From the NCBI GenBank assembly GCA_030062745.1, contig CP099841.1, positions 27,531,398 through 27,595,397 of the forward strand: DNA of 64,000 nucleotides, written 5' to 3'. Every line of letters starts with the position of its first letter. Within the stretch, counting starts at the first letter, position 1. Below are positions 1-64,000 of this stretch, in pieces. This DNA is from Capitulum mitella. Lineage: Eukaryota > Arthropoda > Thecostraca > Pollicipedomorpha > Pollicipedidae. The translations under genes and the position numbers were made by a program. The notes beneath the pieces were generated by a model, which ran no database searches, was not told the origin of the DNA, and saw only the letters and a program-made list of their open reading frames with translations.

Positions 1-470
1 AATATCTAACCTTGCAGTCTGGAGCCGTCCTAACTCTAGCAGTGTACTCGAGCATTCTACCCCAGGTCATATATCTTGGGGCAGCGCTGCATCAGGCCGC
101 ATATGTGGTGCCTCTCATCAGGTCCTGTGGCCCAAGCATCTGCCGCAGGTCATTAAGCCCGGGTTGGTCCTGCCTCGAGCCATTTAGCCCGCGGGTCCCG
201 CGTCAGATTATGTGACCCGCCGAGATTACGTGAGCCGGCCCCGCCCTAGATGACGTGCCCCGGGTCGGCCCGCGGCCCGGGGCGGTCCGCCTCTGCCCCG
301 TGCCCGGCGGCGTGACGCGGCGTGACGTGCCGTGCGTGTCCGGACCGTCGGTCGGCCGGCCCGCACGCCGTGACCGGGACGTCGGCCGGCCCGAAAGCCA
401 TCGGCGGCCGCGATCGACGCCGACGAAAGGGAAACTGGCCTCATCGCCGCCCGATCCGAGGGCGCCGCCC
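1..470. other. Upstream region of the DM4/12 gene
   Basis: No coding feature is recognised here. From about position 180 the sequence becomes strongly GC- and CpG-rich and leads into the TATA box of the next gene, so the right part is probably its proximal promoter. Open frames here are explained by GC-rich composition. Confidence 0.5.
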
Positions 471-476
471 TATAAA
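471..476 (+). promoter_or_regulatory. TATA box of the DM4/12 gene
   Basis: TATAAA lies in a GC-rich setting 80 bp before the ATG at 551. A start of transcription near 500 would give a 5' leader of about 50 nt. The ATG context (CACGCCATGG) is good. This is a motif match plus spacing, without transcript evidence. Confidence 0.6.
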
Positions 477-550
477 GACGGCGGCCCGGCGGCGGTCGCC
501 GACTGTGCTCGCAGCTCGACTGTGCAGGAACGGTCGCCTCGTGCCACGCC

Positions 551-3500
551 ATGGAGCCTATCGGCGAACTCCGCGCCGTCGTCTGTGAGTGGCGCGGGAA
601 GACGGCTCAGGTGGCGTTGAACCGACGGTCGACGCGCGCCGGGTGGTCTTGCGGGTTTCGTTTGTTTTGTTTCGTTTTGTTTTGTTTTCGTTTTTTGCGC
701 TTCGAGTCGGAGCTGTACTTCACTTTGGCCGGGATTCCAATAGTCTGAATCTAAAGACCAGTGTAGATAGTGTGAGAAGGTAATCCTACCATGTCCCGAA
801 ACAGCCCGGGGTCTAAGGCTGCATCATAATCAGCCACATAATCTTTCAGCTGTCTGAGCTTTGCTGACCTCTTGATGGGAACTCGGCACCCTGGTTCACC
901 ATCAGCCTTGCCACAGACCCATCCGTGCTGGCGTCCTACTTAGACTTGTGGAGTGCGAACAAGTCAGCCCTTCGATCTGTGCTATCTGTTCGACTTGATT
1001 CGCTGGTCAAGACGGTGCTTATCAGGTGTTATTTTCGTCGCCTCGGCCGCACGTGCTCAAAGGCCGATTGGCACGTGACGCGGTCGTGCCACAAATGACG
1101 AACTTGTCGTGGTTCGTGGAAGTGATAGGTTTCTTGCAACTACCCTCTTGATCCACTGCCCGCCCGATTTAATCTGTGATTCCAACGCCAAGAAAACTTC
1201 AGATTTGTCGTCCCCTTAGCTAGATTTTGTTTGAACTGGTTTTCAAGCTCAGTGATGCGGGCACGATCGTAATTCATTGTATATTACAACCGTGAATACC
1301 TACCGAATTTTTTCACCTGTATGTGAGAACAAGTGTGATGGCGTTTTATATTTTGCATACGTTTGATTGTTGTAGATCATGTCGTAGTGTGAACACCACC
1401 GCTTTTCCCCCAGTCAAGCCGTCTCCCGATTCCTGGCCTCGCATGTCCCGCGAGTGCTAACACCCGTGACCCGGCCGGGGCTGACGGGCCGCGCCGTGCC
1501 CGCAGGCGTTCTGCTGTGGGCGGCCGGGCCGGCGCTGGCGCTGGCCGACTGGACCGCGCCGGCGGCCAACGGCAGCCGGCCGGCCGCCGCCAGCTGGGCG
1601 GAGCCGCGCGCCGGCCGCGTGCGCCGCTTCCTCTACTTCCCGTCCGGCTCGACGATCACGGTCACGGTGGACTTCGTGATCCCGGTGGGCGACTCGGGCG
1701 CCTCGCTCACCTTCTCGCCGGCGGTCACGTTCGTGCCGACCACCATCTCGCGCGCCCACTACGGCAAGGGCCACGGCCGCAGCTTCGCCGCCGACCAGAG
1801 CCGCCTCCTGGAGACCATCGGTGACGGCTTCCGGCAGTGAGTAGCGCTCCGGCGGCCTGCTGTGACGGCCCGCCGCCGCCGGCCACCGCTCGGCTCCGCG
1901 ACAGCTCCGCGATAGAGGCGCTCTGTTCTGTTCTGTTCTGTTCTGCTCTGGGCGCCTCTAGCAACAGGCGGGCTCTTCGATAGCTGACGAGAGGCAAGGC
2001 AGCGCGCGACCTCGGACGGCAGCGGGTGTTGATGGCTTCAGTAATTCGCTGTTTGTCATCCTGCACACCCCGAGACCTATCGCAGGTATGGCCGGCGTTC
2101 AATGATCACTGTTTATTGATGTATCCGCCCGCGTAGGTGGATAACCCCAGATCACTTTCAATCGTTGCAAGATTACGTAAAAGCCTAGGCCATCTTGCTG
2201 AAAGCCGTCTTTGTGGCCGGCAATGACCGAGGTCGTTGAGTCGTTGGCTGAGCAGGGGAGCTCAATTAACCCCTCTTTGTCGGTAACCCGGTCCCCCTCC
2301 CTCTTGTGCCGCGACAAAGCAAACATCTCGATACGAAGCGGGTGGTGGTTTATCAGACGTATTCGCGCCGCCATTAACGCTCCATTAAAAGGCTTGCCAG
2401 TCCAGCCTTGAACCCCGGTAAGGCCTGCGCGGCTCTTTTGTGAGATTAGTGGCGAGCACGTGACATCCCGCCCCCTCACGGCGCCGGCCGGAGCGGCATG
2501 TGTCCGGCCGCTGTCTGCCGGCTCCGCGCTCCGATGACGCCGCCTGGCGCCGAGATCGACACCCGGAGCCTGGCCAGAGGTGAAGGGCACGCGAGACATG
2601 ACCGAAGACGAGACAGGAAGCACGAGATGGAGCCGGCGTGCTGGTGATGCTACGCGACCGGGTGTTCTGCGTGCACGGCACGGACCAGCCAAGGCGTCAG
2701 TCTGCGAACGGGTGGTTGAGGTCATTGTAACTATGGAGTGACGAACGCAGCACGGTATCATGATTATCCCCTGGTTACAAGAAGCGTAGGTGCGCACTTG
2801 CTTAGGGTTCAAACGCAACGGCCACGACATCTTCTTTGGTTCGCATTCTGAAACCGGTTAATGGTGCTGATGGCAATGGCTCATGAGCTCATGCCCTCCT
2901 TGAACTCGATGCAAAAACCTGATAGCATTCCTACTGAATTTTGACTTTTTTGTATGTCTTACGTACAAATATGTGTACCTTTTTGTACTATTGAGTAGCA
3001 GGTGGCGGACATGTCCCTTTCAGGGACTGATGATGCACATTTGGGTAATATTGCTATGATTTCATGAATTCTTATCCGTTTTTAAATGGCGCAAAATACT
3101 GGGAACATATTTTTCCTACACGGTTATGTGCCGCTGAAGTGAAATGTCTCACTTCGCCGGTAATCCTGGAGACGTTTTGAAGATCCTTTCCAATGGAGAA
3201 TATCTTGGTTGGTGCTTGTGTGGAGCCAACTGGTGCAGGCGTTCCAAGGGTGAGCCAAATGCGCAGTCGCATCTGGGAGCTTGTCTTGACCGCAGATGCG
3301 ACGTATCTCTCTGAGAACGTCGGCGTGAAATCTTGCAGAGATCAGGATGCTGTTGACTTAGATACGACCTGTCACTCTGTCACTGGGTCGGAGGGTGGTG
3401 ACCGTTTTCGATTGCGCAGTAAATTCGAGATAGGGTATATAATGGTAATAAAACCTCCGTAATGTCTGCTGTGTCGGCTGGTTTCATTTTGAAATTATCA

Positions 3501-6500
3501 GTGTGGATGGAGATATCAAACGAAGGCCATTGCCACTCTTTTGTATTTTATATCTCTTCATAACATTACGACGTCCTGCCTATCTGTAACATCTGCAAAT
3601 TAAAAAAGTCATGTGCTATAAATGATAACAAGAGAACGGCGCCTAGTTATATCGTACGAAACGCACAGGGAACAAATGTTTGAAAGGTCATCTGCTTCAT
3701 ATACCCCGCTTAACTCAAGTCTACTCGTTCGTTCTTAGTTTTCACCACTGCTACGAATGTTGTTTCCGATTGTTCCTGCACACATCTGAAAGACAGCATC
3801 ATCAATAAATGCGATGTTTTGATCCCAGCCAACTGCGACTTAAATTGCTGCACTCAGAAATTGTCGTAACTCTGATCCAACAGCAGAGTGGTGAATTACT
3901 TACCACTGGGGTATTCATGTCACGTCGTCTTTAAAAGCATGGAAAACTATACCGATGTCAGCGTGACCTGATCCGCAAGTGCGATTCCATGCCGGAGTTC
4001 TCCGAGGACGTCCAGACGGCTGAGTCAGTACGGCGAACCGCCGTGACTCTCCTTCAGAACGGGCCTGGCCCAGGTCAGAAGTGACCGGCTGCGTGTCGCC
4101 GTCTCCCCGCAGGGTCGGCTTGGACGGCGGCGCGTGCCTGAAGCGGCTCGTGTGCGAGGTGTCGGGCGCTCCGCGGCACCAGGATGGCCTGCTGGGCGAG
4201 GTCGTCAATACCGTGCTCCTGTGAGTCCTCGCTGGACGCCGTCCTCTGAGATGGCCGGGAGTCCTTGCCGAACGCTGCCCTCTGAGTTGGTTCGTGAGTC
4301 CTCGCTAACCACCGTCGTCTGGGTGGGCTGGGGCGTGATATTGTCTTATTGAGTCCATTGGCGCGCCGCAGTTCCACCAGTCGAGAATTGGCAGAGTCAT
4401 GGAAATCCTCCCACGGGCTCCATCCTTAAAGGTTTCCGGATCCCTGCTCGATGTCAGGACTGCTCGCACAGGTTCTCTTGCACACTGTCGCTTAGCTAGG
4501 TAACGAAACAATGCCGTCGACATGTGAGTCCTGACTCCTGTGAAAAGTATGAGCTTGGCAAACGTGTCTCTCTTGGAAACCGCATAACATTCATTTATAG
4601 GTCTCACATTTCCTCGTGGAAAAATGACGAATTGTTGTCGACACGAGATACCGCGCCTTTGTCTGCGATGATTATCTTTGCTTGCATACCTTTGGTTTGT
4701 GCATATCGGGACCGGCAAAAGAGAGCTTTGTTGATGAACCTGATGGGCGTATTCGCCCAAGAGCCGACGAATGTTCGCCAGTACTTGCCAAATCACATGT
4801 AATCCGACTTTTGCGTCCTACAAGAAAGAAATAAACCCGCTGTAATCACCTCCAACCAGGCACGTAGCCAGAATTTTCCTCGAGGGGGGTATGTCAGATT
4901 TTGCTGTATGTCACTGGCATAGGAAGAAATGTATAGGAAAAACCTGCAGTTTTATGTAATTTACCTCATATTTAACGCACAGGAAAACGTATAATGTTTG
5001 TTTTTGCAACATACATATAATCACTGTTCTGTTTTCGTGACAAATCACCATATATCTAGTGTAGACCGCTCGGCTCGGGGGGGGGGCACGGCCCCCATGA
5101 CCCCCCTTGGCTACGTCTCTGCCTCCAACATGATACATTTTGGAGCGCACTCAGTCGGAACTTGGCCGCCGACAGTTTATCACTTCCGACCTGCTCACAG
5201 TGGCGGCGAGGAGCACGCGACGGCCAATGAGGTGGGCACCGATGTGGCGCTGATCTCCAACACCACTCATCCAGACGGCGACGGCGGCCGGGCGACACCG
5301 CTGTGAGTGTGAACGGGCCTCCTGACGCCTTCTCTGGGTCATCTCACTCCCGACGTCGACCCCACCACCCCCTCCCCCCCACCGCCCCTTTGGGACCCCT
5401 CACTTCCGCCATCAGCCCCAACGACCCCTCCGAAACCCCTCATTCCCGACATCGACCCCACCGCCCCCTCTGGGACCCCTCATTCCCGACATCGATCTCA
5501 CCGCCCCCTCCGGAGCCCTTCACTCCCAACATCGACCTCACCGCCCCCTTCGTGGTCTCTCACTCCCGACATCGACCCCGCCGCCCCTCACGCAGCGTTT
5601 CACTCCCGACAACGTGTCCACCGCCCCCTCTGAAGCTGGCCCCAACGTGCTATCGTGCCGGTCAGGGTGTGGGCAGCTGTGTGAGTCAGACCCCGGGTGT
5701 AGTAAGTAGTCGATGAGAATGGCGTTTGCAGAAAACTGCTTAATGTATCGCACGAGATTCTCTCAGAAAGTTCCTGCAGAAAACTATTTTCTCGGCGGCG
5801 AAGTTTACTCGTATCTTCTAAACCAAAGTCTGTTGGTGTCTGATAATCCATTCCGAGATCCTCAGAAATGTTACAAATCACATAACAGACTCCCGCAGGC
5901 TCTACGCAGCTACTACTGCGGGCTGCTTCTATGCTACCGCTACATATATGTGCCGCAGATATGAGACACAACCTGTTGTGGAGAATATGCCATGTTAGCG
6001 CACGTCCTGTGCCGAACTAACGCCAAACAGCTGATAGTGAAATGCGGTGGTATTCATCTCTGTCGGATTTATGCAGGTGTCCGCCAATCGCGTGGGAATC
6101 GGACGAGCCGTCCGAGGCGCTTACGTGAGCCGTTTTTAGCGTGCGCCAGACAGAGTCGCAGAGCCCCTGCAACGGAGAGATGAGCACGCGCTGCCTCCCA
6201 GATACTGGGCCCCCGGTTATCTGTGCACCGAGATCAAGGCCCATCAGAAGCCCGTGTCCGATTCCGAGACCTAGCTTCTGACGCTGTTGGCGAGACAGTG
6301 GTCATACGTTCGTCTTTTTTAGACTTTTATTCACTGTGAAATCAACCCTCAAACGTTTTGAATTAGCTGTGAAGACCTAGAACATTCTGAATGAAATTCT
6401 GGCGGTATCCAAATGATCTCATGTCGTGGCATTGGCCAGGAACCCCTAAAATCGAAAGAATCCGACAGCGAATACGAGAATATGAACTTCACGAGTGCCG

Positions 6501-6904
6501 CATCCTTGAAATGAATCGAACAGTCAAGCACTTAGAAGGATTTTTTTAATGCAGAGATTGTGCATGAGGGGGCCCGTATCATTACACGGGTGGGCCAACA
6601 GAATGCACGTGCGGTGAATGTACACTGTACACGACTCACCTGCACCAAAAACACGTCACCGAAAATCGACCAGACTCATGTGCGGTTTCCGCAAAACTCA
6701 GTCCCCGAAGCTGCGGAATTCGGGGGGCGGGAATCGTAGAGGTACTGAGCGTCGTCCCCCCCCCCCTTCGCGAGCTTGAACGTGCTGTCTGTCCCCAGGT
6801 TTGACGCGGCGGACCTGGCGGAGGCGAGGATGCACGGCACTCTGCACAGTGACTGCTCGGACCGATATAGCGCCTGCCCCGTCTCCATTTTCAACATATT
6901 CTAA
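551..6904 (+). CDS. DM4/DM12-family secreted protein (5 coding exons)
   Basis: Proposed exons are 551-584, 1506-1836, 4113-4220, 5201-5302 and 6799-6904, with stop TAA at 6902-6904. All introns are GT...AG and the frame stays open across every junction, giving 226 residues. Exon 1 (34 nt) and the start of exon 2 join into a signal peptide, about residues 1-25, ending ALALA before DW. The DM4/12 hallmarks follow in order: RRFLYFPSGS (about 51-60), C-LKRLV-C (about 130-136), LLGEVVNTVL, and the terminal DCSDRYSACPVSIF with the second C-x6-C pair. The four cysteines and the aromatic C-terminus match the family, which is arthropod-specific and of unknown molecular function. Exon 4 is the least certain: it is chosen because the acceptor after CTGCTCACAG keeps the phase, while the acceptor 26 nt earlier runs into a stop. 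This gene is transcribed away from the left edge and is unrelated to the MAM cluster. Confidence 0.85.
1837..4112 (+). other. Intron 2 of the DM4/12 gene
   Basis: The donor GTGAGT is at 1837 and the acceptor CCCCGCAG ends at 4112. I see no recognisable coding exon or mobile element in these 2.3 kb. A 243-codon open frame on the minus strand (2099-2830) has no recognisable domain. Intron 1 (585-1505) is likewise without features apart from T-rich runs near 660-690. Confidence 0.6.
4863..5130. mobile_element. MITE-like element, copy 1, in DM4/12 intron 3
   Basis: The left end (GGCACGTAGCCAGAATTTTC) and the inverted right end (near GGCTACGTCTCTGCC) share a CGTAGCC core next to G-rich or C-rich runs. 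The interior matches 13738-14025 over most of its length (for example the TCTAGTG-GACCGCT segment), so this is a dispersed family rather than a chance hairpin. No coding capacity is seen. The superfamily cannot be assigned because no clear target-site duplication is visible. It stops about 70 bp before exon 4 of the host gene. Confidence 0.5.
5341..5640. repeat. Minisatellite, about 40-bp unit, in DM4/12 intron 4
   Basis: Roughly seven degenerate copies of a C-rich unit of about 40 bp are seen, built on TCCCGACATCGACCCCACCG followed by CCCCTC and a variable tail. The array starts about 40 bp after the donor of exon 4. The rest of intron 4 (5641-6798) shows nothing recognisable. Confidence 0.75.
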
Positions 6905-9900
6905 ACACCGGTCCCAGTTTGTTGTTTTCTTACCGAGGTATGCCCGTTTGTTCTGCTATGGTCATTAGCTGAATCGTGAATTGTTTTGTGCGGTTTGCTG
7001 TCATGAGGGTAGATAAGCTTCAGCTGTTCGCAAAAAAATGGAGCGTGCAGCGTGAGAGGTTGATTGTTGCCGAGCGCCACGTTTCAGGAGACAAATGCGT
7101 CGGACTTGGCACAACGCGGTCCTTGGATAGGCGTATCGAAAGGTCAGCTCAGGGTCACTGCGATTAACACGCTTGAAATCTGAGCAGAGCGTCTCGAGGA
7201 CAGATTTTGTTAATACAATGCCGCGGATGGACGGACATCGCAAAAACCTGTGTTTGACTATCTTTCGGCAAGATCACACGCTTGACGCCGCCTCCTGCAG
7301 TCTGCAGATGTTATCGGTCACGGCCGACGTCTGAAGAGGTGAGCTTGTTCGTTGTGACAATGTCCTTAACAAGGTGAACGCGGCGGCTGAGATTATCAGA
7401 ATCCGAATTCCGATTTTCTTCGAAGATTTTCATAATTCCGAATCGGAAAACGGTTGGACATAGCACTTATTTCTCGAAAAAATGGACAGTTTTTTCAAGT
7501 CAGCTATCAAAAAATGCCAAAAAATCCATTGTTTAATCTTCCAATGATAACTTCAGTTCCAAGCATGGCACAAAACTATCATTTCGAGACAGTCTCTGAA
7601 CACCATGGATGCCTAGTTTTATCTGCATGACTGTTGCGCATGTGCTGCACTGAAATGACTAGGATCAAACAGTAATCCCCGCTGTGGGAAAATTCGTAAA
7701 TAAACTGAACTGAAATGATGGGTGGCTAAGCTTTTGCACTTGGCATACCCAGTTCAGTTCCACGTCTTTAAATACTCATATCCACACTGCATACTTTTGA
7801 CGTGAAGCGCCCATGAAGTAACACTAAAAAATATGTCAGACTTTCTTGGACAGACTTGGATCTTGGACCGTCTTGGACACTGGCATTGTCTCCTCCTCGG
7901 AACTTTGTCGAAAACTGATATAAATTTTTCCGAAAAAACAACACCATTCACCATCGCACACTCAATACTCAATCAAAATCTTGCGCAGGTCACAGGGGTG
8001 TTTGAACAGAACGATGCACGTGAAGTTTGAGGAAACCTTATAAGACTTGTTCTCAGATAATACGGGATACGTGGTAGTAATGTCATGTGACATTTTTGGT
8101 GAAATATTCTTCACAATTCAACACCTCTGAATCAGGTAATGAGCCACTGCTAAATGTTAGAAGCGGGTAACCTTTTGCATCAATGAAATGGACGCAATTA
8201 CCGAATATACTGCTTGAAACGAAAGTACTTGACTCATACAAAACATCGTCATCATAACTGTATGAAGAGGGTTGGACGTTCTTAAAACAAAACATATTGT
8301 AATAAGCGTTGCTGTCTTTATTTTTGCTTCACCATATAACTTGTGTTACCGGTACCACGAATCAAAACGGTGCAGTATGTGGAATGGACCAAGAAGTCCA
8401 TTCCACCAAGGAATAGAGCTTTAGATGGAGCAAATGCGAATGGGAACAGTAATTAAGCATTGGAAACGGAAAACGGCACAGACTTTGATGTTTGGTAAGT
8501 AAAACAAAACCAGTTTTCCAGCTATGTCAGGAAATTCGGGGTAGAGGCCAAGGGTGGGGGGAACGAAAAGCTTAAAACGAGATGAAAAGTCAATACAACT
8601 GTAATAATGTAATAGCACTGTTACTGATATAGATAAGAAATGGCCCTTACATTTGGTAACAACGAGACTACATGAATTCCTGCAGCGAGGCTCGAAGCAA
8701 GAACTGATGGATTTGAACTGCCCTCATGAGACGGATTTGAACATGATAATTTGAGCATATGTCATCGGATCGTTAGCCCTGTCTTCCAGGCGTCACCCAG
8801 CATAAAAGTGTTCGGATGTTATCCCAAAAGCAGTAACTGTTTGCGTATCTCAGAAATTGACAGCGATAAAAAAGGACGACTAACAAGTAATATCGGCATA
8901 TATAAATGGCATTAAAACACCGCAAGCTTCAAAAACTTTCCAGAGAGGATTGGCAGAGATTTAACTCAACGACGAAAAAAAGAAAGAGCTGAGGTCGTTA
9001 AACGTTCGGTTAAACTGGCGTTCGCTGGTGCATTCAAAACTACGCCATTCGCTGAGGGACTATTTTTTTGCCTCCCCCCGTCTTATCTCGTATTTAATGC
9101 ATTTGTCGAAACGTTTCAAATTGCAAACGGTAGCCGTCAACGAGGGCTTTCAGAAAATCTATTTTTTGGTGCTTAAGGTCACAGATGACGCCATGGGTTA
9201 AGTGAAATTGCGAAAAAAATGAATGTTTTTGAAGCCCCCGTGGACGTTCCAAAAGTCGGAAGCGTAATTTATATCATAAACTTATTCTAAAACCTTACGA
9301 AAGTGTTGCTGAAAAAGGTCAGAGGAAAGGACAAGGAGTCAAGGCCACAAGTCGAGATTAAGGGCAACTTAAAGGTTAAGGCCAGTTTTTCCTGAAAAAT
9401 AGTTTCAAATGTTACGAAACTGTTATGTGCACCAGTCACAAGGTGAAATATCATTAGTTACAAGAACTGCCTCCAATTACCCCATAAACAATGCAGATAA
9501 GGTCACATAAATACAAAATGCATAATCTTGAAAAAGGTTCATTGGCCTTGACCGGAGCACAAAAAGTGGAAAAATAAAGTAATTTATGTGATTCGGTTGG
9601 TCTTTTATACCTCATCCATTGTTTCATATTTAGAATCAAATTGCTAGCGACTCTCTTCGTCCAGGTGAGGTATGAAAAGGTCGGTTTACACACTGCCCAA
9701 CTTTAACCTGTCATTACTCCGTGGCCTTCCAAAACTTCCTGAATTTTGACAGAAAAAACTGAAATTTGACAGAACATGCGTCAGGAGTTCATTGAATGGT
9801 ACGCAGAGGCTCGGCTTGTTTTTTTTTCTTTAATGGCTCTTAGATTTTTAAAAAATTTTTAAATTAGAAGTTATTGAGGAAAACCCATGGTGAGGAAAGG

Positions 9901-12900
9901 CATATAGCGATACTGCGATATATAAGTGAGATGGAAGATTACCCCCCCCCCCGGAAATGACGGATTAAACCTTAGTTGAAAACTGTTCGTAATATGTTCA
10001 GATTGGACTGCAAGGGCATGACGCAGCTTGATATGGAGGTTGCAAGGCAAATCGTGCATAGATGCAACGAATGCAGAGAAAGACGTGGAAACGGAAGAGA
10101 ATAAAAAGCGTGGACTGAAGGAAAATTCCAGTGACTCTGAGAAAGGAACAGCGCTGGCGAAGACCTTTTTCATGGGCCCAAGAGAAAGCAAACGGGAAAG
10201 GAGGAATAAACAGCGAGAATGATGGGTTCTTTGTTATGGGCACAAGAAAAAAACGGACGGGAAAGGAAGAATAAACAGAAAGGAAGAAGAAAGAAAAAAG
10301 TGGGCTGCGCAATGGGTCTTGACTTCACCGTGCTCGCATCCGTGCTCCCCGTGACTGCCAAAGGCTGGCTCAATGGCCGCAGGAATAATAAGAACGCGGG
10401 AACGAAGCGGTCGCGAACGAACGAAAGACAGCCAGCCGACTTCGCTGACTGTCAAGAGGCGTGCCACGACCTTATGGCCATTATATGTCGTCTGTGGTCT
10501 GTGTGAGTTACGTTACATTAGAGTGTCTGTTATGAGTCTCATGACATGCAAATGTTTAATTTAACACTGCAATAGGAAGGAACCGTGGTCGTTAGTGCTT
10601 ATTTCAATATGATGTTGCATGTGTGTAGACTATACCTAGAAGCCCTTCAGACAACTGACAAGCCCAGAAGACCGCCGCGAAGAGAAGAAAAAACGCAAAT
10701 GGAGAATGTGAATGGCCTATTTATAAACAGTCATACCCGCCAATTGTGCATTTTGAATGAAGATTCAGACACACGATACCCAAAGCGGGTCGTGCGTTGT
10801 CGCGCGAAGCGTACTTTATCTTTCAGACAAAAGCGAATAGCCTTGTAAAGGCCAAGCCGTATTGTACATCTGTGACAAAGAACTGCGCAAGGTCGCCAGC
10901 GAAGTCTGGCAAAACATTCAGATTCAAACGCAGCTTGGTGCATTTTAAGATTTGAGAAGCCTATCAAAAAATGTAACTTGAAGAGATGCTCAAGTCCGAC
11001 CAAGTCTTACTCCAACTGGCAGGCGAAAAATAGAAATAAACAGAACAAATAAACGGCCCGGCCCAGCCCGGCCGGGGCATTACACTTCCTGGAGGCCAAT
11101 AACTTCGCAACCACTGGACACCGAATCATGATATATTCATTAGAAGATAGCTCAGTTCTTAACATTTGATGTGCTTGCATTTGCAATGAGTTAGCTTGCA
11201 ATCATTTTCTCCTACGAAACTATTCGAGGAGTAATTTTCGTTCTTAGACCTATTCTTCCACGGATGTTTTTGAGCCTGTCATTAATGGCATTAATGGCGG
11301 CGAACAGTGTTACGAGCGCGCGTGACTTTAAATTTATGTATTAAAAATACGTTATGTTGATATGTTATGAATAACTTAAAAAGTGAACGTATTTGAGGTA
11401 ATACTGTTCATTGTTTTTCTTCTGATAACATGCGTATAAGGCTGTTTATACATTACCTGATAAGTATTCCTTCTTATTTTGAAATGCATTGAGCGAAAGT
11501 AATGATGCAAGCAAGAACGAAATATGCCTCGCTCGTCATGCACCTTACAGGACGTCTTATTGGCAATACTGAAGTGCATGTACGCCTAACTAGCATTTTT
11601 CTATTATTACTCTGATGAATCTAAATTTCTTTCCACTTACATTTCAAGCAGAAATACAGTGATGATCACCTGTCGGGCATTTCAGATAGCCAAAACCGTC
11701 ATGAAAATCATAATAAATGACACCAGTAATATGACGGCATAATCCATGATAGCCTGTTGGTTAAAAACCCATCGTATTGCAAAATCATATCAGATCGCCT
11801 TTATCCAGGGCCGAAAACCAAATTTAACTTGTCGCTCTTTGCTGGATTTCAATCTCCCGTTACATGCTAATGGAGCGCACCGCAGAGGACTGTCCCTCTG
11901 CGGGTCCGTCTGCTGCGAAAAAAAAAAAAAGAGAACGGTGTAATTTCGTGACTGAACGATGTCGCAAACTTTTAGGGAGCACCTAAGATCCCGGTCAGAG
12001 TGCCATTTACTGCGCCATGCTCGTCTGCGCTGAGTTTATTGCGTCCTGTTCGCCCGCATATTGGGCGTTATCGTTCTAGAAGATTCTCCTGCGCCTCGAG
12101 GCAATCACTGTCGCGCTGATAGACGAAACACGGGTGGCGAGATTGATCAGACAGATTACGCCGCCCGCCAGTCGAGCGGGATGAAGTGTCCGTGCGGCCT
12201 TTGTGATGCCGCGGAGACGAGCCAGACCTAGTGAATGAAAACTATCGTGTGTTCTCTTACGTAAACTGAGATCGCGCAGCGTCACGAAGTGCGGTGAACA
12301 TGAGAGTGTCAATGCGACTGAAGTGAATAATTTACATAATGATAACTGTGGCGGCATTCTCTTTTGTAATCCCACGCAGCATTTACTTATGAAAAGGGTG
12401 TGAAGTTTGGTAAAGGGATTTGAATTCATGGAGGATGGAATATCCCACGATCATAGCAAATTACATGAATGAGGGCCATCTATGCCATTCAAGGCTGAAG
12501 ATTTATTCACGTGCAGAACCACCCGGATAAAGGAGCGGACCTATGTATACATGTCAAGTCAACCTCGGATTCCCTATTATTTCGGTAGCCTTCAAGTTCC
12601 CATGCAGCTGCATCATCTCTGAGAACCACGAAATGATCGCTCACCTCTCTTGATCGACATTGTTATATTACGAGCGAGGCCTCAAGTCGAGGGAATCTCA
12701 TTTAAACTAGCACGGAGAAAATCGGATTGAGTGGTTGGCCCCACATGGCCTGACCCTGCCTGGTCCAGCAGTGACGCCTTTTCCAAACTCATAACTTGGC
12801 AACCACTTTGCGCTGAATGGCGCAGTTTTCACAGAAGATTGCTGAATTATTTAATAATATTCGTTATCAACCACAGTACCTTAGTTTGTACATTTGTTGT

Positions 12901-13737
12901 TCGTTTAGTCATTTGGGAATGATGCTTCTGCCTTTCGACTTTTGCGGTAGTTTTGAAACGTTCAGTATCGACAGCAAGCAACATCATGGACGCCCGTGAC
13001 ATTTAAGTATGCAGATCATCGAAAAGATGTAAAAGACTGAGAAAGGTCAATAAATGTCCATTTCGACTGCCATATTTCGCGATGGAAAGTAAACGTGCTT
13101 AGCAGTGCTGAAAACTGCGCTTCCAAAGTTAAAGAGAAACGCAGTTAGCTTTGCTCGTGCATTTCACAAGTTGCCTTGTCGGTAATATTTGGTTTTGTTG
13201 CTGGGGTGCATATTTTTCTAAAATACTGAAAAAAATGTCCGTTGTCTTCCCTGCCATATTTATGTACCAGATTTGTTTACAAACTAAGAGGAAAAGTAAA
13301 AAAACATGGACTTCGTCATGGGTGCTGAACTCTTCCACAGTTCGGGAACAAAGCCGCATTTTGGATTAATTCTTTCCAGTCAACGTCCATAGGGTCAATG
13401 TTAATTGTCGAAAAGTTGGTGCTGCCCCTGCCCCCCCCATCCTGCTTCCTGTGCCCTTGACCGTCGTCCGTCGAAGCTTTTGAAACTGACGCCCTGCAGT
13501 CTCCGTGCCTGAGCCGACGTAAGTCTTGCGGTGCAGTATATGCCCCAAGCAGACCAACATCATGAGTTCCTCAGTGGAGAAACTCGTCTCCGTGTGACGG
13601 TGGCTTGCGTTGTAACATGTTTTATTCTACGGTGCTTTGGTTTCGGATTCGACGATGCATCTGGGTCATACGACTAATGGAATCCTTTTGCGATGTACAA
13701 ACCACTGAACTTCTTGTTATTGGAACCTAACGTTATT
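6905..13737. other. Gene-poor interval after the DM4/12 gene
   Basis: I find no supported gene in these 6.8 kb. The 3' UTR of the DM4/12 gene should occupy the first part; the first AATAAA on the plus strand is at 7699-7704, about 0.8 kb after the stop, and is a weak poly(A) candidate. The rest is AT-rich sequence with short open frames lacking recognisable domains. Stretches such as 9240-9450, rich in AAGGTCA/TGACCTT words, resemble decayed transposon ends also seen near 46.4 kb. Confidence 0.5.
10171..10290 (+). repeat. Two-copy purine-rich tandem duplication
   Basis: Two neighbouring copies, about 62 bp apart, share an ACGGGAAAGG-GGAATAAACAG core preceded by GGGC(C/A)CAAGA. The purine-rich strand continues into GGAAGAAGAAAG. 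No function is visible. A looser set of CAAGAG/AAAGAAAAC motifs recurs at 20.4-20.8 kb. Confidence 0.5.
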
Positions 13738-14025
13738 GTTCGGGAGGCAAATAGCAAGGATTTTCCTGGGGATGGGGAGGGCAAATGTCAAATTTTGTCA
13801 TATGCCACTGGCATATTACAAAACGTCTATCAAAAAGCAAGAATTTTATGCAGCTTACCTCATACTTAACGGGCAGAAGAAACATATTTACTTTTGTGGC
13901 ATAAAGATGTTCACTGTTCCATATTCCTGCGAAATCGCTGAATATCTAGTGTGGACCGCTTGCCTCGGAGGGGGGGGGGCGGGGGGTGGGCGTGACCATG
14001 TCCTGATTACGTTCCTTTTGGTAGC
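13738..14025. mobile_element. MITE-like element, copy 2
   Basis: This stretch aligns with 4863-5130 from the GCCACTGGCATA segment through TTTATGCAGCTTACCTCATA to the ATATCTAGTGTGGACCGCT segment and the following G-run. The outer ends are more decayed than in copy 1. The two copies are strongly diverged, which suggests old insertions. Confidence 0.5.
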
Positions 14026-14133
14026 GTATTCCCTTTGTTTAGCGCGTGCCGCAGGATGTAGCAGGGCTTTTTCGCCTACTTAGTGGTGGGTATTTCGTTC
14101 AGTGTCCCTCAGCGTACGCCCACCAGTCCCCGT

Positions 14134-14305
14134 GCCCATAGGCGTAGGAACGTCTCAGAAAGTGAGGGTGCCAAGGCCAATTCTGAAGTCGATTCTTTCC
14201 ATGCATCGCCATAGGGTTAATATTCTGTATTCTAGGAAAGTGAGGGTGCCATGGCACACACGGACCTCTCCCCATGTTCCGACGCCTATGCCCGTGTCTG
14301 TGCCT
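14134..14305. mobile_element. Short MITE with CATAGGCGTAGGAAC termini
   Basis: The left end CCCATAGGCGTAGGAACG is mirrored by GTTCCGACGCCTATGCC at the right end, about 165 bp apart. The same terminal motif bounds the 961-bp element at 21204-22164, and the interior phrase TTCTTTCCATGC-TCGCCATA recurs at about 56550, so three related elements lie in this window. Confidence 0.55.
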
Positions 14306-14894
14306 ACAAGTCGAGTGTTCCTTTGAACTAAAGCGCCAGGGGGAAGCAGAAGTTTATCTCCTATATGAGTGGAGGGAGTTCAGGTACATCAGCTACGGGA
14401 GAGGAAGTGTGGAAATGGAAAGTCGAGAAGTGAATTTGAATTTTACCTCAAGACAGTACAGTAAAAAAGCTTCGCCTTCTTTTAACTAAACTGTTCTAAA
14501 ACACCTCCGAAATATGTCTTCTTTCATATTTGACCGTGTAACATGTAATGTGTCCTTTTGATAGAGTACCAAGCAGTGGAAAAGTTTTCAAAAAGCACTG
14601 GGTTAGAGGTGTCAAAAGATTGAACCGTGTAGCACGTAATGTGCCCTTAAGCTAGTGTGCCCAGTAGTGAGAAAATTTTCAAAAAAGTGGATGTCAAAGA
14701 AAACGAGGAAATGAAAGCATAGTCACAGGATACAAAATGGTGGGTTAAGACATCGTCTGTGCAGCTTGACAGGATTTGCTGGCCCCTAATTCTGTCAATT
14801 TCGTAATTGCTTTCAGTCTAACGGCGTGAATATGCCCACATAGGACAACCAACAAATCAGTCGGCGTCACAGTCATGCAAAGGGGAAGAAGATG

Positions 14895-15250
14895 AATATC
14901 TACGCGCGTCTTCGTTCTTCCGCGAACTTTCCTCGGCCCTGGGCCGTCCTGTGGTTCAATTGCGCTGGCGCGACGGCGGGAAAACCTCGCGGACGCTGCG
15001 GTACAGTCTGGCGCTCAGGGGCCTGCCTGGGCGGTTCAGTTTGGCCTGGAGCTCTGGAGCTTTGGCCTGGAGCCGTGCTCTTTCTCCGCCCGCTCATCGT
15101 CGCGGCTCGGACAGCACGAGATCACTGACGAGCCCAGGCGCCCAGGACGGGAGTGGGGTGCGCGGCGCTGACAAGCTCCAGCTCTTGGATAAGCGCCCAC
15201 CCCCCTCGACTCGTGACGGCCAAGTGACTGCTGGCTCCGAATCGCTTAGT
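14895..15250. other. GC-rich patch, no gene recognised
   Basis: A 350-bp GC- and CpG-rich island lies in otherwise AT-rich surroundings. It has open frames on both strands but no recognisable protein, TATA box or convincing splice sites. It could be a promoter or first exon of an unseen gene, or part of a mobile element. Confidence 0.3.
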
Positions 15251-15908
15251 CTGTAGCTTTAGATTATTTATTACGTTTTGTTATCGGAAGGTTCAGATTT
15301 GCCAGTGAGGCTTCCTGGTATTTGAGTATTTTGACGGTTCTGATGAGCTCACTAGCCATAGGCCATAAATATAAAGTAGGCAGATTGTGCTCGGAACAAG
15401 AAAATCGGTAGTGCCAGAGGCATTTTGATGTCATTTCTTTGCATGCAGTGCTTTGGAGCTAAAATCAAAATTATGCAAACCTGGTAAAGGCATTGCATCC
15501 TGCCTGCGGTTTGACCGCTGCACCAAAAGTTGCATTCGAAGTCAACAAACAGGTCAGCTAGTAGTTTCCTCAATGCACTCAAGGGCTTTTTGTCATCGAC
15601 CTCACCAGCCAACTTTCAATTCATCTTCAAAAAAGACGGTAAGCTGGAGAGCAGACAGTGAAGAACTGAGCCAGCGGCGTTGGAGCAAAGACAGTGCGGC
15701 ATGGACAAAAACAGCAGCAAAGAAAGCCGACCTTTCTTATCTGCTTCGTAAAGGCCTCAGTTATTCGCACCTGACGTCTCCAAGTGGAGTCACATAAGAC
15801 AGAACAACCATGCAGATAAGGGTATTCGATACCTGACCATATTTGTATATTGTAACCTGTTATCTTTAGCTGTTAATAAGCTGTAGACATTTGTAAGCGT
15901 CATCACAC

Positions 15909-16195
15909 TCATCCAAGCAAAAAGCTAAAAAGTGCCATTTATTATTTGATTAAATAGCCACCCGTGCGACATAAGCCACATGTTTCATGTCAGGCGTACA
16001 AAACGTTGACACAACACATTTCCTATATTTAATAACATTCATTATGTTTAATAACAGTCATCCAAGCAAACAGTTAAAAACCGTCACTTATTATTGTATG
16101 AAATAGCTTACAACCGTGCGATATTAGCCACATATTCCGCGTCAGACATTCAAGACGATGACGTAATACAGACGCTTAAATACATTTCCAGGAGT
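15909..16195. repeat. Direct tandem duplication, about 150-bp unit
   Basis: Two diverged copies begin with CATCCAAGCAA (about 15909 and 16059) and continue through A-rich, TTATTATT and CCGTGCGA-AT-AGCCACAT segments in the same order. They lie 0.9-1.2 kb beyond the stop codon of gene A. The remaining sequence from 16200 to 17094 has no recognisable gene. Confidence 0.6.
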
Positions 16196-17094
16196 GGTCA
16201 TTAATCATCATCAGCATGTCAGACTTGATGAAACACACTTGAATTATTTTTTGCGCAAATTCGCAAGTGTCGCTTCACTTTCGCGATACGATGCCGCGAT
16301 GCGATATCGACACTCCTCGGGTGTCGTTCCCTGAGATTCACCAGCCTTACATTTCATAGCTCCCGCGCTACCCTAACGAATCATTACGACGTAGTCCCTC
16401 GCAGCGGTCAGCACCGTTTCTTGTCGCCGGAATGCCAGTGTTACAGTTTGGCTGTTGCAAACGAAGCAGTTTCCTGATGGCAGTCATAGCAGGGGTTTTG
16501 CACCGTCAGATTATGATAAATCATGTTACACTGCAAATTTCGTGATTCGCAAAGTGAAATGGATGCCAGGGACTCTAATCATGCCCGTGAATTCTCAAGC
16601 ATGGTCTTGACTCCTTTCTTGTCGGCTAAGAACAGATTCCGGCTGGGATCATACACGTACCAATACATTTCCGCAATAGACTGTTCATACCGCATTTCAG
16701 GAACACCATGCAAAGACGACAGCAAACACCGAATAAATGAAAATATCAGCGGACTGTCCCAAGCGCGTTTAAAACACCAGGTCTTAGCTGTCGGAACGTC
16801 CTCGGTTGGACCACGGACACGCGACAATGGAACATCAGCCGCTGGGAGAAGTCCTTCCCAGAATTCTCACCTTCACACGTTAAGTTCACGCTTCGCTCAC
16901 AGCCACAGCCAGGCGCTCTCCTATCACACGAACTTCCCGGACTTCCCGGGCGCTCAGGTTTTGTTCGCAGCAGATATCTGGCATGCCATCTCCCTACTCA
17001 GTCGCGACGGAAGAGTGACATGAATCTATCGGACGTCCGCGACTTGGACGAGTTTCAGCAGTCGGTCCAGCCGACCGGTCCCTTTGCGCTGGTC

Positions 17095-19876
17095 CTAGCT
17101 GTACAGCCGGCGGAAATGCTCCTGCAACCTCCGCCACGGGTCTCTGGTGAGGTAGTTGTACCAGCCGCTGCTGGCTTTGTCAGAGCCGCTGCTGACGGAG
17201 TGGGTCAGCGGCAGCTGATCGCTTCGCCGGCTGCTGATCCGACGCCGGCCCAGCGCCAGCAGCAGCAGCAGCACCAGCGACGTCCCCAGCACCACAAACA
17301 CCACCCAGAGCAGGGTGCTGGGGCCGAGCTGGGAGCCAGGTCGACGCGGCTTGGATGAGGTCGGGACGGTTGTTGAAGACGCACCTGTTGATGTCATCTG
17401 AGTTGATGACAGCGCTGTTGAAGTGGTCGCCTGGACCGTTGTTGTTGGTTTGGCTGAACTCTGTTCTGGAGTTGTCGCTGGTGATGAAGTCGTTGGCTCA
17501 GTGACGGTGGTGGACGGGGAGGTAGTCGTTTCTGCCGCGGTCGTCGTGGGTTTTGCGGTTGTTCTTTTCCCTGTCGTAGTCGTTGGCTCTGTGGTTGTCA
17601 GTTCGGTTGTGGTCGTCGGTTCTGTGGTCATTGGCTCTGTAGTTGTTGCGTGCGTGGTGGTGGTCGTTGCCTCTGTCGCTGTTGTCGGTTCGGTTGAGGT
17701 TGTTGGCTCTGTGGTTGTTGGTTCGGTTGTGGTCATTGGCGCTGTCGTTGTTGTCGGTTCAATTGTGGTCGTGAGCTCTGTTGTTGTCGGTTCGGTTGTA
17801 GTCATTGGCTCTGTTGTTGTTGTCGGTTCAGTTGTGGTCGTTGGCTCTGTTGTTGTCGGTTCGGTTGTGGTCGTTGCCTCTGTCGTTGTTGTCGGTTCAG
17901 TTGTGGTCGTTGGCTCTGTTGTTGTCGGTTTGATTGTGGTCGTTGCCTCTGTCGTTGTTGTCGGTTCGGTTGTGGTTGTTGGCGCTGTGGTTGTTGTCGG
18001 GACGGTTGTGGTTGTTGGCTCTGTGGTTGTCGTCGGTTCGGTTGTGGTTGTTGGTTTTACGGTTGTCGTGATCTGCGGGGTAGTTGATGGTTCTGTGGTG
18101 CTCGTTGCTTCTGTTGTTGTTGTCAATGCCACACATTTCTGATGTAGTTCTTTCGGACCACATACCTTGATGTCGTCAATGGCGATATTGTCCTTCTCAT
18201 TACTTCCACAGGCGCCAAAAATAAGAAGCTGAAAAGGCACAGGAATTATAAAACATGGGCCACATAAAATCACGTATTTCTCTCCATTCATGTAGGTTTT
18301 TCATTACAATATGCATAGTCCAACCTGTTTTCAAGTAGTGATCCTTATTTTTATTGCATTATTGCGCAAATTCTTGCTTTTGTCGTGATGTGTTTTTGTG
18401 CTGTGCTCAAACGCTTCTGGCGTATTTTGTGTTCGAGGGGTCTTCACTTTATAAGGTGTTGCTTCACGACATAAGTCTGGATGAATGCGTTTGGAATGTC
18501 GTGAACACGAAACTGACGATTTTTTTCTGAAACGTTTGCAGGTGAATGCAAGCAATCTTTTTTGCTCCCTGCAAAAAGCAGTCACAGTAATCGAAGGAAC
18601 ATGAGAGACTAACGTAAGTTTCAAATGGACCTTTAAGCATGCATGAGCACGCAGTATGGTACACTGCAAAGCCTTCTGTCGGCTTCATTAAAACTTGCGC
18701 CATTAATTTTGAGTTGTTTTACGTTCATTCACATCTTGAAATTTCCTCCTTGTTTTCATAATCTAGGCACCAGTGAACATCATACCCATAAATGACTGTG
18801 TTGTAAACAACATTCCTTTTGATGCATGATTAAAAAGCCGGTTGGCTTGGAATCGAATGAAGTTCCTCATCTATGGCTAAAACAGCGTATAGTATTGCAC
18901 ATTCCGCGCTTCAAGTCCGCAGTGGAACGTCTGGACAGTGGTATCGGCTACAATACCTTCCTGGGACTCATCGGCTGCAATAGCATCTTTCTGGTATATT
19001 GCACAATTAAGTGCATTTTCTGAACCATTTGCACAGTCGTGAGTTGTCCATGATGTGCTGGCCACTGAGTCAACAAACAACCATTACATGAGTGTTGCAA
19101 CGAAATAGTAAGGTGATCTGTCGTACAACGCGAAGTGGCGAGCAAATGTTTAGCAGACACTGTGCAACGAAGGTAAAAATATGCAGTTAAAATGGCACTT
19201 CTTATAATAGCGTAAAACGGCCACAGGAAAGCCATATTCCATTCTGTCCACCTGCTGGCGAAATCTTATATTACCGCGACTTGGCAACATGGATGTTCTG
19301 TTTTGGCAGACCACCCAAATCATGCTGCTTTACCGCATTTAACCTCCCGCATAGCAACTGACTGGGATATATTCGCATCAGCAGCTCAGTTCTTACCTGA
19401 AATTCTTGAGTGTCGGCGTCGATCGTCACATTCGCCTCCATCCAGTCTGCATTGCCTGGCCCGGAGGAAGATGTCAAAGACAGGATCGGATCTGGTTCTT
19501 CCTTGGACCCCACGATCCGTCTCACTTCGAACGTTCCAGACCCTGTCCATTGAGAGCGCAGCCAATAACGGAAGGACAGGCTTGATCCGTTGGGGAAGGT
19601 GTAAGCGGTTTTCATCTCCAGTCTGGCACTAACAGACTGGGATCCCTCCGCATGACTTAAATAAACGACAGTATCGCCACTTGCAGGTTCAGGAAAATCC
19701 GGTATGGTCTTCTTTAACTCAACGAAACTTGACGGTTTCCACTGGCCTCCGTAATCAAGAGAGCTCTGAGTCCAAAATTTGCCAAAATCGCCGTCTTCAA
19801 AGTCGTCACAGTACTCTCCGGAGCGCGCACGGTCCAACACCAACAGCAACGGCATCAGGGTGATCAGCAGCTTCAT
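17095..19876 (-). CDS. Gene A: one MAM-like module, Thr-rich stalk, transmembrane anchor
   Basis: Two exons (19876-19397 and 18228-17095), joined in phase 0, encode 537 residues. The order is: signal peptide about 1-19 (MKLLITLMPLLLVL...), MAM-like module about 20-192 (YCDDFEDGDFG at the start, FRYWLRSQW in the middle, DNIAIDDI and a final Cys at the end), a long stalk about 196-455 dominated by TTTTEP-type repeats that should be heavily O-glycosylated, one transmembrane helix about 465-486 (LLWVVFVVLG...LLLLLAL), and a 51-residue basic cytoplasmic tail (GRRRISSRR...DPWRRLQ). The predicted topology is type I. MAM domains act in adhesion and oligomerisation; the ligand here is unknown. The ATG is chosen because the same MKLL-I-LMPLLL start is shared with B and C. 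Four cysteines are present in the module region (near residues 23, 167, 183 and 192). The tail closely matches that of gene D. Confidence 0.8.
17423..18120 (-). repeat. Thr/Glu/Pro codon-repeat region in gene A exon 2
   Basis: The minus strand carries repeated ACC/ACA/ACG-rich units, mostly 15 or 18 nt, encoding TTTEP, TTTTEP and TTTTEA variants. The repeats give the mucin-like stalk. Imperfect units suggest expansion by slippage or unequal exchange with frame kept. Because of the composition the plus strand also stays open (a Val-rich frame), which is a shadow. Confidence 0.85.
18229..19396 (-). other. Intron of gene A
   Basis: The donor GTAAGAAC lies just below 19397 and the acceptor TTTTCAG just above 18228. 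The part from about 19085 to 19396 is closely similar to 53945-54251 in intron 1 of gene C, so the 5' part of the intron was duplicated with exon 1. The rest (18229-19084) shows no recognisable feature. Confidence 0.7.
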
Positions 19877-20037
19877 GGTCGGTGACCTGGACTGCCGGGG
19901 TCGTGAGGTAGCGCGCGTCCGTCTCGGCCGTCGTCCCTGGGCAGAGTGACGTTCACCGACCTCACCGCCAGACCGCTTGCGCCGGCTGTGCGGCTCCGAC
20001 CGGCACGCAGCCGGCGACGTCGAGCTCAAAAGACTAT

Positions 20038-20043
20038 CTTATC
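20038..20043 (-). promoter_or_regulatory. GATAAG motif in the gene A upstream block
   Basis: Read on the minus strand this is CGATAAGATAGTC, 165 bp before the ATG. The same GATAAGAT core recurs at a similar distance upstream of genes B, C and D, and in A, B and C it is followed by a conserved CGGTCGGA word. WGATAR sites bind GATA factors, so a shared GATA-type control is a reasonable inference. Similarity between A, B and C also extends beyond the motif, so shared ancestry alone could explain it there. Confidence 0.5.
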
Positions 20044-20339
20044 GTTCCGGCTTGTCGCATCTCGCGACGCGCCGACCCCGGCCGCCGGAAGGCCTGGCCG
20101 GCTGGTGCCATCGCCTCCCGCCCGGCGTGAGATTAAATGCATCGGTGGCTTTCGGTTGACGTCGGGAGGCCTGCGCTGGGCGCCGGTGGGTGCTGGGTTT
20201 CCCGCCGTCTTCTGCTGCCGTCTGCTTCACCGGCCGGAGTTTCGCGGGACCGGCCGGGCTCACTGTCCGGTGAGCGGGGACATGGGCGGTCATGATTCTC
20301 CCTGTCGCCGGCTGTTCAGCGTCCGTCTGAGTTAATCTC

Positions 20340-21203
20340 TGTCGTTTTTTCGGATACTGGAGGTCAGCGGCACCAAAGCACCTGAGTTCAGCTCGGGAGA
20401 AAAGAAGTGGGAAGTAGGTGGGAAAAACCGGTCAGACAGACGCAGAATACTCAAGTTCAAGACCATGGGGATAAAAAAACAGTTCAAGCTTGGATTGCTT
20501 TTTAGCTGGATTGGGGCTAGCACAGCATAACATAATACAAGAGCATAGAAAGAAAACCGTCCAATGCAGGGCGGCATACGGGGACTAAACGAGAACAGTC
20601 TAATTCAAGAGCGTGAAAGGAAAACTAGGCGATTCATGCTGGTATAGGTGTCGCAAGAGCTGTCACTACAAGAGCAAAAGAAACGCTCCAGTTCAAGAGA
20701 GCTAGTGCAAGAATAAACAATTTTGACGGCCAGCAAGAAAACCCTAATTCAGGGGGCGAAAGAGAGATTGAAAGAAAACTTCAGAGTCTTGCAGACTATC
20801 AATTTTCCTCTGTGTGTCACTTTACATCACTATTTCACATCCTCACTGAAAAGCAAATTTTTTGCCGAAGAGAAGAATTCCGACCAGTATGAGCGCTAGA
20901 CAGGAACAGGGGGACAGAGGGGTTAACAGCAACCGTACGTAATACGAGGGAAAGGCTCACAATACGAAAAAAGGCATCTTTGAGGCAGAGCAAATGGTGA
21001 AAGACAAGCACAAATGGCCGGCCGGGTGGGGGGGAGGCACTCCAAACCGACGGCGAGGTCCGACAGACCGCCCGCCCCACTCGCTGAGTGTCTGGCCACG
21101 CACAGAGTCCCTGGTCTGTCGGGATTGGCGTGGCAGACTGGGGAGAAGACTGCGTCCGTCGGACGCCGGCGGACGGTCGGCGTGAAACGCTGTGGTGTTA
21201 ACT
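20340..21203. other. Interval upstream of gene A
   Basis: Purine-rich sequence with loosely repeated CAAGAG and GAAAGGAAAACT words (about 20380-20790), then a GC-rich stretch at 21000-21185. No gene is recognised. Confidence 0.4.
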
Positions 21204-22164
21204 AACATAAGCGTAGGAACAAAGGGCGTAAGGGGGCCATCCCCCTCTTTTCATATTAGGGGACAACAATGCTAACTGCCCTGCCTCACGCCGTTTCAGA
21301 ACTAATTTTCGTGTAGTTTAATTTTGAAGTATTTAAAACATGGATAGCAGTTTACCCATTCCACCAGTAATCTACCTAAACACCTACTGGATAACACTGC
21401 TTTATATCATAAAAGAATAATTTAACTGATTGCAGGTAAAACGGATATGGCAGCACCTGATGTTATCATATCCAGGGCGAACCCAATGTTCTCATGCAAA
21501 ATGTAGCGTACTATCCCACCTAAGTTGCACATTTTTAACCCAGCTGATAGCATAGGCATAGGACCAGGAGGTGGCCGGGTGTACCATGGTCACCATTTTC
21601 AAAGTGCCAGCAATGGTGCCCCGCATACATACACTTCTGTGAAATGGAAAACATTGTAGCAAGTAAGATAAACATATTGCAAGATCAATGGTCAGTTTTT
21701 GGCAATAAATCACTCAAAATTAGGAAGAAAAGGCGAAACACTACTCCCAAAATGTCCGTAGACATAAAGATGGATAGTGGGCACATTTCCAACATACATT
21801 TCATCGGTGAAAATCAAGACGTTGCCTTGCCCATAGCAAGGATGAAAATAAAATTACATTTGCTGAGAAACTGTATGCTGTATTTTGAGCTGGACCACTT
21901 TTTGACTTTTTGACTGCATTTTAAATGCAGATATTCTAAGTACGAGGTGTGTCCAGAGATATTCAACATGACGCCCTTTCAAAACAACGCCCTATTTCAG
22001 GCCTGCATCGCGAGGACATTCTACGCTCTTACTACGTACACGGAAGGTGCAAATTATTCCTCTCAGCACTTGGTCGAGCATTTTTTTGTTGGACCGCACC
22101 CCACCCCCAGCTAAAATAATTTGGCCCATGGCCCCACTTTTTGAGTCGTTCCTACGCCTATGTT
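21204..22164. mobile_element. Non-autonomous DNA transposon with 17-bp inverted ends
   Basis: AACATAAGCGTAGGAAC at 21204-21220 is mirrored by GTTCCTACGCCTATGTT at 22148-22164, matching at 16 of 17 positions. G-rich and C-rich stretches follow inside each end. The 961-bp interior has no recognisable protein. The same terminal motif is found in the shorter element at 14134-14305. I could not identify a target-site duplication with confidence. Confidence 0.6.
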
Positions 22165-22614
22165 GACTAAGCCTCATATCTGAATGAATAGGCAAATTAT
22201 GCAGCAGTTAAAATATGATTTTCATATTCGATGTAGCCCTATATCTACCAGCGTTAGAAAACATGGGTGTCGGTTTGTATTCTGGCTCTTGATGCAGATT
22301 TGGCCCCCCCCCCATTACTGGCTTGGGACCCCCGCAATATTTTCCGTCCATTTGAAGAAAAGAAATCGGCATTAGTAACGAAGAGATAGAAAGTATGGAA
22401 TAAAGCATAAAATGATATATATCTATATATATAACGGGGGTGTTTCTGAAAATTGTAGTTGTTTCTGAAAATTGTAGTTGCCCAAAGCGTTTCCCATGAT
22501 TTGGTTCATTGGAAGCACACAAAACGATTTTTAACAGTCCTGAATGGTATCTATGGGGCCACGCATCGACCTTGAAATGTTAATTTAGGTCAAATTGGGC
22601 CCATTGGCTGACTC

Positions 22615-23493
22615 ATACTGAACTGAGATAATTTGTCATGAAGCCATATTGTCTTAATTCTCCCAATGAAAGAAGTCGTCTCATGCACTTCCTAAATTCT
22701 TGTGACTAGTTCTAGGACATGTGGTTTAGAAGTCACACTTACCTAGAAGATGACCTGTATTCGACTGACGCACATCATGTACCTGAACCAGTGCGAAACA
22801 AAAAACAAAAAAAACAAGGAAATTTTCTTTGGAAACGACCAGGACATGGTGTGGTGTTGCTACTACAACAAGAGCGTTGTGCTTCTATTTCCTGAAATTA
22901 TTTGTGAGTTGTGCTGCCCTCGTGCCCCGGGAGCTGCACGCGCCTCTGTGCGCCGCGAACGGCTTGTGTAACAGGTGCCGGCGTCGGTGGCGGCGTTGAT
23001 CGGCCGGGGAGTCTGAGTGGAATTCGGGGGACCGGTGGGGACTGGTGATCTCGAAGTAGTGGGTGAGAGCAGTGGGCGAAGTAGGCAGGTAGGGCCTCAC
23101 AGTAACGATAGGTAGAGTGGGAATAGTGCGAGGTTTGCCGCCCTGGTGCTTTCCCGGAGCTGAACGCGCGTTCGGCGGCGGCGGCTTGCGGCGTTAGCTC
23201 TATCTGATGAGTGTAGCGTTTATAACCGACAAACTGACAACAGCCGGGAGTGAGAAGACTCTAGGGGCTACCGATTCGGCGAAAAAGCAGTGTTTGAAAG
23301 CGCCAACAACAGCACCACCTTCTCCAAGATGAGCCGTCTTCCTCGATCGATGGTGTCAGATTGCCAACGACACGCCAAGTTCTCCAGTACTTCCTCCATC
23401 CAAAATAGGGGGCTTTTGACTAGAAGGTCGCGTTCAGAGCCACGGTGGAAAATGTTCTGACGTTTTGGAACATGGCGTGTATAAAGACAGTCA
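22615..23493 (+). repeat. Left arm of a 2-kb imperfect palindrome
   Basis: This arm matches the reverse complement of 23692-24612 along its whole length with moderate divergence and small gaps. Anchor matches include ATTCGACT-ACGCACA, GACATGGTGT-GTTGC-A, AAAGC-CCAACAACA and GAAAATGTTCTGACG. The spacer between the arms is about 200 bp. Both arms keep a short open frame ending in the residues ERLV, so the arm may derive from a coding element, but I do not recognise a protein. Confidence 0.7.
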
Positions 23494-23691
23494 AGAGAAA
23501 GAAATGCGATAGGAAGCTGGAATTACTGTGGGAAGATTGGGGCTGCAGAAGAGCAAAAAGAGAGTCAGTGGAGCAGGTAAAGGCAGGGAGAAAAAAACAG
23601 ACTGCTCTCAGGCGATGTCAAGAAAAAGGACATACAATCTGATGAGGAAAAACGGAGCCTACGTCAGGCAATCACGAGTGGGAAGTCTGTC

Positions 23692-24612
23692 TCTTGATCG
23701 TCTTTATGCCCGCCATGTTCCAAAACGTCAGAACATTTTCCACTGCGGCTTTGAACGCGGCCTTCTTGTCAGAGGCTCCCTGATCAACATGGGCAACCTG
23801 ATCAACAAAGTCCTGGGCAACTTTGCGCGTGATTGACAGTCTGACGCCGCCAGTCGAGGAAAACGGCTAACCAATGACGAATGAGTCCGTGGCTGGCGTA
23901 AGAGGAGGTGGTGTTGTTGGTGCTTTCACACGTTGCTCTTTCGCGGAACGCCACACTCATTACCCAAGGACCAATCGCCTTAGTTGTTCCACAGACCATA
24001 CAGACCCCGCCACACGCGAACAGATCGCAAAACGCGACTGACGCGAGCAGAAAACTGATGCCACGGGCCGCCGCCGCCGGATGCGCGTTCAGCTCCAGGG
24101 AAATACGAGGGAGGCATAACTCGCACTATCCCCCTCCACCTATAACTGCTTTGAGGTCTTCCTACCTACTTATCCCACTGCTCCTACCCACTACTTCGAG
24201 ACCCGCTAGTTTCCACCGGTCCCCCGAGCCCCAATCAGACTCCCCGGCCGACCAACGCCGCCGCCGGCGGCGGCACCTGTCACACAAGCCGCTCGTGAGG
24301 CTCAGGGACGTGTGCAGCCCTGGGAGTACGAGGGCGGCGCAACCCACAAATAATTTCAGTAAGTAGATGTTCAACGTTCCTGTTGTAATGGCAACACCAT
24401 GTCACCTCCTGGCCATTCCTAGAGATGATATTGTTGCTTTTCGGCACTACGTCAGGTAGATGTTGTGCGTAAGTCGAATATAGGTCAGCTTCTAGATGGA
24501 TGCAACTTCTGAAATACGTGCCCTGCGAACTTAGAAAGTACATGAGGCGACTTATTTCATTGAGAGGATTAAAAAACATGGCTACATGATCAGTTATATC
24601 AATTCAGTAATA
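23692..24612 (-). repeat. Right arm of the 2-kb imperfect palindrome
   Basis: This is the inverted partner of 22615-23493. Arms of about 0.9 kb with a short spacer resemble a foldback element or an inverted duplication of one older element. Divergence between the arms rules out an assembly mirror artefact as the simple explanation. Confidence 0.7.
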
Positions 24613-24659
24613 GGCTGCTTATGGTCTCAGTGTAACCAAAAAGTAGCCATTTTAAGGTC

Positions 24660-24835
24660 AACGCGCGATTAATATATATTATTTGCTATTATTATAATAT
24701 TGTTTAGTTTATATTATTATATTATTATTTATTATTAATATTGTTTATTAATAATTATTATTCTTAATAATTATTATTATTGTTTAATATTGTTTAGATA
24801 TTATATATCTAAACAACCCTAAATATTGTTTAGAC
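24660..24835. repeat. AT-rich low-complexity tract
   Basis: Irregular TTATTA/TAATAT runs with TTGTTTA words. The following interval 24836-25488 has no recognised gene. Confidence 0.7.
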
Positions 24836-25488
24836 TTTCAACAAGTTGCTGTGCGCGCTTCCATTGAAACAAGTCATGGGAAAAGCTTTCGTCAATGGCA
24901 GTTTTCCGACATTTTCAAAAACGCGCCATCCTATTATATGCATGTATATAAAATATGACGGCGTATTCCACATTAATGAGTTTTTTGCTCAGTTGTTCTA
25001 CAGATCGGATGCATTTCTATGTTGCTCCGTGTGTTTAAATAACATATTACCGAACGAATTCATAAATTAGTACATAATTATATTAAAGCTTCGGTCTTGT
25101 TTTAGCATTTTTAAACATTGACAGTTAAAACATGTATCAAAGCTTGCAAAAATCGTTCACCGCGAAAATCACGTTCTGTTGTCGTGCAGTAATGTATAAC
25201 ACCTTTTACTAGGAAATGCTTACTGTGAAAAATAATATGAAGACCCACCCAAGTCGGGTCCCATGCTGACGTCATACGAACGGCATTTCCAATGTCCTCG
25301 CTTTACCAGCTTGGTCTTGGGTATATCTGCATCTGCTCAAAGCCTTACTTTGCAACAAGCGCTACCTTGGTGAGAAAGACCTTGGGAATGCTGCATATGT
25401 TCTTTATCGTCCGGAAATTCCTTCCCGTGCCTGCAAGCTGCAACCGAATTATTTCTCTCAGCCTCCTCAACGGACTCAGTCTCTCCGC

Positions 25489-25525
25489 TCTCCCTTTCTC
25501 TCTCTCTCTCTCCCTCTCTCTCTCC

Positions 25526-25568
<43 letters not shown>

Positions 25569-25569
25569 G
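25489..25569. repeat. (CT)n microsatellite
   Basis: About 80 bp of nearly pure CT dinucleotides with a few CCCT and TTT interruptions. It lies at the left limit of the 3'-flank block of gene B that is shared with gene C. Confidence 0.9.
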
Positions 25570-25918
25570 CAGGCCCTGGAGTGAGCGTAACTACACAATG
25601 GACTGAAAGACTCCCACTGGCTACGTTCTCTTTAGATGTTTCAACGAGACCCCACATTGTTGGAAAAGTTGGGCGGGCCGTCCAAAAAAGTTTCCTCTCA
25701 AGCCACCTGCGCATTGGACGCCATTTGTGCGGCACCGGTTTCACGCTTTCAGAGGCGGAACAAGCGCTGAAAAACAAGTGTCTGCTGATGTTTCCTGTTC
25801 TATAATTACTTTCGTTTGTTTTAATTTGGGACTGAGGTGTCGATTTTTATCATTTGAGAGGGCTCAGTGAGGATTCAGTCGCTGAGTCTGGGAGGAAACC
25901 GAGTTTTGGCTTAGTTAA

Positions 25919-26230
25919 CCCTCCAACCCCAAAAATCCTCGGATTTCGATCGCTTCATTTTCGTTGTTCTGTTTTTTTTCTCACTGTTCTATTTTTGTTT
26001 TGTTTTTTCCATTTGGTCTGCAAGGGTATATTTTGACTAAAAACTGAAACCAGAACTGATTAGATCACGGATGGTAAGGGAGCAAATGTCCCTTATTTGA
26101 AGAACTTAGCCATCATGGCAATCGAATATGCCCAAGGCAGGTAGGCCTTGCGAAACATTCAAATTTTCCTTCATGTTTGTAATATTCTGGCCAAAAACAT
26201 TGGCGTGGGGCCAAACCAAAACTGAGAGGG
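25919..26230. mobile_element. Small TTAA-flanked MITE (piggyBac-type ends)
   Basis: TTAA at 25915-25918 and TTAA at 26231-26234 bound a 312-bp segment whose ends are CCCTCCAACC and ...GAGAGGG, giving the inverted pair TTAACCCTC/GAGGGTTAA. TTAA target sites with CCC starts are typical of piggyBac-type elements. The surrounding block aligns with the 3' flank of gene C near 43430-43490, which lacks this segment, so it inserted after the duplication or was lost in C. Confidence 0.5.
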
Positions 26231-26943
26231 TTAAAACCAACATTGCGGGAGGGAGGGGAGGGGGCAGCGCTCTCACAAAGAGCACAGACACCGCTGATTC
26301 GGCATGTTTTCTGCTGTTTTCCCTTCGGTTCCTCAAACTCCAATATCGGGAAACAATCCACGGATGGCGTCCAGAGTGCCTCAGCCATACGCATGGCCAC
26401 GCCGCTCGCAAAGTGCTGCACGCCACCCTCGCGGTCATCTCTCGTCGTAGCGCGTGCTTGCAGAGATGAGCATGGGGCAGTTGCCCTTGCAGTCTTCAGG
26501 ACTTTTATCGGAGAAAAAGCCATCAGATGGCTTCGGAGATGTCAAACTGCCTCCGCGACGGCCAGAAACGCCCTCATGATGTGTGCAGTCTGTTTTAATG
26601 GCTGGCACGAGTCGGCTGCAACGCAGATATAATCAGAGTACCTGTATGAATGGTGTACGAGACTCGCTGCTTTTAGCTGTCGCTTTGTGACGCAGAGTCG
26701 TGGTCAGGCTGAAAGCCCGGGAGCCAATCAAGACCTTTTCTTTACTTTATTGGATCCGGTTAACTTTGGCGAACAATGCTAAGATTTTCCATACCATTAG
26801 ACGTTATTTGAACCCATAACACACTTCATGGCGTCGTTATCAGACATACGCATGTATATAAAGCATATCCATTTCAAAATGGGCAAGGACACCAAGAAAA
26901 GGATACTGATATAGACATACACGAAGAATCACCGTCATCATCC

Positions 26944-26949
26944 TTTATT
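26944..26949 (-). terminator. Candidate poly(A) signal of gene B
   Basis: AATAAA on the minus strand within GGGAGCCAAATAAA, about 1.0 kb after the stop of gene B. The same phrase follows gene C at 44097-44102. A second shared AATAAA lies at 26746-26751 (gene B) and 43900-43905 (gene C), so either could be used. Confidence 0.5.
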
Positions 26950-26998
26950 TGGCTCCCGATGGTCGTGGAGCCAAATAAAGCATAAAGCATAAAGACTA

Positions 26999-27709
26999 GG
27001 CGCGTTTATACGGGCATTTGAAAAGCTGCCAGATTCACGGCCAGGTTGGCCGGATTGACCAGCTTTAAAATAAGTGCCGATTTAAACTATAATTGGCTCT
27101 GGAAAGGCGTGTTTTAACATCGTGGGACAGAATGAATGGATTGCAACGCAAATAAACTTGAAATAAAACGAGGAGAAACTTTGGCTTTCTGCACTATATG
27201 TCATGCGTAGTAATTTGCTCGCGTGTTCTGCGATTTAATGGTATCTTCTGGCCAGCCTGACCGCGTCTCGCCAGGGCGGCCGCTAGCAAAATCCAGTGGT
27301 TCACAAAGGCTATGTAAGTTGACAAAGCCGAGAGGTTTTACACCGAAGACGCTGACTGGTCGAAGACTGATTAGCTGGAAGCGCAGGGAGAGTGGCGAGG
27401 GAGAGGAAAATTCCTTCACTCGTTGTGCACGTGGTCCTTGTTTAAGATCGTAGCATTTGTGTTTGAAACGATTTGTGATTTTCAAAACTTCAAGAAGGCA
27501 AATGGGTTGGTATACAGATTAAGTTAGCTGTAATTTCATGCAAACCAGCATAGGTCGCAGTGGTGTTTAAAGTGGCATGTCTAACAACAAGTGAAGGGAA
27601 CGTGAAGGAAGCCCAGAACCTCGCGGATGCTTAAACTGACCAGAAAGGTACACACTGGCCACTCTGGCCGGGAATCTGGCAACTTTTCAAATGACCGTAT
27701 AAACGCGCC
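26999..27709. mobile_element. MITE with about 55-bp inverted ends in the gene B 3' UTR
   Basis: The first 55 or so bases (GGCGCGTTTATACGG-CATTTG, then GCCAGATTC-CGGCCAG) are repeated inverted at the right end with few mismatches, and TA flanks both ends (26997-26998 and 27710-27711). The 711-bp interior has no recognisable protein. In the matching flank of gene C the sequence runs straight from the CCCGATGGTC phrase to the ACTGT-TTCTG phrase without this insert, which serves as an empty-site comparison. A TA duplication fits Tc1/mariner-like elements, but the superfamily is not certain. Confidence 0.65.
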
Positions 27710-27971
27710 TACTGTGTTCTGGTTCGTGTAGTTTTGCCTTAAAGTCAACAGCTTCGTGGTTATCATATCGTTTACGGCGCAATGGTATGGTACATGGTTA
27801 TCGTTAATAGCGTTCTGGTGGAAACTTCCATGTATGTTGTCGCTTGCTTCTTAGTGATGTCTTCCGAAGAAGTCGTTAGAAACGGTAAGAACGTTTTCCC
27901 GACTACGTTGTCAAGCTTGATGTGTTCTTTTGTTACCTTTTAGTAAAATTGCCAGTGACTGGTAAGGTACG

Positions 27972-30900
27972 TCACAGTAAAACCATTTCACACTTGTGGT
28001 CCAGTCCGTCAGGGCCACGGACTATGATGTCGTCCACGGCGATGTTGTCCAATTTATGCACTCCAGTGTTGCCAAACATCAGAAGCTGAAAGGCCACATC
28101 AGTCCTAAGTAATGACGGGATCAAATTCATGACTCATAGATGAGAGTTGAGACTGTCGTGTCAGCCCACTTCACAGATTTTGACTGACGCTGTTTAAAAT
28201 GTCCAGGATTGGAGTGGAAAACGCACTGGGTTTATAACCTTCATTTATGTGACTGCAAAAATAAAATCTCAGAAACAGACAATGCAGCCACAGTTCCATG
28301 ACGGTAAATAGTGCTAAAACTATAAGTTTAATGTGCATTATTGCGTGTCTGGCGAGGAAGAATGAACAACTGCTGGAACATTGGTTCTTACCTGGAATTG
28401 TTCGGTGTCGGCAGGTAGCGGCACAGTCGCCTCCATCCAGTCTGTGTTGTTTGGCCCGGAGAAAGATGTCAGAGAAAGGATCGGATCTGGTTCTTCACTT
28501 GATCTTATAGCCCTCCTCACTTCAAAGGTTCCAGAACCGTGCCACTGAGAGCGCAACCAATACCGGAAGGATATGCTGGATGCATTGGGAAAAGTGTACT
28601 CCTTTGTCATCTTCAATCTGGCACTCACGGAAGTGCTTCCCGGTTTGGGTGTTAAATAGACAACCGTATCCCCATTAGCCGGATCAGGAAAATCTGGTAT
28701 GGTCTTCTTTAGCTCAGTGTAACTTGACGGTTTCCATTGGCCTCCGTAGTCATCAGATCCCTGTGTCCAAAATTCGCCGAAGTCGCCGTCTTCAAAGTCA
28801 TCGCAGTATTCTCCAGGCTGTACACGGGGTGTCGTTGACTCGGTGGTTGCCGTAGGTTGCAGCGTCGTTGTTCTCTGAGCCGTTGTTGATATTTTGTTGG
28901 TGGTTGCCGTCGTACTTGAGACAGTTTCACATTTGTGGTTTAGGCCATCGGGACCTCGGACTATGATGTCGTCTACGGCGATGTTGTCCAATTTATTTAC
29001 TCCAATGTTGCCAAACAGCAGAAGCTGAAAGACCACAGCAATTTTTAGTAAACACCGGATTAAACTTCAAGACACGTGAGTGTGCATGCAGCAATCTCAA
29101 CCTGTCGTGTTTCAACCAACGACTGAGAGAACATTCGCGCTGCAACCAATGACAACACGACAGTCTCAAAGTATCCTGCCAGCCTCCTTGATGAATTTCC
29201 ATTGACCCTGTCTAAAATTCCTAGGATTGGCCTGAAAAAATGTCCCACGTTAGTGCGTTTCACTTGTGATATTGTACAAACAAAATCTCAAAAACAATGG
29301 AAAATATATCTATAGTTATGAGCCTATGAACATTATGGTGTGTATGACCAGCAAGGATGAACAACTGCTTGAACACAGTTTCTTACCTGGAATTGTTCGG
29401 TGTCGGCAGGTAGCGGCACAGTCGCCTCCTTCCAGTCTGCGTTGTTTGGCCCGGAGAAAGATGTCAGAGAAAGGATCGGATCTGGTTCTTCACATGATCC
29501 TATAACCCTCCTCACTTCAAAGGTTCCAGAACCGTGCCACTGAGAGCGCAACCAGTACCGGAAGGATATGTTGGATGCATTGGGGAAAGTGTACTCCTTT
29601 GTCATCTTCAATCTGGCACTCACGGAAGTGCTTCCCGGTTTGGGTGTTAAATAGGCAACCGTATCCCCATTAGCCGGTTCAGGAAAATCTGGTATGGTCT
29701 TCTTTAGCTCAGTGTAACTTGACGGTTTCCATTGGCCTCCGTAGTCATCAGATCCCTGTGTCCAAAATTCGCCGAAGTCGCCGTCTTCAAAGTCATCGCA
29801 GTATTCTCCAGGCTGTACACGGGGTGTCGTTGACTCGGTGGTTGCCGTAGGTTGCAGCGTCGTTGTTCTCTGAGCCGTTGTTGATATTTTGTTGGTGGTT
29901 GCCGTCGTACTTGAGACAGTTTCACATTTGTGGTTTAGGCCATCGGGACCTCGGACTATGATGTCGTCTACGGCGATGTTGTCCAATTTATTTACTCCAA
30001 TGTTGCCAAACAGCAGAAGCTGAAAGACCACAGCAATTTTTAGTAAACACCGGATTAAACTTCAAGACACGTGAGTGTGCATGCAGCAATCTCAACCTGT
30101 CGTGTTTCAACCAACGACTGAGAGAACATTCGCGCTGCAACCAATGACAGCACGACAGTCTCAAAGTATCCTGCCAGCCCCTTGATGAATTTCCATCGAC
30201 CCTGTCTAAAATTCCTAGGATTGGCCTGAAAAAATGTCCCACGTTAGTGCGTTTCACTTGTGATATTGTACAAACAAAATCTCAAAAACAATGGAAAATA
30301 TATCTATAGTTATGAGCCTATGAACATTATGGTGTGTATGACCAGCAAGGATGAACAACTGCTTGAACACAGTTTCTTACCTGGAATTGTTCGGTGTCGG
30401 CAGGTAGCGGCACAGTCGCCTCCTTCCAGTCTGCGTTGTTTGGCCCGGAGAAAGATGTCAGAGAAAGGATCGGATCTGGTTCTTCACATGATCCTATAAC
30501 CCTCCTCACTTCAAAGGTTCCAGAACCGTGCCACTGAGAGCGCAACCAGTACCGGAAGGATATGCTGGATGCATTGGGGAAAGTGTACTCCTTTGTCATC
30601 TTCAATCTGGCACTCACGGAAGTGCTTCCCGGTTTGGGTGTTAAATAGACAACCGTATCCCCATTAGCCGGTTCAGGAAAATCTGGTATGGTCTTCTTTA
30701 GCTCAGTGTAACTTGACGGTTTCCATTGGCCTCCGTAGTCATCAGATCCCTGTGTCCAAAATTCGCCGAAGTCGCCGTCTTCAAAGTCATCGCAGTATTC
30801 TCCAGGCTGTACACGGGGTGTCGTTGACTCGGTGGTTGCCGTAGGTTGCAGCGTCGTTGTTCTCTGAGCCGTTGTTGATATTTTGTTGGTGGTTGCCGTC

Positions 30901-33900
30901 GTACTTGAGACAGTTTCACATTTGTGGTTTAGGCCATCGGGACCTCGGACTATGATGTCGTCTACGGCGATGTTGTCCAATTTATTTACTCCAATGTTAC
31001 CAAACAGCAGAAGCTGAAAGACCACAGCAATTTTTAGTAAACACCGGATTAAACTTCAGGACACGTAAGTGTGCATGCAGCAATCTCAACCTGTCGTGTT
31101 TCAACCAACGACTGAGAGAACATTCGCGCTGCAACCAATGACAACACGACAGTCTCAAAGTATCCTGCCAGCTCCTTGATGAATTTCCATTGACCCTGTC
31201 TAAAATTCCTAGGATTGGCCTGAAAAAATGTCCCACGTTAGTGCGTTTCACTTGTGATATTGTACAAACAAAATCTCAAAAACAATGGAAAATATATCTA
31301 TAGTTATGAGCCTATGAACATTATGGTGTGTATGACCAGCAAGGATGAACAACTGCTTGAACACAGTTTCTTACCTGGAATTGTTCGGTGTCGGCAGGTA
31401 GCGGCACAGTCGCCTCCTTCCAGTCTGCGTTGTTTGGCCCGGAGAAAGATGTCAGAGAAAGGATCGGATCTGGTTCTTCACATGATCCTATAACCCTCCT
31501 CACTTCAAAGGTTCCAGAACCGTGCCACTGAGAGCGCAACCAGTACCGGAAGGATATGCTGGATGCATTGGGGAAGGTGTACTCCTTTGTCATCTTCAAT
31601 CTGGCACTCACGGAAGTGCTTCCCGGTTTGGGTGTTAAATAGACAACCGTATCCCCATTAGCCGGTTCAGGAAAATCTGGTATGGTCTTCTTTAGCTCAG
31701 TGTAACTTGACGGTTTCCATTGGCCTCCGTAGTCATCAGATCCCTGTGTCCAAAATTCGCCGAAGTCGCCGTCTTCAAAGTCATCGCAGTATTCTCCAGG
31801 CTGTACACGGGGTGTCGTTGACTCGGTGGTTGCCGTAGGTTGCAGCGTCGTTGTTCTCTGAGCCGTTGTTGATATTTTGTTGGTGGTTGCCGTCGTACTT
31901 GAGACAGTTTCACATTTGTGGTTTAGGCCATCGGGACCTCGGACTATGATGTCGTCTACGGCGATGTTGTCCAATTTATTTACTCCAATGTTGCCAAACA
32001 GCAGAAGCTGAAAGACCACAGCAATTTTTAGTAAACACCGGATTAAACTTCAAGACACGTGAGTGTGCATGCAGCAATCTCAACCTGTCGTGTTTCAACC
32101 AACGACTGAGAGAACATTCGCGCTGCAACCAATGACAGCACGACAGTCTCAAAGTATCCTGCCAGCCCCTTGATGAATTTCCATCGACCCTGTCTAAAAT
32201 TCCTAGGATTGGCCTGAAAAAATGTCCCACGTTAGTGCGTTTCACTTGTGATATTGTACAAACAAAATCTCAAAAACAATGGAAAATATATCTATAGTTA
32301 TGAGCCTATGAACATTATGGTGTGTATGACCAGCAAGGATGAACAACTGCTTGAACACAGTTTCTTACCTGGAATTGTTCGGTGTCGGCAGGTAGCGGCA
32401 CAGTCGCCTCCTTCCAGTCTGCGTTGTTTGGCCCGGAGAAAGATGTCAGAGAAAGGATCGGATCTGGTTCTTCACATGATCCTATAACCCTCCTCACTTC
32501 AAAGGTTCCAGAACCGTGCCACTGAGAGCGCAACCAGTACCGGAAGGATATGCTGGATGCATTGGGGAAAGTGTACTCCTTTGTCATCTTCAATCTGGCA
32601 CTCACGGAAGTGCTTCCCGGTTTGGGTGTTAAATAGACAACCGTATCCCCATTAGCCGGTTCAGGAAAATCTGGTATGGTCTTCTTTAGCTCAGTGTAAC
32701 TTGACGGTTTCCATTGGCCTCCGTAGTCATCAGATCCCTGTGTCCAAAATTCGCCGAAGTCGCCGTCTTCAAAGTCATCGCAGTATTCTCCAGGCTGTAC
32801 ACGGGGTGTCGTTGACTCGGTGGTTGCCGTAGGTTGCAGCGTCGTTGTTCTCTGAGCCGTTGTTGATATTTTGTTGGTGGTTGCCGTCGTACTTGAGACA
32901 GTTTCACATTTGTGGTTTAGGCCATCGGGACCTCGGACTATGATGTCGTCTACGGCGATGTTGTCCAATTTATTTACTCCAATGTTGCCAAACAGCAGAA
33001 GCTGAAAGACCACAGCAATTTTTAGTAAACACCGGATTAAACTTCAAGACACGTGAGTGTGCATGCAGCAATCTCAACCTGTCGTGTTTCAACCAACGAC
33101 TGAGAGAACATTCGCGCTGCAACCAATGACAGCACGACAGTCTCAAAGTATCCTGCCAGCCCCTTGATGAATTTCCATCGACCCTGTCTAAAATTCCTAG
33201 GATTGGCCTGAAAAAATGTCCCACGTTAGTGCGTTTCACTTGTGATATTGTACAAACAAAATCTCAAAAACAATGGAAAATATATCTATAGTTATGAGCC
33301 TATGAACATTATGGTGTGTATGACCAGCAAGGATGAACAACTGCTTGAACACAGTTTCTTACCTGGAATTGTTCGGTGTCGGCAGGTAGCGGCACAGTCG
33401 CCTCCTTCCAGTCTGCGTTGTTTGGCCCGGAGAAAGATGTCAGAGAAAGGATCGGATCTGGTTCTTCACATGATCCTATAACCCTCCTCACTTCAAAGGT
33501 TCCAGAACCGTGCCACTGAGAGCGCAACCAGTACCGGAAGGATATGTTGGATGCATTGGGGAAAGTGTACTCCTTTGTCATCTTCAATCTGGCACTCACG
33601 GAAGTGCTTCCCGGTTTGGGTGTTAAATAGACAACCGTATCCCCATTAGCCGGTTCAGGAAAATCTGGTATGGTCTTCTTTAGCTCAGTGTAACTCGACG
33701 GTTTCCATTGGCCTCCGTAGTCATCAGATCCCTGTGTCCAAAATTCGCCGAAGTCGCCGTCTTCAAAGTCATCGCAGTATTCTCCAGGCTGTACACGGGG
33801 TGTCGTTGACTCGGTGGTTGCCGTAGGTTGCAGCGTCGTTGTTCTCTGAGCCGTTGTTGATATTTTGTTGGTGGTTGCCGTCGTACTTGAGACAGTTTCA

Positions 33901-36900
33901 CATTTGTGGTTTAGGCCATCGGGACCTCGGACTATGATGTCGTCTACGGCGATGTTGTCCAATTTATTTACTCCAATGTTACCAAACAGCAGAAGCTGAA
34001 AGACCACAGCAATTTTTAGTAAACACCGGATTAAACTTCAGGACACGTAAGTGTGCATGCAGCAATCTCAACCTGTCGTGTTTCAACCAACGACTGAGAG
34101 AACATTCGCGCTGCAACCAATGACAACACGACAGTCTCAAAGTATCCTGCCAGCTCCTTGATGAATTTCCATTGACCCTGTCTAAAATTCCTAGGATTGG
34201 CCTGAAAAAATGTCCCACGTTAGTGCGTTTCACTTGTGATATTGTACAAACAAAATCTCAAAAACAATGGAAAATATATCTATAGTTATGAGCCTATGAA
34301 CATTATGGTGTGTATGACCAGCAAGGATGAACAACTGCTTGAACACAGTTTCTTACCTGGAATTGTTCGGTGTCGGCAGGTAGCGGCACAGTCGCCTCCT
34401 TCCAGTCTGCGTTGTTTGGCCCGGAGAAAGATGTCAGAGAAAGGATCGGATCTGGTTCTTCACATGATCCTATAACCCTCCTCACTTCAAAGGTTCCAGA
34501 ACCGTGCCACTGAGAGCGCAACCAGTACCGGAAGGATATGCTGGATGCATTGGGGAAGGTGTACTCCTTTGTCATCTTCAATCTGGCACTCACGGAAGTG
34601 CTTCCCGGTTTGGGTGTTAAATAGACAACCGTATCCCCATTAGCCGGTTCAGGAAAATCTGGTATGGTCTTCTTTAGCTCAGTGTAACTTGACGGTTTCC
34701 ATTGGCCTCCGTAGTCATCAGATCCCTGTGTCCAAAATTCGCCGAAGTCGCCGTCTTCAAAGTCATCGCAGTATTCTCCAGGCTGTACACGGGGTGTCGT
34801 TGACTCGGTGGTTGCCGTAGGTTGCAGCGTCGTTGTTCTCTGAGCCGTTGTTGATATTTTGTTGGTGGTTGCCGTCGTACTTGAGACAGTTTCACATTTG
34901 TGGTTTAGGCCATCGGGACCTCGGACTATGATGTCGTCTACGGCGATGTTGTCCAATTTATTTACTCCAATGTTGCCAAACAGCAGAAGCTGAAAGACCA
35001 CAGCAATTTTTAGTAAACACCGGATTAAACTTCAAGACACGTGAGTGTGCATGCAGCAATCTCAACCTGTCGTGTTTCAACCAACGACTGAGAGAACATT
35101 CGCGCTGCAACCAATGACAGCACGACAGTCTCAAAGTATCCTGCCAGCCCCTTGATGAATTTCCATCGACCCTGTCTAAAATTCCTAGGATTGGCCTGAA
35201 AAAATGTCCCACGTTAGTGCGTTTCACTTGTGATATTGTACAAACAAAATCTCAAAAACAATGGAAAATATATCTATAGTTATGAGCCTATGAACATTAT
35301 GGTGTGTATGACCAGCAAGGATGAACAACTGCTTGAACACAGTTTCTTACCTGGAATTGTTCGGTGTCGGCAGGTAGCGGCACAGTCGCCTCCTTCCAGT
35401 CTGCGTTGTTTGGCCCGGAGAAAGATGTCAGAGAAAGGATCGGATCTGGTTCTTCACATGATCCTATAACCCTCCTCACTTCAAAGGTTCCAGAACCGTG
35501 CCACTGAGAGCGCAACCAGTACCGGAAGGATATGCTGGATGCATTGGGGAAAGTGTACTCCTTTGTCATCTTCAATCTGGCACTCACGGAAGTGCTTCCC
35601 GGTTTGGGTGTTAAATAGACAACCGTATCCCCATTAGCCGGTTCAGGAAAATCTGGTATGGTCTTCTTTAGCTCAGTGTAACTTGACGGTTTCCATTGGC
35701 CTCCGTAGTCATCAGATCCCTGTGTCCAAAATTCGCCGAAGTCGCCGTCTTCAAAGTCATCGCAGTATTCTCCAGGCTGTACACGGGGTGTCGTTGACTC
35801 GGTGGTTGCCGTAGGTTGCAGCGTCGTTGTTCTCTGAGCCGTTGTTGATATTTTGTTGGTGGTTGCCGTCGTACTTGAGACAGTTTCACATTTGTGGTTT
35901 AGGCCATCGGGACCTCGGACTATGATGTCGTCTACGGCGATGTTGTCCAATTTATTTACTCCAATGTTGCCAAACAGCAGAAGCTGAAAGACCACAGCAA
36001 TTTTTAGTAAACACCGGATTAAACTTCAAGACACGTGAGTGTGCATGCAGCAATCTCAACCTGTCGTGTTTCAACCAACGACTGAGAGAACATTCGCGCT
36101 GCAACCAATGACAGCACGACAGTCTCAAAGTATCCTGCCAGCCCCTTGATGAATTTCCATCGACCCTGTCTAAAATTCCTAGGATTGGCCTGAAAAAATG
36201 TCCCACGTTAGTGCGTTTCACTTGTGATATTGTACAAACAAAATCTCAAAAACAATGGAAAATATATCTATAGTTATGAGCCTATGAACATTATGGTGTG
36301 TATGACCAGCAAGGATGAACAACTGCTTGAACACAGTTTCTTACCTGGAATTGTTCGGTGTCGGCAGGTAGCGGCACAGTCGCCTCCTTCCAGTCTGCGT
36401 TGTTTGGCCCGGAGAAAGATGTCAGAGAAAGGATCGGATCTGGTTCTTCACATGATCCTATAACCCTCCTCACTTCAAAGGTTCCAGAACCGTGCCACTG
36501 AGAGCGCAACCAGTACCGGAAGGATATGTTGGATGCATTGGGGAAAGTGTACTCCTTTGTCATCTTCAATCTGGCACTCACGGAAGTGCTTCCCGGTTTG
36601 GGTGTTAAATAGACAACCGTATCCCCATTAGCCGGTTCAGGAAAATCTGGTATGGTCTTCTTTAGCTCAGTGTAACTTGACGGTTTCCATTGGCCTCCGT
36701 AGTCATCAGATCCCTGTGTCCAAAATTCGCCGAAGTCGCCGTCTTCAAAGTCATCGCAGTATTCTCCAGGCTGTACACGGGGTGTCGTTGACTCGGTGGT
36801 TGCCGTAGGTTGCAGCGTCGTTGTTCTCTGAGCCGTTGTTGATATTTTGTTGGTGGTTGCCGTCGTACTTGAGACAGTTTCACATTTGTGGTTTAGGCCA

Positions 36901-39900
36901 TCGGGACCTCGGACTATGATGTCGTCTACGGCGATGTTGTCCAATTTACTTACTCCAATGTTACCAAACAGCAGAAGCTGAAAGACCACAGCAATTTTTA
37001 GTAAACACCGGATTAAACTTCAAGACACGTAAGTGTGCATGCAGCAATCTCAACCTGTCGTGTTTCAACCAACGACTGAGAGAACATTCGCGCTGCAACC
37101 AATGACAACACGACAGTCTCAAAGTATCCTGCCAGCTCCTTGATGAATTTCCATTGACCCTGTCTAAAATTCCTAGGATTGGCCTGAAAAAATGTCCCAC
37201 GTTAGTGCGTTTCACTTGTGATATTGTACAAACAAAATCTCAAAAACAATGGAAAATATATCTATAGTTATGAGCCTATGAACATTATGGTGTGTATGAC
37301 CAGCAAGGATGAACAACTGCTTGAACACAGTTTCTTACCTGGAATTGTTCGGTGTCGGCAGGTAGCGGCACAGTCGCCTCCTTCCAGTCTGCGTTGTTTG
37401 GCCCGGAGAAAGATGTCAGAGAAAGGATCGGATCTGGTTCTTCACATGATCCTATAACCCTCCTCACTTCAAAGGTTCCAGAACCGTGCCACTGAGAGCG
37501 CAACCAGTACCGGAAGGATATGCTGGATGCATTGGGGAAAGTGTACTCCTTTGTCATCTTCAATCTGGCACTCACGGAAGTGCTTCCCGGTTTGGGTGTT
37601 AAATAGACAACCGTATCCCCATTAGCCGGTTCAGGAAAATCTGGTATGGTCTTCTTTAGCTCAGTGTAACTTGACGGTTTCCATTGGCCTCCGTAGTCAT
37701 CAGATCCCTGTGTCCAAAATTCGCCGAAGTCGCCGTCTTCAAAGTCATCGCAGTATTCTCCAGGCTGTACACGGGGTGTCGTTGACTCGGTGGTTGCCGT
37801 AGGTTGCAGCGTCGTTGTTCTCTGAGCCGTTGTTGATATTTTGTTGGTGGTTGCCGTCGTACTTGAGACAGTTTCACATTTGTGGTTTAGGCCATCGGGA
37901 CCACGGACCATAATGTCGTCTACGGCGATGTTGTCCAATTTATTTACTCCAATGCTGCCAAACAGCAGAAGCTGAAAGACCACAGAAATGTCTCATAATC
38001 ACCAGATAAAGTTCAGTTCACTAGGTACGCCTTGAGACTGCCGTGTCGCCCCGCCGTCCTCCCCCTGATTGGTTTGGACTGACCTTGTTAAAATTTACAA
38101 CTAGAAAGAGATTACACAGCCAGGACCTTGTGTAACATGCTACCTGGAGGGTGGGGTAGTGGGAGGAATTGAAATTTTGGGAGTCATAACTTATAATACG
38201 AGATCTGTTGTTGAGACGAAACATTTTCTCGGATTCAAAGTCCCTCCAAAAATGTCACGTTCTTCCATATTTTTCAGTCGTGTTTGTATCACAGGTGCAG
38301 TGGTGGTATGCAGAAGCACACAGCATTATGTATGCAAGTAAAGTAAACATGTAAAATAAATACGCATGCTGATGCAGTAAATGTAGGGATTTCTGCGGAA
38401 ACAGAGTACTTTTCCTAATGTGAAGCCACTGCAAAGAATGTTCTGCCTCCCAGTTTTTTATGCCTGAATCGACAGTAGTAGTGTATGCAAACTAATGGTT
38501 GACTGAGTGGTTGACATACACTGACAACATCTTTTTTTATGCTGCGATGACATCGAAAAGAGAGAAGCCCAAAACAATGCGGTTGAACTATGAAGGGGAG
38601 AGGGCGCTTAGATAACAGGTTAGAGCCATAGAAAAAGGTGGGCCTAGAAAAACGCCGTGGTCTTTTACGAATACATGCAGCCATAACCGGAAAATCATGA
38701 CTGTGCTATTTCTATGTGGTCTACGTTCGAAGAATTCGCCATTTTAAACTATGCGTTTTTGCCCTGAAAATGTCCGTTTTTCTCAATTGCTTGCCTTCCC
38801 ATCAGGCATTAACTCGGTTTAACCGGACCAACCCAATATATTTAGAGCTCAATAAAAAGCATCACGACACGATATTTGACCCCATTTAGCCTATAGCACT
38901 TGTTGATGCAATTTTTAAGTCATAATGGTCCCAAACCAGCCATTTTCTTAGAAACGAAATCGAATTCGTTGGCATGCGTGGTTTGAATACGGGACATAAT
39001 ACCATATGGTACCAAATGAAGACTACTGAAAAACAAGCCGACGAACACAAAACGTCGAACAACACAAACTACGACGGACGTGAAACTCGAACGGGAAAAA
39101 TCAAAGTGGTTAACTCTGGAAACATTTTCCTATTTTTTCGCATTATTTAATCAGCTCCGGCCCCCTGATTCGAAATCCAATGTGAGACCGGCAAAAATCG
39201 CAACGTACGTTGCTCTTTATAGTCCTCAAAGTGGCGCTCAGCTAAAACGGCCTGTTATTTCTTGTGACGTCACGAAACCCCCAGTGGCTGGCAGGTCCTG
39301 CGGGGCCATGACGTTTAGCACGGCAGAAAAACTCACTCCGGATTTTTGCCTGCAGTTCCTGAACCGTCCGAGATAAAACCGTGAAACTTGGTGACTGCTC
39401 TTAATGCCCTTTCTAACACATGTTGGCATAAACACACAATTCCAGGGCGTCAAGTGGCGGCACTAGAAGGAGGTTAAGGGATGCACATTCTAAAAATTAA
39501 ACGTAGTTTCATAGTCCGGGAGTTGAAACTAAATGTCACCTACTGGCCAAATTGCCACCTCCTCGGGAAGGCCGATTACCCCGTAGACCCTCCCACTGCT
39601 TTAGAACCAACGCAAAACCATCCCCGGTTAGCTCGGAGTGCAAACGCTATATTAACCCTCGCCAGTCTGGTGGTGGGGGGTAGGGACGGGTTGGTGCAAC
39701 ACCTGCCGGTTTTTCCGGGGTAGATGATGAACCGGCCGGCCAAATGGGCTGAAATTTTGGCTACCCGAGTTTTGAACCATTTTTACACATGCCCTGAAAC
39801 CTTCATGTTCATGTCATGTCAGGCCATTGAGTTGGCTGCAAAAATACTGGCATTTTACGTCACATACAGATTGATGTAGTATGCTAGGTTCGAGTCCTTG

Positions 39901-42759
39901 CCCCCCCCCCAAAAAAAAATTCCCTTTATCTTTTCCCAGTGGTTTTTGGAGGATTTAGGCAGTGATTACTGTTGCCAGGGGTCCTCTAACTTGTAATAAC
40001 GCATGACAGCGGGCTAGAAATTTCTTTCCCGGCGTCCTTGATACAAGAATCGAGGAACATACCACCGGTCTCCGACGACCGCCTACGCTGTTTATCACAT
40101 TTGCCAACAGGTCACAGCTTGGGAAGAAGGAACGGAAAATTCTCAAACAGCCGGGACTTGAATTCCGTCCTTGATCTTGGCAGACAGAAGTCCTGATCAC
40201 CCCATCGTCAGATTCATGTTCTGGTATAATCTGCATCCTTCGAGATATTTAATTGTTACCTTTAGTCCACTTCAAGCTTTGTAAAACGAAAGTTGGCCAT
40301 TCTGTACTCGCCTTTATGCGATGACCGCCCCTGATGCCGTGATGCAAAGTATAACCTCGCGATGTTTTTGCAGTTCGGCATTTCACATTTTTCATGTTAA
40401 TCGGCGTTCATATTATTCCATCTCTATATCTTGCGTCGGCGATTTGTTTATCCAGTATTTTGCCACGTAATACTTTTCCATCCCAATAAATATCGTTTTT
40501 CAGTATTTTTTCATTCGTTTGTATATATTTGTTCGATATTTTGCCATACGAAGTTTTCCCGTTTGTTGTTCATCACCATCCACATTTATCCTCTACGATA
40601 GATGTCGACATTTTGACCGTTTTGAATTTTGACAACATCGAATGCAAAATGTTGAAATTATTTTGAATATTTTGCATTAAATATTCTGTCACACGGCATT
40701 TTGTTAAGTAACCGTGTTGTCTCCAGTTCCGAAGACAAATGCGGGTTAGAAACCAATGATGCGTGATGAAATATGTATATCACTCACATGCGACATAAGA
40801 CAAATGTGATCAGTTTTCATGTCTTATCCCAACCGGTACTGATTTTCTCCTGCAATTTTTCTCATGCTGCAATTTAAGTTTATTAATCATGAAGCGGAGT
40901 ATGGATGTCTGCATAAGTGTTTTCCTTGAAAATGCCGTTCGTTAGTTCAAGGTCTTTCCCTTACCATTATTGATTTTTCCCGCAATTGCTCTAATGTTGC
41001 ATACGTAAGTTTATTAGTCATGACTCAGAATGTAAATGTATACCTTATTCTACTCGAAAGTAGCAGTGTTTCGTATCCCTTTGTATCCCACAATGCCCTC
41101 ATTTCAAGAGATCCCTATCTCTCACGAAAACGCCTATACCTTCGTAACCATTCACATATTTTTTTTGCAGACGCTAGTGAGCTGGGAACACCCACTGGAA
41201 CAAGGTCTCGTCTTGGTACCCGCCGATTTATGCAAACATACGACAGAGAAGGCAGTGGGTTTCTTCTTACAGGAAATTCTCTGCCCCTGTTCGGAACGTG
41301 GTCGGTACACCCTACACAGGCCACATATTTCATGGAATGGAGCAAAAAAACTGTATCAACCCAACTGTATGCACCACAGGAATGACACCAGAAGACTTAA
41401 ATTGTACCTGCGAATCATTCAACCGTTCCTAGCGTCCCAAGAAATGGAGCCAGTCAAGCACTGCAGCAACATAGTGACATGTATCATTGGCCAGAGTAGG
41501 ATACATTCCTCCGAGTTGTACGGAAGTCGGCTTCATGACTAAACAATTGCATGAAAGAGACATGGTTAAACAAAGCTTGATAAAGTCGTGCATAGTTAAT
41601 GGGGCCGATTTTCTCAAGAAATTACACCATATTAAATGATGTTATTGTACAAGGTCTTTTGCCTCATGTAGCATGCGGTTGTCATTTGCATTATATAGCA
41701 GCACATTGTAATTTAGTTCACGTTTGTCTCCCGAAGTGTGCATGAACGACATGCTCAAAGGGATTTGGTTCCGCTCCCACAAAAAATATATTTTCCTAGG
41801 TATATGTGTGGCGAAAACCACACTTTCAGGTCAAAGAGTACCCTAAAATGTAAAATGTAGGGCCACTTTTGAACTGTCGGAGTCAAAACATAGGGTTGAG
41901 TGGTTTAAACGAGGTTATGATTCATGAAAACGTTGACAGTCAAGGAAAACCATCACTTTCAAGGCAAAATTGCGTAGTGTAAAGAAGGTTTAAAAAGGCC
42001 AGTCTCGCATGGTAACCCCTCCTAAACAAATAAAAAATCCTGTTCTGAGGGGATGCATTGAGATATATGCGGATTCCTCCTCACTTCATCTCTAGACCAC
42101 CGAAGTAGGCAGGTGCTACTGGAATACAAGGCTGGAAGATGTGGCACCGCAGTCAAAATTCGAAAAACGAGGCCTTGCATGCAACCGTAGTTCCGTGACT
42201 ATAAATAGCGATCAAGTTGATGTTCGCTATAGTATGCATGGCGAGCAAAACCGAACAACTATTGAAACTTTGTTCTTACCTGGACTGGTTCGGTGTCGGC
42301 AGGTATCGGCACAGTCGCCTCCATCCAGTCTGCGTTGTTTGGCCCGGAGGAAGGTGTCAGAGAATGGATCGGATCTGGTTCTTCACTTGATCCTATTACC
42401 CTCCTCACTTCAAAGGTTCCAGAACCGTGCCACTGAGAGCGCAACCAATACCGGAAGGATATGCTGGGTGCATTGGGGAAAGTGTACTGCTTTGTCATCT
42501 TCAATCTGGCGCTCACGGAAGTGCTCCCCGGTTTGGGTGTTAAATAGATAACCGTATCCCCATTAGCCGGCTCAGGAAAATCTGGTATGGTCTTCTTTAG
42601 CTCAGTGTAATTTGCCGGTTCCCAATGGCCTCCGTAGTCATCAGATCCCTGAGCCCAAAATTCGCCGAAATCGCCATTTTCAAAGTCGTCGCAGTACTCT
42701 CCGCGGAGAGCACGGCTCGGCGCCAGCAGCAGTGGCATCAAGCTGATCAGCAACTTCAT
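27972..42759 (-). CDS. Gene B: secreted protein with eleven MAM-like modules
   Basis: Twelve exons are proposed: 42759-42280; ten 633-nt exons ending at 37971, 36977, 35983, 34989, 33995, 33001, 32007, 31013, 30019 and 29024 (each starting 632 lower); and 28085-27972 with stop TGA at 27972-27974. All junctions are phase 0 with GTAAGA donors and CTTTCAG acceptors. The product is 2,307 residues: a signal peptide (MKLLISLMPLLLAPS...), eleven MAM-like modules joined by Thr-rich linkers of about 35 residues, and a stop seven residues after the last module cysteine (KCEMVLL), with no anchor. Each 633-nt exon encodes the back of one module (LLLFGNIGVNKLDN...), the linker, and the front of the next (GEYCDDFEDGDFG...). 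Modules 2-10 carry an extra Cys (GSCEEP). The role is unknown; an extracellular adhesive or multimerising protein is an inference. Copy number depends on correct assembly of near-identical units. Confidence 0.75.
28392..37971 (-). repeat. Tandem array of ten exon-intron units (994 bp) in gene B
   Basis: Each unit is a 633-nt exon plus a 361-nt intron (362 nt in the leftmost intron). The nine right-hand units repeat at exactly 994 bp and differ by only a few bases each, in introns as much as in exons. The leftmost unit (28392-29024) is slightly more diverged (RSSEEP instead of GSCEEP; Asp-Pro instead of Glu-Pro). Shared variants show a three-unit super-period of 2,982 bp. Equal conservation of introns and exons points to recent duplication or gene conversion rather than only protein-level selection. 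Confidence 0.95.
37972..42279 (-). other. Intron 1 of gene B
   Basis: A 4.3-kb intron between the signal-peptide exon and the array. About the first 60 bases next to the array exon resemble the unit introns, then the similarity ends. The rest holds a candidate tRNA-derived SINE (39955-40236), a C-run/A-run at 39900-39920, loosely repeated ATTTTGCC/CGATATTTTG words at 40430-40690, and no recognised gene. Open frames at 41020-41542 have no known domain. Confidence 0.6.
39955..40236 (-). mobile_element. Candidate tRNA-derived SINE
   Basis: On the minus strand a box-A-like TGGGGTGATCAGG (about 40205) is followed about 40 nt later by a box-B-like GAATTCAAGTCCCGG, the spacing expected of an RNA polymerase III promoter of tRNA origin. 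The body that follows is unrelated to tRNA. No second copy was found in the window, so this rests on motifs only. Confidence 0.35.
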
Positions 42760-42928
42760 GGTCGGCACTCGATGACCTGGACTGTTGGTGGCTGGGAGCT
42801 TACACAGCTGCCGTCTTGGCCGCCGTCCCTGGACAGAGTGACACTAACCGGCCTCGGACCAGACTGCTTGCGCCGACTGTGCGGTTCCGACCGGAACACA
42901 GCCGAGTACATCAAGTTCAGAGAGCTAT

Positions 42929-42934
42929 CTTATC
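42929..42934 (-). promoter_or_regulatory. GATAAG motif in the gene B upstream block
   Basis: Reads ACGATAAGATAGCTC on the minus strand, 175 bp before the ATG. About 300 bp around it align with the upstream blocks of A (20020-20200) and C (54890-55180), including the CGGTCGGA word and the GCATCGGTG-CTTTCGGTTGACG segment. Confidence 0.5.
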
Positions 42935-44096
42935 GTTCCGGCTCGTCTAATCACGCGACGCGCCTACCCCGGCCGCCGGACGTCCTGGCCGGCTGGTGCC
43001 ATCGTCTCCCGCCCGGTGTGAGATTAGAAGCATCGGTGACTTTCGGTTGACGTCGGGAGGTCTGCGCTGGGTGCCGAGTGAATGCCGGGCTTAGTGCCGC
43101 ACCGGGGTGGTGTGTTGCGCCGGCCCAGCACTGCTGGGCGGGGCGGAAAGACTTTCCGGTCAGCAAAAACGTCGGCGGTGAAGATTCTTATGTCTGAACT
43201 GTCGGGACGAGTGTCACCAACTGGTGGAAAGGGGTCACACCCGATCACCCAGGCGCGACAGCGGATTTGAGGTATGCTTGCAGGTGTTCTTGATCCTAAG
43301 TTCATGCTCAAGCCGCCTGCGCATTGGGCGCCATCTGTGCGGCACCAGTCTCCACGCTTTCAGAGTCGGAGCACGTTGTAAAAAGCAAGCGTTTGCTGGT
43401 GCATCTTGATCTGTGATTTCTTTCGTTTATGCTAATTTGGGGCGTTAGTTCTTGTTTTTTCTTGGATTTTCCATACTCTAGTAACGGAAAATATTCCACG
43501 GATGACGGCCAGAGTGCATCAGTTACGAACATGACCACGCCGTTTGTGCCACGTGTTGTGCTGTGCTGTGCTGTGCTCTGCTGCACGCTACCCTCCCGCT
43601 CGTCCTTCATCGTACGGCGCGCTTGTTGAGATGGACAGTTGTTGCACTCTTCAAATACTTTCATTGGAGAAAAACTACCAGATGGCTCTGGTGACGTCCC
43701 ACTGCCTCCGCGACGGCCAGGAACGTCCTCATGATGTTTGCAGTCTGCTTCAACGGCTGGCACGAGCCGGTTGCGCCCCAGGGGTAACCAGCGTACCTGT
43801 GTGAACTGTGTGACGAGACTTACTGCTTTTGGTTGCCGCTTTGCAGCGCGGTGTCGTGGTCTGGCTTCAAGCCCGGGAGCCAGTCAGGACCGTTTTTACT
43901 TTATTAGTTCTGGTTAACTTTACCAAACGAGAACGATTTTTTTCAGTCTATTGGACGTTATATGAGCTCATAATACATAACATGGTGTCATTATCAGACA
44001 TGCGCATCTGTCTAAGCAAATGCCTTTCAGAATGGACAAGGACGCCGAGGAAAATAGATCTACGTAGACATACACATAGAATGACCACCACTGTGT
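42935..44096. other. Compact interval between genes B and C
   Basis: Holds the gene B upstream block (to about 43240) and the 3' flank of gene C. The part from about 43300 to 44448 aligns with 25690-27971 beyond the stop of gene B, showing that the flank was duplicated with the last exon. No other gene is recognised. Confidence 0.6.
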
Positions 44097-44102
44097 TTTA
44101 TT
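44097..44102 (-). terminator. Candidate poly(A) signal of gene C
   Basis: AATAAA in the phrase GGGAGCCAAATAAA on the minus strand, about 350 nt after the stop of gene C. The phrase is conserved after gene B. Confidence 0.5.
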
Positions 44103-44448
44103 TGGCTCCCGATGGTCATATGACACAGTAATTTATGTCTCCAGCCACCATACCATAATGACAGTCGTTGACTCCGGGGTGGTTGGCAGCACTGTATTCT
44201 GTTTTGTTGTCATTCCGCCGTGAAGTCAATAGCTCTGAAGTTATCGTTGCCTGCGCCGCAGCGGTAATGTACGTGAATATCGTTAATGACGTTCTGTTGA
44301 AAACTTGCATGGTCCTAGTCCCTCGTGTCTTGGTTATGTGTTCCGACGAAGTCGTTAAAAGTGACGTGAACGTTTATCCAACACTCTCATCTGGTCTGCG
44401 GATTTTCTTTCCAGGTTTTCGTGTGATTACCAGTGGAGGTAATTGACG

Positions 44449-47400
44449 TCACAGGTGAAGTAATTCACACCTGTGGTTCAGTCCATCAGGACCACGCACT
44501 GTAATATCGTCCACGGCGATATTATCCATTTCGTTTGCTCCGCAAGCTCCAAATATGAGAAGCTGAAAAACACAGAAATTCCAAACAGTTGCAGCTCACT
44601 TACTCACTGGACAAACTTGAGCTGGAATAAATCTCCACACTGATGTGTCAAATGCCTCCATGAATTTAGATACACGTTGTCTTAGATCTGTAGGATTGAA
44701 TGCGGAAAACGTTCTGCGTTTGCAAACTTCATTTATGAAGTTTCACGAACGAAAATTAGATAGAGACCATGCAACCATAGCAAAGGTAATCAGGGCTACA
44801 GATATCAGCTTAATGGGCCTTATTTTGTGCATGTCGAGCAAAACTAAACCACTACTGAAACTGAAATTCTTACCTGGACTGGTTCGGTGTCGGCAGGTAT
44901 CGTCACATTCGCCTCCATCCAGTCTGCGTTGTCTGGCCCGGAGGAAGATGTCAAAGACAGAATCGGATCTGGTTCTTCTTTGGACCCCATGATCCGCCTC
45001 ACTTCGAACGTTCCAGACCCTATCCATTGAGAACGCAGCCAATAACGAAAGGACAGGCTTGATCCGTTGGGGAAGGTGTAAGCAGTTTTCATCTCCAGTC
45101 TGGCACTGACAGACTGGGATCCTTCCGCAGGAGTTAAATAAACGACAGTATCGCCACTTGCAGGCTCAGGAAAATCCGGTATGGTCTTCTTTAACTCAAT
45201 GTAACTTGACGGTTTCCACTGGCCTCCGTAATCAAGAGAGCTCTGAGTCCAAAATTCGCCAAAATCGCCGTCTTCAAAGTCGTCGCAGTACTCTCCAGGC
45301 TGTACACCAGGTGTTGTTGACCAGGTAATTCTTGTTGTTTGCGGCATGGTTGTTCCCTGATCGGTTGTTTGTATTTCGCTGGTGGTTCCTGTGGAAGTTG
45401 TGACTATTTCACATTTATGGTGCAGTCCATCGGGACCACGTACTACGATGTCGTCCACGGCGATGTTATCTTTTTCATTCGTTCCACAGGCTCCGAATAT
45501 GAGAAGCTGAAAAATCATAGAAATTCTTAATAATTACAAAGTGCAGTTCAAGAACTTTAACTGCAAGTTCAAATTATGCAGTCCAAGTACTAACTCAATG
45601 AAGTTCAGTTCGAATACGACAACGTTCAAACTAATGAACTTTAAACTAATTCAAGCTAATTCACTGCTACCACACTTCCGTAAAAAAAAACATTCACATT
45701 ATCATAAGTTATCATAAGTTAGCCTTTGGCCAATCTTGGTACACTTCGCCGCTGTCAAAATGTCAAAATGTGTCAAATCTGGCGGATAACATTGGATATC
45801 ATGTAAGACTATAATGAATGGATAATGTTTACATAAAATGCGTCATTTTCAACCTTAACCCTATTTCCGGAGGGCTAGACGGTATGGTCGATTCCCGGCA
45901 GGGGGGATTCGGCCCCCTCGAGAACTACTCGTCCGATTTCATCGCAACAAACGGCAATCGATTTGCCGTGACGTGAACTACATTTTTATAAAAAGAAATT
46001 TCCAAAATTTTGAAATTTGTGGATGCAGTGGGGCAAAAATGACAAAATGGGGAGTACTTTTGGACTTCTTATAACTCCGTTGTTTTTGGACCGATTTCAA
46101 TGAAACTGGCATGAATCGAGAGATCATGGATAGGGCTTTTACCATGGGTCCGCAAATCTGAAATTTCGAGAAAATTCATGGGCGTTCACAGGGTTTCAAA
46201 AATAGGAGGGTTAGTTTTCTAACAAATTAATTAACAAAAAAGGTAAAACACTTTTTTGGCTTCTGCTAGTCATGCTATGCTAAAGAAGTAAAAATCGCAT
46301 TACAATGTTTGTATAATGTTAGCATAGGCGGTGCCAGGGACATGAAAAAGGGGGAACTGTCATGGTCACACGTTCTTCAGATCACCTTGTGACCTTTCAC
46401 CTTAAATGACCTCTATTGACCTTGGGGTCACCTGGAATGATCTCGTGTGCATTTAATATTATCTGTAAACGTTTTCAATCATTTGAATTCACTCTATTTC
46501 AAAAATTTCATGTTATGGCTATTGCGATATAGGGTACGCGCACTGACATTTTAGGTCATAGCTCCGTGACCCGACCTGATATCAAGCTGAAACCTGGTAC
46601 ACAAGTAGAGGGCACCGTTGTACGTCATATGTATTCCGGGTTTGGCATTTGAAAGAACGGCAATGAAATTATTGCAAAAAAACAAATTTTGACTTTTGAC
46701 CTTGACCTGACCCTGTAAATTGATCTCAGATAAATAAAATTTTGTGCGCACATTGCCCAACTATTTAGCTATACATTCATTTGAAGTTTTAAGTTCTATC
46801 TTAAAAAGTCTGTTTTTGGCAGACATTTTTCTTGTACCCTCAACATGGCTAAAAACGTTGCCTGACTCCGCTCCTGAGCAAAATAGAATTGTGAAATTTT
46901 GTCACAGCGCGTAGAAAGAATAGCTAGGAAAAGTGACCAAGGTTCGTGAAGCTGCGTTAAAAAGCCTGGAATTGGCAAGCAAAAACTCCAAGGGGGCGGA
47001 TTCAGCCCCCCCCCTGCCTGCAATAGGGTTAAAGTAAAACAAGCCTAAAACCATCATTCTGCGGGTAAAAAAAACTGTCACGCACATGTCAGTAGCCACA
47101 GCATATGTAACAGTCTGCCGAAAATGCTCACATATGGCTCACTTTATTAGCCGCTCATTGTACTTTTAGGCTATACTGAGAAATCTGTTTCTCAAACCTC
47201 TCTGGCACGGTGGTGGCCCATATCCTAACTGGGCAATTATTCTCTGTAAGATCGACTCACCGCGAACACCCTCAAGACGCTGATTTTGATGAAGATGGTT
47301 CCAGGGGGTTATCTGGGGCGCAGAAGGCGAACCTGACAATTTCAGCTCGATCAGGTAAAGAGGTCAAAAGTCGTGGCCTGCGGCAATTTGAACTTTGCTC

Positions 47401-48360
47401 TTGACATGGGCTGTTAAAAGTGCGTTTTTCTCCACGATCAAAAGTCGTAAACCAATAAACCAATATATTTTCTGGCTCCTTATAAAACGGGCAATCCGAT
47501 TCAGTTAGTTGTATGACCTTAGGTGACGATTCCAGAGAATGGCCTCGTGGCCTTAGGTCAGACATCACAAGATGACCTTTGACGGGGGCGAAAGTAATTA
47601 TTTTTATTTCGTCAATATGAAGCCTCAGGTATCTTCTCCACATCCCATTCATTAAAATTTTGGGTATGAATCATCTTCAACCTCAAATCTTGCATGATAG
47701 CAGGCCGTGTTTGGGCTAAAATCGGCTCATTTCGTGACTGTTGAGCTTACACTGTTAACGCGACAAAAGCGGAGAGTAACAGGAACGATGACTCACGGAA
47801 TGGAATAAATGGCGTAGCATCTGATGACAAACGAAACATATTCCGAGGTTTCAACAATCACTGTAGCACTGGAAAGGGGCTAAAAACGTTAAGTACCATA
47901 ACTAAGATTTCTTGCCAAAGCGCAGTGAAAACAACGTCTTTTTTTATAGTTTGCAATATATTTCTCGATGAGTTCTCAGCATAAGCTGATAACTTACATT
48001 ACCAAAGAGCCAAGAGGGTCGTAAAACAAGGCTAATATATCTCAAGAACATCTATCATTAACCCTGCGGCAATGCATTGGAAGAATTGGTTTACAACTGG
48101 ATCACAAACTTCGTCACCACTTTTGGAGACAATCAAGCGCCTACGCATCTGTGAAGTAGTTAGTGTGCGATGGGAGAGAGCGCGAGTAAAGGTCGACAAG
48201 ACCCAGAGAAACCAAAGTAGATGCGTTTCTGGTTTCACCTCACGCGTCGAGGGCGACGGCCGGCCGGCAGACGGCGACGGGCGACCGGCGAGTGACGACG
48301 GGCGGCCGGCGGCGTTGTTACCGTGACTGGTGCTGTGCGTGATAGTGCTGTCTGCGGTCC

Positions 48361-48400
<40 letters not shown>

Positions 48401-51400
48401 GGATATATATATATATATGTATATATATCCATAGTCTCAACGTGACTATGGGGTTGGCATGACAAAAGTTACGACATAAAGCAAAAGTGTACAAGTCGCT
48501 GCGTGAGATCGGGAACATCCTGACTGATAAGTGCCAGGAACTTAAATGCCTTAGAGGGCGTTTAATGTGCAAGAACTGTTTCAAAGCCGTGCTTGATGAG
48601 AGGCACAGAGAAGCGTTAAATGACCCGATCAAGGCATAAGGCAGTGATGTTGGCAGCGAGTGACCTCAAGCATGCCAGAATCAGAGGATGCATCGGCTTT
48701 TGAATCTGATCCACCTAGCACCGCAAGCAAAATTCTTGAGGCTCTTCGCATCGCGTCAGTGAAGGAGTAAGTAATAAATTATTGTCCGATAGGGTAAGGA
48801 TCGGTTAGTTGTTGCATGTCCGTTTCTAACTAAATTTCCTTCTGTGCCAAATGCATGCTTAAGTATCTCTTTTCATAGGTTAACGACGTTTTGAAGAACT
48901 TCCGAAAACATGAAATCGTATTACCCTCCGTGAACTTGCTTGTTATGCGTTCACCCCGCGGGGACAAGGATTTGTACCGAATTTGGATCAGAGACGATTG
49001 GAGGGTTGTATTGTTCTGATCACCGAAACTAAGGCTTGTGTGTGTTTAGAGCAAACTTTGCGTCATTAAGCAGACAGGTTCATATAGCCTGGAAGGTCGC
49101 CGGGTACCCTGAAAGGATTAAATTTGGTACAGTTGGGTTTCTAAGGCGTAAACTATGCTCGTCGCTTTTGTTCTTTGGCCATAGTGTATTAAGCGCACTA
49201 GCCGGTGCTTGCGACCGAGCACAGCGGAGGAGCGTGCGTCTAGCAGGCATGAGGGTAATAATAAAGCAGATGCGCTATTTCAGGTACGCCACCTGAGATC
49301 CACGCAACGGGTGTTTGAACTGGTGCCGAAAAAGTCGTGTTGGTTTTTGTGGTGCCTCCGTGATTTCAGAGGGACTGACAGATGCACAAAAAAGGCAGCG
49401 GGGTGCCCAAAAGTTGGAAAAGATCCGGAAGGCAGAAAAACGAAAGTTAAAGTCTTCCTACAGCACAACCTTTTCTTGTCCAGACGTGACACCGAAAAGA
49501 ATGAAGTTCTGGCAAGAGAAGAACCTTGCACAGTGAGCGAGGCATTTTTTGTCAATGTTGTTACGTAGCGACAATAGTCATAGTTTTCTTCAACACTATG
49601 AAAAGCGACTCCATAAAATTTGATACAGATCTCGGACCTTGTTGTCGAAGTGTTTGGTTTTGCGTCTTAAAATTTTCAATGGCTAGCCTCAACTCTTACT
49701 TGATAACTCTGTGGTTATGTAAATTTGACAAATGTGCCTGTCATATCATGGCTATGCATGGGCATTACTTATTAACAAAAGACGGTAACTGCAACTTCAT
49801 AAATGTCCTCGTTCATGCGTTCCTATCTCAGCTTCTTCCCTTAATCATCTCAGAACATCCTGGCCTTCGCAAAATACACTACTTTTCAGATGGATGCGCA
49901 GGGCAATACAAAAACAAATACAACTTCATCAGCCTGTGTCATCATCAAGAGAGCTATGCCATCGCAGGCGAGTGGAACTTTTTTGCCACATCTCACGGTA
50001 AAAACGCCTGCGATGGCATAGGTGGCACAGTGAAACGAGCCACAGGGCGTGCTAGCCTGACATGACTGATCTCTGGTCAGATTCTGACGAGTGCTGACAT
50101 ATACAAGAACTGCGTAGAGAACATCAGCAATAACATCAGATTCTTCCATGCCATTCTACCTGACGTTCAGAAGGTGGATGAAAGGCTTAGAGAGAGACTT
50201 AACAAATCTAGGACCGTCCAGGGCACTAAAAAATACCACTAGTTTGTACCAGCAGATGATAGCAACGTACAGGTCTACTGTACGTCCGAGGACAAAGTAG
50301 GTCAGACGAAATGTGTGGTAAAGAAGTAAGCATTCTTTAAAGGGTACAGGTACGTCCAAGTTAACACATTTGCTTGCATCGCGACAGCATGGTGCACCTT
50401 GCATGTACGTAGTGCTTTGTTCGCCACTGGCCGCGCTGTCTTGTATGTTTCGATGTTGTAGAAAGCGGAACGTACCGATTGTCCGTCGGTGGCACAAAGA
50501 CTCTAAAATGCTTGTCTGCTTGAAACAGCTAAGCTTTTCGCTACGCGTGCGCGCCGGTACACTGTCCTAAGAAAGAAATATATTGTAAACGACCAAAGAC
50601 TTTGCGTTCCTGCATTTTGGCAAGACGTATCAGTTGTGCGAAAGAATGAAACGTTACAGCCCCTTTTCTTGATCACAGAGGGTGTTCAACCCACGTTTTA
50701 GGCTCTGTATTTATTGAAAAGTATACAATTTATTCCATGCAAGACGTCCGTCTCGTCATTACCACCCATTTTATCCCGTTGACGAAATACGCTCAATAGT
50801 CATGAAATGAATCGATTTTAGCCTAAACATGGCCTACTATCATGCAAGATTTGAGGTTGAAGACGATTCGTACCCAAAGTTTTTATGAATGGGATGTGGA
50901 GAAGATACCTGGGGCTTTGTACTGACGAAATAAAAATAATTACTTTCCCTCCCGTCATAGGATCATCTTGTGACTTCTGACTTAGGGTCACGGGGCCATT
51001 CTCTGGAATCGTGACTTAAGGTCATATAAGTACATGAGTCAGATTGCCCGTTTCATAAGGAGTCAGCGAATATATGGGTCTATTAATTTACGGCTTTTGA
51101 TGGTGGAGAAAAACGCGCTTTTAACAACCCTCGTCAGAGTAAAGTTTAAATTGCCGTACGCCATAACTTTTGACCCCTTTGTCTGATCGAGCTGAAATTG
51201 CCAGATTGGGATTTTGCGCCTCGGATAATCTAGCGCAGCAATTTTTAAGAAAATTCATCATTTAAGGGCGTTCAAATTGGCGCTGGGTTTGTCGATTTTA
51301 CAGAGAATTGCCCAACTGTCCCAAGTAAATATCAGTGGCAAATGGCCATTTCCGCAAAAAAGTTCCAGAAACCATTCGATTTGTATACCCTTACCAATAG

Positions 51401-54400
51401 AAATTTGGTAAAACTGGGTTGTAGGTTAACAAGTTGGTGCCTAACGACGAAAAACATGCGAGAGTCACATTCTTATAACCACCAATGACTGTGCAAACTA
51501 TGCTTTTGTAGCTCTGTGCGGGCAGCGATTGAAGTTTGCAAAAAAATTAGGCCTGTGCAAAAAGCATCGCTGTTTTGGAGTGACTACTTTGGGCTAAAAA
51601 GCAGTAGATATTGCAAGGTACATGTCTGGGAATACGTGCCTATTGGTTTTGCAGTCCATATGAGGCTCATGAAAACATGTTAGTTTTTTGCAAGGCTGGT
51701 GTAGTACTAAACTCGCCTCAAATACGTAAACTCCATCATTTGATACCGAATGATGTGCTAACTTCTTTGCTGGTCCGCCTTATCTCAAAACATTCCGTTT
51801 GATCCTAATTCGGCCGCCTCTGACATCACATGGAGGTCAAAATAAGTCAAATCTGATCGGCTGGTGTAGTTTGCTCTGGTATTCTCTTAAAGCCATAGCC
51901 TTGCTCGGAAACCGACACCAAACGATTAGTCTCATATTTCCGCATCGGATGCGTGGTCACATGACATGCTTGAATCAAGGTCACGGCAACTCCATGTCGG
52001 TCAAATTAAGGTCAGGTCAGGTCTCGTTGCAAGATGTCGCGGGGCCTTGAGCTGATAATACTTATGTTGTTCTGAAATAGCTTCAGCCGCCAGATGCTGA
52101 TTATCATCTACACATTATTTACACATTAAACAAGATTAACACATCATAAGCTCGTAAAATGACGCCCACGATATTAGGTAACGCTTGGTCAGATTGTTCG
52201 TCAGCTACCTCAGATGTCATTTTCCAATGACTTGATGACCTACCTGGGTCCTGACAGTCATATCCGACCGTCATTGCAAATCGTGAACCCGAACTGACGC
52301 TACTGAGACGGATCGAACCACGAAAGCCACATACGGCGCTCGAACCGCCGTGCAGACCTTTCGTAGTAACGTCACCACAACTCTGTGGCATAATCTGACC
52401 TGAACTTCTTACTGCCGTCAAATACGTCAGATTAACTGCCCTGAAGAACGCCAAGTTTAGTTTTGCTTCTACAAATCGCCGAAAGTTACTGAGAAAAATC
52501 GAAGGGTGTCGTATCCGAGTCCCCACGTGATCGCGGTTTAACAATGTAAAAAATGGTGTTATATCTCTTTCGTTTAAAAGCCAGTTTCTTACTGATTTTT
52601 TTCTGCCCGAAATGAAAAAGACCGTTTTCCTCATCAAAAGCAAACAAGAAATTTTAGCCAAAATTGGCAGCTAACTCTTTCAGAAGCTTGAAGGTTCTCA
52701 TAGGTTCACACCCTGCTGTGTCAACCACGTCAAAGAATCTAGATAAACGGCATCTAAAATCTGTTGAATTTAAGTCGGTAAACTTCGCGCATTTGTGAAG
52801 TTCATTTATGAACTCTTACAACTAAAATATCATAGAGAGACCACACAGCCATCGTCAGACGTCGGTAGATAGATCTACAGGTATCCGCTTAATGGATACG
52901 ATTTTGATTATGCCAAACAAAACTGAACGACTGTTAGACATAAATTCTTACCTGGTATTCCTCGGTGTCGGCAGGTATCGTCACATTCGCCTTCATCCAG
53001 TCTGCGTTGTCTGGCCCGGAGGAAGATGTCAGAGACAGGATCGGATCTGGGTCTTCCTTGGACCCCATGATCCGCCTCACTTCGAACGTTCCAGAACCCA
53101 TCCATTGAGAACGCAGCCAATAACGAAAGGACAAGCTTGATCCGTTGGGGAAGGTGTAAGCGGTTTTCATCTCCAGTCTGGCACTGACAGACTGGGATCC
53201 TTCCGCATGAGTTAAATAAACGACAGTATCGCCACTTGCAGGCTCAGGAAAATCCGGTATGGTCTTCTTTAACTCAATGTAACTTGACGGTTTCCACTGG
53301 CCTCCGTAATCAAGAGAGCTCTGAGTCCAAAATTTGCCAAAATCACCGTCTTCGAAGTCGTCGCAGTACTCTCCAGGCTGTACACCAGGTGTTGTTGACC
53401 AAGCAGTTGTCGTTGGCTGCGGTGTGGTTGTTCCCTGAGCCGTTGTTGGTATTTCGCTGGTGGCTGCAGTCGAAGTTGTGACAATGTGGCATTTGCGGTT
53501 CAGTCCATCGGGACCACGTACTACGATGTCGTCCACGGCGATGTTATCCTTTTGATTTGATCCACAGGCTCCAAACATGACAAGCTGGAAAACCATAGAG
53601 GTTCTTATCAGTTACGGAATGCAGCTCAGTTACTTGCGCGATTAAATTTAATTCAAATACGTCCACACCACGCTGAGTCAACAATCATGATGGATTTAGA
53701 TTGACGTTGTCTAGAATTTGCACGACTGGATTCGGAAAATGTCCAGCGTTTGTGAGCTCTTTTTACGAAACTTTGCAAAAGAAACGTCAGAAAGAGAGCA
53801 TGCAACCACAGCTCCACGACGGCGAAGAGAGCTATAGACATCAGCTTCATCCACGTCATTTTGTGTATGCCAAGTAGAACTGAACAACTGCTGAAACTGA
53901 AATTCTTACCTGGACTGGTTCGGTGTCTGCAGGTACTTCAAGCATGAGTGTGGCAATGAAATAGTAAGGTGATCTGTCGTACAACGCGAAGTGGCGAGCA
54001 AATGTTTAGCAGACACTGTGCAACGAAGGTAAAAATATGCCGTTAAAATGGCACTTCTTATATTGGCATAAAACGGCCACATGAAAGCCATATTCCATTC
54101 TGTCCACCTGCAGGCCAAATCTGATATTACCGCGACTTGGCAAAATGGATGTTCTGTTATAGCAGACAACCCAAATCATGCTGCTTTACCGCATTTAACC
54201 TCCGCATAGCAAATGACTGGGATATATTCACATCAGCAGCTCAGTTCTTACCTGAAATTCGTGAGTGTCGGCGTCGATCGTCACATTCGCCTCCATCCAG
54301 TCTGCGTTGCCTGGCCCGGAGGAAGATGTCAAAGACAGGATCGGATCTGGTTCTTCCTTGGACCCTACGATCCGTCTCACTTCGAACGTTCCAGACCCTA

Positions 54401-54731
54401 TCCATTGAGAACGCAGCCAATAACGGAAGGACAGGCTTGATCCGTTGGGGAAGGTGTAAGCGGTCTTCATCTCCAATCGGGCACTAACAGACTGGGATCC
54501 CTCCGCATGAGTTAAATAAAGGACAGTATCGCCACTTGCAGGTTCAGGAAAATCCGGTATTGTCTTCTTTAACTCAATGTAACTTGACGGTTTCCACTGG
54601 CCTCCGTAATCAAGAGAGCTCTGAGTCCAAAATTTGCCAAAATCGCCGTCTTCAAAGTCGTCACAGTACTCTCCGGAGCGCGAACGGTCCAACACCAACA
54701 GCAACGGCATCAGGATGATCAGCAGCTTCAT
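44449..54731 (-). CDS. Gene C: secreted protein with three MAM-like modules
   Basis: Four exons, 54731-54252, 53584-52952, 45506-44874 and 44562-44449 (stop TGA 44449-44451), joined in phase 0, encode 619 residues. The order is: signal peptide (MKLLIILMPLLLVLDRS...), three MAM-like modules (each from YCDDFEDGDFG to DNIAVDDI-V-GPDGL and a final Cys), two Thr-rich linkers, and a stop seven residues after the last cysteine (CELLHL), without a membrane anchor. Exon lengths (480, 633, 633, 114) are the same as the corresponding exons of gene B. Modules carry a Cys in GACG that B has lost. Intron 2 (45507-52951) is swollen by transposons, and intron 1 carries a stub of a lost exon. The protein is predicted to be secreted; its partner is unknown. 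Confidence 0.8.
45859..47028. mobile_element. Non-autonomous piggyBac-type element in gene C intron 2
   Basis: TTAA at 45855-45858 and at 47029-47032 flank a 1,170-bp segment beginning CCCTATTTCCGG and ending TGCAATAGGG, so the outer inverted pair is TTAACCCTATT/AATAGGGTTAA. A further inside pair (GGCAGGGGGG-ATTCGGCCCCC and its mirror near 46990-47020) reinforces the assignment. TTAA target duplication with CCC termini is the known signature of piggyBac elements. No transposase frame is seen inside. Confidence 0.75.
47200..47785 (+). repeat. Left long inverted repeat of the intron 2 transposon
   Basis: Matches the reverse complement of 50765-51330 over about 580 bp with moderate divergence. 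Anchors include AATTTCAGCTCGATC, ATTCCAGAGAATGGCC and TATCTTCTCCACATCCCATTCAT. It is rich in TGACCT/AGGTCA words. The true outer end is not sharply defined and may lie further left. Confidence 0.75.
48362..48428. repeat. (TA)n microsatellite
   Basis: About 65 bp of AT dinucleotides with two GG or GT interruptions, inside the transposon. It follows a short GC-rich tandem stretch (48250-48315, GACGG-CGGCCGGC units). Confidence 0.9.
48485..50335 (+). pseudogene. Decayed DDE-type transposase-like gene between long inverted repeats
   Basis: The clearest part is in one plus-strand frame from about 49700 to 50060: FSDGCAGQYKN, then CHHQESY, EWNFFATSHGKNACDGIGG and TVKRATGRASL. This core recurs in many unnamed arthropod transposase-like proteins, as I recall them. 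The same frame continues to about 50330 with two in-frame stops (at 50063 and about 50237) and conserved-looking text (ADIYKNCVENISNNI). Upstream, 48490-48610 reads as a cysteine-rich segment (NILTDKCQELKCLRG, CKNCF) in another frame. It is thus broken by stops and frame changes. It sits inside intron 2 of gene C on the opposite strand. The superfamily is not assigned. Confidence 0.55.
50765..51330 (-). repeat. Right long inverted repeat of the intron 2 transposon
   Basis: Inverted partner of 47200-47785. Together the arms bound an element of about 4.1 kb. Beyond it, 51370-52951 completes the intron and shows no recognised gene; a 180-codon minus frame at 52119-52661 has no recognisable domain. 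Confidence 0.75.
53910..53935 (-). pseudogene. 26-nt stub of a lost module exon in gene C intron 1
   Basis: On the minus strand this reads as the last residues of a module front half (ADTEPVQ) followed by an intact GTAAGAATTTC donor. Directly upstream (from about 53936) the sequence switches to that of the intron following exon 1 of gene A (19085 onward). The stub therefore marks a deletion or unequal-exchange junction. It has no acceptor of its own, so exon 1 should splice past it to 53584. Confidence 0.75.
54252..54731 (-). CDS. Exon 1 of gene C (signal peptide and first half-module)
   Basis: This 480-nt exon is the same length as exon 1 of A (19397-19876) and B (42280-42759). It ends EFQ before GTAAGAACTG. 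Its flanks on both sides align with those of gene A, and protein and intron are closer to A than to B, so C exon 1 and A exon 1 are the more recent duplicates or have been converted. Confidence 0.85.
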
Positions 54732-54892
54732 GGTCGGTGACCTGGACTACCGGGGTCGTGGGGTAGCGCGCGTCCGCCTCGGCCGCCGTCCCTGGGCAGA
54801 GTGACGTTCCCCGACCTCACCATCAGACTGCCTGCGCCGGCTGTGCGGCTCCGACCGTAACGCAACCGAGTGCATCAAATTCAGAAAGCTAT

Positions 54893-54898
54893 CTTATC
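54893..54898 (-). promoter_or_regulatory. GATAAG motif in the gene C upstream block
   Basis: Reads TGATAAGATAGCTTTC on the minus strand, 167 bp before the ATG, followed by the conserved ACGGTCGGA word. Confidence 0.5.
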
Positions 54899-56487
54899 AT
54901 TCCGGCTCGTCTCATCTCGCTACACGCCTACCCCGGCTGCCAGAAGGCCTGGCCGGCCGTTGCCGCTCGGTTGACGTCGGGGAGGCCTGCGCTGGGTACC
55001 GAGTGAGTGCTGGGCTTTGTACCCCCAGTGTGCTCCGCAGGCCAGAGCACCGCTGAGTCGAACGGGCGGACTTTCCGGCCAGCGACGACGTCGGCGGTGA
55101 AGGTTCTGTTGCCTGGCCACGTCCCAGCTCGCTGGTCTGTCGGGACCAGTGTTACCGATTGGTGAAAAGGGGGCACACCTGGGCGCGATTACTAGTACGA
55201 GAGGCGGCGACGCCACGTAATTTTTTGTTGTGCGTAGCAATCGTAACGTCGCTATTCGACTCGACAATGTACAACGAAACGCCAGCATTGATCGCCGCTC
55301 ATAGTCCATAATGTCCCAAACAGACCCGTGTTTCATTCCACATCCGGAGAAAATCAATTCTGTATCCGGAGCCATCGCCGTATGGTTTCCCCGCACTCAG
55401 CTTCGGACACTGATTTGTCGTCATACAGAGTACCGGTGACTGTTCTGGACGGAGTCTCCGCCGCCCAAAAATCCGGTCGGGATGTGTGAGGTTTAAGCCG
55501 ATTCGTATGTATCGTATGATACGTATGATTCGTATGTATCCTTAGCGGCTCCTTCCATGGGACGCCTTCTTCACACCGGCGGATGCAGGCCGCGGAGAGG
55601 TGGAATTTCGTGCATTGCAGTGCAGCCGTCTCAGTGGGGCCAACTTATCATATTAAGCTCTGGGTCTCATTACACGGAGGGAGAACTGATGGACGATGCA
55701 AAGCACGCTTAAAGCGTTAGGTTAAGTATCGAGGAAAGGGTGATTCCCTGGCCCAAAATGGTGGTAGCTTGGTAACTTGTTCAGATAGCGGCGTAGAGGC
55801 GGGCTGGGTAAACACACTGGTAGTGTGGGGTGGCGCACCCGCCGTCTTGGCAGTGGCCTGGGGTTAGAAGACGCCAGTCATTGGTATCTCCGTCTACGAG
55901 AAAGGGAATAGTCACCTGCGGAATATGTGGGCCGGGGCGTCGGCTTGGCGAGGTTGCCGCCTGGGAATGGACAATCAGCTGAGGACAGGTGGGCCGGAAC
56001 CACAGTAGTGGGAGGTGCGACTTTTGCGACATCCAGCGGGGCCATGACCCAGGCAGGACTGATGGACCTTGCTCGCGAGGTAAGGAACAAAGGAAAAGGC
56101 GCCAAGGACAGGTTAGACCGAAGCACAAAACGGTCCGGTACCGGCCAGGAAGTGATAACTCGATAAAACTATTAAATTGGGGCTAGGGCCAATAAGTGTG
56201 CTTGGACTGAAGGTGAGTCTCGATCTTCCCGTTATTGTCGGCGCAGATTGAGATCCGTTGCCGCATAGTTTCACCAGAGCCAGGGACTCTTCCAGAAGAG
56301 CGTCCCATTTACTCCACGGACTGGCATGAGGAACCGGGATGCGGTGCGGACAATTTAGTCTTCAGATCCAAAGTCAGTCAGGTTGGATTCACTCTTAATT
56401 GCTGATAATTTTGGGATCTGAACATTTACTACGCCTGGAAAGAGCCGCGTTGTTTGTTAATCCTGCACCACTGGAGGCAAAAGGGCG

Positions 56488-56650
56488 CCCATAACTCATT
56501 AGCGTCGGAACCCCTGTGCAGATGTGGTGCAAACGGGGTTCTTACCTCGTTTCTTTCCATGCAACGCCATAGGGTGATTTTAAATGTTGCCCAAAGCTGG
56601 GGGAAGGTAGCTGCTCCCCCTACCCACCCGTTCCTACTCCCCTGCCATAA
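56488..56650. mobile_element. Probable third member of the CATAGGCGTAGGAAC MITE family
   Basis: TTAGCGTCGGAAC at the left, GTTCCTACTCCCCTGCCATAA at the right and the interior TTCTTTCCATGCAACGCCATAGGGT match the 14134-14305 element. The ends are decayed. Confidence 0.4.
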
Positions 56651-59600
56651 CTGATTATTAGTCACGCGGGGAGGGAGTGACTGATGACAGATGCTGGAGG
56701 GAGGCGGATATGAGCCCTGTGGAAGCATATGTATCCTTAGCAGTTATTGATGATAACAATGGTCTAGGAGGTGAATAAATTTTCTCTCAGAAATGGGAGG
56801 GATCAAACTGCTCAGATATTACACCCACTACGTGAGAATGCCCATTCACCCGTTACTGTTTTAGGAAGCCCAGGTGTCGGACGTCTGTGGAGGACAGAGG
56901 GGCCCATCCATTAAACCATTTGGCTGCCCAGATTTGTCAGCTCACCCATCGTTGGATAAATCCTTTCCGTGAGAATAAACTGCTTATATGACCGCGCAGC
57001 ATTTACACGCCTCCAACTACAACTACGAATTCTGATGTTGACAGCAAACAACTGACCAACCGGCGGTATACGGCGCCTCCTAAGTAACGGAAGGCGACGG
57101 CCCGTCGGAGACGTAAGTGGGAGGGGCCACAGCTGCGACTGGCACGCACGATGCTGCCTCGGGGACCCGAGAGCACCTGGCAGGGTCTGAGACGCGTTCC
57201 GATGGCCTCGCGTGCCGATTTGGCCCTTGTTGCACAGTGTTGCATAATGTTGCAGAATGTTACAAGGGCCCATATCTCACCAACGATTGGTAGAAATGTC
57301 AAACGGACAACGCCAGCGTGCTCGCGAGGTCGAACTCCAGGTCGAACCAGAAGACCTCAAAGTCTCCACATGACGAAATATTGATATGTTGCTATGTTGC
57401 CATGGGACTGTAAATACACGTCACAAAGCCCACTGTCCGTTGAAACCTCGAGTTGTTTTTAAGCATATGTCCAAACAGCCCCGTATCGAGAACTGGTTTT
57501 AGGCCTCGCCGGGCTCCTAAGGAAAGTCAAGACTCCTAAAGAAAGTCTCAAGTGTCCAAACCGGCTTGCACGTCCTCGAAAATGACGTCATAACTTACTG
57601 GACAACACTATCAAGGAAGCTTCCCAATGGGTACCACTCTGCCTAATTGCGCCATCCCCCGTTATCTCCTAACTGAGACCGATGATTGGCAAATAAAGGA
57701 TATTTTCTGAGAGAAACAGCTGGCTACAGATTTGATCCCGTCCTCCTTTCTGTCAGAGATACAGACGTGTGATAGGTCCGTGGAGTTTCAGTGCAAGTTT
57801 GAAATAATTTTTTGCCTTGTGTTACTCGCGTATAACTGTGCTGTGAACACCGTGAAGCAAAATTGTTCCTGTACATTGCCTCCGATGTAGAATTTCCCTT
57901 TTCATTTGGCCAGAAAAGAGACGATACGTTTGCGCATTTCTTATCCGCGACTAATGTTGTCATGGCAGAGCCATTGCCATAACAATTTTTTGCGCCACCA
58001 TTTGCTGGGCCTTATTGAACCAGAAGCACAGTAAGGGCAGGACTAGCTAAAGGTGTGCTGATAGCTGTTCCAGTGTTTTCCACGTTCCGTTTAACCCCTC
58101 ATTTGACCATTTAAAACAATAATCACGAGGGGGGATTTCGGCTGCAGAGGGAACACCTTGACAGTGAGGCGGGAATGTCGCCAGAACCTTCTTGGACGGG
58201 CTGCAGCCCTAAGCCTCCCCCTTGCGGAGCCCGTTCAGTCCCCGATGTCCACTGGCCGCGGAAACCAATGAAAACATCTTTTTCTCATTCGCCATGTAAT
58301 CAGCGCCCCAAGTCTCGCGAACAGCTCCCAGGCCGAGAATCCTGGCGACACCCTTGGAACGAGGACCCCCTATTCATTAAGAGGGGTCGCTCGCCACTGA
58401 CTGCGCTCACTGTGTTCTTAAGAGCCAGGTGACCTTGCTGCGCCCTTCTCCATCGGGGGATTTTCCTGCCATAGCAGGAATTTGCTCTTTAACTGGCATG
58501 CTAAAATAGGATCCTGACGGAGGAGAATGCGCCCTTTTCATATCCCGAAATCCTTTTGATTTCGATTACCTGACATCGACAGTTCGGAAATGCAGGACTA
58601 TTGCATTTTCGGGTTAAGACGGAAACATTTTCGGGATAACAAGAGGGATTCCCACTGGTTGCGCCTATGCAGCCATCTCCATGACGCTTCCCAGCATCCT
58701 GTGGGGATCCGAGCACCTCTCCCGACATATTTGCAAGCAATGGCAAAAAGAATAAAAGTGAAACTGTTCATAATATACCAGACAGTGGTTCATTATACAT
58801 TTTGCCGCCGCAAAGTACCTGGAACTACGTGTCGTTTTTATGCTGGCGCAATTAGGCACATCATGTGGCGCAAATAGGGCAGGGCTGCACTAACTGCATC
58901 TTTTGCAATGGTTTGTAGAAAATGAATAACAAATAGTAGGAAAGAATTTTTAAAACGTCGGGTATTATGGTGGTCAAAAGAGCAGAGAAGATATATGAGA
59001 AAGAAATAAGGCAATTTGTCCCATATCACAGTCATAGTGCCCGTTTTTCGAAAATATTGTGCAAACTGGGCAACTTTCCTCTAATGATTCTTTTTGCCAT
59101 AAAATATTCAAGAAGATAGCAAGATCAGCTACCACGATTTTCACATTCTTAGCCACGCGACGCAACGCTTGTTGCACCGACTCTGACCCTTCACCTGAAG
59201 TTCCAGATTAACGACGGAATTTTGGAACGGAAGTTGAACGTGCCTACAACCTTACATGAACGACAGCGTCGCGCGGTAGCCAGTGTCTCCTTCTGTAGGC
59301 CAGCTGCCAAGTGAACTGGTGGGGGGGGGGATAGTGAACGTCGTGGTGACTCTTGCCCATCCTGCCACGGTAGGCAACGGTTACAGACCCTTTGCCAACT
59401 GAGCTGCCGACGCGAAATAGAATGCGTTACATACCCATGACTCCAACGTGTTTTTCAGTTTTACTCATTCTCATGAAGTTAACATAAAACGTATATTTGT
59501 AACAAAAAGAACAAAATACACATCGCCTGCATCTGCGCTGTAAGGCAGGTAAGGCATTAACTGCACGACATACTTCTTTTGACTGCTCGCTGTGGACCTG

Positions 59601-59989
59601 CGACGCTCCTTATCATCTAATGCAGCGAACGATTGCAACTTGTGGAGATACCCTTGGTGGCTGATAAATTCGATTAGAAAAATGCCTTGCATGGTGGCCA
59701 GTCAAATCACATTTTCCTAGGACAGGTGAATTCTGCCAAAATATGCAACTGGTGATAACAAATGGTATCTTGAAAAAAGACCATTTTTCCTTTCGACAGC
59801 AATAAACATTTCAACGACAAGGCTGCCTTTTGCTACAGCAAGCTATGACTGAGCACATCATAAGTGTAAAATAGGCCCACACGTTGCGGACCGACACCAA
59901 TTTCTACTCAAATTTAATGTATCTGTGGCACATACATCATATGGCAAAAGTTGCCGTAAACAGAACGAAGGCAGCAACGTTACCGTGAG

Positions 59990-60040
59990 GTCGTCGTTAA
60001 CAACGACGTCGTTGTTATTTTCGTCGTTAACGACGACGAA
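59990..60040. repeat. Paired GTCGTTAAC palindromes
   Basis: TCGTCGTTAACGACGA at 60021-60036 is a perfect 16-bp palindrome. A near copy (TCGTCGTTAACAACGACG) starts at 59991, 30 bp away. They form strong potential hairpins. The function is unknown. Confidence 0.6.
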
Positions 60041-60424
60041 AGGACATAACTGCATCATAAAAGGACGTAACTGCATCGGTGGTCGCCGGTTACCGAGGCA
60101 AGACGAGACACTCCAAATAAGTTTGAGTCTGTTCCCGCATTTGTCAAGTATTTATACCCGATGAAAGCACAGCTTCGAATACGGACAGAACCCATACGCA
60201 ACACAATGAACTCGCGCTGCCAAAGCCCAGCGTCAGAGGCAAGTCTGTGCGTGGACGCTTCGAGAAACATTGCTTATTGCTGGTCGACCTTGAATCCGAC
60301 CCACTCTACTCTGAAGTCTGAACCAGTCCATCTTGCGGTTTAGACTGGTCATCCGATGTGGAGTCTGATCCAGTCGGACCAGGTCCGACCCAGTCTCACC
60401 AGACGCGCCAGCACGCGGACGACC

Positions 60425-63400
60425 TCAACGGTACTTGGAAAAAAAGACACTCAGTCGGTCCTGCAGCCGCCGCCACGGGTCTCCGGCGATGTAGTCGTAC
60501 CAGCTGCTGCCGGCCTGGTCCGAGCTGCTGCTGACCGAGCGGGCCAGCGGAATCTGGTCAATGCGCCGGCTGCTGATCCGACGCCGGCCCAGCGCCAGCA
60601 GCAGCAGCAGCACCAACGAGGTCCCCAGCGCCACAAACGCCAGCCAGAGCAAGACGCTGGGGCCGAACTGAGGACTAGGGCCGACCGGCTGCGGGGGGCT
60701 GGGGACGACGTCCGTCGGAGGTGCGCCAGTTGTCGTCGTCGACGACGCTTCCGCCGAGGTCGTCGGCTGAATCGTCGTCGTCGTCGTCGGCAGCGACGTG
60801 GTTGTAGGCTGAATTGTTGTTGATGTTTCGGTAGTCGTTGACGTCGTAGTTGAGATGAATTCACATTTGTGGTTCAGTTCGTGGGGTCCAGTGACTCTAA
60901 TGTCATCCACGGCGATGTTGTCAGTCTTGTTGTGACCAATTTGGGCAAAAAACTCAATCTGGAACATGGTTTTAATGTTACAGACGGAGTGGGGAGCGAG
61001 CGCAGCGACTCGCCTGCTCACGACGTGCACGATGACGTGCCTGCTTTCTTGATTGAATTAGGTTTCAAAGATTTGCCAGGAAAATCAGTACAAATCTGGT
61101 TCCAGATATTGCGTCAGAGAACACAGGCTGTGTTACCACGAGATATTCAATGTTATACGTTTTATGTTCACATTTTTACGCAAGAATCCGGAATAACAGC
61201 GATGTTTTCGGACACATGAAAGTCGTTTCTTCGATCGATGGATTCTGGCTCTGCGTTTGTGTATCAGACAGCTGATGCAAAGTGCACTGATGCAAGTTAA
61301 ACCCGGAATTTTGACGTCTCGGTTGAACCGATGGCTGGGCCCGATAGCGCAGTGCTGACGAACTGTTTCGCAGTGGCTGCATATTTCCAATAAGCCGGGT
61401 GGGAGTAAGGACCAACCAGTCGTTTGTCGGTGGAGGGGACGCGGGATTACATTGCCCCGTGAGCAGAGCGCGATTGAAGCAGAGTGTACTGCGTGTATTT
61501 ATGCTCATTTTACTTGAATTACTTAGAGGATGTCCAATTATTTGCCGCTGTTGCCACTTCGAAACAGTTCCACTTCCGTCTTATGCAATATGTTAGAAAT
61601 GGAATGCTTCAGTCTGATGCCGCTTCATGAACTGCAAGGAGCCATGAGGTTTACATCCGAACCGTTTAAAATATTCGTGTTTCTTATTTTGTATTAAATA
61701 TCGAGAGGGGATATCGTTTTGCATCTGGTCAAAACATTGCAGTTACTCCAGTTTCTCCAAAATTAACCTAAAACATGCGAGGTTTGCATTTACGTGGCAG
61801 AAGGATTTGATGGCATGCTCGTACAGTAGATGGTGGAACGCAATACAACCCAGGCACCTTGAGTCAGCTTGCATTTATGTGCTTCCGTAATGCGCCGCAA
61901 GTATGCAAACATTTACTCGCAATGGCCATGGCTGAGATCGAAAAATACTTGCAGCATACTTGTCGTGCATTACGAACTCAAAGGGTAATTGATCATTTCA
62001 AATTACTGGATAGCCAATGTAAGCCAATGATAGCCAGTGAAGCTCGAGGAAGAACGGACCGCTCCCGGGCCAGACGGGCCGCGGAATGGCCTGCCTAGCT
62101 GGCTTTACATGACCCGTGTCATACCGGATGTTGCGTTTTGCGAGCATTGTATCCACGGAACACGATGCTCGATGTGTGGTTACGTCGGCATCGCAGCCAT
62201 GGGACATTCCGCACACCCTGAGCCAAGTCCCGTAATATATGTGGCCGCAGTTAGCAGGCCACGATTTACTGGTAACAGCATTTAGGGGCTCATAGTCCCG
62301 ACATGATTAATAGCTGCCCTGTTTTAGTGGCAGTGTTTGTTCTAGCTACATGACGGCAGCTATAGGATGTTCCACGTACACCGAGCCAAGTCTCAAAATA
62401 TAGGGGCCACTGGCGACCAGTCCGAAACCCCCTCCGGGCACCTCATTACGTAACCTCCGAGGGTCCCGTCGTCTCGTCTTTCTTGTAGCCCAGCTCGTGG
62501 GAGGCCCCGGACATTAAATGCAGTTCCACCGGCTCGTACTGTCGGGACGCGCAGCCCCAGACATTGACCAATGTCTTCAATCTACGGAATGCATTAGCTC
62601 CAAGGTATATGGAACGCAATGCCCGTGAAATATAATTCTGTTCTTTATTTAAATCTTATGTGCCGAGCCCGGGTGCCGTCGGTTCGGGTCCGATAAGTCG
62701 ACCGGGCCTTCAGTCGCCGCGGAGGCTTTTCGAGAGACCTCGGAAACTCATTCGAAGCCCCGAAGAAGGGTGGGGACGATGGTCCTTATCGCTCCCGTTT
62801 GGGTCCGCCCCTGCTTGCCACAGCTGTCATAAAATATATATCATAATCGGACTGGTTCAAAAGCCGCATCATGCAATTCTACTGAATGGCGTTTGAATCA
62901 TTCAAATCCGCCCAACTGTTCGAGAGACATCGGGGGGGGGGGGGGAATGGTCCCTCTGCAGTCAATGGAGTTACGCCAGCTGCAAGCCAACGGCGGGCTT
63001 AGGCTGGTTCTGGAGGCACGAAAACTCGAGGATGAGGTGCTGAATGGAAATGAAATGTTTCCTCTGTGTTTCCGACTGCATGAAACTCTTCATTTCAGCT
63101 TCAATTTCAGCTTTAACAGAATTTTGCGGCACGGTTCATCATACCAGTACGATTACACCCAAGCCGAGCGCAATACTGTCGGCGCCTTTAAGTTCAAAAC
63201 GCACGAGCTTAAGCAGCGTCCCAGCTCTTTTTAGTTGACCCGTGCAATCCTCGAGCAACCAGGTGCATATCAAGCATAAATAAAATATCCGGAAAATTTA
63301 CGTACCTTTTGTTTTGTGCTGTTGTAAGGAATTGATGCACTGGCCACCTTCCACTGAACGTTATTTGGACCTGAAAAGGAAGTTAAAGAAAGGATTGTGT

Positions 63401-63783
63401 CTCGGCCTCCAGGTGAGCTTAAGACTCGATGCACTTCCAGCGTTCCAGAACCTTCCCACTCAGAGCGCAGCCAATAGCGGAAGGAGATGCTGGATCCCTC
63501 CGGAAAGCTGAAGTCGGAGACCATCTCAAGGGTAGCAGAAGTTGTCTGCTCGTGACGGAAGGTGAGATAAACAACCACGTCCCCGTTGGCCGGTTCCGGA
63601 AAATCGACAATGGTTCTTCTTTAGCTCCTTATAGCTTCCGGGCTCCCAGTCGCCTCCCGTATTATAGGGGCCTTCCTTCCAGAACGTGCCGAAGTCGCCG
63701 TCTTCGAAGTCGTCGCAGTACTCGCCGGACCTCACGCTGGCCACCGCCACGGCGAGCAGCACCAGGCTGTCGAGCGGCCTCAT
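60425..63783 (-). CDS. Gene D: one MAM-like module, Thr-rich stalk, transmembrane anchor; frame break in exon 1
   Basis: Exon 1 is 63783-63306 (donor AAGGTACGT) and exon 2 is 60958-60425. The product would be about 336 residues: signal peptide (MRPLDSLVLLAVAVASV...), a MAM-like module (YCDDFEDGDFG, FRYWLRSEW, DNIAVDDI, final HKCE), a short Thr-rich stalk (TTTTTIQPTTS), a transmembrane helix (LLWLAFVALG...LLLLLAL) and a 54-residue tail sharing GRRRISSRR, SVSS, WY-Y and DPWRRLQ with gene A. Exon 1 is 478 nt where 477 or 480 is expected: one extra base near 63613-63620, in the segment encoding KELKKTI in the paralogues, breaks the frame. Everything else looks intact, so a sequencing or assembly error is as likely as a young pseudogene. 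D is the most diverged paralogue. Confidence 0.65.
60959..63305 (-). other. Intron of gene D
   Basis: A 2.3-kb phase-0 intron at the same module position as in A, B and C. It holds a G-run at 62933-62945 and a GC-rich stretch at 62640-62820, and no recognised gene or element. Confidence 0.6.
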
Positions 63784-63918
63784 GCCGGTGCATCAGAGGC
63801 CGAGGCGCCCGCCCGTCCGTGCCCGCGACGCTGGCCGGTCGCGGGGCCGCTGCTGCCGCTGGACCGGACAGAGAGCCACTGGTTAAGCGCCGGCCCCGCG
63901 GCGACGAATGGATGCAAT

Positions 63919-63924
63919 CTTATC
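63919..63924 (-). promoter_or_regulatory. GATAAG motif upstream of gene D
   Basis: Reads CCGATAAGATTGCATCC on the minus strand, 141 bp before the ATG. D is otherwise diverged upstream, so retention of GATAAGAT at a similar distance is the best argument that the motif is functional. Confidence 0.5.
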
Positions 63925-64000
63925 GGGTGCGACCATCGTTACCATTAATGCCATCTTAGTGCGGCTACACCCGCTATCTGTGCTATCAAGAAGAGTTGAT

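What the first reader, a model, noticed from the sequence alone, without database searches (positions are those of the whole stretch)
28392..37971. A 994-bp exon-intron unit tandemly repeated ten times builds an eleven-module MAM protein
Seen directly: ten 633-nt exons, open, phase 0 at both ends, with near-identical introns. The intron sits inside the MAM-like module, so each duplication adds one full module (half, linker, half) without breaking the frame. Established: symmetrical exons allow modular growth. Inference: gene B is an actively expanding secreted bead-on-string protein, and module number may vary between individuals. I know of no described MAM protein with this repeat structure.
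Basis: partly seen in the sequence, partly recalled or inferred. Interest (0 to 1): 0.9.

Follow-up and report, generated by a model that had tools for sequence, protein, structure and literature searches.

The report
Tandem exon array, eleven-MAM secreted protein
A gene, probably from an animal, appears to have grown by copying one exon with its intron head to tail until ten such exons stand in a row, so that it would encode a long secreted chain of eleven nearly identical adhesion-type (MAM) domains; the way of growth resembles that of the human LPA gene, and the exact copy number needs long reads to confirm.

Summary
On the minus strand ten 633-nt exons lie at the given coordinates, all open, phase 0 at both ends, with matching splice sites. 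Correction: nine full exon+intron units (994/995 bp) plus a tenth exon with a diverged 306-nt intron. With a signal-peptide-like first exon and a stop-bearing last exon they give 2307 aa with 11 MAM domains 211 aa apart. Joining across the intron raises the Pfam MAM score from 28 to 45.1 bits.

New here: (1) four co-oriented paralogues with 1 (frame interrupted), 3, 11 and 1 MAM domains; (2) the repeated exon looks like a fusion of a stalk exon with a first exon, made before genes A and B split; (3) a three-unit super-period: units 2-4 and 5-7 differ at 2 of 2982 sites; (4) only units 1-9 carry an extra cysteine and, in their introns, an inverted near-copy of the linker.

Likely mechanism: unequal crossing-over on a symmetrical exon, as in LPA KIV-2. 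Copy number, variation between individuals and transcription are untested; an inflated assembly is not excluded.

The parts
42280..42759 (-). Gene B exon 1: signal-peptide-like start (MKLLISLMPLLL...) and MAM residues 1-141, ends CAG|GTAAGA
   Evidence: Pfam MAM 23.3 bits for this exon alone, below the 26.4 cut-off
37339..37971 (-). Module exon u1 (633 nt, phase 0-0); its four private sites lie in its first 69 nt (array edge)
36345..36977 (-). Module exon u2
35351..35983 (-). Module exon u3 (identical to u6, intron included)
   Evidence: Pfam MAM 28 bits
34357..34989 (-). Module exon u4 (identical to u7, intron included)
33363..33995 (-). Module exon u5
32369..33001 (-). Module exon u6
31375..32007 (-). 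Module exon u7
30381..31013 (-). Module exon u8 (mosaic: position 15 as in u2/u5, position 449 as in u3/u6)
29387..30019 (-). Module exon u9 (its intron is 362 nt)
28392..29024 (-). Module exon u10, edge copy: eight own differences from position 342 on, followed by a diverged 306-nt intron; Ser instead of the array Cys
27972..28085 (-). Gene B terminal exon: last 35 MAM residues, two more residues and a stop at the same place as in gene A
30715..36677 (.). Two copies of a 2982-bp three-unit block: exact run of 2981 nt (30715-33695 against 33697-36677) at lag 2982
37070..37109 (-). Intron arm (first of nine) of an inverted near-copy of the linker; its core lies 123 to 92 nt before each acceptor of u2-u10 and it is complementary to exon positions about 136-179
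44449..54731 (-). Paralogue gene A: exon 1 54252-54731, modules 52952-53584 and 44874-45506, terminal exon 44449-44562 with stop; 3 MAM domains
17095..19876 (-). Paralogue gene C: exon 1 19397-19876, terminal exon 17095-18228 with long Thr-rich stalk and a hydrophobic (transmembrane-like) stretch; 1 MAM domain
60425..63726 (-). Paralogue G1: MAM-like first exon (matches 63312-63726, reading frame interrupted) and terminal exon 60425-60958 with short stalk and a hydrophobic (transmembrane-like) stretch

Best explanation
Gene B is a real protein-coding gene in a tandem cluster of MAM genes. It encodes a secreted, acidic chain (2307 aa, computed 254 kDa, pI 4.66) of eleven MAM domains joined by Ser/Thr-rich, probably O-glycosylated linkers. 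The repeated exon arose once, before genes A and B split, by fusion of the start of a stalk exon (MAM end plus stalk) with the end of a first exon (MAM start), which made a phase 0-0 exon. Because that exon is symmetrical and its introns match, misaligned (unequal) crossing-over adds or removes whole domains in frame and keeps the units alike; the latest visible event duplicated a three-unit block. Shown from sequence: anatomy, phases, homologies, super-period, edge copies. Inferred: splicing, secretion, glycosylation, an adhesive or matrix role, crossing-over as the cause.
For: 10 of 10 exons open and in phase. The spliced domain scores 45.1 against 28 bits for the exon in Pfam MAM and aligns without a gap at the splice junction with the neuropilin-1 MAM domain (5l73, E 2.7e-7). 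N-parts of A and B (3 of A, 5 of the 11 of B compared) have dS 0.64-0.91 and dN/dS 0.16-0.26. Linkers of A and B align without gaps (77 and 82 of 105 nt). The linker start matches the G1 stalk in register (0, 1 and 0 of 2000 codon shuffles do as well for Am1, Am2 and u3). A and B share the stop position, and 349 aligned nt around and behind it are 70% identical. The unit intron matches two introns of gene A (scores 100 and 90, shuffle mean about 26). Lag-3 unit distance 2.5 against 6.14-6.6 at lags 1, 2, 4, 5 (4.33 at lag 6); 262 of 100000 orderings reach it. The four private sites of u1 lie in its first 69 nt and the eight own exon differences of u10 from 342 on; u2, u5 and u9 have 1, 1 and 2 private sites.
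Against: No transcript or protein data. The long-stalk gene C does not clearly support the fusion (340, 1043 and 40 of 2000 shuffles reach the observed score). Among the ten exons 11 replacement and 7 silent sites show at most weak constraint. The structure model of the exon failed (mean pLDDT 47.1). dS between exon 1 of B and its modules (0.10-0.12) is far below A-B, so gene conversion must contribute. Upstream of Am2 no intron match was found (score 33, z 1.6).
Confidence: 0.75

Rival explanations
1. Partly an assembly artefact: the true locus has fewer units, and the assembler duplicated a block (most likely units 2-4 or 5-7) or strung two alleles together.
For: Units 3=6 and 4=7 are exactly identical; the two three-unit blocks differ at 2 of 2982 sites, a level that allelic difference or read error could give.
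Against: 7 of 9 units are distinct, with private sites in u1, u2, u5 and u9 and a mosaic u8; the edge copies diverge as in an old array; gene A shows that the same exon multiplied elsewhere. None of this fixes the number of units.
Confidence: 0.3
2. Old array kept alike by gene conversion rather than young array made by recent duplication; number of units stable.
For: Exon 1 of B is also close to its modules (93.6% identity), although the fused exon seems to predate the A-B split; u8 is a mosaic.
Against: Conversion alone does not readily give a three-unit phase running through exons and introns alike over 2981 identical bases.
Confidence: 0.2
3. Gene B is decaying and not expressed; identity only reflects recent copying.
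For: Replacement to silent sites of 11 to 7 among the ten exons; dN/dS of 0.46-0.58 between exon 1 and the modules compared and 0.84-1.12 for u10 against u1, u3 and u9, from few changes. Neighbour G1 has an interrupted first exon.
Against: All 12 coding exons are open with intact splice sites.
Confidence: 0.12

Closest known systems
LPA (apolipoprotein a) kringle IV type 2 repeat
   Same: Coding repeat of exon plus intron DNA in which an intron splits the domain; exons 98-100% alike, homology reaching into introns, at least three unit subtypes (PMC7613587, passages seen).
   Different: Kringle instead of MAM; unit of two exons and about 5550 bp instead of one exon and 994 bp; known to vary in number (about 40 alleles), untested here.
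Zonadhesin (VWD repeat of zebrafish zan; MAM-mucin-VWD proteins)
   Same: In-frame tandem duplication of symmetrical exon blocks in an extracellular mosaic protein; MAM domains with mucin-type stretches (PMC1325057, passages seen).
   Different: There the repeated part is VWD, 17 exons in about 5-kb blocks, phase 1, 85-87% identical; here one phase-0 MAM exon, the ten copies 98.7-100% identical to u3, and no VWD found in the exons scanned.
MAM/LDL-receptor repeat proteins (Diet1, endotubin, a coral skeletal protein)
   Same: Long series of MAM domains (PMC4890752, passages seen; that Diet1 is MALRD1 is recalled).
   Different: There MAM alternates with LDL-receptor and other domains; here MAM and Ser/Thr-rich linker only.
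Bivalent spider venom peptides (Hc1a family)
   Same: Whole-domain change by unequal crossing-over between similar domains (PMC13172734, abstract and outline seen).
   Different: First duplication inside one exon, not involving introns; small cystine-knot domains.

Membership tests
MAM domain (Pfam PF00629) | Score above the Pfam cut-off (26.4 bits) over the domain | tested here: met
   Spliced inner domain of gene B 45.1 bits, profile 2-152 of 158; 7 of 7 spliced domains match at E up to 0.1, best 1.1e-13; the bit scores of the other six are not printed
MAM domain (Pfam PF00629) | Four conserved cysteines, typical of the family (recalled, from no call) | tested here: inconclusive
   Gene B domains hold 2 (first and last) or 3 (nine inner) cysteines; gene C's holds 4 (counted). 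Positions were not mapped on the profile
LPA KIV-2-type coding exon-intron repeat (as a kind of system) | Head-to-tail repeats of exon and intron DNA that keep the frame, introns as alike as exons | tested here: met
   10 of 633 exon and 6 of 362 intron columns vary among u1-u9
LPA KIV-2-type coding exon-intron repeat (as a kind of system) | Number of units varies among individuals | not testable with these tools
   One assembly only; no reads, and no genome held for the window
LPA KIV-2-type coding exon-intron repeat (as a kind of system) | Kringle domain | tested here: not met
   The module exon matches only MAM in Pfam at E up to 1, so it works like LPA but is no member of that gene family
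Zonadhesin | MAM, mucin and VWD domains in one protein | tested here: not met
   No VWD match in the seven cluster exons scanned; mucin-like stalk only in genes C and G1
MAM/LDL-receptor repeat proteins | LDL-receptor class A domains between MAM domains | tested here: not met
   Between MAM domains lies only a 35-aa Ser/Thr-rich linker; no LDL-receptor match

The most novel reading that the evidence does not exclude
The array is a population-variable coding repeat whose amplified unit has gained two parts that act on the product. An extra cysteine in each of the nine inner domains (odd count, 3 per domain) would link chains into a disulfide polymer. An intron arm complementary to the exon linker encloses every acceptor of u2-u10 in a stem; since all nine arms are nearly the same, an arm can pair with a later linker and loop out whole exons in frame, so that splicing as well as DNA sets the number of domains.
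Probability: 0.12. Interest if true: 0.75.

Novelty: new variant of a known kind. Interest (0 to 1): 0.5.

Why it matters
One 64-kb stretch appears to show successive stages of domain-by-domain protein growth: one-domain membrane-type genes, a fused symmetrical exon, a three-domain gene and an eleven-domain gene whose units still carry the trace of the last block duplication. If true, the step from a single-domain to a many-domain protein becomes directly testable, and the LPA repeat gains a counterpart in another gene family (the organism was not identified).

Tried and rejected
Own-genome search: no genome is held. Relatives in public contigs: none confirmed in viral contigs with the exon or with the spliced alignment, none in genome contigs; these collections hold viral and prokaryote contigs, so little was to be expected. 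tRNA and Rfam scans of the window: nothing. Ten other long frames against Pfam at E up to 0.01: no match, so the organism was not identified. Tandem Repeats Finder did not list the array because its longest period is 500. AlphaFold model of the exon (alignment of 10 window sequences, one of two jobs): mean pLDDT 47.1, therefore not used and no fold search run. PDB search with one N-part alone gave only an unrelated weak match (E 0.044); the profile of spliced domains worked.

RNA duplex energies of whole introns with exon starts were uninformative: shuffles doing as well were 8, 13, 8 and 6 of 60 for u2, u3, u9 and u10, 58 for u1, 0 for Am1, 9 for Am2, and 33, 53, 35 and 46 for the terminal exons of A, B, C and G1; the measure allows long loose pairings. 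The inverted near-copy was then tested by local alignment: 0 of 1000 intron shuffles for the three array introns tested (of nine), against 994, 790, 374 and 905 of 1000 for intron 1 with u1, Am1, Am2, and the u10 intron with u10. The u3 region folds better than 100 of 100 shuffles (z -3.46); Am1, Am2 and u1 do not (z -0.15, -0.98, 1.37). The nine arms are copies of one sequence and count as one observation.

Considered and rejected: modules formed independently in A and B (same gapless linker and junction); one single gene across A and B (each has its own signal-peptide-like exon and its own stop). The tree of the short C-part (99 nt) has several nodes below 60 and is not relied on. Rows dropped: one search compared 9 of 15 N-parts and 9 of 16 C-parts; one search left u10 out of the unit distances and the exon/intron variation count, but not out of the replacement/silent count.
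Full report
What is there. The window has no N. On the minus strand ten exons of 633 nt lie between 37971 and 28392, exactly the coordinates of the finding. All ten are open, begin after TTTCAG, end in CAG before GTAAGA, and are phase 0 at both ends. In one search the tenth unit was read one base off, which made it look unrelated; one search puts it right (start 29024). Nine exons are followed by near-identical introns (361 nt; 362 after u9), the tenth by a diverged one of 306 nt. So 'ten tandem units' is nine full units plus one exon.

The product. With the signal-peptide-like exon 1 (42280-42759) and the terminal exon (27972-28085) the gene would give 2307 aa: eleven MAM domains at a spacing of exactly 211 residues (10 of 10 intervals), 31 cysteines and 15 N-glycosylation motifs; the one linker counted (36 residues as cut there) has 18 Ser or Thr. 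The exon alone scores 28 bits with Pfam MAM (profile 2-130); joined to the next exon the domain scores 45.1 bits (2-152 of 158), and 7 of 7 spliced domains of the cluster match MAM. A profile of the seven finds the neuropilin-1 MAM domain (5l73, E 2.7e-7), aligned without a gap at the splice junction. This supports the predicted junction without RNA.

The family. tblastn with parts of the module shows four genes in one orientation: G1 (one MAM-like first exon with an interrupted frame, short stalk, hydrophobic stretch), A (three MAM, stop), B (eleven MAM, stop) and C (one MAM, long Thr-rich stalk, hydrophobic stretch). The domain-splitting intron lies at the matching place in all four. A and B end at the same stop position, and 349 aligned nt around and behind it are 70% identical. 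The stop in both may stem from a frame change of a stalk exon (inference from the alignment).

Origin of the repeated exon. It consists of MAM residues 142-176, a linker, and MAM residues 1-141, that is, the start of a terminal exon followed by the end of a first exon. The linkers of A and B are equally long and align ungapped (Am1-u3 82, Am2-u3 77 of 105 nt), so the fusion most likely happened once, before A and B split. The linker start aligns in register with the stalk of G1: 0, 1 and 0 of 2000 codon shuffles do as well for Am1, Am2 and u3; the stalk of C gives no clear match (340, 1043 and 40 of 2000). Introns of A that border its modules match the array intron too (up of Am1 score 100, up of the terminal exon 90, down of Am1 62; shuffle mean about 26); up of Am2, of C's and of G1's terminal exon do not (33, 27, 20).

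Growth. Units 1-9 vary at 10 of 633 exon and 6 of 362 intron columns (Fisher p 1.0), so introns are as alike as exons; I infer that the likeness comes from DNA copying rather than selection on the protein. Mean unit distance is lowest at lag 3 (2.5, against 6.38, 6.14, 6.6 and 6.25 at lags 1, 2, 4, 5; 4.33 at lag 6); 262 of 100000 orderings reach the lag-3 value. An exact run of 2981 nt exists at lag 2982, and units 2-4 differ from 5-7 at 2 of 2982 sites. The private sites of u1 lie in its first 69 nt and the own exon differences of u10 from 342 on, as expected of an array that mixes in the middle and diverges at the edges. In the tree of the N-part (all 15 open copies, 423 nt) one split with support 100 parts the B exons, exon 1 included, from those of A and C. 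As the fused exon seems older than the A-B split, conversion or repeated replacement within each gene must have taken place.

Selection. A-B comparisons have dS 0.64-0.91 and dN/dS 0.16-0.26: the domain has been under constraint. Within B the ratios are higher (0.46-0.58 exon 1 against the modules compared; 0.84-1.12 for u10 against u1, u3 and u9), on few changes.

Two features of the amplified unit only. First, a TGT cysteine codon at exon position 526 in u1-u9; u10 and exon 1 of B have AGT; Am2, Ae1 and Ce1 have AAA or AAG. Inner domains so have three cysteines, the two outer ones two. Second, an intron stretch 123 to 92 nt before the acceptor, present at 9 of 9 acceptors (u2-u10, up to 2 substitutions allowed), is complementary to the linker at about exon positions 136-179 (38-40 nt, 76-78%). 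In the three introns tested 0 of 1000 shuffles do as well; u1, gene A and the u10 intron lack it. The region of u3 folds with this stem (-112.9 kcal/mol, z -3.46, 0 of 100 shuffles). All nine are copies of one sequence, so this is a single observation, and the duplex energies did not set it apart. What it does, if anything, is open: a stem around the splice site and pairing with later linkers are possible, and so is an accident of copying.

Known relatives in kind. LPA KIV-2 is the nearest in mechanism: each kringle split over two exons, KIV-2 exons 98-100% alike, homology reaching into introns, at least three unit types (PMC7613587, 12 of 14 places seen). Zebrafish zonadhesin grew by blocks of 17 symmetrical exons (PMC1325057, 12 of 26 places seen). 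Series of MAM domains in MAM/LDL-receptor proteins are known (PMC4890752, 11 of 11 places seen) but mixed with other domains. The listings named no MAM-only array of this kind in title or start of abstract; I did not open most of the listed papers. A tick paper seen in one passage (PMC11555925) bears on a MAM protein but not on repeats.

Limits. No reads, no RNA, no species, one assembly. The three-unit block is the part most open to doubt: an assembler could have made it. The protein's role (adhesive or matrix chain) is inferred from MAM proteins in general.

Noticed in passing
window 26997-27711: A 715-bp element with 55-nt inverted ends (91% complementary) sits just behind gene B; the 3' homology between A and B stops where it begins, as if it had inserted into the 3' region.
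   Followed up: partly
window 63312-63726, minus strand: MAM-like first exon of paralogue G1 with an interrupted reading frame: pseudogene or sequence error.
   Followed up: partly
window 17615-18123: The Thr-rich stalk of gene C is itself a minisatellite (periods 36 and 69), a second coding repeat in the cluster.
   Followed up: no
window 37070-37109 and its eight copies: Inverted near-copy of the exon linker in each array intron; origin and effect unexplained.
   Followed up: partly
window 5377-5632: Tandem repeat of period 40/80, about 6 copies of the shorter unit, in a C-rich stretch.
   Followed up: no
window 19397-19819 and 54252-54674: First exons of genes C and A are 97% identical (dS 0.08) although the C-parts of their terminal exons are only 68% identical, which suggests gene conversion of exon 1.
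   Followed up: partly
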